DNA from: Bacteroidales bacterium
Lineage (GTDB): Bacteria > Bacteroidota > Bacteroidia > Bacteroidales > UBA932
Assembly (NCBI GenBank): GCA_017553405.1
Contig: JAFZME010000068.1
Location: forward strand, 1-46,852
Reading direction: 5' to 3'
DNA: 46,852 bases
Part shown: positions 1 to 46,852 of the stretch, piece by piece
How the letters are laid out: each line of letters opens with the position of its first letter
Position numbering within the stretch: the first letter of the stretch is position 1
Notes under the pieces: model-generated
Seen by the model: the letters and a program-made list of their open reading frames with translations, nothing else
Database searches by the model: none
Told to the model about the DNA's origin: nothing
Made by a program: the position numbers and the translations under genes

Positions 1-837
1 GATTATCCTAAGCTTGTGTTCTTCTTCGACGAAGCCCATATGCTCTTCGACGGCACATCCAAGGCAATGGTCGACAAGATCGAGCAGGTCATCCGCCTCA
101 TCCGTTCCAAGGGCGTCGGCATCTACTTCGTCACCCAGAGCCCGACCGACATCCCCGACACCATCCTCGGCCAGCTCGGCAACCGCATCCAGCACGCTCT
201 CCGCGCCTATACTCCGAAGGACCAGAAGGCAGTCCGCACCGCGGCAGAGACCTTCCGTCCCAACCCTGCATTCAACACTTCCGACGCCATTATGAACCTC
301 GAGACCGGCGAGGCGCTCGTGTCCTTCCTCGACGAGAAGGGCGCTCCCGCGATGGTCGAGAGGGCGAAGATCCTCTTCCCTCTCAGCCAGATCGGAGCCA
401 TCTCCGAGAGCCAGAGGGCTGAGATTATAAGGCGTTCACGCCTCTACGGCCGCTATGACACACCCATCGACCGCGAAAGCGCGTTCGAGATTCTCCTTGC
501 CGAAAGCGAGAAGACCGCCGCTGCCGCTGCCGCCGCCAGGGAGGCCAAGGAAGCCGAGAAGGCAGAGAAAGAGGCCGCAAAGCAGCAGGCCGCTGAGGAG
601 AAGGCTCAGGCAAAGGCCGCAAAGGAAGAAGAGAAGAAGAAAAAGAACAGCCTCGGCTCGAAACTCTTCAAGGGCGTACTTACCGCACTCACCGGTGTGG
701 CCGCGACCACTGCCGGCGCCGCAATCGTCGGCGACAAGATCGACGGCAAGAAGACCGCCAAGCGCGCCGCCCGCAACGTCACTTCTTCCACCACCCGTAC
801 CCTCACCCGCAGCCTCCTCGGCAACCTGATTAAGTAG
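1..837 (+). CDS. HerA-like ATPase, DUF853/YjgR family (3' part)
   Basis: The gene enters from the left edge, so its start and Walker A motif are outside the window; about 278 C-terminal residues are visible. The opening residues [11 protein letters not shown] are a Walker B strand with the catalytic DE pair. They are followed by the helicase-like segment [23 protein letters not shown], split here as GIYFVTQSP and [14 protein letters not shown], and by a sensor-type region, all typical of the DUF853 (YjgR) branch of HerA/FtsK-type P-loop ATPases. After about residue 170 of the visible part comes an Ala/Lys/Glu-rich charged helix, then a Gly/Ala-rich tail. The family is cytoplasmic and its substrate is not firmly established. 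The end overlaps the 3' end of convergent rsmD by 8 bases. Family membership is confident, the biological role is not. Confidence 0.88.
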
Positions 838-1366
838 CGGTAAAGAACGAGAAATGGACCTTGCCGTACACTTTGGTCTTGACAAAGGCCGGGTGTGCGG
901 CAAAGTCGTATTCTCCCGGGTGCTCGAGGATGAAATAGCACTCCGGGTGGAGAATGCCGGCTTCGAGTACTTTGTCCGGCAGGGTGTCGAGCCCTTCTAG
1001 GGCGTAGGGCGGGTCCGCAAATACGATGTCGAACTTCTCGCGGCAAAGCGGCAGGAAGTCGAAGACGTTGGCGCGGACCATCGTGACGTTGGTCAGGCCC
1101 AGGCGGGCCGCTTCGGTCTTGATGAACGAAGCGTTCTCCCTCGCCATCTCCACGCAGTAGACTCTGCCGGCGCCGCGTGAGGCGAACTCGAAGGCTATCG
1201 CGCCCGTGCCGCCGAAAAGGTCGAGGACCTTGAGGTCGGCGAATTCATATTCGTTGTCGAGAACGTTGAAAAGGCCCTCCTTCGCAAAGTCGGTCGTCGG
1301 CCGCGCCGCATACCCGCGCGGCGGCCTGATTTCCTTGCCTTTATGCGTGCCCCCGATGATCCTCAT
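830..1366 (-). CDS. rsmD: 16S rRNA (guanine(966)-N(2))-methyltransferase RsmD
   Basis: The 178-residue protein has the usual length of RsmD, which methylates N2 of G966 in 16S rRNA within the small subunit using S-adenosylmethionine. It begins [13 protein letters not shown], the typical RsmD opening, followed by [13 protein letters not shown] (about residues 22-34). The SAM-binding motif [13 protein letters not shown] starts at D49, and the catalytic N-methyltransferase motif FADPPY lies near residue 117. The gene is convergent with, and overlaps by 8 bases, the 3' end of the HerA-like gene. Upstream, 89 bases separate it from the stop of cstA. No clear TAnnTTTG element was found in that gap, so it may be read through from cstA despite the hairpin there. 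Confidence 0.96.
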
Positions 1367-1405
1367 TTTCTTGTGGAGCGTATATTGTTATAAATCAATA
1401 TTTTG

Positions 1406-1442
1406 CGAAAAACCGCTTGTCCTAAAACGGATAAGTGGTTTT
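1406..1442 (-). terminator. Probable intrinsic terminator after cstA
   Basis: Read on the minus strand, an imperfect hairpin pairs AAACCACTTATCC with GGACAAGCGGTTT around a short TTTTA loop, with two G-U or mismatched positions. The descending arm ends in a run of five T before CGC. It lies 14 bases beyond the cstA stop codon. The imperfect stem and short T-run make it a moderate candidate. Confidence 0.5.
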
Positions 1443-1455
1443 GTGTAACCATCTA

Positions 1456-2943
1456 TTAATCAGTAATTTGTGCTCCACGCGCCTTCTGTTTCCGGGACGC
1501 CGCAGCCCTTAGGATGTAGAACGTGGCGAAAGAGACGGCGAAGGTGGCGGCGCCGATGGGGAGGTTCCACGCCGTGGGGAGGTTGAAGCCGATCTTGGCC
1601 GTGAGGATGTAGGCCACGCAGACGGCGGTCATAAAGCACGCGGGGAGGAAGGCTATGAGGTAGCCTGCTCCCTTCTTCTCGCGGGAGAGCCAGGCGGTCG
1701 CGGTCCACAGGGCGAAGACGGCGAGCGTCTGGTTGGCCCAGCCGAAGTAGCGCCAGATGATGTTGAAGCCGTCCTCCTTCGCTACGTTGAACCAGAGCAG
1801 CAGAGAGGCGGCGAGGAACATCGGGATGGCGATGATAAGGCGCTTTGCGATTTTCTTCTGCCCGACCTTCAGGAAGTCGGCGATAATGAGGCGTGAGGAA
1901 CGGAAGGCGGTGTCGCCGCTGGTGATGGGGGCGGCCACCACGCCGAGGATGGCGAGGATGCCGCCGGCGATGCCCAGCCAGCTCTCTGAGACCTTCGTCA
2001 CGACAGTGGGCGCCGCGGCGGAAAGGTCGGAGCCGCATTCAACGGCCCCGCCGTCGAAGAAGAAGTACGACGACACGGCCGCCCAGACGAGGGCTACGAG
2101 GCCTTCGGTGATCATCGCTCCGTAGAATATCGGCCTGCCGTGCTTCTCGGAATTGATGCAGCGGGCCATAAGGGGGCTCTGGGTCGCGTGGAAGCCGCTG
2201 ATGGCGCCGCAGGCTATCGTGATGAACAGGCAGGGGAAGATGGGCTGGTCCTTTAGACCGACCTCAGGGCCTCTGTTGTAGAGCCCGTCCCAGAACTCCG
2301 GAATCGAGGGCCACTTGATGAACAGCCCGACCATCAGCGCCATTGCCATAAACAGGAGAGCGAAGGCGAAAAGGGGATATATCTTCCCGATGAGCTTGTC
2401 GATGGGGAGCAGCGTCGCGACTATATAATAAAGGAATATAGCGCCTACCCATATCATAATCGCACCGCGGGACCCGTCGCCGGCTATGTCGCCGAGGATG
2501 AGGGCGGGGGAGTAGACGAACACCGTCCCGACCAGCAGGAGCAGGACGACTGAGAACACAAGCACGGCCGCCCTGGTCCCCTTGCCGAGGTATTTGCCCA
2601 CTAACTCCGGAAGGCCCGCTCCGCCGTTGCGGACGGAGAGCATACCCACCAGGAAGTCGTGGACCGCCCCGGCGAAGATGCATCCCAGCACTATCCACAG
2701 GTAGGACGCAGGGCCGAACTTCGCGCCCATAATGGCGCCGAAGATGGGCCCTGTCCCCGCAATGTTGAGGAACTGGATCATAAACACCTTCCAGGAAGGC
2801 AGTTTAATGAAGTCAACTCCGTCAGCTTTGGAAGCAGCCGGAGTCGGTCTTGACGGGTCGGGGCCGAAAATCCTTTCGACGACGGCTCCGTAGAAGAAAT
2901 AGCCGGCGACGAGCGCCAGCAGTGAGATAATGAATGAAAACAA
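1456..2943 (-). CDS. cstA: CstA-family carbon starvation / peptide or pyruvate transporter
   Basis: A 495-residue polytopic inner-membrane protein of the CstA family, whose members import peptides or pyruvate, often during nutrient limitation. The N-terminus has a membrane helix ending in GYFFYG and then the conserved ERIFGPDP. The family signature FLNIAGTGPIFGAIMGAKFG follows near residues 58-77, then GAVHDFLVGMLSVRNGG, and later PLMARCINSEKHGR. The remainder alternates hydrophobic helices. The start that fits the family alignment is a TTG codon (MFSFIISLL); no in-frame ATG lies upstream before the preceding gene's stop. That stop is only 2 bases away, so the gene is probably translationally coupled to the lipoprotein gene upstream. 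The exact substrate cannot be read from sequence. Confidence 0.93.
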   Translation of the reverse strand: MFSFIISLLALVAGYFFYGAVVERIFGPDPSRPTPAASKADGVDFIKLPSWKVFMIQFLNIAGTGPIFGAIMGAKFGPASYLWIVLGCIFAGAVHDFLVGMLSVRNGGAGLPELVGKYLGKGTRAAVLVFSVVLLLLVGTVFVYSPALILGDIAGDGSRGAIMIWVGAIFLYYIVATLLPIDKLIGKIYPLFAFALLFMAMALMVGLFIKWPSIPEFWDGLYNRGPEVGLKDQPIFPCLFITIACGAISGFHATQSPLMARCINSEKHGRPIFYGAMITEGLVALVWAAVSSYFFFDGGAVECGSDLSAAAPTVVTKVSESWLGIAGGILAILGVVAAPITSGDTAFRSSRLIIADFLKVGQKKIAKRLIIAIPMFLAASLLLWFNVAKEDGFNIIWRYFGWANQTLAVFALWTATAWLSREKKGAGYLIAFLPACFMTAVCVAYILTAKIGFNLPTAWNLPIGAATFAVSFATFYILRAAASRKQKARGAQITD

Positions 2944-2945
2944 TT

Positions 2946-3662
2946 TTATTTATTCTTATTGTACTCCTTGACGGCTTTTTCCATCACCTCGTCGGTGAGG
3001 GTCTCGTTGAGGAGTTTTTCAGTGTCTTCCCAGCTCATCTGCATCCCCTTGTAGAAATCGAGGGAATAGCCGCACTTGACGTCGTCGCCGTCGACTTTCC
3101 TGGTGACTACGCCTACAGAGCAGGTGCGGAACTCGTCGTCCTTGATGAAATCCCAGTTGTACATACCGATGTAGAGCTCTATGCCGAAAAGGGACGTGGG
3201 CTTGCCGTTTTCAATCATCTTTTCGAGGTCGGCTTCCTTCATAGCTTCTTCCTTGGTCTTGGCGTTGCCGAAACCGACCACGTTCTTGCCGGCCTCGGAA
3301 ACGGCAGCCGTCACGGCATAGATCCTGCGGACATCGGCAACGTGATCTGCCGCGGTGTAGTCTCCGTCCTTCTTGCGGAAGTAGATCTTTACGCCGGAAG
3401 CGTCGGCATAATAGGTCGTGGACTCGTCGATCTCAAAGGTGGGGGCGATGTCCTTGAAGTCGATGCCGTTGCTCTTTTTGAGCCAGTAAATTGCCGCTTC
3501 CTTGGTCCTGCTGTCTTCAGGAGCCTTGTCCATAAGATCCTTTGCCACCTCGACGGCGTCGAGTTTACCGTCTTCACCTTTGGCTTTCTTGCCTTTGCCG
3601 AAGCAGGAGACGAGAATGAGGGATGCTGCGAGCAGCGCTGCTGCGATGATAACCTTTTTCAT
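2946..3662 (-). CDS. Predicted lipoprotein upstream of cstA
   Basis: The 238-residue protein begins with a lysine-containing signal and a hydrophobic stretch that ends in the lipobox LILVSC, so Cys20 is the probable lipidated residue. A Gly/Lys-rich linker (GKGKKAKGEDGK) follows, then a soluble domain of about 200 residues that I do not recognise. It contains aromatic-rich segments (GIELYIGMYNWDF) and a helical, Glu/Lys-rich C-terminus. No enzymatic motif is visible. It is the first gene of a likely two-gene unit with cstA, with 2 bases between them, so a role linked to nutrient uptake is possible but unproven. A good promoter lies directly upstream on the minus strand. Confidence 0.8.
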   Translation of the reverse strand: MKKVIIAAALLAASLILVSCFGKGKKAKGEDGKLDAVEVAKDLMDKAPEDSRTKEAAIYWLKKSNGIDFKDIAPTFEIDESTTYYADASGVKIYFRKKDGDYTAADHVADVRRIYAVTAAVSEAGKNVVGFGNAKTKEEAMKEADLEKMIENGKPTSLFGIELYIGMYNWDFIKDDEFRTCSVGVVTRKVDGDDVKCGYSLDFYKGMQMSWEDTEKLLNETLTDEVMEKAVKEYNKNK

Positions 3663-3685
3663 AGTCTTGATAGAGATTGATTACG

Positions 3686-3717
3686 CAAAAATATAAAAAC
3701 AAATTCTGCAATACAAT
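3686..3717 (-). promoter_or_regulatory. Bacteroidetes-type promoter for lipoprotein-cstA
   Basis: On the minus strand, ATTG (complement of 3714-3717) and TATTTTTG (complement of 3686-3693) are separated by 20 bases. This matches the TTTG / TAnnTTTG arrangement of primary sigma-factor promoters in Bacteroidetes. The predicted transcript start is near 3680, about 18 bases before the lipoprotein ATG. Confidence 0.5.
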
Positions 3718-3759
3718 ATCTTTTTCTTATCTTTCGGGACACAAAAACCGATTACTGTT

Positions 3760-4710
3760 ATGAATAAACGATTTTTCCACATTCTCCTTATCTCCGTATC
3801 CACCGCTGTGCTCCTTATGGCTGGCACTTCCTGCAAAAAAATAGACAAAGTCTGGAGCCTCCAGACCGGCAAGGCGTCGGATTTCAGCAAGACTTCGGTT
3901 GTGCTTGAAGGCACATTCAACGCCGCCGGCGCTTATTTTTCCGCCAGGCACGGCATCGTCTTGGCCGGCCAGTTGGTCGGAGGGGAGCCCGGCGGTATGA
4001 ACTGGTTCTATGCCGATAAAAAGGGTTCCTTTCAAATCACTGTCGAAGGCCTTATGCCGGGAGTGGACTATGAATGGTATGCTTTTGCCGAGATAGACCA
4101 CGCGGTTGAAGTCGGGGAGTCCAAGTATTTCCGCGCCCCGACTGATAAGGGTTTATCTCTGATTGAAAATGCAGTGGACCTCGGCACCAGCGTGTTGTGG
4201 GCTCCGTATAACCTTGGCGCTTCCACCCCTGATGGCTATGGCTCGTACTTCGCCTGGGGAGAAGTTGCTGAGAAGGACGATTACACCGAGGCCAATTACA
4301 CCGCATCTTCAGTTTCCGTGCTCGATGCCAGGACAGACGCGGCAGCCCACATTTTGGGTGGCCCCTGGCGTATGCCGACATATGAAGAGTTTGACGAATT
4401 GCGTACGAAGTGTACTGTCCGCTCCTGGCAACAGTACAACGGTGTCTATGGACTCAAGATCTTCGGCGTCGGTGAAGGTGAGGGCAACTGGATTTTCCTG
4501 CCCGCCGCCGGGAAGATATATCCTGAGCCCAATGGCCTTATGGGAGATGGGAGCGAATGTGAATACAGTTCTTCATCCTTGAAAGAAGGGGAAACTACGA
4601 TTCCTGTCTGGGGATTGTTGTATCGCGATCTCCCTAGTCAGAAAATACTGACTCTCGGCCTCTTCCAAAGGATCTGGGGCTTGCCCATACGTCCTGTGAT
4701 GGATAAATAA
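3760..4710 (+). CDS. Lipoprotein with FN3-like and Fib_succ_major-like domains
   Basis: The 316-residue protein has a signal peptide and the lipobox LMAGTSC (Cys25), so it is a predicted lipoprotein. Residues of about 35-125 resemble a fibronectin-like beta domain of the kind common in Bacteroidetes surface lipoproteins (ending GVDYEWYAFAEI...FRAPT). The C-terminal part has the pattern AVDLGTSVLWAPYNLGA, YFAWGEV, WRMPTYEEFDEL and WIFLPAAG, which fits the Fibrobacter major paralogous domain / DUF1566-like C-type lectin fold. Such proteins are usually exported and surface exposed; the ligand is unknown. The stop is 2 bases before the MscS gene, so the two are probably co-transcribed. Confidence 0.8.
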   Translation: MNKRFFHILLISVSTAVLLMAGTSCKKIDKVWSLQTGKASDFSKTSVVLEGTFNAAGAYFSARHGIVLAGQLVGGEPGGMNWFYADKKGSFQITVEGLMPGVDYEWYAFAEIDHAVEVGESKYFRAPTDKGLSLIENAVDLGTSVLWAPYNLGASTPDGYGSYFAWGEVAEKDDYTEANYTASSVSVLDARTDAAAHILGGPWRMPTYEEFDELRTKCTVRSWQQYNGVYGLKIFGVGEGEGNWIFLPAAGKIYPEPNGLMGDGSECEYSSSSLKEGETTIPVWGLLYRDLPSQKILTLGLFQRIWGLPIRPVMDK

Positions 4711-4712
4711 TT

Positions 4713-7343
4713 ATGAAAAAGAAATACATACTTCTGGCATTGGTGCTGCTGCTTGTAGCGGCACCGGTCTATGCCGTTTTCAACGAAAAGGATTTTTCGC
4801 AGACTCTGTCGGTGCTCCGCTATGAACTGAGACAGGACTACGACAGGATGAGCACCGCCCGCGAACGGATGAGAGGGAAAAACAATTCCCGCCGCGGCGC
4901 TATGGTGGACCTGATGAAAAAGTGCAATGAGCTCAGCCTGATGCTCTATTCACAGAACCAGGACTACACCTTCGACGTGACTTATGCCCTCAAGGAAGTC
5001 ACCAGGCAGTACAAGGATTTCAACGCCAACAAGATGCCCTTCGACGAGATGGTCGCAAGGCTCAATCTCGAAATCGACCGTTACGAGCGCCTTGTCGAGT
5101 CCCTGGAAAAGCTGCCGACCGGAAGGGACTCGCTGGCGGGTATGCCCAGGTTCCAGATGGATTCCGCAAGGACTGCGCTATACGACAGCCTGGGCATAAG
5201 CAAGAGGGAGGCGCGCAGGCCGGAAGGTATGCCGCCTATGCCTCCGGGAGCCGACACTCTCCGCCGCGAACGCCCGTTCGTGCTTGACGAGCAGGGCATA
5301 GAAGACAGGGATTCCTGCCTCTTCTACGCCAGGGCCCTGCTGCAGATGTACACCAATATCCGCAACAAGGTCGTCATCGACAGCGACCATTACGAGGATG
5401 CCAGCACCCGCCTGGAGGAGATCTACAACTATGCCCAGGAACGCTACAAGCTGATTCAGAAAAACATTTTTGTCAAGGGACAGGACAACTATTTCAAGGT
5501 CCTGAAGAATTTCAAGAGTTATTCCACCCTTGCATTCTCCGAGGTCAAGGCCAAATATGGCTCCGCTTCCAACGCCAAGGACAAGCGTACGCTTCTTAAG
5601 AGCGAATGGCGCGGCCCCGTGGTGGTCGGCTACTCGACCTTCGTGCTTTTCTTCATCATTGTCGCGACGCTCTTCTCCGTTCTGGTGATATTCCTCCTCA
5701 AGAGATGGGTGCCCCTGTTCCGGGATCCCGAGTTCAAAAAGCGCCTTCCTTGCATAGCTCTTCTGAGCGGCGTGGTCCTGTTCGGGGTAGCGATAGAGAT
5801 AGGTTCCAATATCCTGGACAACAATTTCTTCGTGGAGGCGTCAATCCTGATAATGGTCTTCGCCTGGCTCGTGGCCGCTATACTTCTGTCTATTCTCATC
5901 CGCCTGAAGCCGGCCGAGATGAATCTGACGATGTATGCCTACACTCCGGTCATCATCCTTGGCCTTCTGGTGATATCGCTCAGGATAATATTCATTCCCA
6001 ACCGCTTCGTCAACCTCGTGCTGCCTCCGGTGCTGGTGGTGTTCTTTATCTGGCAGCTGTTCGCCTGCCGCAGGCTCAGGGGGAAGATCCACCGAAGCGA
6101 TATGATATTCTCCTGGATAACCCTGTTCATCATAGGAGTGACAGCGGCGGTTTCGATGGCCGGCTATGTCCTTCTCGGGCTGCAGGCCTTCATCTGGTGG
6201 CTGTTCCAGCTTGCGTCGATAGTGAGCGTGATGGCCCTGTTCGATCTTCTTAAGACCTACAATAAAAAGGTCCTTGAGCCCAGGAAGAAGAGTTTCGACG
6301 ACAGCATCCTTTCCGCTTCGCTGAACCCGACCAGGGGAGATTACATCCGCCACACCTGGTTCTACGATTTCCTTGAGATGGCTCTGCTTCCCATATTCGC
6401 CATCCTGAGTGTGCCGTTCTCGCTCCATCTCGCTTCCGGTGTGTTCGACCTGACCGCGGTGTTCACGACCGCTCTCTACCATCCTATCTTCGACTTTGTC
6501 GACAAGGACGGCAACGCCATCCTCCATCTGTCACTCTACAAGATAGTGCTGGTCAGCTCGATGTTCTTCGTTTTCCGCTACATCGACTACCTCATCCGTT
6601 CTGCCTACAGGGTTGAAAGACTGGAAAAGGTGCTCCGTGAAAGCGGGCAGGACTACGTCCACGCCAACCAGGTCAACCTCACTCTCGCCAACAACGTCAT
6701 CAGCATCCTCGTCTGGGGCATCTATATCATAGCGTCGATAGTCATCCTTAAGATTCCTATGGGAGCGATCTCGATCGTCGCCGCCGGCCTCGCGACCGGT
6801 ATCGGTCTCGCTATGAAGGACATCCTCAACAACTTCATATATGGTATCCAGCTGATGTCCGGCCGCCTCAGGGTAGGGGACTACATCGAGTGCGACGGCG
6901 TGCGCGGCAAGGTGGAAAGCATCACCTACCAGAGCACCCAGATCGAGACGGTCGAAGGCGCTGTGATGGCCTTCACCAACTCCACGCTCTTCAACCAGAA
7001 CTTCAAGAACCTCACCCGCAACAACTCCTACGAACTCGTCAAGATAGTCGTCGGAGTCAGTTACGGCACCGACGTCGAGAAGGCCCGCAAGGTCATCACG
7101 GAAGCGCTTTCCGCGCTTCACCGCCAGGACCGTTTCGGCCGCGAGCTCATCGATCCCAAACGCGCGCTCACGGTGAGCGTCAGCGACCTTGCCGAGAGTT
7201 CTGTCGACCTTGCGGTCAAGCAGTATGTCCTCGTAGAGGAAAGGTTCGCCTATATCGCCGAGGCAAAGGAGATTATCTACGACGCCCTCAACAGGAACGG
7301 CATCGAAATCCCGTTCCCTCAGAGGGATGTCCATATGAAATAA
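4713..7343 (+). CDS. Large MscS-family mechanosensitive channel
   Basis: An 876-residue inner-membrane channel that should open under membrane tension and release small solutes on hypo-osmotic shock. An N-terminal signal peptide (LLLVAAPVYA) precedes a periplasmic helical region of about 270 residues rich in Arg/Glu, with a Pro-rich insert near residues 165-190. Hydrophobic helices run from about residue 305. The MscS core is clear: the Gly/Ala-rich pore helix AAGLATGIGLAMKD is near residues 690-703, followed by the beta domain (LRVGDYIECDGVRGKVESI) and the C-terminal alpha/beta domain with VGVSYGTDVEKA. The long N-terminal extension puts it with the MscK/MscM-sized members. It follows the lipoprotein gene by 2 bases and converges on the next gene with a 3-base gap. 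Confidence 0.93.
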   Translation: MKKKYILLALVLLLVAAPVYAVFNEKDFSQTLSVLRYELRQDYDRMSTARERMRGKNNSRRGAMVDLMKKCNELSLMLYSQNQDYTFDVTYALKEVTRQYKDFNANKMPFDEMVARLNLEIDRYERLVESLEKLPTGRDSLAGMPRFQMDSARTALYDSLGISKREARRPEGMPPMPPGADTLRRERPFVLDEQGIEDRDSCLFYARALLQMYTNIRNKVVIDSDHYEDASTRLEEIYNYAQERYKLIQKNIFVKGQDNYFKVLKNFKSYSTLAFSEVKAKYGSASNAKDKRTLLKSEWRGPVVVGYSTFVLFFIIVATLFSVLVIFLLKRWVPLFRDPEFKKRLPCIALLSGVVLFGVAIEIGSNILDNNFFVEASILIMVFAWLVAAILLSILIRLKPAEMNLTMYAYTPVIILGLLVISLRIIFIPNRFVNLVLPPVLVVFFIWQLFACRRLRGKIHRSDMIFSWITLFIIGVTAAVSMAGYVLLGLQAFIWWLFQLASIVSVMALFDLLKTYNKKVLEPRKKSFDDSILSASLNPTRGDYIRHTWFYDFLEMALLPIFAILSVPFSLHLASGVFDLTAVFTTALYHPIFDFVDKDGNAILHLSLYKIVLVSSMFFVFRYIDYLIRSAYRVERLEKVLRESGQDYVHANQVNLTLANNVISILVWGIYIIASIVILKIPMGAISIVAAGLATGIGLAMKDILNNFIYGIQLMSGRLRVGDYIECDGVRGKVESITYQSTQIETVEGAVMAFTNSTLFNQNFKNLTRNNSYELVKIVVGVSYGTDVEKARKVITEALSALHRQDRFGRELIDPKRALTVSVSDLAESSVDLAVKQYVLVEERFAYIAEAKEIIYDALNRNGIEIPFPQRDVHMK

Positions 7344-7346
7344 GGA

Positions 7347-8591
7347 CTATTGCTTCGACCGCCTCAGGCGGTTGATGGCGTGCTCAAGACTTTCGGAAGG
7401 CTCGATGATGTTGTAGTCCTTCCAGAAGTCAGGGTCCTTGAACTCCTGCAGGTGGTCGGAAAGCGACTCGGAAGCGGGGAAGGCTTCGCTCTTGCTGAAA
7501 GGAGTGTCTTCGATGCGCCTGTGGGTTACGACCATTTCATTTACGGCGATGAAGGACGTGGCAACCCCTCTCTTGCGCCAGTCGCAGTTGAAATCGAACG
7601 ATGTCCTCAGATATCTGAGTCTCATCAGCCCGTCTGCGGGATCCGGGACATAACTGACGGTCAGCAGCATACTCTTCGGGAAGAACCGCAGACCAAGCGG
7701 CTTGTGGACAAGCATCATCTGAATGGCTTTGGTGCGGTCCGACATATCGAGCGAGAGCTCCATCCGGCTGAAGGCCAGCGTCTCCTGGTCGATATAGAGG
7801 CGGCCGTAGTAGAGGGCGTAAGGGCACTCTTCCGTGTTGGGGGCCATATCGATAACCAGATGCCATTTCCCGCCGATCATCTCGGGAGTGGCCATTTTGA
7901 AATCGTAGAGTTTCAAATCATCCTTGCTGAGAAATACCGCCTCATTCTTGACAGGATCCAGCTTGACGGCCTGTGAAGGGCCTCCGAGCACTTTGACTGA
8001 GAGCGTGTCCCTGGGATTGGGGCTCACTAGAGAGCGGCCTACCCTGACCGAAACGGCATCCTTGGTGATGGAGCGCTTGGCGTAGTTCTCTTTCTTGAGG
8101 ATGGTGACGGCTTCGGAGATGTTGATGTATTTCTGCTTTTTACGGACGGTTTCGCGGTAGAAGCAGTCGAAAGTCTCCGTCTCTGCAGGGTAGTTCTCAT
8201 CGATTTTATCCATCGCTTTTTGTACGATTTCCCTGGCGTCGCCGTCGACAATGAGGGACTCCTTCAGGAGGTTGGAGACCGAGACCAGCCTTACCGTAAA
8301 CGGAGCGCTGCCGGATATGGAAACCTCCTTGGGGACATAGCCCGGTAATGAGAACTCGACCTGCGAGATGGGGGAGTCCGAACGGATGGAGAAGGCTCCG
8401 TCGGCGTTGGTGACCGTGTAGAATCCTCTTTCCTTCGTGCCGACATCGACACCCTCCAGGGGGCGGCCGGTCTCGTCGTCGACGACCTTTCCTTCGGCGC
8501 TGAATTCAAGCTTTGAGTCCTGAGCCTGGGCGAATGAGGCCAGGCAGGAACACAGGATTGCGGATGCAATCAGACAAAGTGTTTTTCTCAT
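7347..8591 (-). CDS. Secreted protein with carboxypeptidase-like regulatory domain
   Basis: The 414-residue protein has a cleavable signal peptide (ending ASFAQAQ) and then a beta-sandwich of the CarbopepD_reg-like type (about residues 30-105: EGKVVDDETGRPLEGVDV, GFYTVTNADGAFSIR). The rest, about 300 residues, resembles other Bacteroidetes exported proteins of unknown function that follow such a domain. It contains FDCFYRETVRKKQKYINISEA and a beta-rich region (YALYYGRLYIDQETLAFSRMEL, here cited in parts). It is the last gene of a minus-strand operon, 1 base after the PBP1C stop and behind the alpha-2-macroglobulin gene. That placement suggests an envelope role, but no catalytic residues are recognisable. 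Confidence 0.82.
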   Translation of the reverse strand: MRKTLCLIASAILCSCLASFAQAQDSKLEFSAEGKVVDDETGRPLEGVDVGTKERGFYTVTNADGAFSIRSDSPISQVEFSLPGYVPKEVSISGSAPFTVRLVSVSNLLKESLIVDGDAREIVQKAMDKIDENYPAETETFDCFYRETVRKKQKYINISEAVTILKKENYAKRSITKDAVSVRVGRSLVSPNPRDTLSVKVLGGPSQAVKLDPVKNEAVFLSKDDLKLYDFKMATPEMIGGKWHLVIDMAPNTEECPYALYYGRLYIDQETLAFSRMELSLDMSDRTKAIQMMLVHKPLGLRFFPKSMLLTVSYVPDPADGLMRLRYLRTSFDFNCDWRKRGVATSFIAVNEMVVTHRRIEDTPFSKSEAFPASESLSDHLQEFKDPDFWKDYNIIEPSESLEHAINRLRRSKQ

Positions 8592-8592
8592 A

Positions 8593-10752
8593 TCAGTTGA
8601 TGTTAAATGTTACGGAAATAGTGTTGCCTTCATCGTCGACGGCGGCGAGCACGTGCTTCCCCTTGTCGGGCGCAAGGCGCATCTGGTGGATGAAGCGCGT
8701 TTCGCCAAGGTAGCGGCCGTCGAGGTGCCACCAGACGGTGGCGCTGCCCTTGCGGTGGGCAATCTGGAATACCGCCCCTTCGACCGTCCCGTCCAGCTGG
8801 CGCGGGATATAAATCGTGCTCCCGCTTTCTGGGTAGATGAATTCCATCGGGGCGGAATTGGATTTCTCGGGGATGGTGTATTCCGGATGGTGCGGTCGGT
8901 AGTACCACTCCATCGCGGGAGGAAGGATGAAAATATGGTCGCCGTCGACTTCGTGGTGGTAGGGGCAGACCTCGCTGCGGAGAGCGTTCTCCGGAAGGGT
9001 TATCTTGTCGTATTCATCACAGAACATCCCCTTCAGGTGCCCGGAAGCACGGCAAACGTCCGCTTCCACGCCTCCTGCCGGCTCCTCGAACCACTCGTCC
9101 GAAGGCGGGAGCAGGTTGAGGAGGTCGAACATCACGGGACCGGCGGCCTGCGCGCCCGTGAGGCCCGGAACGCCCTGGCCTCCGGCGTTGCCCGTCCAGA
9201 CGCCTACTGCATATTCGGGAGTGACTCCCACTGCCCAGGCGTCCCTGAAGCCGTAGCTCGTGCCTGTCTTCCACGCCGCTTTCCTCACCGAACGGATGAG
9301 GTGGATGTCGATGTCGTCGGGACGGGAGACTTCCTTGAGGGCGTCGAAAGTGTACCACAGCGCCCACTTGTCCCTGATGGGATAATTCTTGTCGTAGTCG
9401 AAGAAACTCCTTGCCATACCGGCGTAGGCGGCGGTGATTTCGTCGAGGCGTCCTTCGCCGCCTCCGAGAATCAGGGAAAGGCCGTAGTGGGATGGCGGCT
9501 TTGTGAAGGAGGTGAGCCCGCTTTCCTGCAGAAGGGTGTGGAAACGGGGGACGCCGTACTCGCGCAGAAGGTGGACGGCAGGCACGTTGAGTGAACGGGC
9601 CAGCGCTTCCGCTGCCGGCACCGCTCCGTAGAACTGCAGGTCGAAGTTCTGCGGCGAGAAGCCGCCGAGATTGACCGGAGTGTCCTTGAGAAGTGTTCTT
9701 GGCAGGATTATGCCTTCCTGCAGCGCTCCGGCATAGAGGAACGGCTTCAGGATACTGCCCGTCGAGCGCGGCTTGGCGGCTATGTCCACCATCTTTCCTT
9801 CCCTTTCCCTGTAGACGGATGCGTTGCCCACATAGGCGATGGTCTCGCCGGTCTTGATGTCGATGACTATCGCGGCCATATCGGCTATGCCGCGGATGGC
9901 GAGCCTGTCGGACGCGCGGTCCACGGCTTCGGTCACCATCCTTTGGAGCGTCCCGTCAATGGAAGTCTTCAGGATCTTCCCTGAGCCTTCGTGACGGGCC
10001 ACCAGGTGAGGGGCGTAGGAAGGAAGCGGCAGGGGAGCCTCCGGCAGGGGCTCGTCGAGGGCGAGCTCGAGAGTCAGACTGTCGATCGCTCCTGTGAGGC
10101 AGAGCCGCTCGAGAAGCCTGTTTCTCTTTTGGAGAAGGGCGTCGCGGTTCTTGCCGGGGTGCATCGAGGAAGGGGAGTTGGGAAGGACGGCGAGCGTGGC
10201 CGATTCGGCCCACGAAAGCTCGGACGACGGCCTGCCGAAATACCTCCACGATGCGGCCTCGAGCCCCACGACGTTGCCTCCGAAGGGGGCGTGTGAAGCA
10301 TACAGGGCCAGTATCTGCCGTTTTGAAAGGCGCATTTCAAGCCTTGTGGCCAGTATCGCCTCGATCCCTTTCTGCCAGAGAGTGCGCGGCTTGTGACGGG
10401 ACATCCTGATCACCTGCATCGTGATGGTGCTGCCGCCGGAAGTGATGTGGCCGGCCTTTACGTTGTCTTTCAGGGCCCTCACCAGAGCAACGGGATTGAC
10501 TCCCGGATGCCACCGGAAATGCTTGTCTTCAAACTGGATGACGGCCTTGGCGTAACGCTCCGGAACGGAATCGCAGGGCGGAAACCTCCACTGGCCGTCT
10601 GATGCCGTCTTTGCGCCGAGAAGGTCGCCTTCCCGGTCCACGACGACGCTTGAGTAACGTGTACCTTTGAAGAGGTCTCCCGGCAGGGCAAAGATGTACC
10701 CTGCAAGGAGACCTGCTGCAATAATAAGGACTATAACCTTACGGCGCCTCAT
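8593..10752 (-). CDS. pbpC: Penicillin-binding protein 1C (glycosyltransferase/transpeptidase)
   Basis: A 719-residue bifunctional peptidoglycan synthase with one N-terminal membrane anchor (VIVLIIAAGLLAGYIFAL). The GT51 glycosyltransferase domain shows the catalytic motif FEDKHFRWHPG near residue 73 and the following SGGSTITMQVIRM. The transpeptidase domain has the SxxK serine in TGSILKPF (about residue 333), the SxN motif in SLNVPA, and KTGTS near residue 495. The C-terminal 130 residues match the BiPBP_C domain typical of PBP1C (EVCPYHHEVDG and the beta-rich end). Its ATG overlaps the TGA of the alpha-2-macroglobulin gene by 4 bases, the classical pairing of PBP1C with YfhM-type macroglobulins thought to protect or repair the envelope. 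Confidence 0.96.
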   Translation of the reverse strand: MRRRKVIVLIIAAGLLAGYIFALPGDLFKGTRYSSVVVDREGDLLGAKTASDGQWRFPPCDSVPERYAKAVIQFEDKHFRWHPGVNPVALVRALKDNVKAGHITSGGSTITMQVIRMSRHKPRTLWQKGIEAILATRLEMRLSKRQILALYASHAPFGGNVVGLEAASWRYFGRPSSELSWAESATLAVLPNSPSSMHPGKNRDALLQKRNRLLERLCLTGAIDSLTLELALDEPLPEAPLPLPSYAPHLVARHEGSGKILKTSIDGTLQRMVTEAVDRASDRLAIRGIADMAAIVIDIKTGETIAYVGNASVYREREGKMVDIAAKPRSTGSILKPFLYAGALQEGIILPRTLLKDTPVNLGGFSPQNFDLQFYGAVPAAEALARSLNVPAVHLLREYGVPRFHTLLQESGLTSFTKPPSHYGLSLILGGGEGRLDEITAAYAGMARSFFDYDKNYPIRDKWALWYTFDALKEVSRPDDIDIHLIRSVRKAAWKTGTSYGFRDAWAVGVTPEYAVGVWTGNAGGQGVPGLTGAQAAGPVMFDLLNLLPPSDEWFEEPAGGVEADVCRASGHLKGMFCDEYDKITLPENALRSEVCPYHHEVDGDHIFILPPAMEWYYRPHHPEYTIPEKSNSAPMEFIYPESGSTIYIPRQLDGTVEGAVFQIAHRKGSATVWWHLDGRYLGETRFIHQMRLAPDKGKHVLAAVDDEGNTISVTFNIN

Positions 10753-13700
10753 TTAACTACCGCTGCGCTTCCGGAAGGAGTGTTGGCGGAGATTGAAGGA
10801 TCGTACATCGCCTCGCACTTGATGGCGGGAAGGACGTATTTGCCTTCGTAGGCGGCGCGCAGTTTGAGCTTGAATGTCCTTGAAGAACCGGCGCCGAGGC
10901 CGAAGTACCAGATGGCGCGGTCGTCGCGGAGGTCGGCGTTGTCGGCATTGCTTTCGGAGCCGCCGCGCAGACGCTCGTTGACAATCTCCCAGCCGGACGG
11001 GATCATCTCGTCGAGGGCGAGGTTGCCGACGTAGGCGACGCCGGTGTTCCTGACCGTTACGCTGGAGATGAATTCCTGGCCCTGGCGGATGGAGGCGGGA
11101 TTGACCGAGCCCTTGCTGTCGGAGTAGGCGACGCTGATGGAGAGTCCGTTGGCCGCGCCTTCAACCTTCTCGAGACCCTTCTTCTGGAAGATGTCGGTGA
11201 AGGAGAGATAGACGTTGCCGCCGGATGTGTTCTTCACGACAGTCTTCGCGGGGACATCCACGGTAATCGCGGACTTGCTGCTGGCGACCGGCTTGCCATT
11301 GATCTCGACTGAGATGGCCTGGTTGGGAACCTTGGCGGCAAGGTGGTCGAGGGCGACGGAGGCGAAGGCCGCGTCGCTGGTCCCGTACCAGCCGCTGTTG
11401 ATCCTCGAGGCCATCTGGTCGGCGAGGGCGAGAGTCCTGGCGTCGACACCCGTAAGGGCGAGAGCGTCAACCGCAATCGCACGGTCGCGGAGCGATGAGC
11501 CGTAGGTCATATTGCCGGATTCGTTGTCGTTGAACTCGTCGGTGAGGGTGTTGATCATATCCTTGGCTATGTTGGCCTTGCCGCTCACTGCGTAGGCGGA
11601 GGCGAGCATCCAGGCGGCCCTGTAGCCGAGTTCGGGGTTCTCCTTGAGGCGGTTCATTGCGGAGACCTGGGCCTTGCCGGCCACTGCGAGGGTGTAGAGG
11701 CGGTAGGCCTGGTCGAGCTCGGAGAATACGGAGCTGCCGACCAGCTTGTAGGCCTGGCACACGCGGTTCTGGTAGGCGAGCCACGCTGCGATGAGCTTGG
11801 CGTGGACTTTATGGCCCTTGGCGGAAGCCTCGGAGAGGAACTGCCCGGCCATCGAGCTTACCCAAGGATCCGACCGGGAGCCCTTCCAGTAGCCGAATCC
11901 GCCGTCGGCATTCTGACGGGTGAGGATGTCGGTGATGGTCTGGTCGATGATGTTGTCGGCAAGGGCGGCTTCTTCCTCGCTGAGGAGGCCCTTCAGGTGG
12001 ATCATCACGAGACCCTTGGAGGCGAGCTGCTCGGTGCAGTCGTAGGAATAGTTCTTCATCTTGGTGAACATTCCGGAGACGTTGACCGAAGGGAAGGTCG
12101 AGAGGGTGAGCCTGCCGCGGCCTTCTTCAGGGATGAACGTGGCTTCCTTGCCGGCGCCCAGGACCTGGTCGGTCACCTTGGCGGTCACGGGGTTGGGGTT
12201 GCGGACCTCGATGGTCGTGACGTCCTCGAAGTGGAGCTTGCCGCTGGTGGCCTTGACGGTGACAGTGGCTTCGCCCGTGCCGCCGGCTTCAAGCGCGAAG
12301 CGGACGATCTTGTCGCCTTCTTCGCTGAAGTGGAGCGAGGCGGAGGAGCTGCCGGTCACCTTAAGAGGTCCGTCAATCGAGACGTTGACCTTGACGTCCC
12401 TGGCGCCGCCCTCGGTCGAGAAGACGTTGACAGGCATCGTGAGAGTCTCGCCGTCGGAGACGACTCTCGGCAGAGTGGTCAGGAGCATCAGAGGGGACTT
12501 GACCGTGACGGTCTTGTCGGCGTTGCCGTAGGCCCTGTCGCGGGCTGCGACGAGCATAACCTTGACACTTCCTATATACATCGGGAGGGTGACCTTATGA
12601 TTGGCAGTGCCTTTCTCGAGGGAGAATGGTCCGAGGAAGCGGACGACAGGGTTGAAGCGGTTGTCCTTCTTGGCGCTCACGACGTTGGCCTCGTCGCCGC
12701 CGATTGCGAACATCGGCGAGAAGCGCCCGCTGAATGCGCCGACAACCGAGTCGTACATATCCCAGGTCTTGACTCCGAGGGCGATGGGTGCGTACATCGC
12801 AGCCCACGGGTCGGGAGTCTTGAAGGCCGTGATGTCGAGGAGGCCTTCGTCGACGATGGCTATCGTGTAGTTCATCGGCTTGCCGGAGGCTTCGCTCACG
12901 GATATGGTGAATTCTTCTTCGGGGTGGATGGTGTCCGCTATCTTGAGGACGGGCTCAAGATGGGATTCGGGGTTGGAAACGAGCACTTTCTGAACACCGT
13001 ACATCCTCAGAGGCAGGTCGTTTTCGGCGGAGCCGTAGGGCTGCACGAGGGTGATGTTGACGTAGAAGTTGGGGGCCATTTCCTCGGTGACCTTGAACTT
13101 GAACGGAGTGTCCTTGCCTGCGGATGTCGCGACGTGGTGGCGTGCGATGACGCGGCTGCCGTTCTCGATGGAAACGAGGGCCTGGCCTTCGGAAGCGGGG
13201 ATGAAGACAGTGGCGGTCTCGCCGACGGAGTACTCTTTCTTGTCGAGCGAGAAGGAGAGCATCGTGAGGGCGCTGGGATCACGGCGGTCGGCACGGCCCC
13301 TGTAGGCGGGCCAGTCGATCACGACGACTCTGCCGGATACGTGGCCGCTGGTCTTGTCCTTGACGAAGACGAAGTAGCGCCCCCATTCGGGATAGTCAAC
13401 CCTGACGGTGAACTTGACATCGCTTGTCTTCGAGGAGGTGAGGGTGCCGGCAGCGATGGCGTCGGCGCCGGAGCCGTTGACGTAGGAGTCGAGCTCGCCG
13501 CGGCGGCTTTCCCACCACCAGCTCCATTTGAGCTTGAATACCCTGTACTCAAGCTGGTGGCCGCCTACTCTCTTGCCTTCGGCGTCTACGCAGGCGACCT
13601 CGACGACCTGGTCGGTGTCGGTCTCAAGGTAGTCGCCGCCTTCGGGGAACTTGAGGCCCACATAGGAGGAGAAGGGCGAGAACGGGAAGGTCGTGGTCGT

Positions 13701-15884
13701 GAAGCTCTCGTCGCCGCCGCTCTCCATCACGGTGCTTACGATTTCGGCCTTGAGCATACCGGGAGCGTCGCTCGCCTGAGGCATAATGACTCTGGTCGAG
13801 ATCTCGCCGGAGGAGGGGAGGACGCCTTCGAGCGCTATGTAGCTCTCGCTGGAGAAGTTGGAGGCGGGGTTGTTGAAGGTGTATTTTTCGAAGCCCTTGA
13901 AGACGTTGTTGCCGCTTGAAAGCGTCATAATGGCGCGGGCCTTGAGGCCGGAGGCGGCAGGTCCGGTGAGCCAGTTGGCTGACAGGGAGAGATCCGTCTC
14001 TTCACCGGCGGAGAAGATCTTCGTGCCGGCGTCGAAGCGGACTTTCAGGCGGTTGGGCTTGACGGTCTCGATGTTGAGCCTCTTGTGGAAGGTGGAGCTT
14101 CCGAGGTGGAAGTAGGCGTTGTAGAATCCCGTCGGGTCTGAAGCGCTGGTCGGGATATGGAATACGTAGAAACCGTTCTCTGCCGCAGCGATCTTCTTGC
14201 TGTGGAACCTGCCTTCGGGAGTGTAGAGCTCCATCGTGGCGGGGTGGCTTGCAGGGATGAGCTTGTCGGGATCGGAGACGATCATCGTGACGTGGAGGGT
14301 GTCGCCGGGGCGCCAGACGCCTCTTTCTCCGTAGATGAAGCTGCGGATGCCGCCGGGAACCACATCACCGCCGGTGTCGAAGCGGCTGTAGGAATTGTTG
14401 GAGCCGTCGGTGACTTTGAGGTAGGTCGTGGAGCCGCCGGAGGTGGCGGTCACGATGAAGGGACGGTGGTCGACTTTGAGGACGATGTCGCCCTTGGAGT
14501 CGGTCTTGCCGGAGGCGATTTTCTGGAGCTGGTAGTCGTAGACGGTGATGGCTGCGCCGGAGCAGGGCTTTGCGGAAGAAATCTTCGATGCGCTCGCCCA
14601 GAGCTCCTTGCCGTCGGAATATTTGACTACGAGGCCGAGCTCGGAGGTCATAAGGTTGACGGCAGGGAACTTGTCGCCGTCCATATAATACGAAGGCTTG
14701 TCAGGGTCGTCCTGCTCGTCCCACTCGTATTCATCCCAGTCGTAGTAGCTTTCCCACCAGTAGCTCGACGGGGTGTCCCAGACCACGCGGTCTTCGTCGG
14801 TGAGGGAGACTTCGCCGTTGTCGGTGTAGCGCATAGGGTCGTCGGCCTTGCCGTAGAGAGAGTAGTCCTTGCGGAAGGAGACGCGGATCCTGTAGATGGC
14901 GCCTTTCTCTCTCTTGAAGAGATTGGTCAGGTCGATGGGGAAATCGTTCCAGGTGTGGAGGTCGAGGGTGGGGTCGCTGTCGAGGCGGAAGGTCTGCCTG
15001 AGGATGAGGCGGCCGCTGCGGCGGAGGTCGTCGTCGCCGCCGAGGGAGTTGTCCTGAAGGAACATAAGGACGTTGCTCTCATAGATGCGGATCACGCTGA
15101 CGTCGACTGCCGCGAGGTTGACAGTGCGGAGCGGGAGGATCAGCCGGCCTTCATCGGGGAGGATGTTGCCTTTGAGGGCTATTTGAGCCTGTGGCTTCTC
15201 TTCGCCGAAGGAAAACTCCTCTTCGAAGTCTTTGCCGAGGACGCTGCCGGAGCCGCTCTTGAGTGTCGAGCTGACCTTCAGGGTGATCTTCTCGCGGGCG
15301 CCTTCGAAATAGACGGAGGCGATGTTGCCCTTGATATCAACGTAGTAGCGGTCGACTCCGCTGAGCTCGATGATGCCCTTGAGGGCGGCCTGGGAGGTCA
15401 GGTTCTCGCTGAGGATGACGTCGACGTGGGGGTTGGAGCCGAAGTCTTTCCTGACGGCCTTGATGCGGAAGCCGTTGTCGTCGACGGAGGTGTCGAACTC
15501 TTCGGCGGCCGCGGGTTTTCTGATAAAGAACGAGAAGGGGAACTTGCCGGGGGCGTCGGGAAGAACCTTCGTGAGGGCGAAGCTCGCCTTGTAGAGCTTG
15601 CCTTCTTCGAAGAAGGGCTCGTCCGGGATGAAGTCGACGGAGGAGGGACCGTTCCAGACGATGGTGCCCTTCATCGAGGGCTCGAAGCTGAAGAGCCCTT
15701 CGGTGAGCTGCTTTTCAGGAGCGACTTCACTTGCCAGCCTTATCGAAATGGGGCCGGAGGGGGAAACGCTTCCTCCTGTGTAAGCCGTGACGTAAGGGGC
15801 GAATGAGACGTCCGGGGTCGTTGGACGGTTGACGCAGGCGGCGGCCGCGAGGGCCACTAGAGCGACGGTGAAAAACCTTTTCAT
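10749..15884 (-). CDS. Thioester-containing bacterial alpha-2-macroglobulin lipoprotein
   Basis: The 1711-residue protein has a lipobox (ALAAAAC, Cys17) and the MG-domain layout of bacterial alpha-2-macroglobulins. The thioester motif YDCTEQ lies near residue 1283, followed by the alpha/alpha-toroid (TED) with NADGGFGYWKGSRSD. The macroglobulin core signature GERGVWRPGDTLHV is near residue 515, and a bait-region-like stretch lies before the TED. An unusual Trp/Tyr/Asp-rich patch (YWWESYYDWDEYEWDEQDD) sits near residues 375-393. Family knowledge: such proteins trap proteases by covalent thioester linkage at the periplasmic inner membrane and act with PBP1C. It heads a three-gene operon and overlaps pbpC by 4 bases. 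Its function as a protease trap is inferred. Confidence 0.95.
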   Translation of the reverse strand: MKRFFTVALVALAAAACVNRPTTPDVSFAPYVTAYTGGSVSPSGPISIRLASEVAPEKQLTEGLFSFEPSMKGTIVWNGPSSVDFIPDEPFFEEGKLYKASFALTKVLPDAPGKFPFSFFIRKPAAAEEFDTSVDDNGFRIKAVRKDFGSNPHVDVILSENLTSQAALKGIIELSGVDRYYVDIKGNIASVYFEGAREKITLKVSSTLKSGSGSVLGKDFEEEFSFGEEKPQAQIALKGNILPDEGRLILPLRTVNLAAVDVSVIRIYESNVLMFLQDNSLGGDDDLRRSGRLILRQTFRLDSDPTLDLHTWNDFPIDLTNLFKREKGAIYRIRVSFRKDYSLYGKADDPMRYTDNGEVSLTDEDRVVWDTPSSYWWESYYDWDEYEWDEQDDPDKPSYYMDGDKFPAVNLMTSELGLVVKYSDGKELWASASKISSAKPCSGAAITVYDYQLQKIASGKTDSKGDIVLKVDHRPFIVTATSGGSTTYLKVTDGSNNSYSRFDTGGDVVPGGIRSFIYGERGVWRPGDTLHVTMIVSDPDKLIPASHPATMELYTPEGRFHSKKIAAAENGFYVFHIPTSASDPTGFYNAYFHLGSSTFHKRLNIETVKPNRLKVRFDAGTKIFSAGEETDLSLSANWLTGPAASGLKARAIMTLSSGNNVFKGFEKYTFNNPASNFSSESYIALEGVLPSSGEISTRVIMPQASDAPGMLKAEIVSTVMESGGDESFTTTTFPFSPFSSYVGLKFPEGGDYLETDTDQVVEVACVDAEGKRVGGHQLEYRVFKLKWSWWWESRRGELDSYVNGSGADAIAAGTLTSSKTSDVKFTVRVDYPEWGRYFVFVKDKTSGHVSGRVVVIDWPAYRGRADRRDPSALTMLSFSLDKKEYSVGETATVFIPASEGQALVSIENGSRVIARHHVATSAGKDTPFKFKVTEEMAPNFYVNITLVQPYGSAENDLPLRMYGVQKVLVSNPESHLEPVLKIADTIHPEEEFTISVSEASGKPMNYTIAIVDEGLLDITAFKTPDPWAAMYAPIALGVKTWDMYDSVVGAFSGRFSPMFAIGGDEANVVSAKKDNRFNPVVRFLGPFSLEKGTANHKVTLPMYIGSVKVMLVAARDRAYGNADKTVTVKSPLMLLTTLPRVVSDGETLTMPVNVFSTEGGARDVKVNVSIDGPLKVTGSSSASLHFSEEGDKIVRFALEAGGTGEATVTVKATSGKLHFEDVTTIEVRNPNPVTAKVTDQVLGAGKEATFIPEEGRGRLTLSTFPSVNVSGMFTKMKNYSYDCTEQLASKGLVMIHLKGLLSEEEAALADNIIDQTITDILTRQNADGGFGYWKGSRSDPWVSSMAGQFLSEASAKGHKVHAKLIAAWLAYQNRVCQAYKLVGSSVFSELDQAYRLYTLAVAGKAQVSAMNRLKENPELGYRAAWMLASAYAVSGKANIAKDMINTLTDEFNDNESGNMTYGSSLRDRAIAVDALALTGVDARTLALADQMASRINSGWYGTSDAAFASVALDHLAAKVPNQAISVEINGKPVASSKSAITVDVPAKTVVKNTSGGNVYLSFTDIFQKKGLEKVEGAANGLSISVAYSDSKGSVNPASIRQGQEFISSVTVRNTGVAYVGNLALDEMIPSGWEIVNERLRGGSESNADNADLRDDRAIWYFGLGAGSSRTFKLKLRAAYEGKYVLPAIKCEAMYDPSISANTPSGSAAVVK

Positions 15885-15941
15885 ATCAGTAGATTAAGAA
15901 AATAATATTGTCGTTAAACAGTCTTTTGTCCCGAAATATAC

Positions 15942-15949
15942 TAAATTTG
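15942..15949 (+). promoter_or_regulatory. Possible -7 element for the C69 peptidase gene
   Basis: TAAATTTG matches the Bacteroidetes TAnnTTTG -7 consensus, 31 bases before the ATG. No TTTG lies at the usual 19-21 base spacing upstream, so this is weak. On the opposite strand TATATTTC (complement of 15933-15940) could serve the macroglobulin operon. Confidence 0.3.
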
Positions 15950-15980
15950 TAGGAAAATATAAAAATATTTTAACAGGACT

Positions 15981-17372
15981 ATGAATAACGAAGCTTGTAC
16001 AACCGTGATGGTCGGCAGGGAAATGATGGCCGACGGCTCTTTTGTCTACGCAAGAAGCGATGATTCCACGTCGGTCCGCGCGACCAGACTTGTCCACTAT
16101 CCCGCCGGGAAAGGACCGAAGGAATTCGTCGCCATCGACAGCCCTTTCCGCTGCCCTCTTCCGGAGAAGAGGCTCGGCTTCAGCGCCCTTGAGAGGGAAG
16201 ATCTGCCCTACCACTGGGGCGAGGCCGGATTCAACGACCTCGGCGTCGGGATGAGCGCCACTGAGACCATATTTTCCAGCAAGGAAGTCCTCGCCCTCGA
16301 TCCTTACGTCCCGGAGGGGCTCGCGGAGAACAGCGTTTTCCATATCATCCTTCCTTACATTAAGTCCGCACGCGAGGGAGTCCTCCGCCTTGGCGAACTC
16401 ATAGAGAAATACGGCAGCGCCGAAGGCTTCGGCATCGCCTTTATGGACAGGAAGGAGACGTGGTATCTCGAGAACGCCGGCGGCCACCGCTACCTCGCGA
16501 AGAAGATCCCCGCCGACAAGTATTTCGTCTCGGGCAACCAGAGCCGCTACCGCGACTACAACTCTGAGGAGGACATCGCTTCGAAGGACCTCGTCGAATG
16601 GGCTCGCGAGCACGGTTTCTTCAGGGGGAAATTCGACTTCCACGAGGCCTACAGCCTCGAAAGCGAGAACGACAAGACCTACAACTACCCGAGAGTCTGG
16701 TATCTCCAGAAGATGTTCACCCCTTCGCTGGTGCAGGATGTGAAGGTCAATGATTATCCTGTCTACCTGAAGGCCGACAGGCCCCTTACGATCGACGACA
16801 TCAAGGCCGCATTCCGTTCCCACTACGACGGCACTTCCCACGATCCGTATCTCCATTCAAACCCTAAGGAGCCGTGGCGTCCGATATCCATTTTCCGCAC
16901 CATCAACACCCACATTCTTCAGATCCGTCCCGATCTGCCGAAGGAGATAGGCTGCCTCGACTTTATGGCCGAGGGGATGGCCGACCTTTGCGTGTTCCTT
17001 CCTCTTTATCAGGGTGTTACGTCATATCCCAAAGCTTACGGGATCGGGACCAGGCATTCGCAGAAATCTTCGGCCTACTGGCTCTTCCGCAAGGTCTCCG
17101 CGCTGGGGATGATGAACTACAACGAGTACGCTCCCATCATCAAGTGGCGCTATGCCGCCCTCGAGGCCGGGATCGAGAAGAGCCGGGTGAAGATGGAAGC
17201 CGCGTTCCTTGATGTTTACAGGGAGTCTCCTTCCGATGCCGTAGCTATGCTTCAGAAGTGGTCCGACGGCGTTCTCAGGAAGGCTCTCCGAGTTGCTTCC
17301 GACCTTGAGGAGGAGCTGTTTACACGGCTTACAGTCGATATCGAAAAGGAGTACAAATTCCACGGCGCGTAA
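15981..17372 (+). CDS. C69-family dipeptidase (PepD-like)
   Basis: A 463-residue member of peptidase family C69 (N-terminal nucleophile hydrolases), which cleaves dipeptides and some related amide bonds. The nucleophile is Cys6 in NEACTTVMVG. Only five residues precede it, so removal of a short propeptide would expose the catalytic cysteine. Family landmarks include ARSDD near residue 24, NDLGVGMSATETI, and the segments AFMDRKETWYLENAGG and VSGNQSRYRDYN. No signal peptide is seen, so it is probably cytoplasmic, although some Bacteroidetes members are exported. It stands alone, divergent from the macroglobulin operon. The start agrees with the family because the Cys must lie near the N-terminus. 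Confidence 0.92.
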   Translation: MNNEACTTVMVGREMMADGSFVYARSDDSTSVRATRLVHYPAGKGPKEFVAIDSPFRCPLPEKRLGFSALEREDLPYHWGEAGFNDLGVGMSATETIFSSKEVLALDPYVPEGLAENSVFHIILPYIKSAREGVLRLGELIEKYGSAEGFGIAFMDRKETWYLENAGGHRYLAKKIPADKYFVSGNQSRYRDYNSEEDIASKDLVEWAREHGFFRGKFDFHEAYSLESENDKTYNYPRVWYLQKMFTPSLVQDVKVNDYPVYLKADRPLTIDDIKAAFRSHYDGTSHDPYLHSNPKEPWRPISIFRTINTHILQIRPDLPKEIGCLDFMAEGMADLCVFLPLYQGVTSYPKAYGIGTRHSQKSSAYWLFRKVSALGMMNYNEYAPIIKWRYAALEAGIEKSRVKMEAAFLDVYRESPSDAVAMLQKWSDGVLRKALRVASDLEEELFTRLTVDIEKEYKFHGA

Positions 17373-17388
17373 CCTTGTGCAAATTGTT

Positions 17389-17404
17389 GATAACTTTTGT
17401 TATC
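17389..17404. repeat. Short perfect inverted repeat GATAAC-N4-GTTATC
   Basis: A 6-base perfect inverted repeat with a TTTT centre lies 16 bases after the dipeptidase stop and directly upstream of the -33 element of the next promoter. It could be a weak terminator or an operator; the sequence does not decide. Confidence 0.35.
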
Positions 17405-17408
17405 ATTC

Positions 17409-17440
17409 CTTGTCAGTCCATTCGATTATTCATAAATTTG
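17409..17440 (+). promoter_or_regulatory. Bacteroidetes-type promoter for the fimbrillin-like operon
   Basis: CTTG at 17409-17412 and TAAATTTG at 17433-17440 are exactly 20 bases apart, a good match to the TTTG / TAnnTTTG consensus. The predicted start is near 17446, giving a leader of about 29 bases before the small ORF. Confidence 0.55.
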
Positions 17441-17474
17441 CAGGCTGAAGCGAAAATTTTTATTCCTTATCAAT

Positions 17475-17627
17475 ATGTTTGCAAAACCCACCTATCAGAC
17501 ACCCGCTATGAGGATTGGCGCGGTGTCTTTTGAACACAATTTCCTTACCTCCGCTACTGCGGGAGGTATCACCCCCGGTCAGGACCCCGGTCCCGGCGGC
17601 TCCTGGGAATTCGGTGAGGAAGACTAA
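17475..17627 (+). CDS. Small 50-residue protein preceding a fimbrillin-like lipoprotein
   Basis: A short ORF (starting MFAKPTYQTPAMRIGAVSF, ending GGSWEFGEED) lies between a good promoter and the large lipoprotein gene, with 13 bases between them. It has no signal peptide or membrane helix. The middle is Gly/Pro/Asp-rich (GGITPGQDPGPGGSW) and the end is acidic. Small proteins of this type, with a KxYxxP start and a Gly/Pro-Trp-acidic end, recur before Bacteroidales fimbrillin-type lipoprotein genes; this is remembered family knowledge that I cannot check here. Function is unknown. It could be a leader peptide controlling translation of the next gene, or a small exported partner. Confidence 0.65.
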   Translation: MFAKPTYQTPAMRIGAVSFEHNFLTSATAGGITPGQDPGPGGSWEFGEED

Positions 17628-17640
17628 AGCGGATTGCCCT

Positions 17641-20600
17641 ATGAAGAAGTTTTTCCGTTTCAGCGTCGCGGCCGCAGCGGCCGTCCTCGCCCTCGTTTCC
17701 TGCCAGAGAAGCGAACTCTCCCAAATCTTTTCCGGCCCCAAGACTAAAGTCGCCATCGGAGTCCGTCCCGAGGAAGCCGAGGAGGCCACAAGGACCTACA
17801 TCGAAGAAGATGCGGCGACTCCGGGCGTCTACCACTCCAAGTGGAGCAACTCCGGCGAAAAGCTCGCTGTCATTTTCGGCGAGCCCAACAACAAACCTAC
17901 CTTTTTGGAACTTTCCGCCGACGACACGGATGACAACAACCCCATATTCTACGGTGAGGGAACGCTTAAGGACAGCACTTATAACCTGTTTGTTCTCTAT
18001 CCCCGTTCCGCCTACGAGAAGTGCTATGCTGACGGGACGGTAGGTGTCACCTTAAAGCTCTTGCAGCATCCCGTCCTCGGCTCATTCGACCCTTCCTGCG
18101 ACCTGATGGGGTGGTCAACCGATGCTGCAACCGTCGAAAATAGCTCCTTCACGCTGGAAGGCATCAGTCTCCAGCGCGTAATGGCTATTCTTCGCGTCAA
18201 TCTCAACGCCGACGAAGGCTCCAAGGCCAAGGGGCTGGTAGTTACCGGATTCAAGATGGAGGTTCCCAAACCTGAAGGAGCGACCTCCGATATCATCCTG
18301 ACAGGAAGGGCCGGCATCAACGCTCAGGGAGAAATCCCCAAGTGGACTGTCACCAATAACTATGTCGAAGCCAGCGTCAATCCGACCGAACTGATCACAA
18401 TAGGAGAGGGCGACGGTTTCAACGCCTTGTACCTGGTAGTTAATGCCGCTACCATACCCGAGGGTGCGTCCATCAATTTCTCCATTGAAACGGAAGAATA
18501 TAGCGGCATCAACAAAATTACCCGCACTGTCACCGTCCCGGCAGGCGGGATTGAGCTCGAGGCCGGCAAGGTCAACACGATCAATCTCAAGATCCGCGAC
18601 AAAGACTTCCCGGGCGAGGTCGTTGTTGAAGACTACGAAGGCGAGTGGCTGATGGCCGGTGTCCGTGACGACGTGACTTTCGCCGCAGTGGCCTATTCAT
18701 CAGGCAATAACCTTGCTGCGACGGCTCCGCTGTCCTTCTCGGCTGACGGCTCCACCATCACCAGCACGACCGATCTCAATACCTGCAAGATGACCTTCAC
18801 CAAGATTACCGAGGAAGGCGACTACAAGGGTATGTACACCATCCAGGATGCGAACGGCAAATATCTTTATGCCGCAAGTTCATCAGCCAACCAGTTGAAG
18901 GCCAAGGACGCAGCGGATGTCAATGCTTACTGGACGGTCACTATAGATGCGGAGGGCGGCTATTCCATTATCGCAAGCAAGTCCTCGAATCGCAACGTTA
19001 TGCAGTTCAATCCTAATACGCAGAACGCCAATGCGATTATCGGCTGCTATTCCAGCACGAATACCGATCGTCAGCAGGTTAAGCTCTATTCCTGGTCGAT
19101 GGTGGATGTTGAGCCGACTCCAATCGAGAATCCGACCATATCCACTATCCTTGCGGACCAGACGATCAGCGCCACCAACGCAGTCAATTACGAGATTGAC
19201 GGCGTGACCGTGATGGCCGCCCAGGGAGGAAAGAACTATGTCTTGGGCGACGACACCGGCGTCATTCTGATGTACGTCAGTAAGGATCTTACTGTCGGCA
19301 GCCAGTACAAAGTCAAGGGAGATGTCAAGTTGTATAACGGTGTCCACGAGTTCACCAATTCTCCGACCGTCACCGCCAGCACCGGCACGGCTCCGGCCTA
19401 TGGTACGCCGGAGGCTATGACCGAGTCATCCTTGACAGCATATGCCGACGCTCCTGTCACGAAATACGTAGTGATTACGGCGACTGCCGGCGACAGCGGC
19501 TATACCTGCACTGTCGGGTCTAACACGATCAACGTTTATGACGGCACAGGTACCTGGTCGACTTTCTATGGCAAGGAGGTCAAGATTACCGGCTATCTGA
19601 CTGGTTACAAGACATCCAACAGTCAAATCCAGATGATTGCCACTGCGCTGGAGGATTCTTCCGTGACCGCGCCGGTCATAACCTTCGCGGAGACCACCAA
19701 GGAAATCACCTCCGCTGCGACTTCCGTCGTGTTCTCCTACGCGAAGAACAGCTATGTGACTGAGCTCCCGAGTTGGAGTTTCTACTCCGGTTCCGGCTGC
19801 GTCGACGGAGAGGTTACGGTCACGGACAGTGCCATCACGGTGCCGGTTTCGGCCAATACAAGCTCGGCCCCAAGGTTCATCTACATCGACGTAACCGGCC
19901 AGGGTATCGACGGTACGGTGCAGCTTTGCATCAAGCAGGCGGGATACAATCCTGTGAGTATTTCGACCATTCTTGCAGACAATACGGTCACTGCATCGAA
20001 CACCGTAAACTATGATGTCGATGGAGTGACGGTAATGGCTGCTCAGGGTAATAAGAATTACATTATCGGCGATGCGACCGGAGTTATGCTGATGTATTAT
20101 AACGGCGCCCTGACAGTGGGCAACCAGTACAGGGTCGACGGTGGTGTCAAACTTTACAACGGCGTGCACGAATTCAGCGCACCTACCGTTACCGCCAGTA
20201 CCGGCACGGCTCCGGCCTATGGTACGCCGGAGGCTATGACCGAGTCATCCTTGACAGCATATGCCAACGCTCCCGTCACGAAATACGCCGTGCTTACGGC
20301 TGCTGTTGGCACTAGCGGCTATCTCTGCACTGTCGGGGCCAACACCGTCAACGTCTATGACGGCACCGGGACTTGGTCGCAGTTCTACGGGAAGACAGTC
20401 AAAGTGACGGGGTATCTCATAGGCTATTACAATTCTAAAATCAATATGATTGCCACGGCCATTGAGGAAGACTCCTCGACTCCCACCCTGTCGGTCAGTC
20501 CCGAGTCCCTTTCCTGGGGCGCGACCGAATATGGTTCGGGCAGTGCCAAGACGGTGACCGTGACGCTGAACGGAAGCGCCGCTCCGGACGACTACTACAT

Positions 20601-21252
20601 CGAATACACGGCCTCCAGCGACTGGACAGTCAGCGATGACGAGAACAGGACCATCACGGTCTACCCGAACGCCGCCAACGCCGGCACTTCCGCAAAGACC
20701 TTCACCTTCGTCGTCAAGCACAGCGATGACGAATCGATCGCCAAGACCGTCACCTGCACCCAGTCGGCGCCGAGCAGCGGAGGCGGCCCCTCTGTAGGAA
20801 CGACATTGTTCGAGGAGTCATTTGGAACGGAAGCCGTTTCTCCTTTCAGCAGTTATACAGGCACCGGTTCAAGTTCCTATAATTCTGCCAGCTCTTTGAC
20901 CTATACTTGCAAGAGTGCCAATACTAAGATTCAGTCTGATGTTCAAGGCGTCTGTGACAAAGCCAATCTTATGATCGGCGGTAAAAACGGAGGTGCTGGA
21001 GAATGGGCTAAGATTGCAGGCATCAAGACTTATGGTGCAACTAAGGTAACTGTTTCCTGGGCGGCCAACAACACTAATACAAAGGTTGGAATCGCCGAAA
21101 GTTCTTCATCGGAGGTTACCAGTGCCAGTTCGGCATCCAACAGTGCAACGTTCGCGCTTTCTGGCAGTGAAAGTACTATTACACTTGTTATTACTGCTAC
21201 AAAAGCACAGAACGGTCGTGTTGATGCCTTTAAGATAACATACGCCCAATAA
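17641..21252 (+). CDS. Large modular fimbrillin/BACON-type surface lipoprotein
   Basis: The predicted 1203-residue lipoprotein begins MKKFFRFSV and has the lipobox LALVSC (Cys21). This ATG is chosen because the signal peptide starts here; upstream in-frame codons would bury it. Domains by sequence: a fimbrillin-like beta domain (about 25-330), a beta-rich domain (about 335-490) containing GKYLYAASSSANQLKA, an OB-fold-like module (about 497-675), a BACON-like domain (about 677-770), a second copy of the OB-like module (about 771-945), a second BACON-like domain (about 947-1041), a Ser/Gly linker and a C-terminal jelly-roll-like domain (about 1052-1203). The two OB-like copies share a 66-base identical stretch. 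The last 450 bases look more AT-rich than the rest, suggesting mosaic origin. A role in adhesion or glycan binding is inferred only. Confidence 0.85.
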   Translation: MKKFFRFSVAAAAAVLALVSCQRSELSQIFSGPKTKVAIGVRPEEAEEATRTYIEEDAATPGVYHSKWSNSGEKLAVIFGEPNNKPTFLELSADDTDDNNPIFYGEGTLKDSTYNLFVLYPRSAYEKCYADGTVGVTLKLLQHPVLGSFDPSCDLMGWSTDAATVENSSFTLEGISLQRVMAILRVNLNADEGSKAKGLVVTGFKMEVPKPEGATSDIILTGRAGINAQGEIPKWTVTNNYVEASVNPTELITIGEGDGFNALYLVVNAATIPEGASINFSIETEEYSGINKITRTVTVPAGGIELEAGKVNTINLKIRDKDFPGEVVVEDYEGEWLMAGVRDDVTFAAVAYSSGNNLAATAPLSFSADGSTITSTTDLNTCKMTFTKITEEGDYKGMYTIQDANGKYLYAASSSANQLKAKDAADVNAYWTVTIDAEGGYSIIASKSSNRNVMQFNPNTQNANAIIGCYSSTNTDRQQVKLYSWSMVDVEPTPIENPTISTILADQTISATNAVNYEIDGVTVMAAQGGKNYVLGDDTGVILMYVSKDLTVGSQYKVKGDVKLYNGVHEFTNSPTVTASTGTAPAYGTPEAMTESSLTAYADAPVTKYVVITATAGDSGYTCTVGSNTINVYDGTGTWSTFYGKEVKITGYLTGYKTSNSQIQMIATALEDSSVTAPVITFAETTKEITSAATSVVFSYAKNSYVTELPSWSFYSGSGCVDGEVTVTDSAITVPVSANTSSAPRFIYIDVTGQGIDGTVQLCIKQAGYNPVSISTILADNTVTASNTVNYDVDGVTVMAAQGNKNYIIGDATGVMLMYYNGALTVGNQYRVDGGVKLYNGVHEFSAPTVTASTGTAPAYGTPEAMTESSLTAYANAPVTKYAVLTAAVGTSGYLCTVGANTVNVYDGTGTWSQFYGKTVKVTGYLIGYYNSKINMIATAIEEDSSTPTLSVSPESLSWGATEYGSGSAKTVTVTLNGSAAPDDYYIEYTASSDWTVSDDENRTITVYPNAANAGTSAKTFTFVVKHSDDESIAKTVTCTQSAPSSGGGPSVGTTLFEESFGTEAVSPFSSYTGTGSSSYNSASSLTYTCKSANTKIQSDVQGVCDKANLMIGGKNGGAGEWAKIAGIKTYGATKVTVSWAANNTNTKVGIAESSSSEVTSASSASNSATFALSGSESTITLVITATKAQNGRVDAFKITYAQ
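19381..19446 (+). repeat. 66-nt exact repeat, copy 1 (inside surface lipoprotein gene)
   Basis: This stretch starts ACCGGCACGG and ends ACAGCATATGCC, and is identical to 20200-20265. It encodes the same residues (GTAPAYGTPEAMTESSLTAY) in each of the two OB-like modules, while the flanking codons have diverged. This points to recent duplication or gene conversion. Confidence 0.85.
20200..20265 (+). repeat. 66-nt exact repeat, copy 2
   Basis: Second copy of the 66-base stretch, in the second OB-like module of the same lipoprotein gene and in the same reading frame. Confidence 0.85.
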
Positions 21253-21273
21253 ATTGGATTGTAAACTTTGTAT

Positions 21274-21310
21274 GCGGCTCCGGAGTTTTTTCTTCGGAGC
21301 CGCTTTTTTT
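21274..21310 (+). terminator. Strong intrinsic terminator after the surface lipoprotein gene
   Basis: GCGGCTCCG and CGGAGCCGC pair perfectly over 9 bases around a 12-base loop, and seven T follow at once. It lies 21 bases after the stop codon. Confidence 0.9.
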
Positions 21311-21321
21311 GTAAAATTTTG

Positions 21322-21329
21322 TACCTTTG
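21322..21329 (+). promoter_or_regulatory. Possible -7 element for the DMT_6 gene
   Basis: TACCTTTG fits the TAnnTTTG consensus and lies 48 bases before the ATG of the small membrane protein. A well-placed TTTG at -33 is not evident, because that position falls inside the terminator stem. Confidence 0.35.
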
Positions 21330-21344
21330 CGTCCCGAAAAAAGG

Positions 21345-21370
21345 AGATTTCTCGACTTCGCTCGAAATGA
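21345..21370. repeat. Palindromic interspersed-repeat-like element
   Basis: The imperfect palindrome TTTCTCGA-CTTCGC-TCGAAA and its flank (ending ATGACA) resemble a short palindromic repeat that I remember as recurring between genes in many Bacteroidetes and other bacteria. Only one copy is in this window, so its repetitive nature cannot be shown here. Confidence 0.4.
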
Positions 21371-21377
21371 CAAAGGT

Positions 21378-21752
21378 ATGACTCAAGGAATTTGGACGAT
21401 ACTGCTGCTGATTGCGTCGAATGTGTTTATGACGTTCGCGTGGTACGGGCATTTGAAACTGCAGGAGATGAACATATCGACGGGATGGCCGCTGATATTG
21501 ATTATTTTGCTTTCGTGGGGAGTGGCGCTGCTGGAGTACTGCTTTATGGTGCCGGCCAACAGGATAGGGGCGAGGATCAACGGCGGGCCGTTCTCGATCG
21601 TTCAACTTAAAGTCATCCAGGAGGTAATCTCCCTGACGGTGTTCTCCGTGATTATCCTTTTCCTGTTCAAGGGGGAGACCATCCACTGGAACCACATCGC
21701 CGCTTTCGGCTGCCTGATCCTGGCGGTGCTTTTCGCGTTTATCGACGCTTAG
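21378..21752 (+). CDS. DMT_6 / DUF486 family small membrane protein
   Basis: The 124-residue protein has four hydrophobic helices and belongs to the DUF486 (DMT_6) branch of the drug/metabolite transporter superfamily. It starts MTQGIWTILLLIASNVFMTF and has the characteristic FAWYGHLK followed by WGVALLEYCFMVPANRIG and the Gln/Glu pair region LKVIQEVISL. An earlier in-frame codon would add residues encoded by the palindromic repeat (RRFLDFARNDK), which is not expected, so the ATG before Thr-Gln-Gly is chosen. The transported substrate is unknown. It is a single gene between a terminator and the promoter of the injection locus. Confidence 0.9.
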   Translation: MTQGIWTILLLIASNVFMTFAWYGHLKLQEMNISTGWPLILIILLSWGVALLEYCFMVPANRIGARINGGPFSIVQLKVIQEVISLTVFSVIILFLFKGETIHWNHIAAFGCLILAVLFAFIDA

Positions 21753-21812
21753 CTATTCTAATACTAAATATGCTTTTTTTTCGCGTGCGTGTATGTATCG
21801 CGAATTTTTTTG

Positions 21813-21820
21813 TATATTTG
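21813..21820 (+). promoter_or_regulatory. -7 element of the predicted injection-locus promoter
   Basis: TATATTTG is a perfect match to the Bacteroidetes TAnnTTTG element and lies 36 bases before the tssH ATG. The -33 position holds only a partial match (CGTG with 21-base spacing). It is the only clear promoter upstream of a 24.5 kb same-strand gene series. Confidence 0.45.
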
Positions 21821-21856
21821 GAGGTTAAGTCGATTCGAGTTCTAATAGAAATTTAT

Positions 21857-24091
21857 ATGAACGAAAAACTTAAAACCATTGCGAACTCCTTCGCCGAGGA
21901 ATATTGCAGTGACGCCATCTACCCGTCACATCTTTTCAAGGCCATTCTCCACAAGGAGCTCGGACTCGTCAGCTTCATAGAAAAAGACCTGGACAAGGAC
22001 TACTACTACCTTCAGGACTGGGCCGACGTCCAGATGCAGCTTTCTCCCCGTTCCGTCCGCCCGATGCGCGACCTCGACTACAGCGAGGAGGCGCAGGCCG
22101 TCCTGGACGAGGCGGAGGACTATATGGTCAAGTTCGGCCTCGATGAGTGCACGGAGGTGTGCGTGCTCGCAGCCCTCGTGACTCCGGGAGTCGGTTTCTC
22201 CTTCGACCAGCTCAAGACTCTTCCCCTCACTCCGTCCGAGATCAGCGCGAAGATGGGAGGCGGCTCCAATGTCGAGGCCCCATATATGGGCGGCGACGAG
22301 CTCAAGAAGCAGACGCCCGCCTCAGGCAAAGGCACGCTAGCCAAGTACTGCGTCGACAAGACCGCGATGGCCCGTGCCGGCAACCTCGACAATGTCGTCG
22401 GCTTCGAGAGCGAGATATCCGTAATCTACGAGATTCTCGGCCGCAAGACCAAGGCCAACCTCCTCATCACCGGCGAGTCCGGTGTCGGCAAGACCTCCCT
22501 TGTCAACGGTTTCATCCGCGAGATCGCCGCGGGCAAGGTGCCCGGCTTCCTTTCCGACGCCGCGGCCTACGAGCTTGACGTGGCGGCCCTCGGAGGCGAC
22601 GCCCAGTACAAGGGCGAGGTGGAAGACCGTTTCAAGAGCGTGATCAACGAGATAGAGGACCTTCCGAACGCCGTTCTCATCATCGAAAGCGTCGACAAGC
22701 TTTTCGACAAGCAGGGCGCCCTCTACGGCACTTCCGCCATCCTCAAGAACGAGCTCGGCAAAGGCAAGCTCCAGCTGATTGCGACGGCGAGCATCGACGG
22801 CTTCACCAAGAACATCGAGACCGACAAGGAAATGGTCTCCAACCTTGAGCGCATCTCCGTCGACGAGCCCACGGCCGATATGACGATGGAAATCCTCAAG
22901 GGCATTATGCCCGCCTATGAGGAGTATCACTCCCTCACCGTCAGCGAGGAGGTGATGCACGACTCCATCCGCCTTGCCAAGCGCTACCTCACTGAGAAGT
23001 GCCTCCCGGCCTCCGCCATCGACCTCATCGACCGCACGATGTCCCACGTCAAGGTCGACAACGACCTCGGCGCCGAGGAGTCCCGCCACACCGAGCTGAC
23101 CTCCGCCGACCTCAGCGCCGTCGTGGCCAAGCAGACCGGCATTCCGCTCGGCAAGGTCCAGACCGAAGAGCGCGAGCGCCTTCTCGGAGGCGAGGAGATC
23201 CTCAAGAAGAGGGTGGTCGGCCAGGATCACGCGGTCAAGAAAGTGCTCGACGCCGTCTTCGAGGCCCGTTCCGGCCTCAACAAGAAAGGCCAGCCTATGG
23301 GCTCGTTCTTCTTCCTCGGACCGACCGGTACCGGCAAGACCGAGCTCTCGAAGGCTCTCGCCGAGTTCCTCTTCGGCGAAGAGGCGGCGCTGCTCCGTTT
23401 CGATATGTCGGAGTTCAAGGAGGAGCACTCCGTGGCTCTCCTCTACGGCGCGCCTCCCGGCTATGTCGGCTACGAAGAGGGCGGTCTTCTCGTCAACAAG
23501 ATTCGCCAGAAGCCCTACAGCGTGGTCCTCTTCGACGAGATCGAGAAGGCCCACAAGTCCGTCTTCGACCTCTTCCTCCAGATACTCGACGAAGGCAAGC
23601 TCCACGACCGCCTCGGCCGCGTGGGCGATTTCTCCAACGCACTCATCCTCTTTACCTCGAATATCGGCGCCAAGGACATCGTCGCCAAGTTCAACAGCGG
23701 CGTCGTCCCCCAGAACAACGAGCTTATGGACATAATGCAGGGCTATTTCCGCCCCGAGTTCCTGGCCCGTCTGACCGAGATCGTCCCGTTCTCGCCCATC
23801 ACGGACAAGACCGTGTCCCTGATATTCGACATTCATATGAAGGGCCTGCTGAAGCTGCTCGCAGAGCAGGACATCAAGCTCACCCTCACTCCTGAGGCCA
23901 GGGAGAAGATTTCTCTCCGCGGCTACAACCAGCAGTACGGCGCCCGCCCCATCCTCGGCATCATCCGCAAGGAGCTGCGTCACCCCATCTCCAAGATGCT
24001 CATCGCAGGCGAAGTCAAGCCCGGCGACAGCATCGAGGTCAGGGTCGACGGAGACGGCAACCCCGTATTCATCGTCAACGGCAAAGAATAA
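21857..24091 (+). CDS. tssH: TssH/ClpV-type AAA+ ATPase
   Basis: A 744-residue double-AAA+ disaggregase of the Clp/Hsp100 family, first gene of the contractile injection locus. In type VI systems TssH/ClpV unfolds the contracted TssBC sheath so it can be reused. An N-terminal Clp-N-like domain (about 1-150) precedes AAA-1 with Walker A GESGVGKT at 206-213 and AAA-2 with Walker A GPTGTGKT at 488-495, Walker B VVLFDEIEKAH near 557, and the ClpB-type C-terminal domain. The AAA-1 Walker B position reads LIIESVDKLF, so the usual DE pair is missing. No long M-domain coiled coil is present between the AAA modules. The start MNEKLKTIANSF is chosen from the Clp-N alignment and the upstream promoter; earlier codons encode an unlike sequence. 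Confidence 0.92.
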   Translation: MNEKLKTIANSFAEEYCSDAIYPSHLFKAILHKELGLVSFIEKDLDKDYYYLQDWADVQMQLSPRSVRPMRDLDYSEEAQAVLDEAEDYMVKFGLDECTEVCVLAALVTPGVGFSFDQLKTLPLTPSEISAKMGGGSNVEAPYMGGDELKKQTPASGKGTLAKYCVDKTAMARAGNLDNVVGFESEISVIYEILGRKTKANLLITGESGVGKTSLVNGFIREIAAGKVPGFLSDAAAYELDVAALGGDAQYKGEVEDRFKSVINEIEDLPNAVLIIESVDKLFDKQGALYGTSAILKNELGKGKLQLIATASIDGFTKNIETDKEMVSNLERISVDEPTADMTMEILKGIMPAYEEYHSLTVSEEVMHDSIRLAKRYLTEKCLPASAIDLIDRTMSHVKVDNDLGAEESRHTELTSADLSAVVAKQTGIPLGKVQTEERERLLGGEEILKKRVVGQDHAVKKVLDAVFEARSGLNKKGQPMGSFFFLGPTGTGKTELSKALAEFLFGEEAALLRFDMSEFKEEHSVALLYGAPPGYVGYEEGGLLVNKIRQKPYSVVLFDEIEKAHKSVFDLFLQILDEGKLHDRLGRVGDFSNALILFTSNIGAKDIVAKFNSGVVPQNNELMDIMQGYFRPEFLARLTEIVPFSPITDKTVSLIFDIHMKGLLKLLAEQDIKLTLTPEAREKISLRGYNQQYGARPILGIIRKELRHPISKMLIAGEVKPGDSIEVRVDGDGNPVFIVNGKE

Positions 24092-24122
24092 CAATTTTTC
24101 AATAACTTAAAATCCTACAACT

Positions 24123-24587
24123 ATGGCAATGAAAGAGAACTTCATCTCTATGGCTCCCGATGAGGAGTCCAATGCGAAAGTCAGCCTGATCGACCAGAAC
24201 AAAACCCTGATGATCGATCAGTACACGACCGACGTCGACGCCGGCAATCCCGAGTTCGTGGAGGACATCCAGAACATCGGCGACGCTTTCGCCCACTTCA
24301 AACCCAAGGTCAACGTGACCTTCACAGATGCCGAGGGCGGCTCCGTGGAAGAGACTCTCAAATTCGGCGAGCTCCGTGATTTCGAGGCTCAGGGCGGCAA
24401 GGGCCGTCTCGTGCAGAACAGCCAGTTCCTCTCCGGTCTCAAGGAAGACATCGACACCAACGCCAAGATCCGCAAGAGCATCGAGCAGAACCGCAAGCTC
24501 CGCGAGATCCTCAAGGAAGCCGGCTCCCGCGAGGAGCTCAAGGCAATGCTCCAGTCGATGCTCGAAGAGCTCGAGGGCGCCAAATAA
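24123..24587 (+). CDS. tssB: TssB, small sheath subunit
   Basis: The 154-residue protein matches TssB/VipA, which pairs with TssC to build the contractile sheath around the inner tube. The diagnostic block is FKPKVNVTFTDAEGG with EETLKFGELRDFE shortly after (about residues 60-90). A charged C-terminal helix follows (SREELKAMLQSMLEELEGAK), the part that in VipA contacts ClpV and TssC. It lies 31 bases after tssH and 26 before tssC, as expected for sheath genes. The N-terminus (about 1-50) is of the Bacteroidetes type rather than the proteobacterial type. Confidence 0.93.
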   Translation: MAMKENFISMAPDEESNAKVSLIDQNKTLMIDQYTTDVDAGNPEFVEDIQNIGDAFAHFKPKVNVTFTDAEGGSVEETLKFGELRDFEAQGGKGRLVQNSQFLSGLKEDIDTNAKIRKSIEQNRKLREILKEAGSREELKAMLQSMLEELEGAK

Positions 24588-24613
24588 GTTTTAAATGATA
24601 ATTCAATAGCACT

Positions 24614-25978
24614 ATGGCAGAAACTGAAATGAAAAAAGCCCAGGCCGTCGAGCAGTCGGCAGCCGGAGCACCTGAGAAAGAAGCTCCCAAAAAAGAACTC
24701 CTTTCCTCATTCGGCGGATTCAACGCCGTCCGTGGCTTTATGCCCGATGCCGACAATATGAATCCTGCCCGCAAGGCCCAGAAGAACGTCTTCCTCACCG
24801 ACAAGCGTTTCCAGGACAAGCGCGAGAGCCTCGCCCGCGACATCAAGGGATGGCTCGAACTCCTCGACCAGCCCGAACTTGACAGCGCGACCGCTTTCGC
24901 CGACGCCTGCAAGAAAAAGGAAGATGAAGGCACCAAGCTTCTCAAGCAGGGCATCACCGACGCCCTCTACGCGACTCAGAACCTCGAGCGCAGCTACCGT
25001 GAGCTCGACTCCTTCTTCAAGACCTGCGGCACCGACAAGGTCAAGAACCTCCGCGTCATCAACGTCCTCAAGGAAGACATCGCCGATCCCGACTCCGGCT
25101 TCGCTGAGGAGGTGGAGAACATCCTCCGCAACGGTTTCGACCGCCTCAGCCTCAAGGATGCCTACAGCCTCGTCTGCGTCCCCGGCGCCGTGTTCAACGA
25201 CAAGGTGGACCTCCTGAAGTGGGCCAAGATGGCGTTCAAGTACAAAGTGATGCTCCTCACCGACCACGCCGACGAGTATTCCTTCGACGACCTCCAGGCC
25301 AACACCGAAGGCTACCGCGACAGCGACCAGGAGCTTATGAACGTCGTAATGTGCGCCAACTGGATTGTCGGCCGCGAAGCCGAGAAGCTCTCCGCCGACG
25401 AGGAAGACGCCAAGGCGTTCTTCATCGCTCCTTCGGCAGCCCTCTGCGGCAAGCTCTATGACGAGACCGCCAATATGGCCCAGGGCGCCGGCGGCAAGAA
25501 GTACGGTACCCTCGACGGAGTCAAAGGCGTCAAATCCGACCTCCTCAAGTCCGAAATCGCCGCCCTTATGGACAACCAGGTCATCCCTATGGTCTACAGC
25601 GAAGGCCGCGTGATGGCGTTCAACAACACCACCCTCTATAACGGCGACCTCGACGCAATGAAGGAATATCCTATCGTCCGCGTCTTCGACTGGGTCAAGA
25701 AGGTGCTTATGAACTACGTCCACGAGGTGGCTCTTGAGAACTGGGATCCCTACAACTCCCCGAAGAACCTCAAGGCCAAGATCCAGGAGTTCCTCAATAT
25801 GTACAAGGGCTATGGCAACCTCTTCCAGAACTACGAAATCGGCGAGCCCCGTCAGGATCCCGTGACCAAGCAGATCACCTGCGACATCACCCTCACTCCT
25901 TTCTACGCAGCCAAGAACTTCGTAATCAAGGTCGCCGCCGACAAGAAGGACAAGGAAGCCTCCCTCGCCGGTGCGTAA
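24614..25978 (+). CDS. tssC: TssC, large sheath subunit
   Basis: A 454-residue sheath protein of the TssC/VipB family, near the family's usual 450-500 residues. It has a charged N-terminal extension rich in Ala/Glu/Lys (1-35), the helical FLTDKRFQDKRESL segment, the core with RVINVLKEDIADPDSGF and FDRLSLKDAYSLVCVPGA, and a C-terminal part with LYNGDLDAMKEYPIVRVFDWVKK and DITLTPFYAAKNFVIKVAAD, where the sheath handshake strands end. Those are quoted in pieces of under 20 residues or so to show the type. It directly follows tssB. Together the products form the contractile outer sheath that drives the TssD tube. Confidence 0.92.
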   Translation: MAETEMKKAQAVEQSAAGAPEKEAPKKELLSSFGGFNAVRGFMPDADNMNPARKAQKNVFLTDKRFQDKRESLARDIKGWLELLDQPELDSATAFADACKKKEDEGTKLLKQGITDALYATQNLERSYRELDSFFKTCGTDKVKNLRVINVLKEDIADPDSGFAEEVENILRNGFDRLSLKDAYSLVCVPGAVFNDKVDLLKWAKMAFKYKVMLLTDHADEYSFDDLQANTEGYRDSDQELMNVVMCANWIVGREAEKLSADEEDAKAFFIAPSAALCGKLYDETANMAQGAGGKKYGTLDGVKGVKSDLLKSEIAALMDNQVIPMVYSEGRVMAFNNTTLYNGDLDAMKEYPIVRVFDWVKKVLMNYVHEVALENWDPYNSPKNLKAKIQEFLNMYKGYGNLFQNYEIGEPRQDPVTKQITCDITLTPFYAAKNFVIKVAADKKDKEASLAGA

Positions 25979-26011
25979 TAGAACATCAACCAATTTAAAT
26001 TCATAAAAATT

Positions 26012-26404
26012 ATGGCAAAAACTCCCGTATCAATGAAGATCGACGGTTACAAGGACAGGGAAGTCCTTATGGTAACCTACGAATTCGACCAGGCCACCGA
26101 CGTCGAAGGCCAGATGGCCGGCATTCCCCGCGGCGGCAAGATCATCGTCCGTGTAAAGGCCCTCAACGACGGTACGCCCGACCTCCTCGCCTGGATGTGC
26201 GAGCGCAACCTCCCCAAGAACGGCAGCATCGAGTTTCTCGAGACCAAGACCGGCAAGGCTATGAAGGAGATAAAGTTCACCAATGGCTACTGTGTCGATT
26301 TCGAAGAGAAATGGGAAGACAAGATGGGCCACTTCGAGGAGATCGTCATCACCTGCAAGAAGATCGAGTTCGGTTCCGTCGTCTATGAAAACGACTGGGC
26401 ATAA
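26012..26404 (+). CDS. tssD: TssD (Hcp) tube protein 1
   Basis: A 130-residue Hcp-like protein of the Bacteroidetes TssD type, forming hexameric rings of the inner tube. Characteristic pieces are the N-terminal strand VSMKIDGYKDREVLMVTYEF, the loop QATDVEGQMAGIPRGGKIIV and the C-terminal strands GHFEEIVITCKKIEFG. It is one of four consecutive Hcp-like genes and is closely related to the next one: both share QATD-EGQ--GIPRGGK. It has no signal peptide, consistent with a tube subunit exported by the machine itself. Which copy is the main tube subunit cannot be told from sequence. Confidence 0.9.
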   Translation: MAKTPVSMKIDGYKDREVLMVTYEFDQATDVEGQMAGIPRGGKIIVRVKALNDGTPDLLAWMCERNLPKNGSIEFLETKTGKAMKEIKFTNGYCVDFEEKWEDKMGHFEEIVITCKKIEFGSVVYENDWA

Positions 26405-26417
26405 TTTATTAACGAAT

Positions 26418-26430
26418 TAAATTTGGAGGA
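26418..26430 (+). promoter_or_regulatory. -7-like element plus GGAGGA ribosome binding site before second tssD
   Basis: TAAATTTG (26418-26425) fits TAnnTTTG and runs into GGAGGA (26425-26430), 8 bases before the ATG. A strong Shine-Dalgarno is unusual in Bacteroidetes and would favour high translation of this tube gene. With only 14 bases between the -7 motif and the ATG, the RBS reading is safer than the promoter reading. Confidence 0.4.
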
Positions 26431-26438
26431 ATAATATT

Positions 26439-26837
26439 ATGGCAGAAAACGTAACCCCCGTACAGCTTGCCGTCAAGGATTTCGAGGAGAGGGAAGTGAT
26501 GATGATCGACTACAAGTTCAACCAGGCCACCGACCGTGAAGGCCAGATTTCCGGCATCCCCCGCGGCGGCAAGGTGACCGTCCGTGTCAAGGCTATGAAC
26601 GACGGCAACAACCAGTTGCTCCAGTGGATGCTTGCACCGAACGATCCCCGCGACTTCACCGTCACCTACTACAACACCGTAGACGGCTCCACTATGAAGG
26701 AGCTCAAGGGCACCGGCTGCTACTGCATCCACTATGTGGAGAAGTGGGAAGACGGCCAGGAGCACTTCGAGGAGATCGAGATCGTGTGCCAGAAACTGGA
26801 GAACGGTCCCGTGTGCTACGAGAATCCTTGGAAGTAA
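26439..26837 (+). CDS. tssD: TssD (Hcp) tube protein 2
   Basis: A 132-residue Hcp-like tube protein, clearly paralogous to its upstream neighbour (FNQATDREGQISGIPRGGKV, then RVKAMNDGNNQLLQWM). It is preceded by an unusually good Shine-Dalgarno sequence and followed by a long hairpin, suggesting a specially high expression level that then drops for the downstream spike and baseplate genes. The cysteine-containing strands GCYCIHYVEKW and IEIVCQKLENG are conserved with copy 1 only in part. Its role is the inner tube and, as known for Hcp, possibly binding small effectors in the ring lumen. Confidence 0.9.
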   Translation: MAENVTPVQLAVKDFEEREVMMIDYKFNQATDREGQISGIPRGGKVTVRVKAMNDGNNQLLQWMLAPNDPRDFTVTYYNTVDGSTMKELKGTGCYCIHYVEKWEDGQEHFEEIEIVCQKLENGPVCYENPWK

Positions 26838-26849
26838 TTTATTGAAAAT

Positions 26850-26893
26850 CAGGGAAATAAAAGTCAGCCGGCAGCCCCGGCTGACTTCCCCTG
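26850..26893 (+). terminator. Long intercistronic hairpin (attenuator-like) after second tssD
   Basis: AAGTCAGCCGG pairs perfectly over 11 bases with CCGGCTGACTT around a 5-base loop. An outer helix (CAGGGAA with TTCCCCTG) extends the structure. No T-run follows, so it may stabilise the upstream message or partly block readthrough rather than end transcription. Confidence 0.6.
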
Positions 26894-26907
26894 TTTAAGA
26901 AAAAGAG

Positions 26908-27345
26908 ATGCAACTTTTTGGAACTATGGCATTCGAGGGATCTTCCAAGGGCGATTATGTCACCCCCGAGTTCCCGCTTATCGACTATAAATGCCACCTC
27001 ACCCGCAGCCACAACGAGACGCGTCCCGACGGCCTCACCTGGTGTGACCGGATAGAGCTCGACGTCGTGGCTACGAGCAAACACGATACTCGTCTCTACC
27101 AGTGGTACGTCAACCGTTCGCTGATGTCGGGCCACTTGCTTTTTAATGACGGCCCCGACGACGACTCCGAAAAGGTAAAGGAAATTTTCTTCAAGGATGC
27201 CCTGTGCTACGGCATATCGGAGAAGTATGACATCGGAGACAAGGCCAAAAGGATACTTCATCTGAGCATCGTCGCGGATGTGACGACCTTTGATGATGTT
27301 GAACTTAAATCAAATGCAATATCTCCCTTTATTCAGACAAAATAA
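26908..27345 (+). CDS. Hcp/TssD-like protein 3 (divergent)
   Basis: The 145-residue protein has the Hcp-like strand order but is divergent: PEFPLIDYKCHLTRSHNET, IELDVVATSKHDTRLYQWYV, then HLLFNDGPDDDSEKVKEIFF. The YQWYVN piece corresponds to the LLQWML region of the tube proteins. It is the first gene after the long hairpin and its stop overlaps the next start by one base (TAATG). An alternative ATG lies six codons downstream. Divergent copies of this kind in Bacteroidetes loci may be a tube initiator, a cap or a cargo carrier; which one is unknown. Confidence 0.75.
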   Translation: MQLFGTMAFEGSSKGDYVTPEFPLIDYKCHLTRSHNETRPDGLTWCDRIELDVVATSKHDTRLYQWYVNRSLMSGHLLFNDGPDDDSEKVKEIFFKDALCYGISEKYDIGDKAKRILHLSIVADVTTFDDVELKSNAISPFIQTK

Positions 27346-27776
27346 TGAGTGCCCTTGTATTAGAAGACATTGTGACAAAGAGCGTCACCGTGCCGGAGGA
27401 TAAAAACTACACCCTGCAGCATTTTGATTATCAGTGCGAAAGGCAGCGCTGCCCTGTCGGCAATCCTTTCGGCACCAAAACTCCATCCTTGCTCCACTTC
27501 ACTATAAGGGCCTCGGACAAGGATCCTGAGAAGGAACTGCTCAGTCGGATGCAGCAGGCTGAGACGTTCCCCTACAGTTTCAAATTCGACGATGAAAAGC
27601 AAAGCAGGATTGTGGCATACGGCTACATCGTGGAGATGGAGGAAGTCCACGACAGCGTGCCCGGACAGGATGGAGTCGAAGAGCAGATGCTCATCAGCTG
27701 CACTATCCTTCTTAGCCAGCTTCTCTTTGAGGGGTCTGACGGCAAGACATTGACATTGACCATATCGAACGATTAA
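27345..27776 (+). CDS. Hcp/TssD-like protein 4 (divergent)
   Basis: A 143-residue protein that looks like a distant Hcp relative: HFDYQCERQRCPVGNPFG, LLHFTIRASDKDPEKELL, AYGYIVEMEEVHDSV and ISCTILLSQLLFEG correspond to the tube fold's strands. It overlaps the previous gene by 1 base and is followed 10 bases later by vgrG. Its position next to the spike gene suggests the junction of tube and spike, such as a distal tube protein. That is inference. No signal peptide or catalytic motif is seen. Confidence 0.65.
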   Translation: MSALVLEDIVTKSVTVPEDKNYTLQHFDYQCERQRCPVGNPFGTKTPSLLHFTIRASDKDPEKELLSRMQQAETFPYSFKFDDEKQSRIVAYGYIVEMEEVHDSVPGQDGVEEQMLISCTILLSQLLFEGSDGKTLTLTISND

Positions 27777-27786
27777 CGACAGTATT

Positions 27787-30700
27787 ATGGCTGTAACACC
27801 ACCTTTGGAAACATACGACAACAACATTCTTGAATACTCCCTCGAGCTGGGCGGGACCGGTTTCAAGCACAAGGACGACAATGACAAAGAAGTCGATGGC
27901 TGCCCTCCGATTGTCACCGGTGAACGGACCAAGGTGACATACAAGGACATCTCCGATGATTTGTTGCTGTCGCTTTACGGCGTGACATTCCGCCGCAAAA
28001 TCTATGAGCCGGGACGTATCCAGGCCGAACTCCAGATTCAGACAAAGTCGGAGCTCGGTATTGCGAAGCTTTCGGATATGCTGGTCGGCAGGTCGGTCTC
28101 ACTGCATATCGAAAAAAACAGCAGCGGAAGGAAGACCATCGCGAAAAATTATTTCATTCTGGACATCTCCCCCCAGTTTGAAAACGGGACAGACAATACT
28201 TATAAATATATATATATAAAGCTCAACATCGTCAGTAAGGATGCCCTCCTGAAATTCAACAGGTTCAGCCAGGCCCACCTCGGCGAAAAATTCTTCTCCG
28301 ATACGGTCACGAATTTTACTTCTGCGGCCGGTGTCCCCATAAGGGCTTTTGACAAGAGCAGTTTTCAGGGACTCACCTACAAGGACAACAATACGGACGT
28401 CGAATACATCCAACCCTATTTCGTCCAGTACAACGAAAGCTTCTATGACTTTATGCGAAGGATAGCCAACCGCTGCGGCGAGGCTTTCTATTTCGAAGAC
28501 GGCACCCTGTGCTTCGGCCTTCCGAAAAACGGAAATACGACCGATGTCGTGAATGCCCTTCGTGTCATCTACCGGAGTGTTTCCGACGGCCCTTATTCGT
28601 GCAAAGGCATCACTGTCAGCGACTATGCCCGTGATTCGCTCAAGGAGCTCCGGGATGATAATACCTATAAACCTGATAAAAAAGATGTTATTACGGACAA
28701 GATTGGCGTCGTCGCGGACGGGAAATTTCCCAATGATGTCTTTTCGGATGGCGACTATACCCATAATTCCGAGATCGCTTCCGAGGACCATTATATGATC
28801 CTTTTCAAGGACAAGTTTGCCCACGACAGTTCCGACGAACTCTGGCTTGGGGACCAGGATGCCCGTATCACGCTCGCGGTTTCGGCATTTCTTAATTCGA
28901 CATCACTGCTTGAAGCAATCGGCAACCTCACGGAGCAACAGATCGATGCCGCCTATGCGCTGATTGCAAAAGCAAAAAAGGTTACAGATGCGGGTAACAC
29001 CAAGGTTGAAGATGAGCGACTCGACAGCAACAAGGATTATGCGGTGCTTTTTGCCAAGGTGGATGACAATACGAGCCATTGGATAACCCTCAATTATTAC
29101 AAGGACATCCGCAAATATGAGGAGGAGCAGGCCCGCAATATGGTCTGCATCGATATGGGCGAGCGCTACTGCGACGTCAAGCTCGGCGACAAGATCACCA
29201 TCCCCGGCGACGATGACTCGACCTATATCGTCACGGACATAGAGATGACGTCCGGAGTTCCCTGGAAGCGCCGCTATGACGAATTCTCCGGCGACGCGGT
29301 CCCTGTCGGCGGCGCCCAGTCGCAGCGTTTCTACGCTATTCCCCTGACTAAAGATTCGAAATTTTACCCCCCGCTTCTTACCGACAAGCCCTTCCTGTCG
29401 GCCGGCCCGCAGCCTGCCTATGTGATAGAGGTAGACGATCCTTATCACCAGGGTCGTGTCCGTATCCGTTATCCCTGGCAGTCGTTATCCTCTTCGGATA
29501 AGAATTCGGCCGCGTATAAGGCCAAGAGTGAAATGGATACGAAGGAGACTGAGTTGAAGAAGTATGCCACGGTTACGACGAATCATATGAAAGTCACGAT
29601 TACAAAGAAGAGCGATGCGAAAGAAGATGACTTCAATAAGGCAGAGAAGGAGTATAATGAGAAGAGGGACGCCTGGCTTAAGGCGGTAGTTATGGAAGCC
29701 GCTTCACCGTGGATCCGTATGGCCACTCCTATGGCGACAAACGGAGGTGGAATGTTCTTCCGTCCTGAAGTCGGCGACGAGGTTATGGTGGATTACGAGA
29801 ACGGCAATATCGACCGTCCCTTCGTGACCGGAGCCCTCTATTCCAAGAATGTCCCGGCTCCTATGAGGGGCAACCACGTGATCGTCTCCAAAAACGGCCA
29901 CACCATCAAGATGGACGACCCGGACGACACATCCCTGATAGTTCAGAGCATTTTCCCGTTCATCAAGATGCTCGGGACCTTCGGGGTTGAGTTTAAAGGG
30001 ATTAAAGGGCAGTCTCTTGCGGCCCTCGGCGGCATAGAACTAACAGACAAGGCCGGCATCTACGACATCAAGATGTCGTCCCACGACCGCCGGATTAAGA
30101 TATCAAGCCCTCTTGGTGACGTGAAGATCGATGCCTTGACCGGAATCACCCTGGACGCTCCCAACGGCGACATCAACATTACCGGCAAGAACATCAATCT
30201 GTCCGCCTACAACAAGTTCAACATCACCTCCGGCAAGAACATCCTGCTGGGCAGCGGCGATCATCTTGGAGGCTTTTGGGATTCATTCAACAAGCGGTCT
30301 GTCGGTTCGCAGGTCAGTAAGTCCCTGCTCAAAATGTCGTTGATGAAGTTCTTCGACTTCTCCCTTATCCGTACGGTCCTCGAGATTTTCGTCCGGCCCA
30401 TTGACGGAAGTCTGGCAGTGAAGTCCTACAGGTATATGCAGCTGGAGGCAGGCAAGGGAAGCACGGCCGATGAACCGGCCAAATACGCGTCCCGTCCTAT
30501 GGACAATCTTTTGATCAAAAAATCCAAGGCCGACAATACCAGGGTTATAACTGAACTTGTGGGCGAGTGCGCAAGAAAGGTTGAGGCGTTCGTAACGGAG
30601 TATTGTACGGCATTTAACGCTCTTAAAGCGGCCTTCGATGCGTTTCCTGATGAAACTTTCGGAGATGGAAATCCTCTTGAGAGGCCAACCTCCAGGGATA

Positions 30701-31590
30701 CTTTCCTGAAGCATATGTTTGAAGAGGCGCCGGATAAAAAAGATCAAGTCCGGACGAAAGTTGCGGCATATTTCAATAAACGTGACAAGTTCAGATTCCA
30801 TCCGTCAATAGGACGGTTCGGGACAAGGGATTTCTTCCTGAAAGTCGTGAATGTTATGAATAATGTTGTCGCAGTAAAGGCCAAAGGTGCGAAATTAGAA
30901 CATATTCTTGATGGTCTTCCTGACGAGTATGATGCGTTTGACATCCCGTCAAATGCTCCAAGTATTCTGAAAAAAGCCGCTTCAATTAAGTCGGCTCCGG
31001 GCGCAGCTCCGGCCCCGGCCAATCAGGAGTTCTATGCGGCATATGTGAAGAAAATTGCGGATTATGCAAGAACTCCGGATCGTGCACTTTTCAGTAATGA
31101 TATTCATTCGGCGGATTTTGCCGAATGGAAAAAATTCACCAAGCGTCGCCTCGCCCATTACATTATAGAGAAATGCCGAGTGAATGACATTATTGAGGGT
31201 TGTAAAATTCCTCCTGCTGTTTACGGTAATGTAAGTACGGTCGCTGCTGACGGCACGGTAACTATTACCAGTTCTAAACCTAACGATAATGCTGATCCGG
31301 TCTCCGATGCCGACTGGCCCAAGTTTGTGGCCGGAATCCAGATCAAGGACAATTTCGTCAGCGATTTTGTAAACGGGCTTATGGATACGGGCAATTTACA
31401 GATAATGAAAAAGGTCCTTCCGCTGGAATGGTGGGTGTGGAAGCCTGAGTCGAAAGGCCGGATCCTTATTTCTGACGAGGCCAACAGGACGATACGTTTC
31501 AATAACGGTGTTACTGAGAGCTACAAGAATCAGGATCGGCTGGCCCCCTCCGATGAAGAATCACGTTTACATAGATTACTAAACTTCTGA
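27787..31590 (+). CDS. vgrG: TssI/VgrG spike with internal insertions and long C-terminal extension
   Basis: The 1267-residue spike protein is far longer than a minimal VgrG of 600-700 residues. The gp27-like part contains NESFYDFMRRIANRCGEAFY (about 218-237). The gp5-like OB domain starts at YVIEVDDPYHQGRVRIRYPW (about 544-563) and resumes at GDEVMVDYENGNIDRPFV (about 663). A charged helical insert of about 70 residues (566-635) splits the OB fold, and another insert lies in the gp27 region (about 290-440). The beta-helix DVKIDALTGITLDAPNGDIN begins near residue 777. A mostly helical extension of about 440 residues (830-1267), encoded by visibly more AT-rich DNA, follows; I cannot assign it. 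It may be an effector or a scaffold for the next gene product. Confidence 0.9.
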   Translation: MAVTPPLETYDNNILEYSLELGGTGFKHKDDNDKEVDGCPPIVTGERTKVTYKDISDDLLLSLYGVTFRRKIYEPGRIQAELQIQTKSELGIAKLSDMLVGRSVSLHIEKNSSGRKTIAKNYFILDISPQFENGTDNTYKYIYIKLNIVSKDALLKFNRFSQAHLGEKFFSDTVTNFTSAAGVPIRAFDKSSFQGLTYKDNNTDVEYIQPYFVQYNESFYDFMRRIANRCGEAFYFEDGTLCFGLPKNGNTTDVVNALRVIYRSVSDGPYSCKGITVSDYARDSLKELRDDNTYKPDKKDVITDKIGVVADGKFPNDVFSDGDYTHNSEIASEDHYMILFKDKFAHDSSDELWLGDQDARITLAVSAFLNSTSLLEAIGNLTEQQIDAAYALIAKAKKVTDAGNTKVEDERLDSNKDYAVLFAKVDDNTSHWITLNYYKDIRKYEEEQARNMVCIDMGERYCDVKLGDKITIPGDDDSTYIVTDIEMTSGVPWKRRYDEFSGDAVPVGGAQSQRFYAIPLTKDSKFYPPLLTDKPFLSAGPQPAYVIEVDDPYHQGRVRIRYPWQSLSSSDKNSAAYKAKSEMDTKETELKKYATVTTNHMKVTITKKSDAKEDDFNKAEKEYNEKRDAWLKAVVMEAASPWIRMATPMATNGGGMFFRPEVGDEVMVDYENGNIDRPFVTGALYSKNVPAPMRGNHVIVSKNGHTIKMDDPDDTSLIVQSIFPFIKMLGTFGVEFKGIKGQSLAALGGIELTDKAGIYDIKMSSHDRRIKISSPLGDVKIDALTGITLDAPNGDINITGKNINLSAYNKFNITSGKNILLGSGDHLGGFWDSFNKRSVGSQVSKSLLKMSLMKFFDFSLIRTVLEIFVRPIDGSLAVKSYRYMQLEAGKGSTADEPAKYASRPMDNLLIKKSKADNTRVITELVGECARKVEAFVTEYCTAFNALKAAFDAFPDETFGDGNPLERPTSRDTFLKHMFEEAPDKKDQVRTKVAAYFNKRDKFRFHPSIGRFGTRDFFLKVVNVMNNVVAVKAKGAKLEHILDGLPDEYDAFDIPSNAPSILKKAASIKSAPGAAPAPANQEFYAAYVKKIADYARTPDRALFSNDIHSADFAEWKKFTKRRLAHYIIEKCRVNDIIEGCKIPPAVYGNVSTVAADGTVTITSSKPNDNADPVSDADWPKFVAGIQIKDNFVSDFVNGLMDTGNLQIMKKVLPLEWWVWKPESKGRILISDEANRTIRFNNGVTESYKNQDRLAPSDEESRLHRLLNF

Positions 31591-31597
31591 CACCGTT

Positions 31598-33388
31598 ATG
31601 GATTATAATTTCGATACCTGGAAAAAAGCGCTCGAGGATTTCAAGAAAAGCGTGACTAAGGATCTGGAGGAGATCCGTAAACAGAAAGAAGAGGTCCGCC
31701 TTCTCAAGGAGGAGATTCTCAGTTCGATGAATAACGGCGTATTCATCCGTGATGACAGTCGCATCGTCCTTTCAGCACCGGAGATTGTTATCGGCAACGT
31801 CGACCGGGAAGGAATCCTGGTCGCCGATGGTGGCGGCCGCGTCGTCCTGCGTGCCGGCAACGTCGACGTCGAAGGCGTGGGAGATGCCGGCTCCGTAAGG
31901 ACCAGGGCGTCCAGCATACGTTCTATCGCGGTCAATCCCGGAGCCGACGGCCTTGAGGAAGTGCCTGGTGATGTTTCGGAAATCATTGCCCAGGCCCGCC
32001 AGGTAGTGCTCGAAGGCAGTACCGGAGATGATGTCTTCCTTGAGACTCCCAAAGCGGCCGGCTCTGGCAGCGTACGGATCCACGCCGACGGATGTCTTGA
32101 GCTGGATGCCAGCGTCTCAAGCGAGACCTTGAAAAAGAATCTTGACGACCGCATCAAGGCTCTGGAGGACGAGAAGAAGGCGGTTGAAAGTGAGGTCGAC
32201 AGCGGACTCAAGGCATTCGGCGACCTGTCCAAGCAGATAAAGGACGTCTATGACCAGAACGACGGTATCATCTCCGATTCAATGACCTTAAGGACGGAGA
32301 TGAGCGCTCTTGAAGATCTCGGCGACATTCTGCAGAGCCATTCTTCCGCTCTCAGTATGAATTACGAGGCCACTTCAAGGGCGATTTCGCGCCTTGCGGA
32401 AATCAACAGGCAGATCAAGGCGCTCAAGGATGCCAAGAACGCCATCAAGGGCGGAGATGATTTCAAAAAGGCGTCAACCGGTTGTGCCGTGCTGGTTTCA
32501 GGGGAAAGCATCAATCTTGTGTCCCGGGACGGCGACGGCAACCTGCGCGACAACCCGGAAGCCGGAGTGGGCGTCCTTGCCAACAACATCGAGGTGCTCG
32601 CTCTCGACAAGGAGCGCGCCCTCCAGAAGGAAGGCAAGGTGCTTGTCAATGCAAAGACGGTGGAAGTCTCCACGGTCAACGCTTCCGATCTCAAGTACGA
32701 CGACAAGGGCAAGCTCACCTCGGGCAAGTACGCTTCCGAGGGCGACGTGCTCATAAAGTCCAAGACTCTTTCCGTCGAGTCCGTCGACAGCGAGCTCAAG
32801 GACGGAAAACTGGAGGAGAAGGCCCTCACTAAGGAGAGTGCTTTCACTGTGCGCGCCGAAAAGCTCGACGTTTCTGCGACAGACACCGAGGGCAAGGCCA
32901 CGGGCGCCATTTCGCTCAATGCGAAGGATGTCTCCGTGCGTTCGATGAACGTGGACAAGGACAAGCGTACCGACGACAAGCTTGCGGAAGGCAGCACTAT
33001 GCTGCTTCTTTCCGAGAAGATGTTCCTCGGAGCGAAGAAGAAGGACATCAAGTCCAAGAAGCTCCAGGCCGTCAGCGAAGAAGTCGGAGTGTTCGCCGAC
33101 AAGACGCTCGAACTCCAGCAGGACGAGGCGAAGGCGGCGCTCCAGCTCTCCGGCGGCAAGGCCGCTCTCGGAAGCAGTGAGAACCAGGTGTTCGGCAAGA
33201 CCGCCGTCACCGGCGCCGTCGAGGTCAAGGGCGAAGTCAAGGCGCCGAAGGCCACCATCGAGCATCTCGAGGCCAAGAGTTCCTTCAAATCCTCCAATAT
33301 CAGCGACGGTATACCTGTTCCTCCCGCCCCGGCGAGCGGCAATCTCAGCGCCAAGCTCAAGGCGGAGGATGCACCTGAAAAGAAATAG
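31598..33388 (+). CDS. Beta-helical and coiled-coil protein between VgrG and PAAR-like tip
   Basis: The 596-residue protein is not recognised as a named family. Residues 1-45 form a charged coiled coil (DLEEIRKQKEEVRLLKEEIL). Residues of about 50-180 show short repeating strands of V/I-x-V/L type (RIVLSAPEIVIGNV, GRVVLRAGNVDVEG). About 185-300 is helical coiled coil. About 300-560 is again beta-repeat (NIEVLALDKE, KTVEVSTVNAS, KTLSVESV, EKLDVSATD, KDVSVRSM), and a Pro/Ala/Lys-rich tail ends the protein. This resembles VgrG-type beta-helices without the gp27 part. Its place between vgrG and the PAAR-like gene suggests a spike-associated carrier or needle extension. No signal peptide. Confidence 0.7.
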   Translation: MDYNFDTWKKALEDFKKSVTKDLEEIRKQKEEVRLLKEEILSSMNNGVFIRDDSRIVLSAPEIVIGNVDREGILVADGGGRVVLRAGNVDVEGVGDAGSVRTRASSIRSIAVNPGADGLEEVPGDVSEIIAQARQVVLEGSTGDDVFLETPKAAGSGSVRIHADGCLELDASVSSETLKKNLDDRIKALEDEKKAVESEVDSGLKAFGDLSKQIKDVYDQNDGIISDSMTLRTEMSALEDLGDILQSHSSALSMNYEATSRAISRLAEINRQIKALKDAKNAIKGGDDFKKASTGCAVLVSGESINLVSRDGDGNLRDNPEAGVGVLANNIEVLALDKERALQKEGKVLVNAKTVEVSTVNASDLKYDDKGKLTSGKYASEGDVLIKSKTLSVESVDSELKDGKLEEKALTKESAFTVRAEKLDVSATDTEGKATGAISLNAKDVSVRSMNVDKDKRTDDKLAEGSTMLLLSEKMFLGAKKKDIKSKKLQAVSEEVGVFADKTLELQQDEAKAALQLSGGKAALGSSENQVFGKTAVTGAVEVKGEVKAPKATIEHLEAKSSFKSSNISDGIPVPPAPASGNLSAKLKAEDAPEKK

Positions 33389-33392
33389 CGTT

Positions 33393-33782
33393 ATGGGAAA
33401 GTTCGTTTGTGCAGGCGCACTGCTCAAGTGCAGTTTCGGAATGGCTCCGTCGTCGTTTATGGTGATTGACCCGATGCGTGCGAAGGTTCAGAACAAGCCC
33501 ATCGGTAACATAATGGACAACAAGCCGATGGCCAACATAATGCCTTTCGGGATGTGCCAGTCTATGGCTAACCCCACCGTGGCTTCGGCCACCGCGGCGG
33601 CTATGGGCGTCCTAACCCCGATGCCCTGCATCCCGGTGATCGCGGCGCCGTGGTTCCCCGGCGGCAAGGAAATGATATCCAATATGCCCGCACTGCTTGA
33701 CAACTGCAAGTGTATGTGCAACTGGGGAGGCAGCATACAGGTGACTATGCCGGGCAACGTCTGTCTTGCGGAAGGAAAATAG
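33393..33782 (+). CDS. DUF4280 PAAR-like spike tip protein
   Basis: The 129-residue protein has the pattern of the DUF4280 family of PAAR-like proteins. The N-terminal VCAGALLKCSFGMAP is followed by NIMPFGMCQSMANP, GVLTPMPCIPVIAAPW and CKCMCNWGG, with spaced cysteines (CAG, KCSFG, GMCQS, PCIP, CKCMC) that may bind metal at the tip. PAAR proteins sharpen the VgrG spike and may attach effectors. The ATG 4 bases after the preceding stop is chosen, as it gives the family N-terminus; an upstream in-frame extension would only read the shadow of the neighbouring gene. It is encoded between the beta-helical protein and the PEGA protein. Confidence 0.9.
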   Translation: MGKFVCAGALLKCSFGMAPSSFMVIDPMRAKVQNKPIGNIMDNKPMANIMPFGMCQSMANPTVASATAAAMGVLTPMPCIPVIAAPWFPGGKEMISNMPALLDNCKCMCNWGGSIQVTMPGNVCLAEGK

Positions 33783-33788
33783 TCTCTT

Positions 33789-35114
33789 ATGAAACGTACG
33801 GGCCTTGCATTGATTCTCCTTTTCTCCATCCTGGCGCCTCTCCGCGCCCAGGAGATGGGGCTGGAGGACTTTGCCAAGGTCAAGCGTCCGCCTTGGAAGT
33901 GGAAGACGGTGGAGGTCGACAAGACCTGCGCCCTTCTCGACCTGCTGACCGACGAGCAGGGTTTCCAGTTTACCTGCGGAGCCAACGTCCCGGTCGAGGC
34001 CAAGCCGGGGGAGGGGCTGATTACCCTGTCTCTTCCCAACAAGACAACCCACCTTACAATCACGCACCCCGAGTTCGGGCAGTTGATGTGGAGGGTGCCC
34101 GGCAGCAAGAAACTTCACAAGAACAACCGCTACCGGGCGGTCCTTCTTGCGGGCGATCCGACCAAGGAGTACAAGTCCCCGAAGCAGTGGCTCGTGCTCA
34201 ACATCAGCCCGAGGGATGTGATGCTCCAGATAGACTCGGTCTCGAAGCCGGTCCGCGGCGAGGTGCAGGAGCTGTATCTGCCTGTCGGAAAGCACGGCTA
34301 CAAGGTTGAGGCTCCGTTCTATATGCCCGTCCAGGACACCGTGGAGCTGACTCCCGACGCCCGCGCAGAGATTACCGTACAGCTTCAGCCGTTCTATTCC
34401 TTCCTCACCGTCAAGGCCCCTCGACGCAGCGGTACGCTGTATATAGACAACGCACGTATCAGCAAGGCGGAGGCGACCAGCTACCGGCTTTTCGAAGGCT
34501 GCCACAACGTCTCCATATTCCGTAAGGACAAGTGCTGGTACGATTCGCTCCTTGTCATTGGAAGGGCGGAAAAGAAGGTCCTTGAGCTCGCGCAGTCGGA
34601 TTTGTATCCCAGGCCGAGAAGCCTGGACGAGCCCCTGTCGGTCAATCCGCCTGCCCCGGAAGACTCCGCCGGCGTGAGCCTGCCCCCGGCCCCCGTGAAG
34701 ATCACGGTCGGCGATCCCGAGACTGAAATCTGGGTGGACCGTGAGTATGCAGGGAAAGGGCAGTGGGAAGGGACGCTGTCGCAGGGCTTCCATCTTGCGC
34801 AGACGCGCAAGGACAGTCTCTCATCCGACGTGACCACGTTCTGGATTCGGGACGAATTCCCGCAGGAGATCACCCTCAAGGCGTTCGGGATGGGCTACGG
34901 GCTGCTCAACATCCACTGCAATGTGGAGGGCGCCGGCATCAAGATCAACGGCGGCGACTATGGGCAGACGCCGAAGATAGTCCGTCTGGACGCATCCAAG
35001 ATCTATAAGGTCGCCCTTTCCAAGGATGGCTACAAGGATGGAACGCTGACCGTACGCCCGAGAGGCAACAATATGGTCGACGTGTATATGAAATTGAAGA
35101 AAAAAAGAATATGA
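33789..35114 (+). CDS. Secreted PEGA-domain protein of the injection locus
   Basis: The 441-residue protein has a signal peptide (LLFSILAPLRAQ) and no other membrane helix, so it should be periplasmic. Several beta repeats follow. The C-terminal one is a PEGA-type domain: GLLNIHCNVEGAGIKINGGD, then GQTPKIVRLDASKIYKVALSKDGYKDGTLTV (in part), with two more similar modules around residues 145-205 (WLVLNISPRDVMLQID) and 300-340. PEGA repeats occur in surface and envelope proteins of many phyla, usually as binding or structural modules. Its last 4 bases overlap the next start (ATGA). The role is probably the trans-envelope part of the machine, in place of the absent TssJLM. This is inferred from position. 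Confidence 0.85.
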   Translation: MKRTGLALILLFSILAPLRAQEMGLEDFAKVKRPPWKWKTVEVDKTCALLDLLTDEQGFQFTCGANVPVEAKPGEGLITLSLPNKTTHLTITHPEFGQLMWRVPGSKKLHKNNRYRAVLLAGDPTKEYKSPKQWLVLNISPRDVMLQIDSVSKPVRGEVQELYLPVGKHGYKVEAPFYMPVQDTVELTPDARAEITVQLQPFYSFLTVKAPRRSGTLYIDNARISKAEATSYRLFEGCHNVSIFRKDKCWYDSLLVIGRAEKKVLELAQSDLYPRPRSLDEPLSVNPPAPEDSAGVSLPPAPVKITVGDPETEIWVDREYAGKGQWEGTLSQGFHLAQTRKDSLSSDVTTFWIRDEFPQEITLKAFGMGYGLLNIHCNVEGAGIKINGGDYGQTPKIVRLDASKIYKVALSKDGYKDGTLTVRPRGNNMVDVYMKLKKKRI

Positions 35115-35803
35115 AAACCAGTGTCATCAAACTTCTGGACGGCGCTCAGAACAAGATGAGCGGATATGTCGCTCTTCTCAACTATCGCTATTCCAATCTT
35201 AGCGTCAACGCACAGCCGGAAGCTCTTCTCTGCGTGTTCGTCGATATCGACGGAGTGCAGCATCCGATTGAGAAGGTCGCCAAAGGCAGAAACCCGGATG
35301 ACCGTCAGGACCAGTTCGAGATCTATCCCAACAGTCTGGATTTGCTCAAGCCTGTTGTCAAGGCGATTCATAATATGCATCCTGAGTACAAAATCGAGAT
35401 CAAGGATATCGAGGAGGGGGAAGAAGAGAAGTACATCCTCGTTACGATGCCTCCGGTCGATGATGCCCGCTATAAGTTCCTGACCGAAGCCGTGGGCGTT
35501 CTCGCCGATGTCTGTAACGGTCAACTTGAGGCGGTTTTCAACAAGACTGTCGCTGAGATAGGAATCACGCTCGCCGGCGCCTCGGAAGATGAAATCAAGG
35601 AGGCGAAGGATATGTTGCAGGATGTCCACGACAAGGCTGACAAGCTTGCAAAGCAGATTCGCGGCGACAAGGAGAAGGAGATAGAGGATGCCCACGATGC
35701 CTACAAGGCGAAGCAGGAGGAGAAGAAGGCCGAGATGGAGAAGAAGATGCAGGAGGCCAAGGCCGGCACGGAGATGAAGATGTCGGCGCCGGGAGATGAA
35801 TAG
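35111..35803 (+). CDS. Ribosome-recycling-factor-like protein of the injection locus
   Basis: The 230-residue protein aligns by eye over residues 1-195 with bacterial RRF: an N-terminal helix (AQNKMSGYV), a beta/alpha domain with VDIDGVQHPIEKVA (44-57), SLDLLKPVVKAI (75-86) and ILVTMPPVDDARYKFLTEAV (109-128), then the long helix pair with SEDEIKEAKDMLQDVHDKAD (158-177) and GDKEKEIEDA. The arginine-rich helix that carries the invariant Arg132 of RRF is here QLEAVFNKTVAEIG, without arginine, so ribosome recycling is unlikely. A charged tail (195-230) is added. It overlaps the PEGA gene by 4 bases and the E1-like gene by 8. A purely helical unrelated protein remains possible, but the order of motifs argues against it. 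Confidence 0.7.
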   Translation: MKTSVIKLLDGAQNKMSGYVALLNYRYSNLSVNAQPEALLCVFVDIDGVQHPIEKVAKGRNPDDRQDQFEIYPNSLDLLKPVVKAIHNMHPEYKIEIKDIEEGEEEKYILVTMPPVDDARYKFLTEAVGVLADVCNGQLEAVFNKTVAEIGITLAGASEDEIKEAKDMLQDVHDKADKLAKQIRGDKEKEIEDAHDAYKAKQEEKKAEMEKKMQEAKAGTEMKMSAPGDE

Positions 35804-36917
35804 TCCCTTTCGGCAGGACAGGATCGCCGCCGCGAGGATAATGGTGGTGGGGTGCGGCGCTCTGGGCAACGAGGTCCTGAAGAACCTCGCGCTTATGGGA
35901 GCGGAGCACCTGACGCTGGTCGATTTCGACCGCGTGGAGGCGGGCAACCTGAGCCGTTCAATCCTCTTTACGAGGGAGGATGAAGGAAAATATAAAGTTG
36001 ATGCGGCAGCCGCGAGGCTCCTGCAGATCAACCCACGGATGTCTGTCGGGACTGTCCGCGGAGACATAGCTTTCGATGTGGGCCTCGGCCTCGTGCGGAA
36101 GATGGACGTGGTGATGGGATGTGTGGACAACCGTTGGGCGCGCTACTGCATCAACCGGCTCTGCCTGAGGGCCGGCATCCCGTGGGTCGACGGAGGCATC
36201 GGCCTGCTGGAAGGCACGGTGAGGGTTTTCGCCCCCGGTGAGAACTGCTACGCCTGCCAGATGGGCCCCGAGGGGCTGAAGGAACTCAAGCGGCGTATGC
36301 CCTGTTCGGGCATCATCCGCCGCAACGAGGAGGCGGGGAAGGCTCCGACGACTTCCGTCATCGCTTCGGTGATAGGGGCCGTCGAGGTGCAGGAAGCGCT
36401 TAAGCTTCTTCACCCGGAGCTGCTTTCGGGCGGAGAGCTGACTTCCCTCTGCGGGCGGATGTTCTGCTACGAAGGAGAGCATCTGACGACAAGGGTGGCC
36501 GGTCTCAAGGCCTGGGACGAGGATTGTCCCGTCCACGAGAGATGGGAGCCCGTCGTGAAGACGGCGGTCCGTCTTGATATGACGGCAGAGCAGGCGCTTG
36601 CCGTCCTGAAGGAGGAGACGTCCTCCGCGAAGGTGAAGATCTTCCTGACCGGAGACTGTTTTGTGGACAGGGTGGTCAGAAAGGACAATGATGCGGCAAG
36701 GGAGGTGATGCTTCCCGGTCGGAAAGTGGCGGAAAGTCTGGCGCAGGATGCTGACTGGGGAGGGATCCCCTTCAGCGGACTCTACCAGCACGAGTACAGG
36801 GAAATAGACGATGATTTTCCCTACAAGTCCCTCACGCTGGGACAGATAGGGATTCCCGCGCAGGAGGTGCTGCTTGTCGGCACCGATGCCGGAGAAATAT
36901 ATATGGAAATGGAATGA
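35796..36917 (+). CDS. E1-like ubiquitin-activating enzyme (ThiF/MoeB/UBA superfamily)
   Basis: The 373-residue protein has the E1/ThiF Rossmann core that adenylates a ubiquitin-like C-terminus. The nucleotide loop is GCGALG (19-24), then LVDFDRVEAGNLSRS (41-55) with D43, N51 and R54, the catalytic lysine candidate K67 and D111 in GCVDN. A zinc-type pair C151xxC154 matches MoeB's CxxC; its partner is C244-P-V-H247 rather than CxxC. C170 in MPCSG before the crossover loop is the candidate thioester cysteine. The last 120 residues (about 253-373) are an added domain ending SLTLGQIGIPAQEVLLV, perhaps a ubiquitin-fold domain for E2 recruitment. It overlaps both neighbours, the RRF-like gene and tssG. 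A thiamine or molybdopterin role is unlikely given the E2 and Ubl in the same operon. Confidence 0.9.
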   Translation: MNSPFRQDRIAAARIMVVGCGALGNEVLKNLALMGAEHLTLVDFDRVEAGNLSRSILFTREDEGKYKVDAAAARLLQINPRMSVGTVRGDIAFDVGLGLVRKMDVVMGCVDNRWARYCINRLCLRAGIPWVDGGIGLLEGTVRVFAPGENCYACQMGPEGLKELKRRMPCSGIIRRNEEAGKAPTTSVIASVIGAVEVQEALKLLHPELLSGGELTSLCGRMFCYEGEHLTTRVAGLKAWDEDCPVHERWEPVVKTAVRLDMTAEQALAVLKEETSSAKVKIFLTGDCFVDRVVRKDNDAAREVMLPGRKVAESLAQDADWGGIPFSGLYQHEYREIDDDFPYKSLTLGQIGIPAQEVLLVGTDAGEIYMEME

Positions 36918-37696
36918 CAAAGATTTCGCAAATACCGGAAATCGGGGCCGAGATGCTGCTCAACCGCCTCTATCCCGAGCTGCAGGACCGGTGGACAGCC
37001 CATCACGACGGGACTTTCTACCGCAACTACAGCAGGGATGTGATGGAGATCGATCCGTCTCTGGAGACGGTGTGGCTGTCGAGGGACGGATTCCTCGAAC
37101 TGCTTCCCCAGGGGCTCCTGTCGAAGGAGGACGAGTTCAAGACCGGCGACGTGCAGGAAAAGCACAAGGAGCTTGACCTGCAGATGAGGATCCTTTCGGA
37201 GGCGTTCCTCCCGCTGGATTCCATCTTGTTCCGCAGCCGTCTCCGCCTGGAAAGCAGCGTTTCCGACCTGCTTTCCGACAAGCTCGCCCTCATTCTCAAG
37301 GAATATTTCGGCTACGACATCGACGCGGAGACGAATCCCTATGTGAAGGAATTCGCGCTCATACTTCCTTATGTGAGGCACTGGAGAGGCGATCTCAATC
37401 TTATCAAGGGCCTGCTTTCTTCCATCTTCCACTGTGAGGTGGAGCTCACTGTCAGGCGCTACAGCGAGAGTGACAGCACGCGCTGCTGGCTGCCTGCCAT
37501 ACGTTTTGAACTGCTCATCCCCGATCTTACCGGAGAGGACTACAGGGCCCTCCACAAGGACCTTCAGCCCCTCGCCGATTTTATCTCGGAGTGGTTCATC
37601 CCCGCAGAGTCCAGGCTGGAACTTCTTGTGAAACACCGTTCCGCCGGCTCTCTCCTCGACACCGATATGATACTTGACTATAACACAGAGATATAA
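36914..37696 (+). CDS. tssG: TssG-like baseplate protein
   Basis: A 260-residue protein with no signal peptide in the position expected for TssG among the baseplate genes. Typical segments are FLELLPQGLLSKEDEF (about 57-72), LFGYDIDAETNPYVKEF-like text written here EYFGYDIDAETNPYVKEF (about 132-149), and CWLPAIRFELLIPDLTGEDY (about 193-212). Near the end comes the TssG-like alpha/beta domain with LQPLADFISEWFIPAESRL. TssG joins TssF and TssK in the wedge complex of the baseplate. Sequence similarity to TssG by eye is moderate. The overlap of 4 bases with the E1-like gene and the 1-base gap to tssK support co-expression with both. Confidence 0.7.
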   Translation: MTKISQIPEIGAEMLLNRLYPELQDRWTAHHDGTFYRNYSRDVMEIDPSLETVWLSRDGFLELLPQGLLSKEDEFKTGDVQEKHKELDLQMRILSEAFLPLDSILFRSRLRLESSVSDLLSDKLALILKEYFGYDIDAETNPYVKEFALILPYVRHWRGDLNLIKGLLSSIFHCEVELTVRRYSESDSTRCWLPAIRFELLIPDLTGEDYRALHKDLQPLADFISEWFIPAESRLELLVKHRSAGSLLDTDMILDYNTEI

Positions 37697-37697
37697 T

Positions 37698-38837
37698 ATG
37701 GACATCGATGCAAGAATAAATTGGACGCCCGGAATGGAGCTCTCCGCACAGACTTTCAGGGAACTCGACCGGAATCTGGACTACCGTCAGCAGGTCGCCG
37801 TGCGCGCCGCGCTTGGCGGGATGCGTTTCGGGCTTCTGCCGGGTGCGGAATTCAATGTCGCCGGCGTGTTCGTGAAGAACACCTACGAGATCGAGAATTT
37901 CAAGTGCCTGGCCGTCCTTCCGTCGGGAAGGCTCCTTGGCGCCGACGAGAGCGTGGTCGTTCCGATTCCTATGCTTTTCGGGGAGGAGTATTACCTCACC
38001 GTCGCCATCAGCGACGAAGAAAAGGTCTTCGAGAAGGAGAACGTCCCGTATGTGAGATACCAGAAGGTCTTCGCCATCCACACCCTTGAAGAACTGGGCA
38101 AGGACGACCTGTTCCCCGTGTCGCGTTTCAAGGTCGCGGACGGCGTGTTCTCGATAGACGCGGACTATATCCCGCCCTGCCTCCTTCTCGACACGGATCC
38201 CCGCATCGCCGGGTTCGGCGCGGCCTACATCGAGAGGCTGCAGGCCATCAGCTCCCACGCCAATCTCGAAGAAGGCGAGGGCAAGAGGGCTATTCTCCGC
38301 TACCTGTTCCTCCTCAAGGGCTATCAGTGGGACGGCGGCGTCCGCGAATTCGTCCAGCTCACGCAGGAGATAGCGCAGGCGATTGACTACTATATCGTCA
38401 GCCCCCACACCGACAAGCCTGTCGAGGTGCCGGTCCCTTCGTTCTACGACATCCGCAAGTGGCTGCAGTGGTTTTCCGACTACCTGGCCGGAGCCGTCAG
38501 CATCCTCGACACGGTCGTGCTGGAAGACAACAGCATCGATTACGAGGCCCTGCTCGCGCAGGCCAAGGCCGAGCTGTATGAGAAGCTCAACCCGGAGCTT
38601 CGCGCCGACCTGCTCCTCCAGATCAAGGACGAGCTTCGTTTCGAGCTCACCGAGCACCTTTCGGCCTCGCTGATGAATTTCATCAACGAGAAACTTAAGC
38701 CGGGCCTTCACGACAGCCTGTCGTCCGAACTCAGCCCCGCCCTGCACGACAAGCTCTATGAAGAGCTCTACGAGCAGCTCTACAATGCCCTGTATGTTCC
38801 TTCGCAGGAGGAAGAAGATTATTGTCCGTTGATCTAG
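37698..38837 (+). CDS. tssK: TssK-like baseplate subunit
   Basis: A 379-residue protein that begins MDIDARINWTPGMELSAQTF, a good match to TssK's N-terminal shell domain motif (W-x-x-G-M-x-L-x-x-Q-x-F). It continues with LDRNLDYRQQVAVRAALGG. In type VI systems TssK links the baseplate to the membrane complex and recognises effectors. The C-terminal part (about 290-379) differs from the family, with a repetitive, Leu/Glu-rich helix (LYEKLNPELRADLLLQ, LKPGLHDSLSSELSPALHDK) that could be an oligomerisation stalk. The ATG after the tssG stop is chosen, with a gap of 1 base; an upstream TTG within tssG is ignored. A membrane-contact function is inferred from the family. Confidence 0.85.
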   Translation: MDIDARINWTPGMELSAQTFRELDRNLDYRQQVAVRAALGGMRFGLLPGAEFNVAGVFVKNTYEIENFKCLAVLPSGRLLGADESVVVPIPMLFGEEYYLTVAISDEEKVFEKENVPYVRYQKVFAIHTLEELGKDDLFPVSRFKVADGVFSIDADYIPPCLLLDTDPRIAGFGAAYIERLQAISSHANLEEGEGKRAILRYLFLLKGYQWDGGVREFVQLTQEIAQAIDYYIVSPHTDKPVEVPVPSFYDIRKWLQWFSDYLAGAVSILDTVVLEDNSIDYEALLAQAKAELYEKLNPELRADLLLQIKDELRFELTEHLSASLMNFINEKLKPGLHDSLSSELSPALHDKLYEELYEQLYNALYVPSQEEEDYCPLI

Positions 38838-38843
38838 TCAGGT

Positions 38844-39302
38844 ATGGGAAGCATTTCTATTCCGCTCCGTATAGAGAAAGGCCGTCTGCTCAGGGTTGAG
38901 AGCGAGAAGGAATCTGTCGACAGGTCCCTGGCCCTCCTGATGTCCACTCCCTGCCGGAGCACGGTCTCGGATCCGGACTATGGATTCGTGTTCAACAATA
39001 TGCGCTTCGAGATCTTCAACGAGAACGAAGGCGTGGTGTACGATTCCGCCCCCGGAAGGGACGGTTTCGAGGCGCTCAGCGGACTCTACGACAAGAAGAT
39101 TTCCGGCACGTCCAACAACCTCAAGACCTTTTCTGCCGACCTGAAAGCGGCCATAGAGAGCTATGAGAAGCGTTTGAAAAGGGTGTCGGTGGGTATGAAC
39201 TACGTCCGTCAGGAGAGGAAGATCCACATATCCGTCAAGGGCAAGCTCGCATCCACGGGAGAGTCCTACCAGTATTTATCCGTCATCAATGTTTGGAAGT
39301 AA
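38844..39302 (+). CDS. tssE: TssE / gp25-like baseplate protein
   Basis: A 152-residue protein of the gp25 lysozyme-like baseplate family, which triggers sheath assembly. Recognised pieces are SVDRSLALLMSTPCRSTVSD (about 24-43), then DYGFVFNNMRFEIFNENEG (about 44-62), near the conserved position of the gp25 glutamate loop, and the C-terminal KIHISVKGKL followed by the beta strand SYQYLSVINVWK. It is 6 bases after tssK and 6 before tssF. Its length is normal for the family. No signal peptide, so it is cytoplasmic. Confidence 0.9.
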   Translation: MGSISIPLRIEKGRLLRVESEKESVDRSLALLMSTPCRSTVSDPDYGFVFNNMRFEIFNENEGVVYDSAPGRDGFEALSGLYDKKISGTSNNLKTFSADLKAAIESYEKRLKRVSVGMNYVRQERKIHISVKGKLASTGESYQYLSVINVWK

Positions 39303-39308
39303 GCGTTT

Positions 39309-41015
39309 ATGAAACAGATATTATTTGAAACCCGTCAGAAAGCTGAGGAACTGCTGAAAGAAGCCCAGGCCGTATGGCACCAGAGCGACAGGTCGGACGA
39401 CCTTGAGAATCTGGGCGACGACCCGGTGTTCTCGATGCTGCTTACGGCCCTGGCCTACCAGTCCAACGAGTTCGACAGCGAGATAGAGCGCTTGAAATCG
39501 GAGGTCCTGGAGGATTTTGCACGTCTGCTGGTGCCCTACACGGCCGCACACGCGGTCCCGGCAACGGCGGTCGTCGAGACTTCCCTTCAGGATGGCGTGG
39601 ACGAGCTCCCGGTAGGGGAGGACACCACCTTTATGCTCGCAGGCCAGCACCCCTTTATGCCGCTTATGGAAACGAGGGCGCTCGGTGTGGAGATCCGTTC
39701 GATTTCAAGGCTGGACGGACGCAGGTGGAAGGTCTCGCTCCATTTCAAGAACCAGGTAAGCGACCTTTCCCACTTCTCCTTCGCCGTCAAGGGGCTCAAC
39801 TTCAAGGACCTGTCAGTGTCCATAAAAGGCCAGTTGCTGCCGCTTGTCAAACCCTGGCATTATGCCAACCTTCCGCTCGTGCCGTGCTTCTCGCCGGAGT
39901 CCCTGACCTACAACGCCGGCCAGATCTGCAGCGTGTCGGTGCTCCCGATGGATCTTTTCGCACGGCAGAACGTGCGGATGTTCTTCGTCGACAGGCACAA
40001 TCCCGGCAGTTTCTTCCCGCCCGAGACCGAGAATCTCGACCTTGTCTTTGAATTCTCCGGGATTTTTGACGACTTCCATTTTGATGCGGATAATCTCGCC
40101 CTCAACACCGTGATGCTCGTCAACGCGAAGAAGAACGAGGTCACTATCTCTTCCGAGAATCCCGTTGCAAGGCTCGTCGGCGGACAGAACGACGAGACTG
40201 TGACCGACCTTTCCTCCAGGGAGTTCCTCCATCTGGTCAGACCTGCCGATGCCCAGATATTCGGCGATATGGCGCTGGAGGTGAGGGGAGTCGCGGGCGA
40301 CCGCTTCAACCAGGGGAGCCTGGTGAGGCTGCTCAACTGCATCGTCACGAAGTATCGTTCCGATTTCTACGCCTTCCAGCAGCTCAGGGGCGTGAGCACC
40401 GACACCGCCATATTCCAGCTCGAATCGGCCCTGGCCGAGCTGAAAAAAGACAGCAACAGGGATGTGCTCCGCAATGTGTCGGGCGTCTACCTGATGCCGC
40501 GCGGCTCCGTGAAGCAGCTTAAGGAATTCAGCCTGGAGGTTAACTACCTGACCACGGCCGGTGCGTCAGTCAATTCACTCCTGAGCACGCCCTGCAGTTT
40601 CAGCGCCCCGTCGGGATTCTCTTCCGATATCAGGCTCGTCGGCCAGCCGATGCTTGGCAGCGACGAGATAAAGGATGAGGCGGCTCTCGGCGAATTGATG
40701 CGCTATTATCTCCTGACCGGCGACCGTGTCGTCACTATGGCCGATATGAAAGCATTTTGCGCAATGGAACTGAAGGTGAGATATGGCATCGAAGACAAAC
40801 TGATACGGCGTATGTCCGTCCACAAGCGCCTCGAAAGGGAGGAAGGGGGATGCGGCTATGAGATAGTCGTCGACATCTGCCTCGTCGCCAATTCCTTCAT
40901 CAAGCGCAGTTTCACGGAAAAACTCCCGATGGCGGAGCTTCTCCTCCGGAAGATGCTCGAGGTCAGGAACGCCGGCATCTATCCTATTAAGGTGAATATC
41001 ACAATTGAAGAATAA
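39309..41015 (+). CDS. tssF: TssF baseplate protein
   Basis: A 568-residue protein of the TssF/VasA family (gp6-like), the largest wedge component of the baseplate. Typical features are the N-terminal helix with DPVFSMLLTALAYQSNEFDS (about 41-60), the EDFARLLVPYTAAHAVPATA block (about 68-87), and the central beta-rich domain with LTYNAGQICSVSVLPMDLF. Its C-terminus has the DRVVTMADMKAFCAMEL element and the closing GIYPIKVNITIEE. The stop codon is 1 base before the start of the ubiquitin-like gene, so the two are very likely translationally coupled. That places the modifier gene inside the baseplate operon. Confidence 0.92.
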   Translation: MKQILFETRQKAEELLKEAQAVWHQSDRSDDLENLGDDPVFSMLLTALAYQSNEFDSEIERLKSEVLEDFARLLVPYTAAHAVPATAVVETSLQDGVDELPVGEDTTFMLAGQHPFMPLMETRALGVEIRSISRLDGRRWKVSLHFKNQVSDLSHFSFAVKGLNFKDLSVSIKGQLLPLVKPWHYANLPLVPCFSPESLTYNAGQICSVSVLPMDLFARQNVRMFFVDRHNPGSFFPPETENLDLVFEFSGIFDDFHFDADNLALNTVMLVNAKKNEVTISSENPVARLVGGQNDETVTDLSSREFLHLVRPADAQIFGDMALEVRGVAGDRFNQGSLVRLLNCIVTKYRSDFYAFQQLRGVSTDTAIFQLESALAELKKDSNRDVLRNVSGVYLMPRGSVKQLKEFSLEVNYLTTAGASVNSLLSTPCSFSAPSGFSSDIRLVGQPMLGSDEIKDEAALGELMRYYLLTGDRVVTMADMKAFCAMELKVRYGIEDKLIRRMSVHKRLEREEGGCGYEIVVDICLVANSFIKRSFTEKLPMAELLLRKMLEVRNAGIYPIKVNITIEE

Positions 41016-41016
41016 T

Positions 41017-41334
41017 ATGGAAGATTTCTTTCTGGATTTAGTCTACAAGAACAAGAAGGTCCGCTTCAGGGTGGTGAACCCTGAAGCACCGATTGGCACG
41101 CTGATGAGCAATCTGCGTCACGCGATAGGCAGTGACGGACGTCTCATCTTCGACTTCCCGTCCATCGACGAGACCGGCGCCCCTCTGGACTACTTCTTCG
41201 GAGTCGAGGACCCTCAGGTCCACGAAATCCGGGTTTTGCGCCCTAGAATCGGACGCGCCGACCAGACGCTGGCGGACTACAATGTCCACAGCGGCGACAC
41301 TTTGTTCCTCGTCCCCGATCCGTTCCCGGGTTAA
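41017..41334 (+). CDS. Ubiquitin-like modifier protein
   Basis: A 105-residue beta-grasp protein. It opens with a beta-hairpin (FFLDLVYKNKKVRFRVVNP) and a helix (TLMSNLRHAIG). The end QTLADYNVHSGDTLFLV (83-99) resembles ubiquitin's TLSDYNIQKESTLHLV so closely that the fold is evident. The last residue is Gly105 in VPDPFPG, so the mature C-terminus is already exposed with a single glycine instead of Gly-Gly. The ATG one base after the tssF stop is used; a TTG four codons upstream is less likely. It precedes the E2 gene by 3 bases, and an E1-like gene lies five genes upstream. ThiS or MoaD is an alternative, but their Gly-Gly tail and context are missing. Confidence 0.88.
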   Translation: MEDFFLDLVYKNKKVRFRVVNPEAPIGTLMSNLRHAIGSDGRLIFDFPSIDETGAPLDYFFGVEDPQVHEIRVLRPRIGRADQTLADYNVHSGDTLFLVPDPFPG

Positions 41335-41337
41335 TGT

Positions 41338-41919
41338 ATGCGTAGCTGCGAATTCATACCCGAAGAGCTGAGCGGGCGCAACAGGCGTCTGCTCAACGAG
41401 TGGCGTACGCTGGAAGACCGTTTCGGCGCACGGGAAGACATTGTCGTCTCAGTGGCCGAGAGCAATGCGGCAGGCCTTCCGGTCCGCTATCGGGTGGAAT
41501 ATCGCATCCGCAGCATCTGCGGGGTTGAGCAGGTGGACAGGCTGGGGGAGCCCGGAGTGAATAACCCTCCTCTTTTCGCCGACCGTTTCGTGATGGAAAT
41601 CGTGCTTCCGGTCAACTATCCCTGTGTGGACGGCGCCCCGGTGTTCAGTTTCCTCACGGCGGATGAAAATGGCGCTCCGATTCCTCACCCGTGGCATCCC
41701 AACATCCGCTATTTCGGCGCTATGGCCGGAAGGGTGTGTCTCAACAGGGACGACACCTACACCGATCTGGCCTGGGGCGTGGGAAGGGTGGCGAGCTACC
41801 TCACCTACGAGCGCTACCACGCGGTGTCGGAGCCTCCCTATCCGGAGGATATGCAGGTGGCCGCCTGGGTAATCCGTCAGGGAGAGCCCAATGAATGGAT
41901 TTATTTTGAACAAGACTGA
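41338..41919 (+). CDS. E2-like ubiquitin-conjugating enzyme
   Basis: The 193-residue protein has the E2/UBC fold. A beta-sheet segment RFVMEIVLPVNYPCVDGAP (83-101) matches the E2 meander with its conserved proline. The H120-P121-N122 motif follows, and then the catalytic cysteine C134 in GRVCLN, corresponding to HPN-x(n)-G-x-[VI]-C-L of eukaryotic E2s. The segment between HPN and Cys is 11 residues, longer than the usual 7, with GAMAG as the extra part. A helical N-terminus of about 30 residues and the C-terminal YLTYERYH helix complete it. It should take the modifier from the E1-like protein onto C134. It stands 3 bases after the Ubl gene and 3 before the next gene. Confidence 0.92.
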   Translation: MRSCEFIPEELSGRNRRLLNEWRTLEDRFGAREDIVVSVAESNAAGLPVRYRVEYRIRSICGVEQVDRLGEPGVNNPPLFADRFVMEIVLPVNYPCVDGAPVFSFLTADENGAPIPHPWHPNIRYFGAMAGRVCLNRDDTYTDLAWGVGRVASYLTYERYHAVSEPPYPEDMQVAAWVIRQGEPNEWIYFEQD

Positions 41920-41922
41920 CAT

Positions 41923-43065
41923 ATGTATAGACTGCGAATATTTCTTCTCTGGATGACAGGCTTGCTGGCCGCGACGGCCCTGCAGGCCCAGACTGTCAGG
42001 AACGTTTCCGTCAGTGCCGGAGAGTCGTACACCGACCACATCTCCCTTTCGGAAGATTCCCGTGATATGGACGTGATGGTCAAACTCGTCTTTGACGAGC
42101 AGAAAAACTCACTGACGGTCAGCGTACTGTCGTACCGGAGCCTCTTTGTCTTCCGCGAGGCGGCGCGCTACCACTCGGTGGTGAAGGGCGGACATCTCCG
42201 CCCGGACCTCCTGCCTTATGTGGCGGAGGCGGACCCCAAGGCTAAATTCGTCCTCTCCAAGGCTCTCAAGAAGTCCATCCACAAGAAAAAGAAGTACGTT
42301 TTCAACCGCTGGATTGAATATGACGGACTTCAGCCGTCTCCCTCGTCCTACAAGATGGTCAACGACTACATCGAGCAGGCATTCGACATTCAGGGCCAGC
42401 GCGGTGTCGTCACCGTCACGCTGCGTGATATATTCCTCCTGGAGCCCTCCGCGAAGAATCCCAAGCTCTTCACGCTTATGCAGGGGCGTGACCTTAATAT
42501 GAAATATCAGATCCGGATCCTCCGCAATCCTTGTTTCGGGCTCGATGACGAGCTGGCCGCGACCGCCAAGCTCTGCACCGATGCAAAGACCGCCTGGGAC
42601 GGTTTCAAGAAAAACTACGGCAGCGGGGAAGTCGCCAGCGAGGATGCGTTGAACACGTTCAAGCAGACCAAGACCGTGCTCCTTACGCAGTTCCCCCGCA
42701 AGAAGGAGCGCACCTCCTGCCCCGACATTCTCGCCTACATAGGTCAGTACAACAATTATGTGGATTCGATTGAGGCGCTCACCTGCAAGGTCGCTGTCCA
42801 GGAGCAGCCCTGGGACGATGGCAAACCGCTGGATGTCAAGCTGATATACTCGCAGGCACGCCAGATCGACAAGTCGGTCGCGCGTTATCTCGTAAGCAAG
42901 GATATGCTCGAGCGCTCCGACATACTGGAGCAGTGCAGCGACATCATCGCCGACGTGTCGGGGATGATTCAGAACCATAAGGGCCAGCTGTCTGCCGAGG
43001 AGGCGGAGGCGGTGCGAGTTTACAGGCAGGCCGAGAAATATTTCAATAAAACCTGCAGGCAATAG
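41923..43065 (+). CDS. Periplasmic T6SS-associated protein (TssP/TssO-like candidate)
   Basis: A 380-residue protein with a cleavable signal peptide (LLAATALQAQ) and no further membrane helix. The N-terminal half is beta-rich with TDHISLSEDSRDMDVMVKL (about 37-55), SYRSLFVFREAARYHSVVKG and RWIEYDGLQPSPSSYKMVND; it ends in a strand-rich DIFLLEP. The C-terminal half is helical (CTDAKTAWDGFKKNYG, DKSVARYLVSKDMLERSDIL). I think such proteins are part of the Bacteroidetes type VI membrane/periplasmic set (TssN to TssR), but I cannot say which letter. Its position 3 bases after the E2 gene places a periplasmic protein next to a cytoplasmic enzyme, consistent with one trans-envelope assembly. Confidence 0.72.
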   Translation: MYRLRIFLLWMTGLLAATALQAQTVRNVSVSAGESYTDHISLSEDSRDMDVMVKLVFDEQKNSLTVSVLSYRSLFVFREAARYHSVVKGGHLRPDLLPYVAEADPKAKFVLSKALKKSIHKKKKYVFNRWIEYDGLQPSPSSYKMVNDYIEQAFDIQGQRGVVTVTLRDIFLLEPSAKNPKLFTLMQGRDLNMKYQIRILRNPCFGLDDELAATAKLCTDAKTAWDGFKKNYGSGEVASEDALNTFKQTKTVLLTQFPRKKERTSCPDILAYIGQYNNYVDSIEALTCKVAVQEQPWDDGKPLDVKLIYSQARQIDKSVARYLVSKDMLERSDILEQCSDIIADVSGMIQNHKGQLSAEEAEAVRVYRQAEKYFNKTCRQ

Positions 43066-43068
43066 GCT

Positions 43069-43950
43069 ATGCGACTTTGGAAGGCATATATTCTGGCGGC
43101 AGTCCTGGCGCTTCCCACGGCACTCAGTGCCCAGGAGGCGACCGGAGAAGAGCCTGCCCTCGACGAGAGGACCAGGCTCGAGATCCAGACCAGGCTCGAC
43201 CAGTATCTGGAGGGGATGACCAAGATTCACGATGCGGTCGTGGCCCGGCTTCCCGTATCTCCCGACGCGCAGTTCACGGACGGCTACATCAATGTCCTGA
43301 ACCATCGCCTCAAGGGGATGGAGTCGAACCTGCTCTCGCTCGGCGTCCGCTGGGACAACTACTGCCCGCTCCAGCAATGGGCGATCACCCAGGACGAGGG
43401 GCTTATGGCGAGCGTGGAGAGCTTCGAGCTGATGCGTCAGGAGGCGACCGACTCGATGGCGGTCAGAAAGCAGCAGATACTTTCTCTGCAGGCTTTCATC
43501 GACGCCCAGGCGCTTTTCGAGCGTCTCGACACCGCCTACAACTCGTTGGGCAAGAAGGCATTCTCCCTGTCGCTGACGGAAAAGACCGCTCCGCTTCTTG
43601 AGAAGGAGAAGAAGAAGGAAGCGCTCCTTTTCGCCCAGGTGGACGAGAAGTTCGCCCTGGCCCAGCAGGCCGGACAGGACCACCTCGTCTCGCCGGAAAG
43701 GATGGAGGCGCTGGAGGAGTCGTATGCGGCCCTCAAAAACAAGTCCGACGCCATACAGCAGATGACCTACAAGCCGCTTATCCAAAGGGTGAAGGACTAC
43801 CTTATCGGGCTCGCCGCCGTGGCCGTGCTTCTGATGTTCCTGAGTATGGCTCAGGCCAAGATCAAAGCCGCCAAGGCCGCGCGTGAGAACCTGAAGAAAA
43901 TGAAAGAAACAATGAAACTGAATGGGATGGACGACTATCCTACCATTTAA
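43069..43950 (+). CDS. Periplasmic coiled-coil protein with C-terminal membrane anchor
   Basis: A 293-residue protein with a signal peptide (ALPTALSAQ), a long helical, Glu/Gln-rich periplasmic region (about 25-240) and one transmembrane helix near residues 243-261 (YLIGLAAVAVLLMFLSM). A basic cytoplasmic tail follows (QAKIKAAKAARENLKKMK). If the signal peptide is cleaved, the body sits in the periplasm and the tail reaches the cytoplasm. It may be the Bacteroidetes-type TssO or another member of the set that replaces TssJLM. It lies 3 bases after the previous gene and 14 before the large vWA/RING membrane protein, so it probably acts with them. Confidence 0.7.
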   Translation: MRLWKAYILAAVLALPTALSAQEATGEEPALDERTRLEIQTRLDQYLEGMTKIHDAVVARLPVSPDAQFTDGYINVLNHRLKGMESNLLSLGVRWDNYCPLQQWAITQDEGLMASVESFELMRQEATDSMAVRKQQILSLQAFIDAQALFERLDTAYNSLGKKAFSLSLTEKTAPLLEKEKKKEALLFAQVDEKFALAQQAGQDHLVSPERMEALEESYAALKNKSDAIQQMTYKPLIQRVKDYLIGLAAVAVLLMFLSMAQAKIKAAKAARENLKKMKETMKLNGMDDYPTI

Positions 43951-43964
43951 AAGAGCAGAAGCGT

Positions 43965-46361
43965 ATGATAAAGATGAAGAATACCCTCCGCTGCTTGTTC
44001 ACGGCCGTCGCGGCATTGTCCGTGGCCGCCTGCCAGTCGGATATGCTGTCGCACCTCGGTGTCGACAATCCTTCCGGCTTCTTTGACGCCACAAGTGCGT
44101 TCGATGACAGCGCCGCCCAGCTGAGGCAGGACAAGATGGTGGCGAAGAAAGTGGAATTCTCCCCTGACCACAAGACGTTCTCCGTCTGGACGAGCGTGGT
44201 CAGCGACATCGGTCCCTATTCACTCACCGATTCCACCACCGTCCGGATCGACCTGGAGGAATACGACGACGGCGTCAAGGCCGCCCGCAGAGTCTACCCG
44301 AAGCTTGTCAAGGCTGTCAACACGGAGGGCGACCAGATAGCCGAGCTCGGGATAAAGACGCTCGTGCTGGTGGACCTGTCCCTGTCCCAGGAGCTGATAG
44401 ATGCCGAGAGGGACGCGCTCGAGGAACTCTCCACTGTATTCAACCACGAGAACCTGTATGTGGCATTTATGTCCGGTTCCGGTGTCTCGAAGACTCTCCG
44501 TCTGTCGGATTATGTCCTTCAGGAGTACTTCAAGAAGGGGGCTTCCTACACTTATCTTTTCCGGTCCATATGCACGAAACTGCGTGAGTACGAGAAGAAT
44601 ACCGGCCCTCTTGCCGATTCCGGCCCCATTAAGCTGGTCATTTTCACCAACGGCAAGGTCTACGCTGACAGCGAGACGCCTATCGACCCCGACCATTTCA
44701 AGATGGAGAGCGAAATGCTCCATTCGGAGACTTTCAAGAGCGATTCGCTGGACATTTTCTGCGTCAACTGGGGGAGCAGGAGCGGCGATGGCGACGAGGT
44801 CGACGCGACCAATGTGCTGACGTCTCTCTGCGAGAGTTCAGGAGGTATTTATCTTCCCAAGTTCAATATGACCGAGCTGGAGGCGGCTATGCTCGGGGAG
44901 GAGGGGAAACTCATCGCTTCCAACCGTTTCGATTTCGTCAATCCCGACGGTAAGGTCTACAGGGGTGACAACAACCAGCTCAAGATAATCTTCACCAGCA
45001 TCAAGGACAACCACAAGATCTGTTCGGTCACGGCCAGCGTCCGTGAAGGCTCTCTCTATAAGCCCATTATCGTAAACGGCGACTCCATCGGTGAGGTCAT
45101 CATAGAGGGTGTCAGCGTCGGGCTGCTCATAATGCTGGTGATCTACCTTGTCTTCCAGTTCCTTGTACCGTACATCAGGTACAGGATTTTCCTCAAGAAA
45201 TATGTCGTCCGTCACACGGGCAGGGATATGGTGATAGGGGACAAGGCGGTTGCCGAGTCGTGCTACCTCTGCAAGGCTCCATTCAAGGAAGGAGAAGAGG
45301 TGGTCGTGAAGTGCGAACACACGATGCACAAGTCGTGCTGGGACGAGAACGAATACCATTGTCCCGAATATGGCCGCCACTGCGCGCACGGCTCCCATTT
45401 CTACGACAAGGAGCACCTTTTCGACAGGCGCAACGCCCCGTACTATCTCAACTGGCTTTTGCTTGCCGTCATCGTCTCGGTCCTGGCGTGGATAGCATTC
45501 ATCGTCTGCTCCAACTTCACCTCCAAGCACATCCTGGAATATATCCTTCCGGTCGAGCATCTCGCGATGCGGGACACCAGCACGCATCTCAACCAGCTTC
45601 CCAACTATGGCAACATAGTGGCCTTCTTCCTGACCTTCGGCATCGCCTGCGTGGCGTTCCGCAGGAAGTCCGCGCTGACCTGGCTCGGGATCATCCTGCG
45701 CGCCTCCGTCGCAGGCATCGTGTCGGCTCTTCTCTACCTGCTTGTCAGCGTGGCCTGCATAGCCCTCCACCTGGAGTCGGTCAGCTTCTTCATCAACCTC
45801 ATTCCGTGGATACTGTCCAGCTTCCTCATCGCATTCGCTTCGACCTACGGTACCCGTATCAAGCTCAAGAAGTCGATAGTGCTCATCGCCGTCGCCGCTT
45901 CTCTGGTGTCGATGTACCTGTGGTCGTCGTGCTACCTGATGATAGGCGTGGACTTCCGTGTGCTGCTGCTGTTCAGCATAATGATCTATGCAGTCGGCCT
46001 CGTGCTTTCCATAGCGTCGGCCGCGCCGAAGTCGGAGCATTTCTTCCTCAATGCCAGGGGAGCCGTGAAGACTATGGACATCGCGCTCTACAAGTGGTTC
46101 CGTGCCAATCCAGGCGCGGTGGTCACTATCGGCCGCTCGGTCGACTGCTCACTGCAGCTGTCGTGGGACCTTCAGGGCCAGGTGGCTCCCGTCCACGCCG
46201 AGATCACGATGAAAAAGGGAGTCCCGCGTCTTGTCGCCCTTGAGGATGGAGTCCTCTTCTCCGGCAAGCCGCTTAAGGTCGACAAGCCCAAGATCCTCCA
46301 TCACGGCACCACCTTCCAAATCGGCCGCACCGTCTTCACCTACCAGGAGAAGGATATCTAG
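43965..46361 (+). CDS. vWA-RING-multi-TM-FHA membrane protein (candidate E3 and TssR/TssN-like)
   Basis: A 798-residue protein with a lipobox (SVAAC, Cys23) and a vWA-like domain carrying the MIDAS motif DLSLS at 137-141. A first membrane helix lies near 383-405. A RING-H2-like site follows: C433-x2-C436-x13-C450-x-H452-x2-H455-x2-C458-x7-C466, then C473 or a His as the last ligand. About six further membrane helices run from residue 493 to 700. The FHA-like domain (about 710-798) has IGRSVDCSLQL, APVHAEI and a final FQIGRTVF, but lacks the usual Ser and Asn of the phosphothreonine pocket. Topology puts the vWA part in the periplasm and RING and FHA in the cytoplasm. The combination suggests a TssR-like plus TssN-like fusion acting as a membrane E3 ligase. 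Confidence 0.85.
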   Translation: MIKMKNTLRCLFTAVAALSVAACQSDMLSHLGVDNPSGFFDATSAFDDSAAQLRQDKMVAKKVEFSPDHKTFSVWTSVVSDIGPYSLTDSTTVRIDLEEYDDGVKAARRVYPKLVKAVNTEGDQIAELGIKTLVLVDLSLSQELIDAERDALEELSTVFNHENLYVAFMSGSGVSKTLRLSDYVLQEYFKKGASYTYLFRSICTKLREYEKNTGPLADSGPIKLVIFTNGKVYADSETPIDPDHFKMESEMLHSETFKSDSLDIFCVNWGSRSGDGDEVDATNVLTSLCESSGGIYLPKFNMTELEAAMLGEEGKLIASNRFDFVNPDGKVYRGDNNQLKIIFTSIKDNHKICSVTASVREGSLYKPIIVNGDSIGEVIIEGVSVGLLIMLVIYLVFQFLVPYIRYRIFLKKYVVRHTGRDMVIGDKAVAESCYLCKAPFKEGEEVVVKCEHTMHKSCWDENEYHCPEYGRHCAHGSHFYDKEHLFDRRNAPYYLNWLLLAVIVSVLAWIAFIVCSNFTSKHILEYILPVEHLAMRDTSTHLNQLPNYGNIVAFFLTFGIACVAFRRKSALTWLGIILRASVAGIVSALLYLLVSVACIALHLESVSFFINLIPWILSSFLIAFASTYGTRIKLKKSIVLIAVAASLVSMYLWSSCYLMIGVDFRVLLLFSIMIYAVGLVLSIASAAPKSEHFFLNARGAVKTMDIALYKWFRANPGAVVTIGRSVDCSLQLSWDLQGQVAPVHAEITMKKGVPRLVALEDGVLFSGKPLKVDKPKILHHGTTFQIGRTVFTYQEKDI

Positions 46362-46389
46362 GCGGAGCACCATTTTCCCCGCCGAGGCC

Positions 46390-46423
46390 CTCGTATGCAA
46401 AACAGCCCGTTTTTGCATACGAG
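46390..46423. repeat. Palindrome 1 of 3
   Basis: CTCGTATGCAAAA pairs with TTTTGCATACGAG around CAGCCCGT, 28 bases after the stop of the last injection-locus gene. As a hairpin with A-T ends it could also terminate transcription. Confidence 0.75.
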
Positions 46424-46440
46424 TCGACCTTGGACCCCAG

Positions 46441-46474
46441 TTCGTGTGCAAAACAGCCCGTTTTTGCATACGAA
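46441..46474. repeat. Palindrome 2 of 3
   Basis: TTCGTGTGCAAAA and TTTTGCATACGAA pair with one mismatch, around the same CAGCCCGT loop as palindrome 1. Confidence 0.75.
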
Positions 46475-46489
46475 CCAGGCAAAATCTTC

Positions 46490-46527
46490 AACTCGTAGGC
46501 AAAAAGGCCTGTTTTTGCCTACGAGTT
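46490..46527. repeat. Palindrome 3 of 3
   Basis: AACTCGTAGGCAAAAA and TTTTTGCCTACGAGTT pair perfectly over 16 bases around GGCCTG. The stem has changed on both sides (ATGC to AGGC with matching complement), so base pairing has been kept while the sequence changed. Confidence 0.75.
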
Positions 46528-46531
46528 ACTT

Positions 46532-46852
46532 TCAGGAGACAATTTTCTTCTCCCCGGTGCCGGTGCCGAGGCGGGGAAGGAGGGCGAGCTCCTCTTTCCG
46601 CTTTTCTGCCAGTTCGTGGTAGATTGCGTCAACGTAGGGCGGGGGAGTCTATCTTGTAAAGATTGATTGCCTCGTCGAGATAGATTGCGAGGCCGCTGAA
46701 TCCACAGAGGCAAACGAAACGGCTGAAACATTTCAGGATGTTATACCAGTTGCCGTCGGTCATTATCTCCTCCACGTCCTGTCCCAAATCTCTTCTGGCG
46801 TCTTCCCTTCTGCGATAGGCTCCGCTCAGCCAGCGGATGACGGAATCCTTCA
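46532..46852 (-). pseudogene. 3' end of a frame-broken minus-strand gene (unidentified, possibly ATPase-like)
   Basis: From the right edge one frame reads KDSVIRWLSGAYRRREDA and later RFVCLCGFSGLAIYLDEAIN before a stop at 46629. The neighbouring frame continues with sensible codons, VDAIYHELAEKRKEELALLP, to a stop at 46532. The switch falls at the CCCCC run (minus strand; G run 46641-46645 on the plus strand); one C fewer would join the two as DSPPYVDAIYHEL. GLAIYLDEAIN looks like a Walker B strand as in DUF2791 BREX-type ATPases, but that family normally continues much longer, so the assignment is weak. A sequencing error or a real frameshift are equally possible. Between 46528 and 46531 nothing else is seen. 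Confidence 0.4.

Follow-up and report, generated by a model that had tools for sequence, protein, structure and literature searches.

A predicted ubiquitin-like cascade encoded within a contractile injection operon of Bacteroidales

Why should an operon for a contractile injection machine encode what look like the enzymes of a ubiquitin-type conjugation cascade? The question is raised by a 46,852-nt stretch of DNA, here called the window, from a Bacteroidales bacterium (UBA932; GCA_017553405.1, contig JAFZME010000068.1, positions 1-46,852), in which a type VI secretion (T6SS) cluster starts at 21770 with ClpV. An earlier note on this DNA had placed an E1-like gene between an RRF-like gene and tssG, genes for a ubiquitin-like protein (Ubl) and an E2 between tssF and the genes for membrane proteins, and a RING protein last, with intergenic gaps of 1-14 bases or short overlaps; the open reading frames of the + strand bear out both the order and the spacing. 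The features are as follows.

21770..24091, + strand: TssH/ClpV AAA+ ATPase (AAA_2 8.9e-58, ClpB_D2-small 1.8e-18)
24123..24587, + strand: TssB, sheath small subunit (weak T6SS_VipA match, 0.063)
24614..25978, + strand: TssC sheath (PF17541 2.9e-101)
26012..27776, + strand: four Hcp/TssD genes (26012-26404, 26439-26837, 26908-27345, 27345-27776; PF17642 matches of 4.8e-29, 9.6e-22, 1.3e-8 and a weak 0.0077)
27787..31590, + strand: VgrG/TssI spike, 1267 aa (Phage_base_V 9.5e-18)
33390..33782, + strand: DUF4280 tip protein (PF14107 1.1e-32), which we take to be PAAR-like
35111..35803, + strand: RRF-like ORF
35796..36917, + strand: E1-like activating enzyme, 373 aa (Pfam ThiF 1.7e-51)
36914..37696, + strand: TssG-like baseplate protein (family HMM)
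37680..38837, + strand: TssK baseplate-membrane adaptor (TIGR03353 1.8e-8, below cut-off; T6SS_VasE 0.006); alternative open start, TTG at 37674
38844..39302, + strand: TssE, gp25-like (GPW_gp25 2.4e-11)
39309..41015, + strand: TssF baseplate protein (family HMM, tree)
41017..41334, + strand: Ubl, 105 aa, C-terminus DPFPG without tail (AF2 model, fold matches)
41338..41919, + strand: E2-like enzyme, 193 aa, H120-P121-N122 and C134 (AF2 model, E2 folds)
41923..43065, + strand: P380, exported, 380 aa (N-terminus signal-peptide-like by eye)
43069..43950, + strand: P293, exported, 293 aa, one C-terminal TM segment (245-263)
43965..46361, + strand: predicted membrane RING protein, 798 aa, RING/FHA (FHA 3.6e-7; zf-RING_2 8.5e-4, below cut-off)

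The TssB/C/D/E/F/G/H/I/K core of T6SSiii is present, TssB, TssK, TssG and TssF by weak or family-level similarity. A TssB HMM made from three sequences picks up the TssB that adjoins TssC in TssN-type loci; three such loci (L095, L096 and L098) each hold a gene recognised by the TssG-like family HMM (1.7e-16 to 5.7e-21), and the TssF family HMM matches their TssF with a best value of 1.9e-24.

The four cascade proteins show what would be expected of an E1-E2-RING system. The E1 combines an adenylation fold (ThiF domain, residues 7-246, followed by a C-terminal extension) with a candidate thioester cysteine. Its closest PDB relative is SUMO E1 subunit 2 (5e-25), ahead of MoeB. Across 75 sequences, conservation is 95% or more for C151, C154, C244 and H247, likely a zinc site, and for C170, the candidate catalytic residue, whose surrounding motif recurs in 73/75 near and 12/12 distant E1s. 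For the next two proteins Pfam matches are weak (UQ_con at 0.035 for the E2, 0.03-0.05 for the Ubl), and fold assignment was therefore resolved by structure models. The E2 model (pLDDT 87, pTM 0.84) retrieves 74 Foldseek matches at E<=0.001, and the 50 of these that were listed are, by their titles, E2s or E2-containing complexes; the Ubl model (pLDDT 87, pTM 0.74) gives ubiquitin-fold matches, two of them at E<=0.001. The earlier note had made its case depend on a UBC fold in the 193-residue protein and a beta-grasp fold in the 105-residue protein, and the models agree with both. The UBC fold carries HPN and C134, invariant in 16 diverse rows, and the beta-grasp protein ends in glycine, the very last residue in 81/81 sequences, all of which end in '-PG'. 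No other protein of the ten-gene block changes as slowly as the Ubl, whose median identity to the window is 0.79 (TssF 0.47, TssG 0.44, TssK 0.53).

Taken together, the Pfam matches, the hydropathy profile and an alignment with distant homologues, three of them with a Pfam vWA domain, give the last protein a lipoprotein-like signal (by eye), a vWA region in the predicted periplasm, a TM segment, a RING (433-473) in the predicted cytosol, six TM segments and an FHA domain (720-787), again in the predicted cytosol. The eight RING zinc ligands (C433, C436, C450, H452, H455, C458, C466, C473) are at least 95% conserved in 76 sequences, and Prok-RING_1 matches weakly (0.006). Two eCIS-linked homologues lack the ligands, so the RING chemistry is not universal. 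A relationship of the vWA region to that of TssR gave no signal and was dropped.

Is the cascade a component of the unit or inserted cargo? Eighty near loci (L007-L086), retained from 116 fetched, were chosen by their E2, and gene order is unchanged in all of them, an arrangement that is not due to chance. Many of the genomes surveyed are incomplete assemblies; among loci of sufficient length E1 and TssG are each present in 74/74, TssK in 76/76, TssE in 77/77, TssF in 79/79, Ubl in 80/80, P380 (which has no Pfam match) in 76/76 and the RING protein in 69/69. This constancy, together with the presence of E1, Ubl and E2 in each of the 13 cascade loci found by a separate TssF-based search, upholds the view that the cascade belongs to the unit. 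TssC occurs in 4/5 genomes with the E2 against 14/295 overall (p 1.6e-5, assuming independence and ignoring shared descent). The cascade is distributed among gut and rumen Bacteroidales, cultured strains such as X. ruminicola D31d and Mediterranea massiliensis included.

In the known T6SSiii, baseplate and membrane are connected by TssN, a TssK-binding protein for which a ubiquitin-like domain is described, and all T6SS of Bacteroidota are stated to have the membrane complex TssNQOPR, complete or in part (Bongiovanni et al. 2024, PMC10781749). The window shares with T6SSiii the sheath, tube, spike, ClpV and TssE/F/G/K core; T6SSiii, according to the same paper, also has a vWA domain (TssR D2) besides the ubiquitin-like fold of TssN. 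In contrast, the window has E1, a free Ubl, E2, P380, P293 and the vWA-RING-FHA protein, and no TssN, TssO, TssP or TssR is detectable in it by sequence, with positive controls in TssN-type loci; across cascade loci the only hit is one marginal TssP match (0.009, L119), a sequence-level result compatible with diverged versions. We therefore file the system as a relative of T6SSiii rather than T6SSiii proper. Descent of the free Ubl from the TssN domain was considered and dropped: profile comparison of TssN with the Ubl and nine other families of the window locus gave no homology.

The TssF-based search covered 399 genomes and yielded 34 loci, of which 13 carry the cascade, 15 tssN and none both, and in 6 neither was found (p 2.9e-5 for the non-overlap, assuming independence and ignoring shared descent, the centre genome itself having been chosen for its cascade); 2 of the 34 remain uncalled, and one consists of a 3-kb contig. 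Likewise, none of the 14 genomes with TssC had both cascade and TssN (a result to be expected 7% of the time by chance). The earlier note had held that homologous injection loci should not routinely lack E1, E2 and Ubl. The survey goes against this in part. On the window's own branch of the TssF tree no row of 18 is without the cascade, 14 of them being E2-chosen or the window itself and 4 added by the TssF search (two further loci from that search are copies of chosen rows). Beyond that branch, 15 TssN-type and 4 'neither' loci lack these genes in the roughly 20-kb stretches on which absence was judged, and the cascade is thus not universal to Bacteroidota T6SS. The 4 'neither' rows adjoin clade B in the TssF tree and represent close T6SS relatives without the cascade.

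Strict exclusivity of cascade and TssN had to be given up as well. The T6SS cluster of G1201 (L171) has a TssN-like gene (2e-7), with the module some 5 kb upstream of it, and Bacteroides mediterraneensis has a cascade T6SS plus TssN on another contig, so that the cascade is no strict stand-in for TssN. G1201 belongs to another family, in which it is the single locus with both the module and a TssN-like gene; of 20 module loci there, eCIS genes lie near 7 and T6SS genes at 1, and in 9 the sequence examined shows no contractile genes. The module also exists in a form with JAB, found in other T6SS and, within this other family, close to eCIS clusters; after gene reshuffling the module still accompanies contractile machines (G046, G178, G242). 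Its company is wider than the earlier note supposed: relatives of the module also lie beside eCIS and SrfB genes, so that the module is not T6SS-only. P293 occupies the position held by the JAB protein in related T6SS loci; the idea that it is this protein minus its JAB domain was abandoned, the two sharing an operon place and no detectable homology. Searches for a JAB peptidase, with a profile of our own in the window and the 80 near loci and with PF01398 in the genome, gave none.

We give roughly even credence to a reading in which E1, Ubl, E2 and the vWA-RING-FHA protein form a dedicated cascade that, at the inner membrane, tags one of the machine's components and so licenses docking or assembly of the baseplate. 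The E1 would adenylate Gly105 of the Ubl and then take it on Cys170, from which it would pass to Cys134 of the E2. The membrane protein, likely the E3, would act through its cytosolic RING, placing the modification where baseplate meets membrane. The target would be a baseplate or membrane-complex subunit. Conserved lysines offered no basis for choosing one, several being at least 90% conserved: TssE K84/K85, TssK K202/K296, TssF K481, TssG K123, P293 K181/K242, RING protein K437/K702/K710 and others. In the window's clade the search for a JAB isopeptidase came up empty, so a tag attached there may persist for long; relatives that keep JAB intact could remove it again. More tentatively, and with the odds somewhat against it, Ubl conjugation might be an old built-in control layer of Bacteroidota contractile injection systems, one module driving T6SS and eCIS assembly, with TssN-type T6SSiii a branch that has mostly lost it.

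Bacterial conjugation systems already described offer partial parallels. CBASS Cap2/Cap3 shares ThiF-family E1 chemistry with the window, but Cap2 is a single fused E1-E2 protein and the window has separate genes; in a scan of 22 cluster proteins, the matches listed included no cGAS-like enzyme. The Bil operon (BilABCD) likewise encodes a Ubl, E1 and E2, with two ubiquitin-like domains in BilA, a JAB-family peptidase, BilC, that processes BilA, and paired adenylation domains in BilD (PMC11354881). The window instead has one beta-grasp domain of 105 aa, a 373-aa E1, a RING protein, linkage to T6SS and no JAB in its operon, JAB being present in related T6SS loci. The predicted prokaryotic Ub systems of Iyer, Burroughs and Aravind, whose work reportedly also includes a 2011 survey of prokaryotic RING proteins, have operons that combine Ub-like, E1-like and E2-like proteins with JAB, and type 6d is listed for Bacteroides (Bthe) too; its E2 is without the conserved histidine, unlike the HPN-bearing window E2, and the passages of that source covered here draw no tie to T6SS or eCIS (PMC1779556). 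With the YukD model PF08817 the window Ubl scores 0.045 and three relatives 1.3e-5 to 1.3e-3, all below cut-off. The EccD Ubl of type VII secretion is fused to membrane domains, and neither YukD nor EccD is known to be conjugated; the window Ubl, in contrast, is free, ends in glycine and shares its operon with E1 and E2. Among best-ranked matches in the open literature we found no earlier description of E1, E2 or Ubl in T6SS or eCIS.

Could the cascade instead act after assembly, as a post-translational on/off switch for firing that the FHA domain ties to phosphorylation? The closest NCBIfam relative of the RING protein, whose FHA lies at the C-terminus, is the T6SS FHA protein TagH (4.4e-6); a clade B locus, L132, has a kinase downstream of TssF (Pkinase 3.1e-42), and PP2C-like and kinase-like genes can be seen by eye in L132 and L134. 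Yet no Pkinase match (E<=0.001) turns up in the window's genome, whereas 11/14 control genomes have one, so that the search for a kinase partner there was dropped, and slow Ubl evolution fits a structural partner equally well; we regard such a switch as unlikely. Distinctly improbable, in our view, is a mark on sheath or spent tubes for disassembly or turnover by ClpV. The cluster encodes ClpV and ubiquitin-type marks often feed AAA+ unfoldases, but in the sequence examined TssN-type T6SS combine ClpV and sheath without a Ubl system, and E1, Ubl and E2 adjoin baseplate genes, not tssBC/H.

The place of the E1 and Ubl genes in a secretion operon would also suit a Ubl that tags Hcp, VgrG or an effector for loading, or one that itself travels into target cells, and a ubiquitin homologue with action between strains is reportedly secreted by B. 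fragilis (PMC5705921). This is very unlikely: the Ubl shows no export signal by eye, and the producing cell is where RING and E2 chemistry would take place. Effectors, moreover, vary between strains, and the conservation of the Ubl is unlike theirs. An anti-phage or anti-rival module of the Bil/CBASS kind, merely travelling with the locus, seems to us more doubtful still. T6SS baseplates are tail-like, Bil reportedly modifies phage tail fibres, and the E1 matches the PADLOC models for CBASS E1-E2 (2.5e-18) and BilD (2.8e-8); against this, neither the E2 nor the RING protein matches a PADLOC model, the Ubl matches only an unrelated one (0.068), the cascade is interleaved among core genes in invariant order, and its single-domain Ubl, unfused enzymes and lack of JAB differ from such modules. 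Finally, the NCBIfam models that rank highest for the E1 are those of ThiF/MoeB, each scoring well short of its cut-off, which might suggest sulfur transfer of ThiF/ThiS type or peptide modification; a separate E2 with HPN and Cys, an eight-ligand RING site, JAB in relatives and the structural kinship with SUMO E1 make this scarcely credible.

At the sequence level, the finding runs counter to the stated presence of TssNQOPR, whole or in part, in every Bacteroidota T6SS, and it makes one ask what anchors such machines in its absence. Tagging of a machine component at the inner membrane, if true, would make this a dedicated ubiquitin-type cascade that builds or controls a secretion nanomachine, rather than one serving phage defence or protein degradation. 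The spread of the cascade through gut and rumen Bacteroidales that include cultured strains makes bacterial Ubl tagging testable by standard T6SS assays.

The earlier note had described a ubiquitin-like cascade interwoven with type VI secretion (T6SS) genes, and its account of that stretch is right in gene order, spacing and residue numbers. The window is one entire contig, 46,852 bases long, of an assembly of 2.25 Mb in 177 contigs. Two of its features are:

21770 to 46361, + strand: T6SS-type cluster, from ClpV to the RING protein (gene and domain calls)
35111 to 35803: RRF-like protein with a lysine-rich tail, in the gene before E1 (Pfam RRF, 9.3e-11)

Within the cascade, firm Pfam calls are confined to E1 (ThiF, 1.7e-51) and the FHA domain (3.6e-7); E2, Ubl and RING fall below the Pfam cut-off in the window and were therefore checked by other means. 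E2 Cys134 and H120-P121-N122 show no variation across 16 rows, among them four distant forms (genomes G046, G178, G242 and G016). The Ubl ends in PG in all 81 sequences of the window's type, and in the RING protein each of the eight ligands is at least 95% conserved across 76 sequences. In E1, residues C151, C154, C244, H247 and C170 are kept in at least 95% of 75 sequences; the first four are likely a zinc site and C170 is a candidate thioester cysteine, the motif around it recurring in 73/75 near and 12/12 distant E1s. The closest solved relative of E1 is SUMO E1 subunit 2 (5.4e-25), with MoeB behind it (3.1e-21).

A scan of GTDB genomes yielded 116 stretches with an E2 relative, of which 80 were kept. 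By title, their hosts are rumen and gut Bacteroidales (Prevotella, Xylanibacter, Alistipes, Bacteroides, Parabacteroides, Paludibacteraceae, Millionella and others). Gene order is conserved in 80/80, and all loci that are long enough contain the neighbors: Ubl (80/80), TssF (79/79), TssE (77/77), TssK (76/76), TssG (74/74), E1 (74/74), the RING protein (69/69) and the exported proteins P380 (76/76) and P293 (75/75); these loci being E2-selected, they measure order and not obligate presence. The RRF-like protein is an accessory: only 54 of the 80 loci have a match that covers 60% or more of it, and its gene varies in place and strand. The Ubl is the slowest-changing of ten proteins, with a median identity to the window of 0.79, followed by E2 (0.61), E1 (0.59), TssK (0.53), TssE (0.50), TssF (0.47), TssG (0.44), P380 (0.42), the RING protein (0.39) and P293 (0.33). 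Elsewhere in the window, VgrG (27787-31590) extends about 450 residues past its DUF2345 match, which ends at 818; this extension has no Pfam match among those listed and is possibly a built-in effector domain. Just 3' of the operon (46391-46524) lie three 32-nt near-palindromic repeats of the TCGTATGCAAAACAGCCCGTTTTTGCATACGA type at 51-nt spacing, possibly terminator or REP-like hairpins.

The membrane complex of Bacteroidota T6SSiii was sought with TssN, TssO/Q, TssP and TssR profiles built from TssN-type loci and with the Pfam models for TssN, TssO and TssR, all of which match in TssN-type loci used as positive controls. None of these proteins was detected in the window, and the sole match among cascade loci is one to TssP at 0.009 (L119). 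Of seven named genomes that carry a T6SS of the window's type (type A), six have no TssN above the cut-off, one of these six showing a sub-cut-off match (9.2e-4); the seventh carries TssN on a different contig. According to Bongiovanni et al. (PMC10781749), each of 443 T6SSiii has the membrane complex or part of it, tssN sits between tssK and tssG, and TssN binds TssK and contains a ubiquitin-like domain. We found no direct link of homology between that domain and the window's Ubl.

Other surveys were not selected by E2. The 295 genomes surveyed in the order include 14 with TssC, 5 with E2 and 4 with both; the 14 TssC genomes comprise six with TssN, four with E2, none with both and four with neither. 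A TssF profile search of 399 genomes in the family of X. ruminicola D31d (chosen for its cascade and counted in) found 34 loci in 32 genomes. All 34 were profile-scanned and seven were read gene by gene: 6 are type A, 7 belong to a second cascade type (type B), 15 are TssN-type, 4 have neither TssN nor cascade (three, plus one 3-kb contig assigned by the TssF tree) and 2 are uncalled. Within the reach of the stretches, type B runs TssH-TssB-TssC-Hcp-VgrG-Ubl-E2-JAB-vWA/RING/FHA-E1-TssG-K-E-F; its Ubls end in IAG (7/7), and the JAMM motif of its JAB isopeptidase genes is intact in all tested. Downstream of TssF, two type B loci (L132:12653-16828 and L134:3486-7557) have a Ser/Thr kinase, profile-tested in L132, and genes that by eye resemble a PP2C phosphatase and a muramidase; phosphorylation and Ubl chemistry would come together in one T6SS. 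Distant Ubl and E2 genes also lie within T6SS clusters of other gene orders in G046, G178 and G242, the first two with E1, JAB and RING protein as well; E1 and RING protein were not seen in the G242 stretch, which stops about 4 kb past E2. Three T6SS loci without TssN or cascade (L093, L094, L120) have kinase- and FHA-like genes by eye.

The module also occurs outside T6SS. In G016, which lacks TssC, E1-Ubl-E2-JAB-vWA/RING/FHA adjoins SrfB. Its Ubl (L092:2783-3067) has four residues past the Gly (IAG-YLVV), and this tail and the JAB gene in the same operon fit a need for processing; in the T6SS Ubls examined, Gly is the final residue. When one further family within the same class was queried with E1 under a strict cut-off, 20 loci in 19/298 genomes were hit. 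Seven have eCIS genes close by (the distance between sheath and E1 is 21 kb for G358, 44 kb for G452), two have only a PAAR gene, one only a ClpV/ClpB-type ATPase, one (G1201) T6SS genes including a TssN-like one, and in nine, several on short contigs, nothing contractile was seen. At L184 (13067-19900), where no contractile genes were seen, a copy of the module precedes a series of proteins with alike N-termini (M..I...I..AK type), perhaps another secretion or effector type using the same cascade.

The 18 type A rows and the 7 type B rows of the TssF tree each form a single clade (100/100 and 100/98) and share one side with four of five rows having neither TssN nor cascade (100/99); the fifth, G247, and the cascade-bearing G046 are placed on the TssN side, a position that carries long-branch warnings. 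In the TssC tree, type A groups with G178 and G242 (100/100), type B pairs with G258, which has neither (97/95), and G046 is again on the TssN side. The cascade thus stands on both sides of the split; it is either old, with losses, or was gained repeatedly, and we favor neither over the other.

All parts of the cascade come from known families, and the systems predicted by Iyer, Burroughs and Aravind are the nearest predicted ones. Searches of the open-licence literature turned up no earlier account of T6SS or eCIS loci with an E1/E2/Ubl set. Hydropathy gives the RING protein a layout of one TM, RING, six TM and FHA in the window, G046 and G178; such a layout would make RING and FHA cytosolic and the vWA part periplasmic. 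In G016 and G358, whose homologues align over the full length, the threshold used for the others gives one TM fewer. G358 has no zinc ligands, and these are absent from both eCIS-linked homologues checked for them. Two eCIS-linked vWA-FHA proteins (L107:446-2827, L109:424-2772) have at that place a "DPITQDAF" stretch, which by eye looks U-box-like.

Beyond gene content, folds and distribution, we infer. It is very probable that these proteins form a functioning cascade in service of the T6SS: a dedicated Ubl conjugation pathway, with the membrane RING protein as its likely E3. More tentatively, and taken together, the Ubl would be attached to a baseplate or membrane subunit and its attachment may license docking or assembly.
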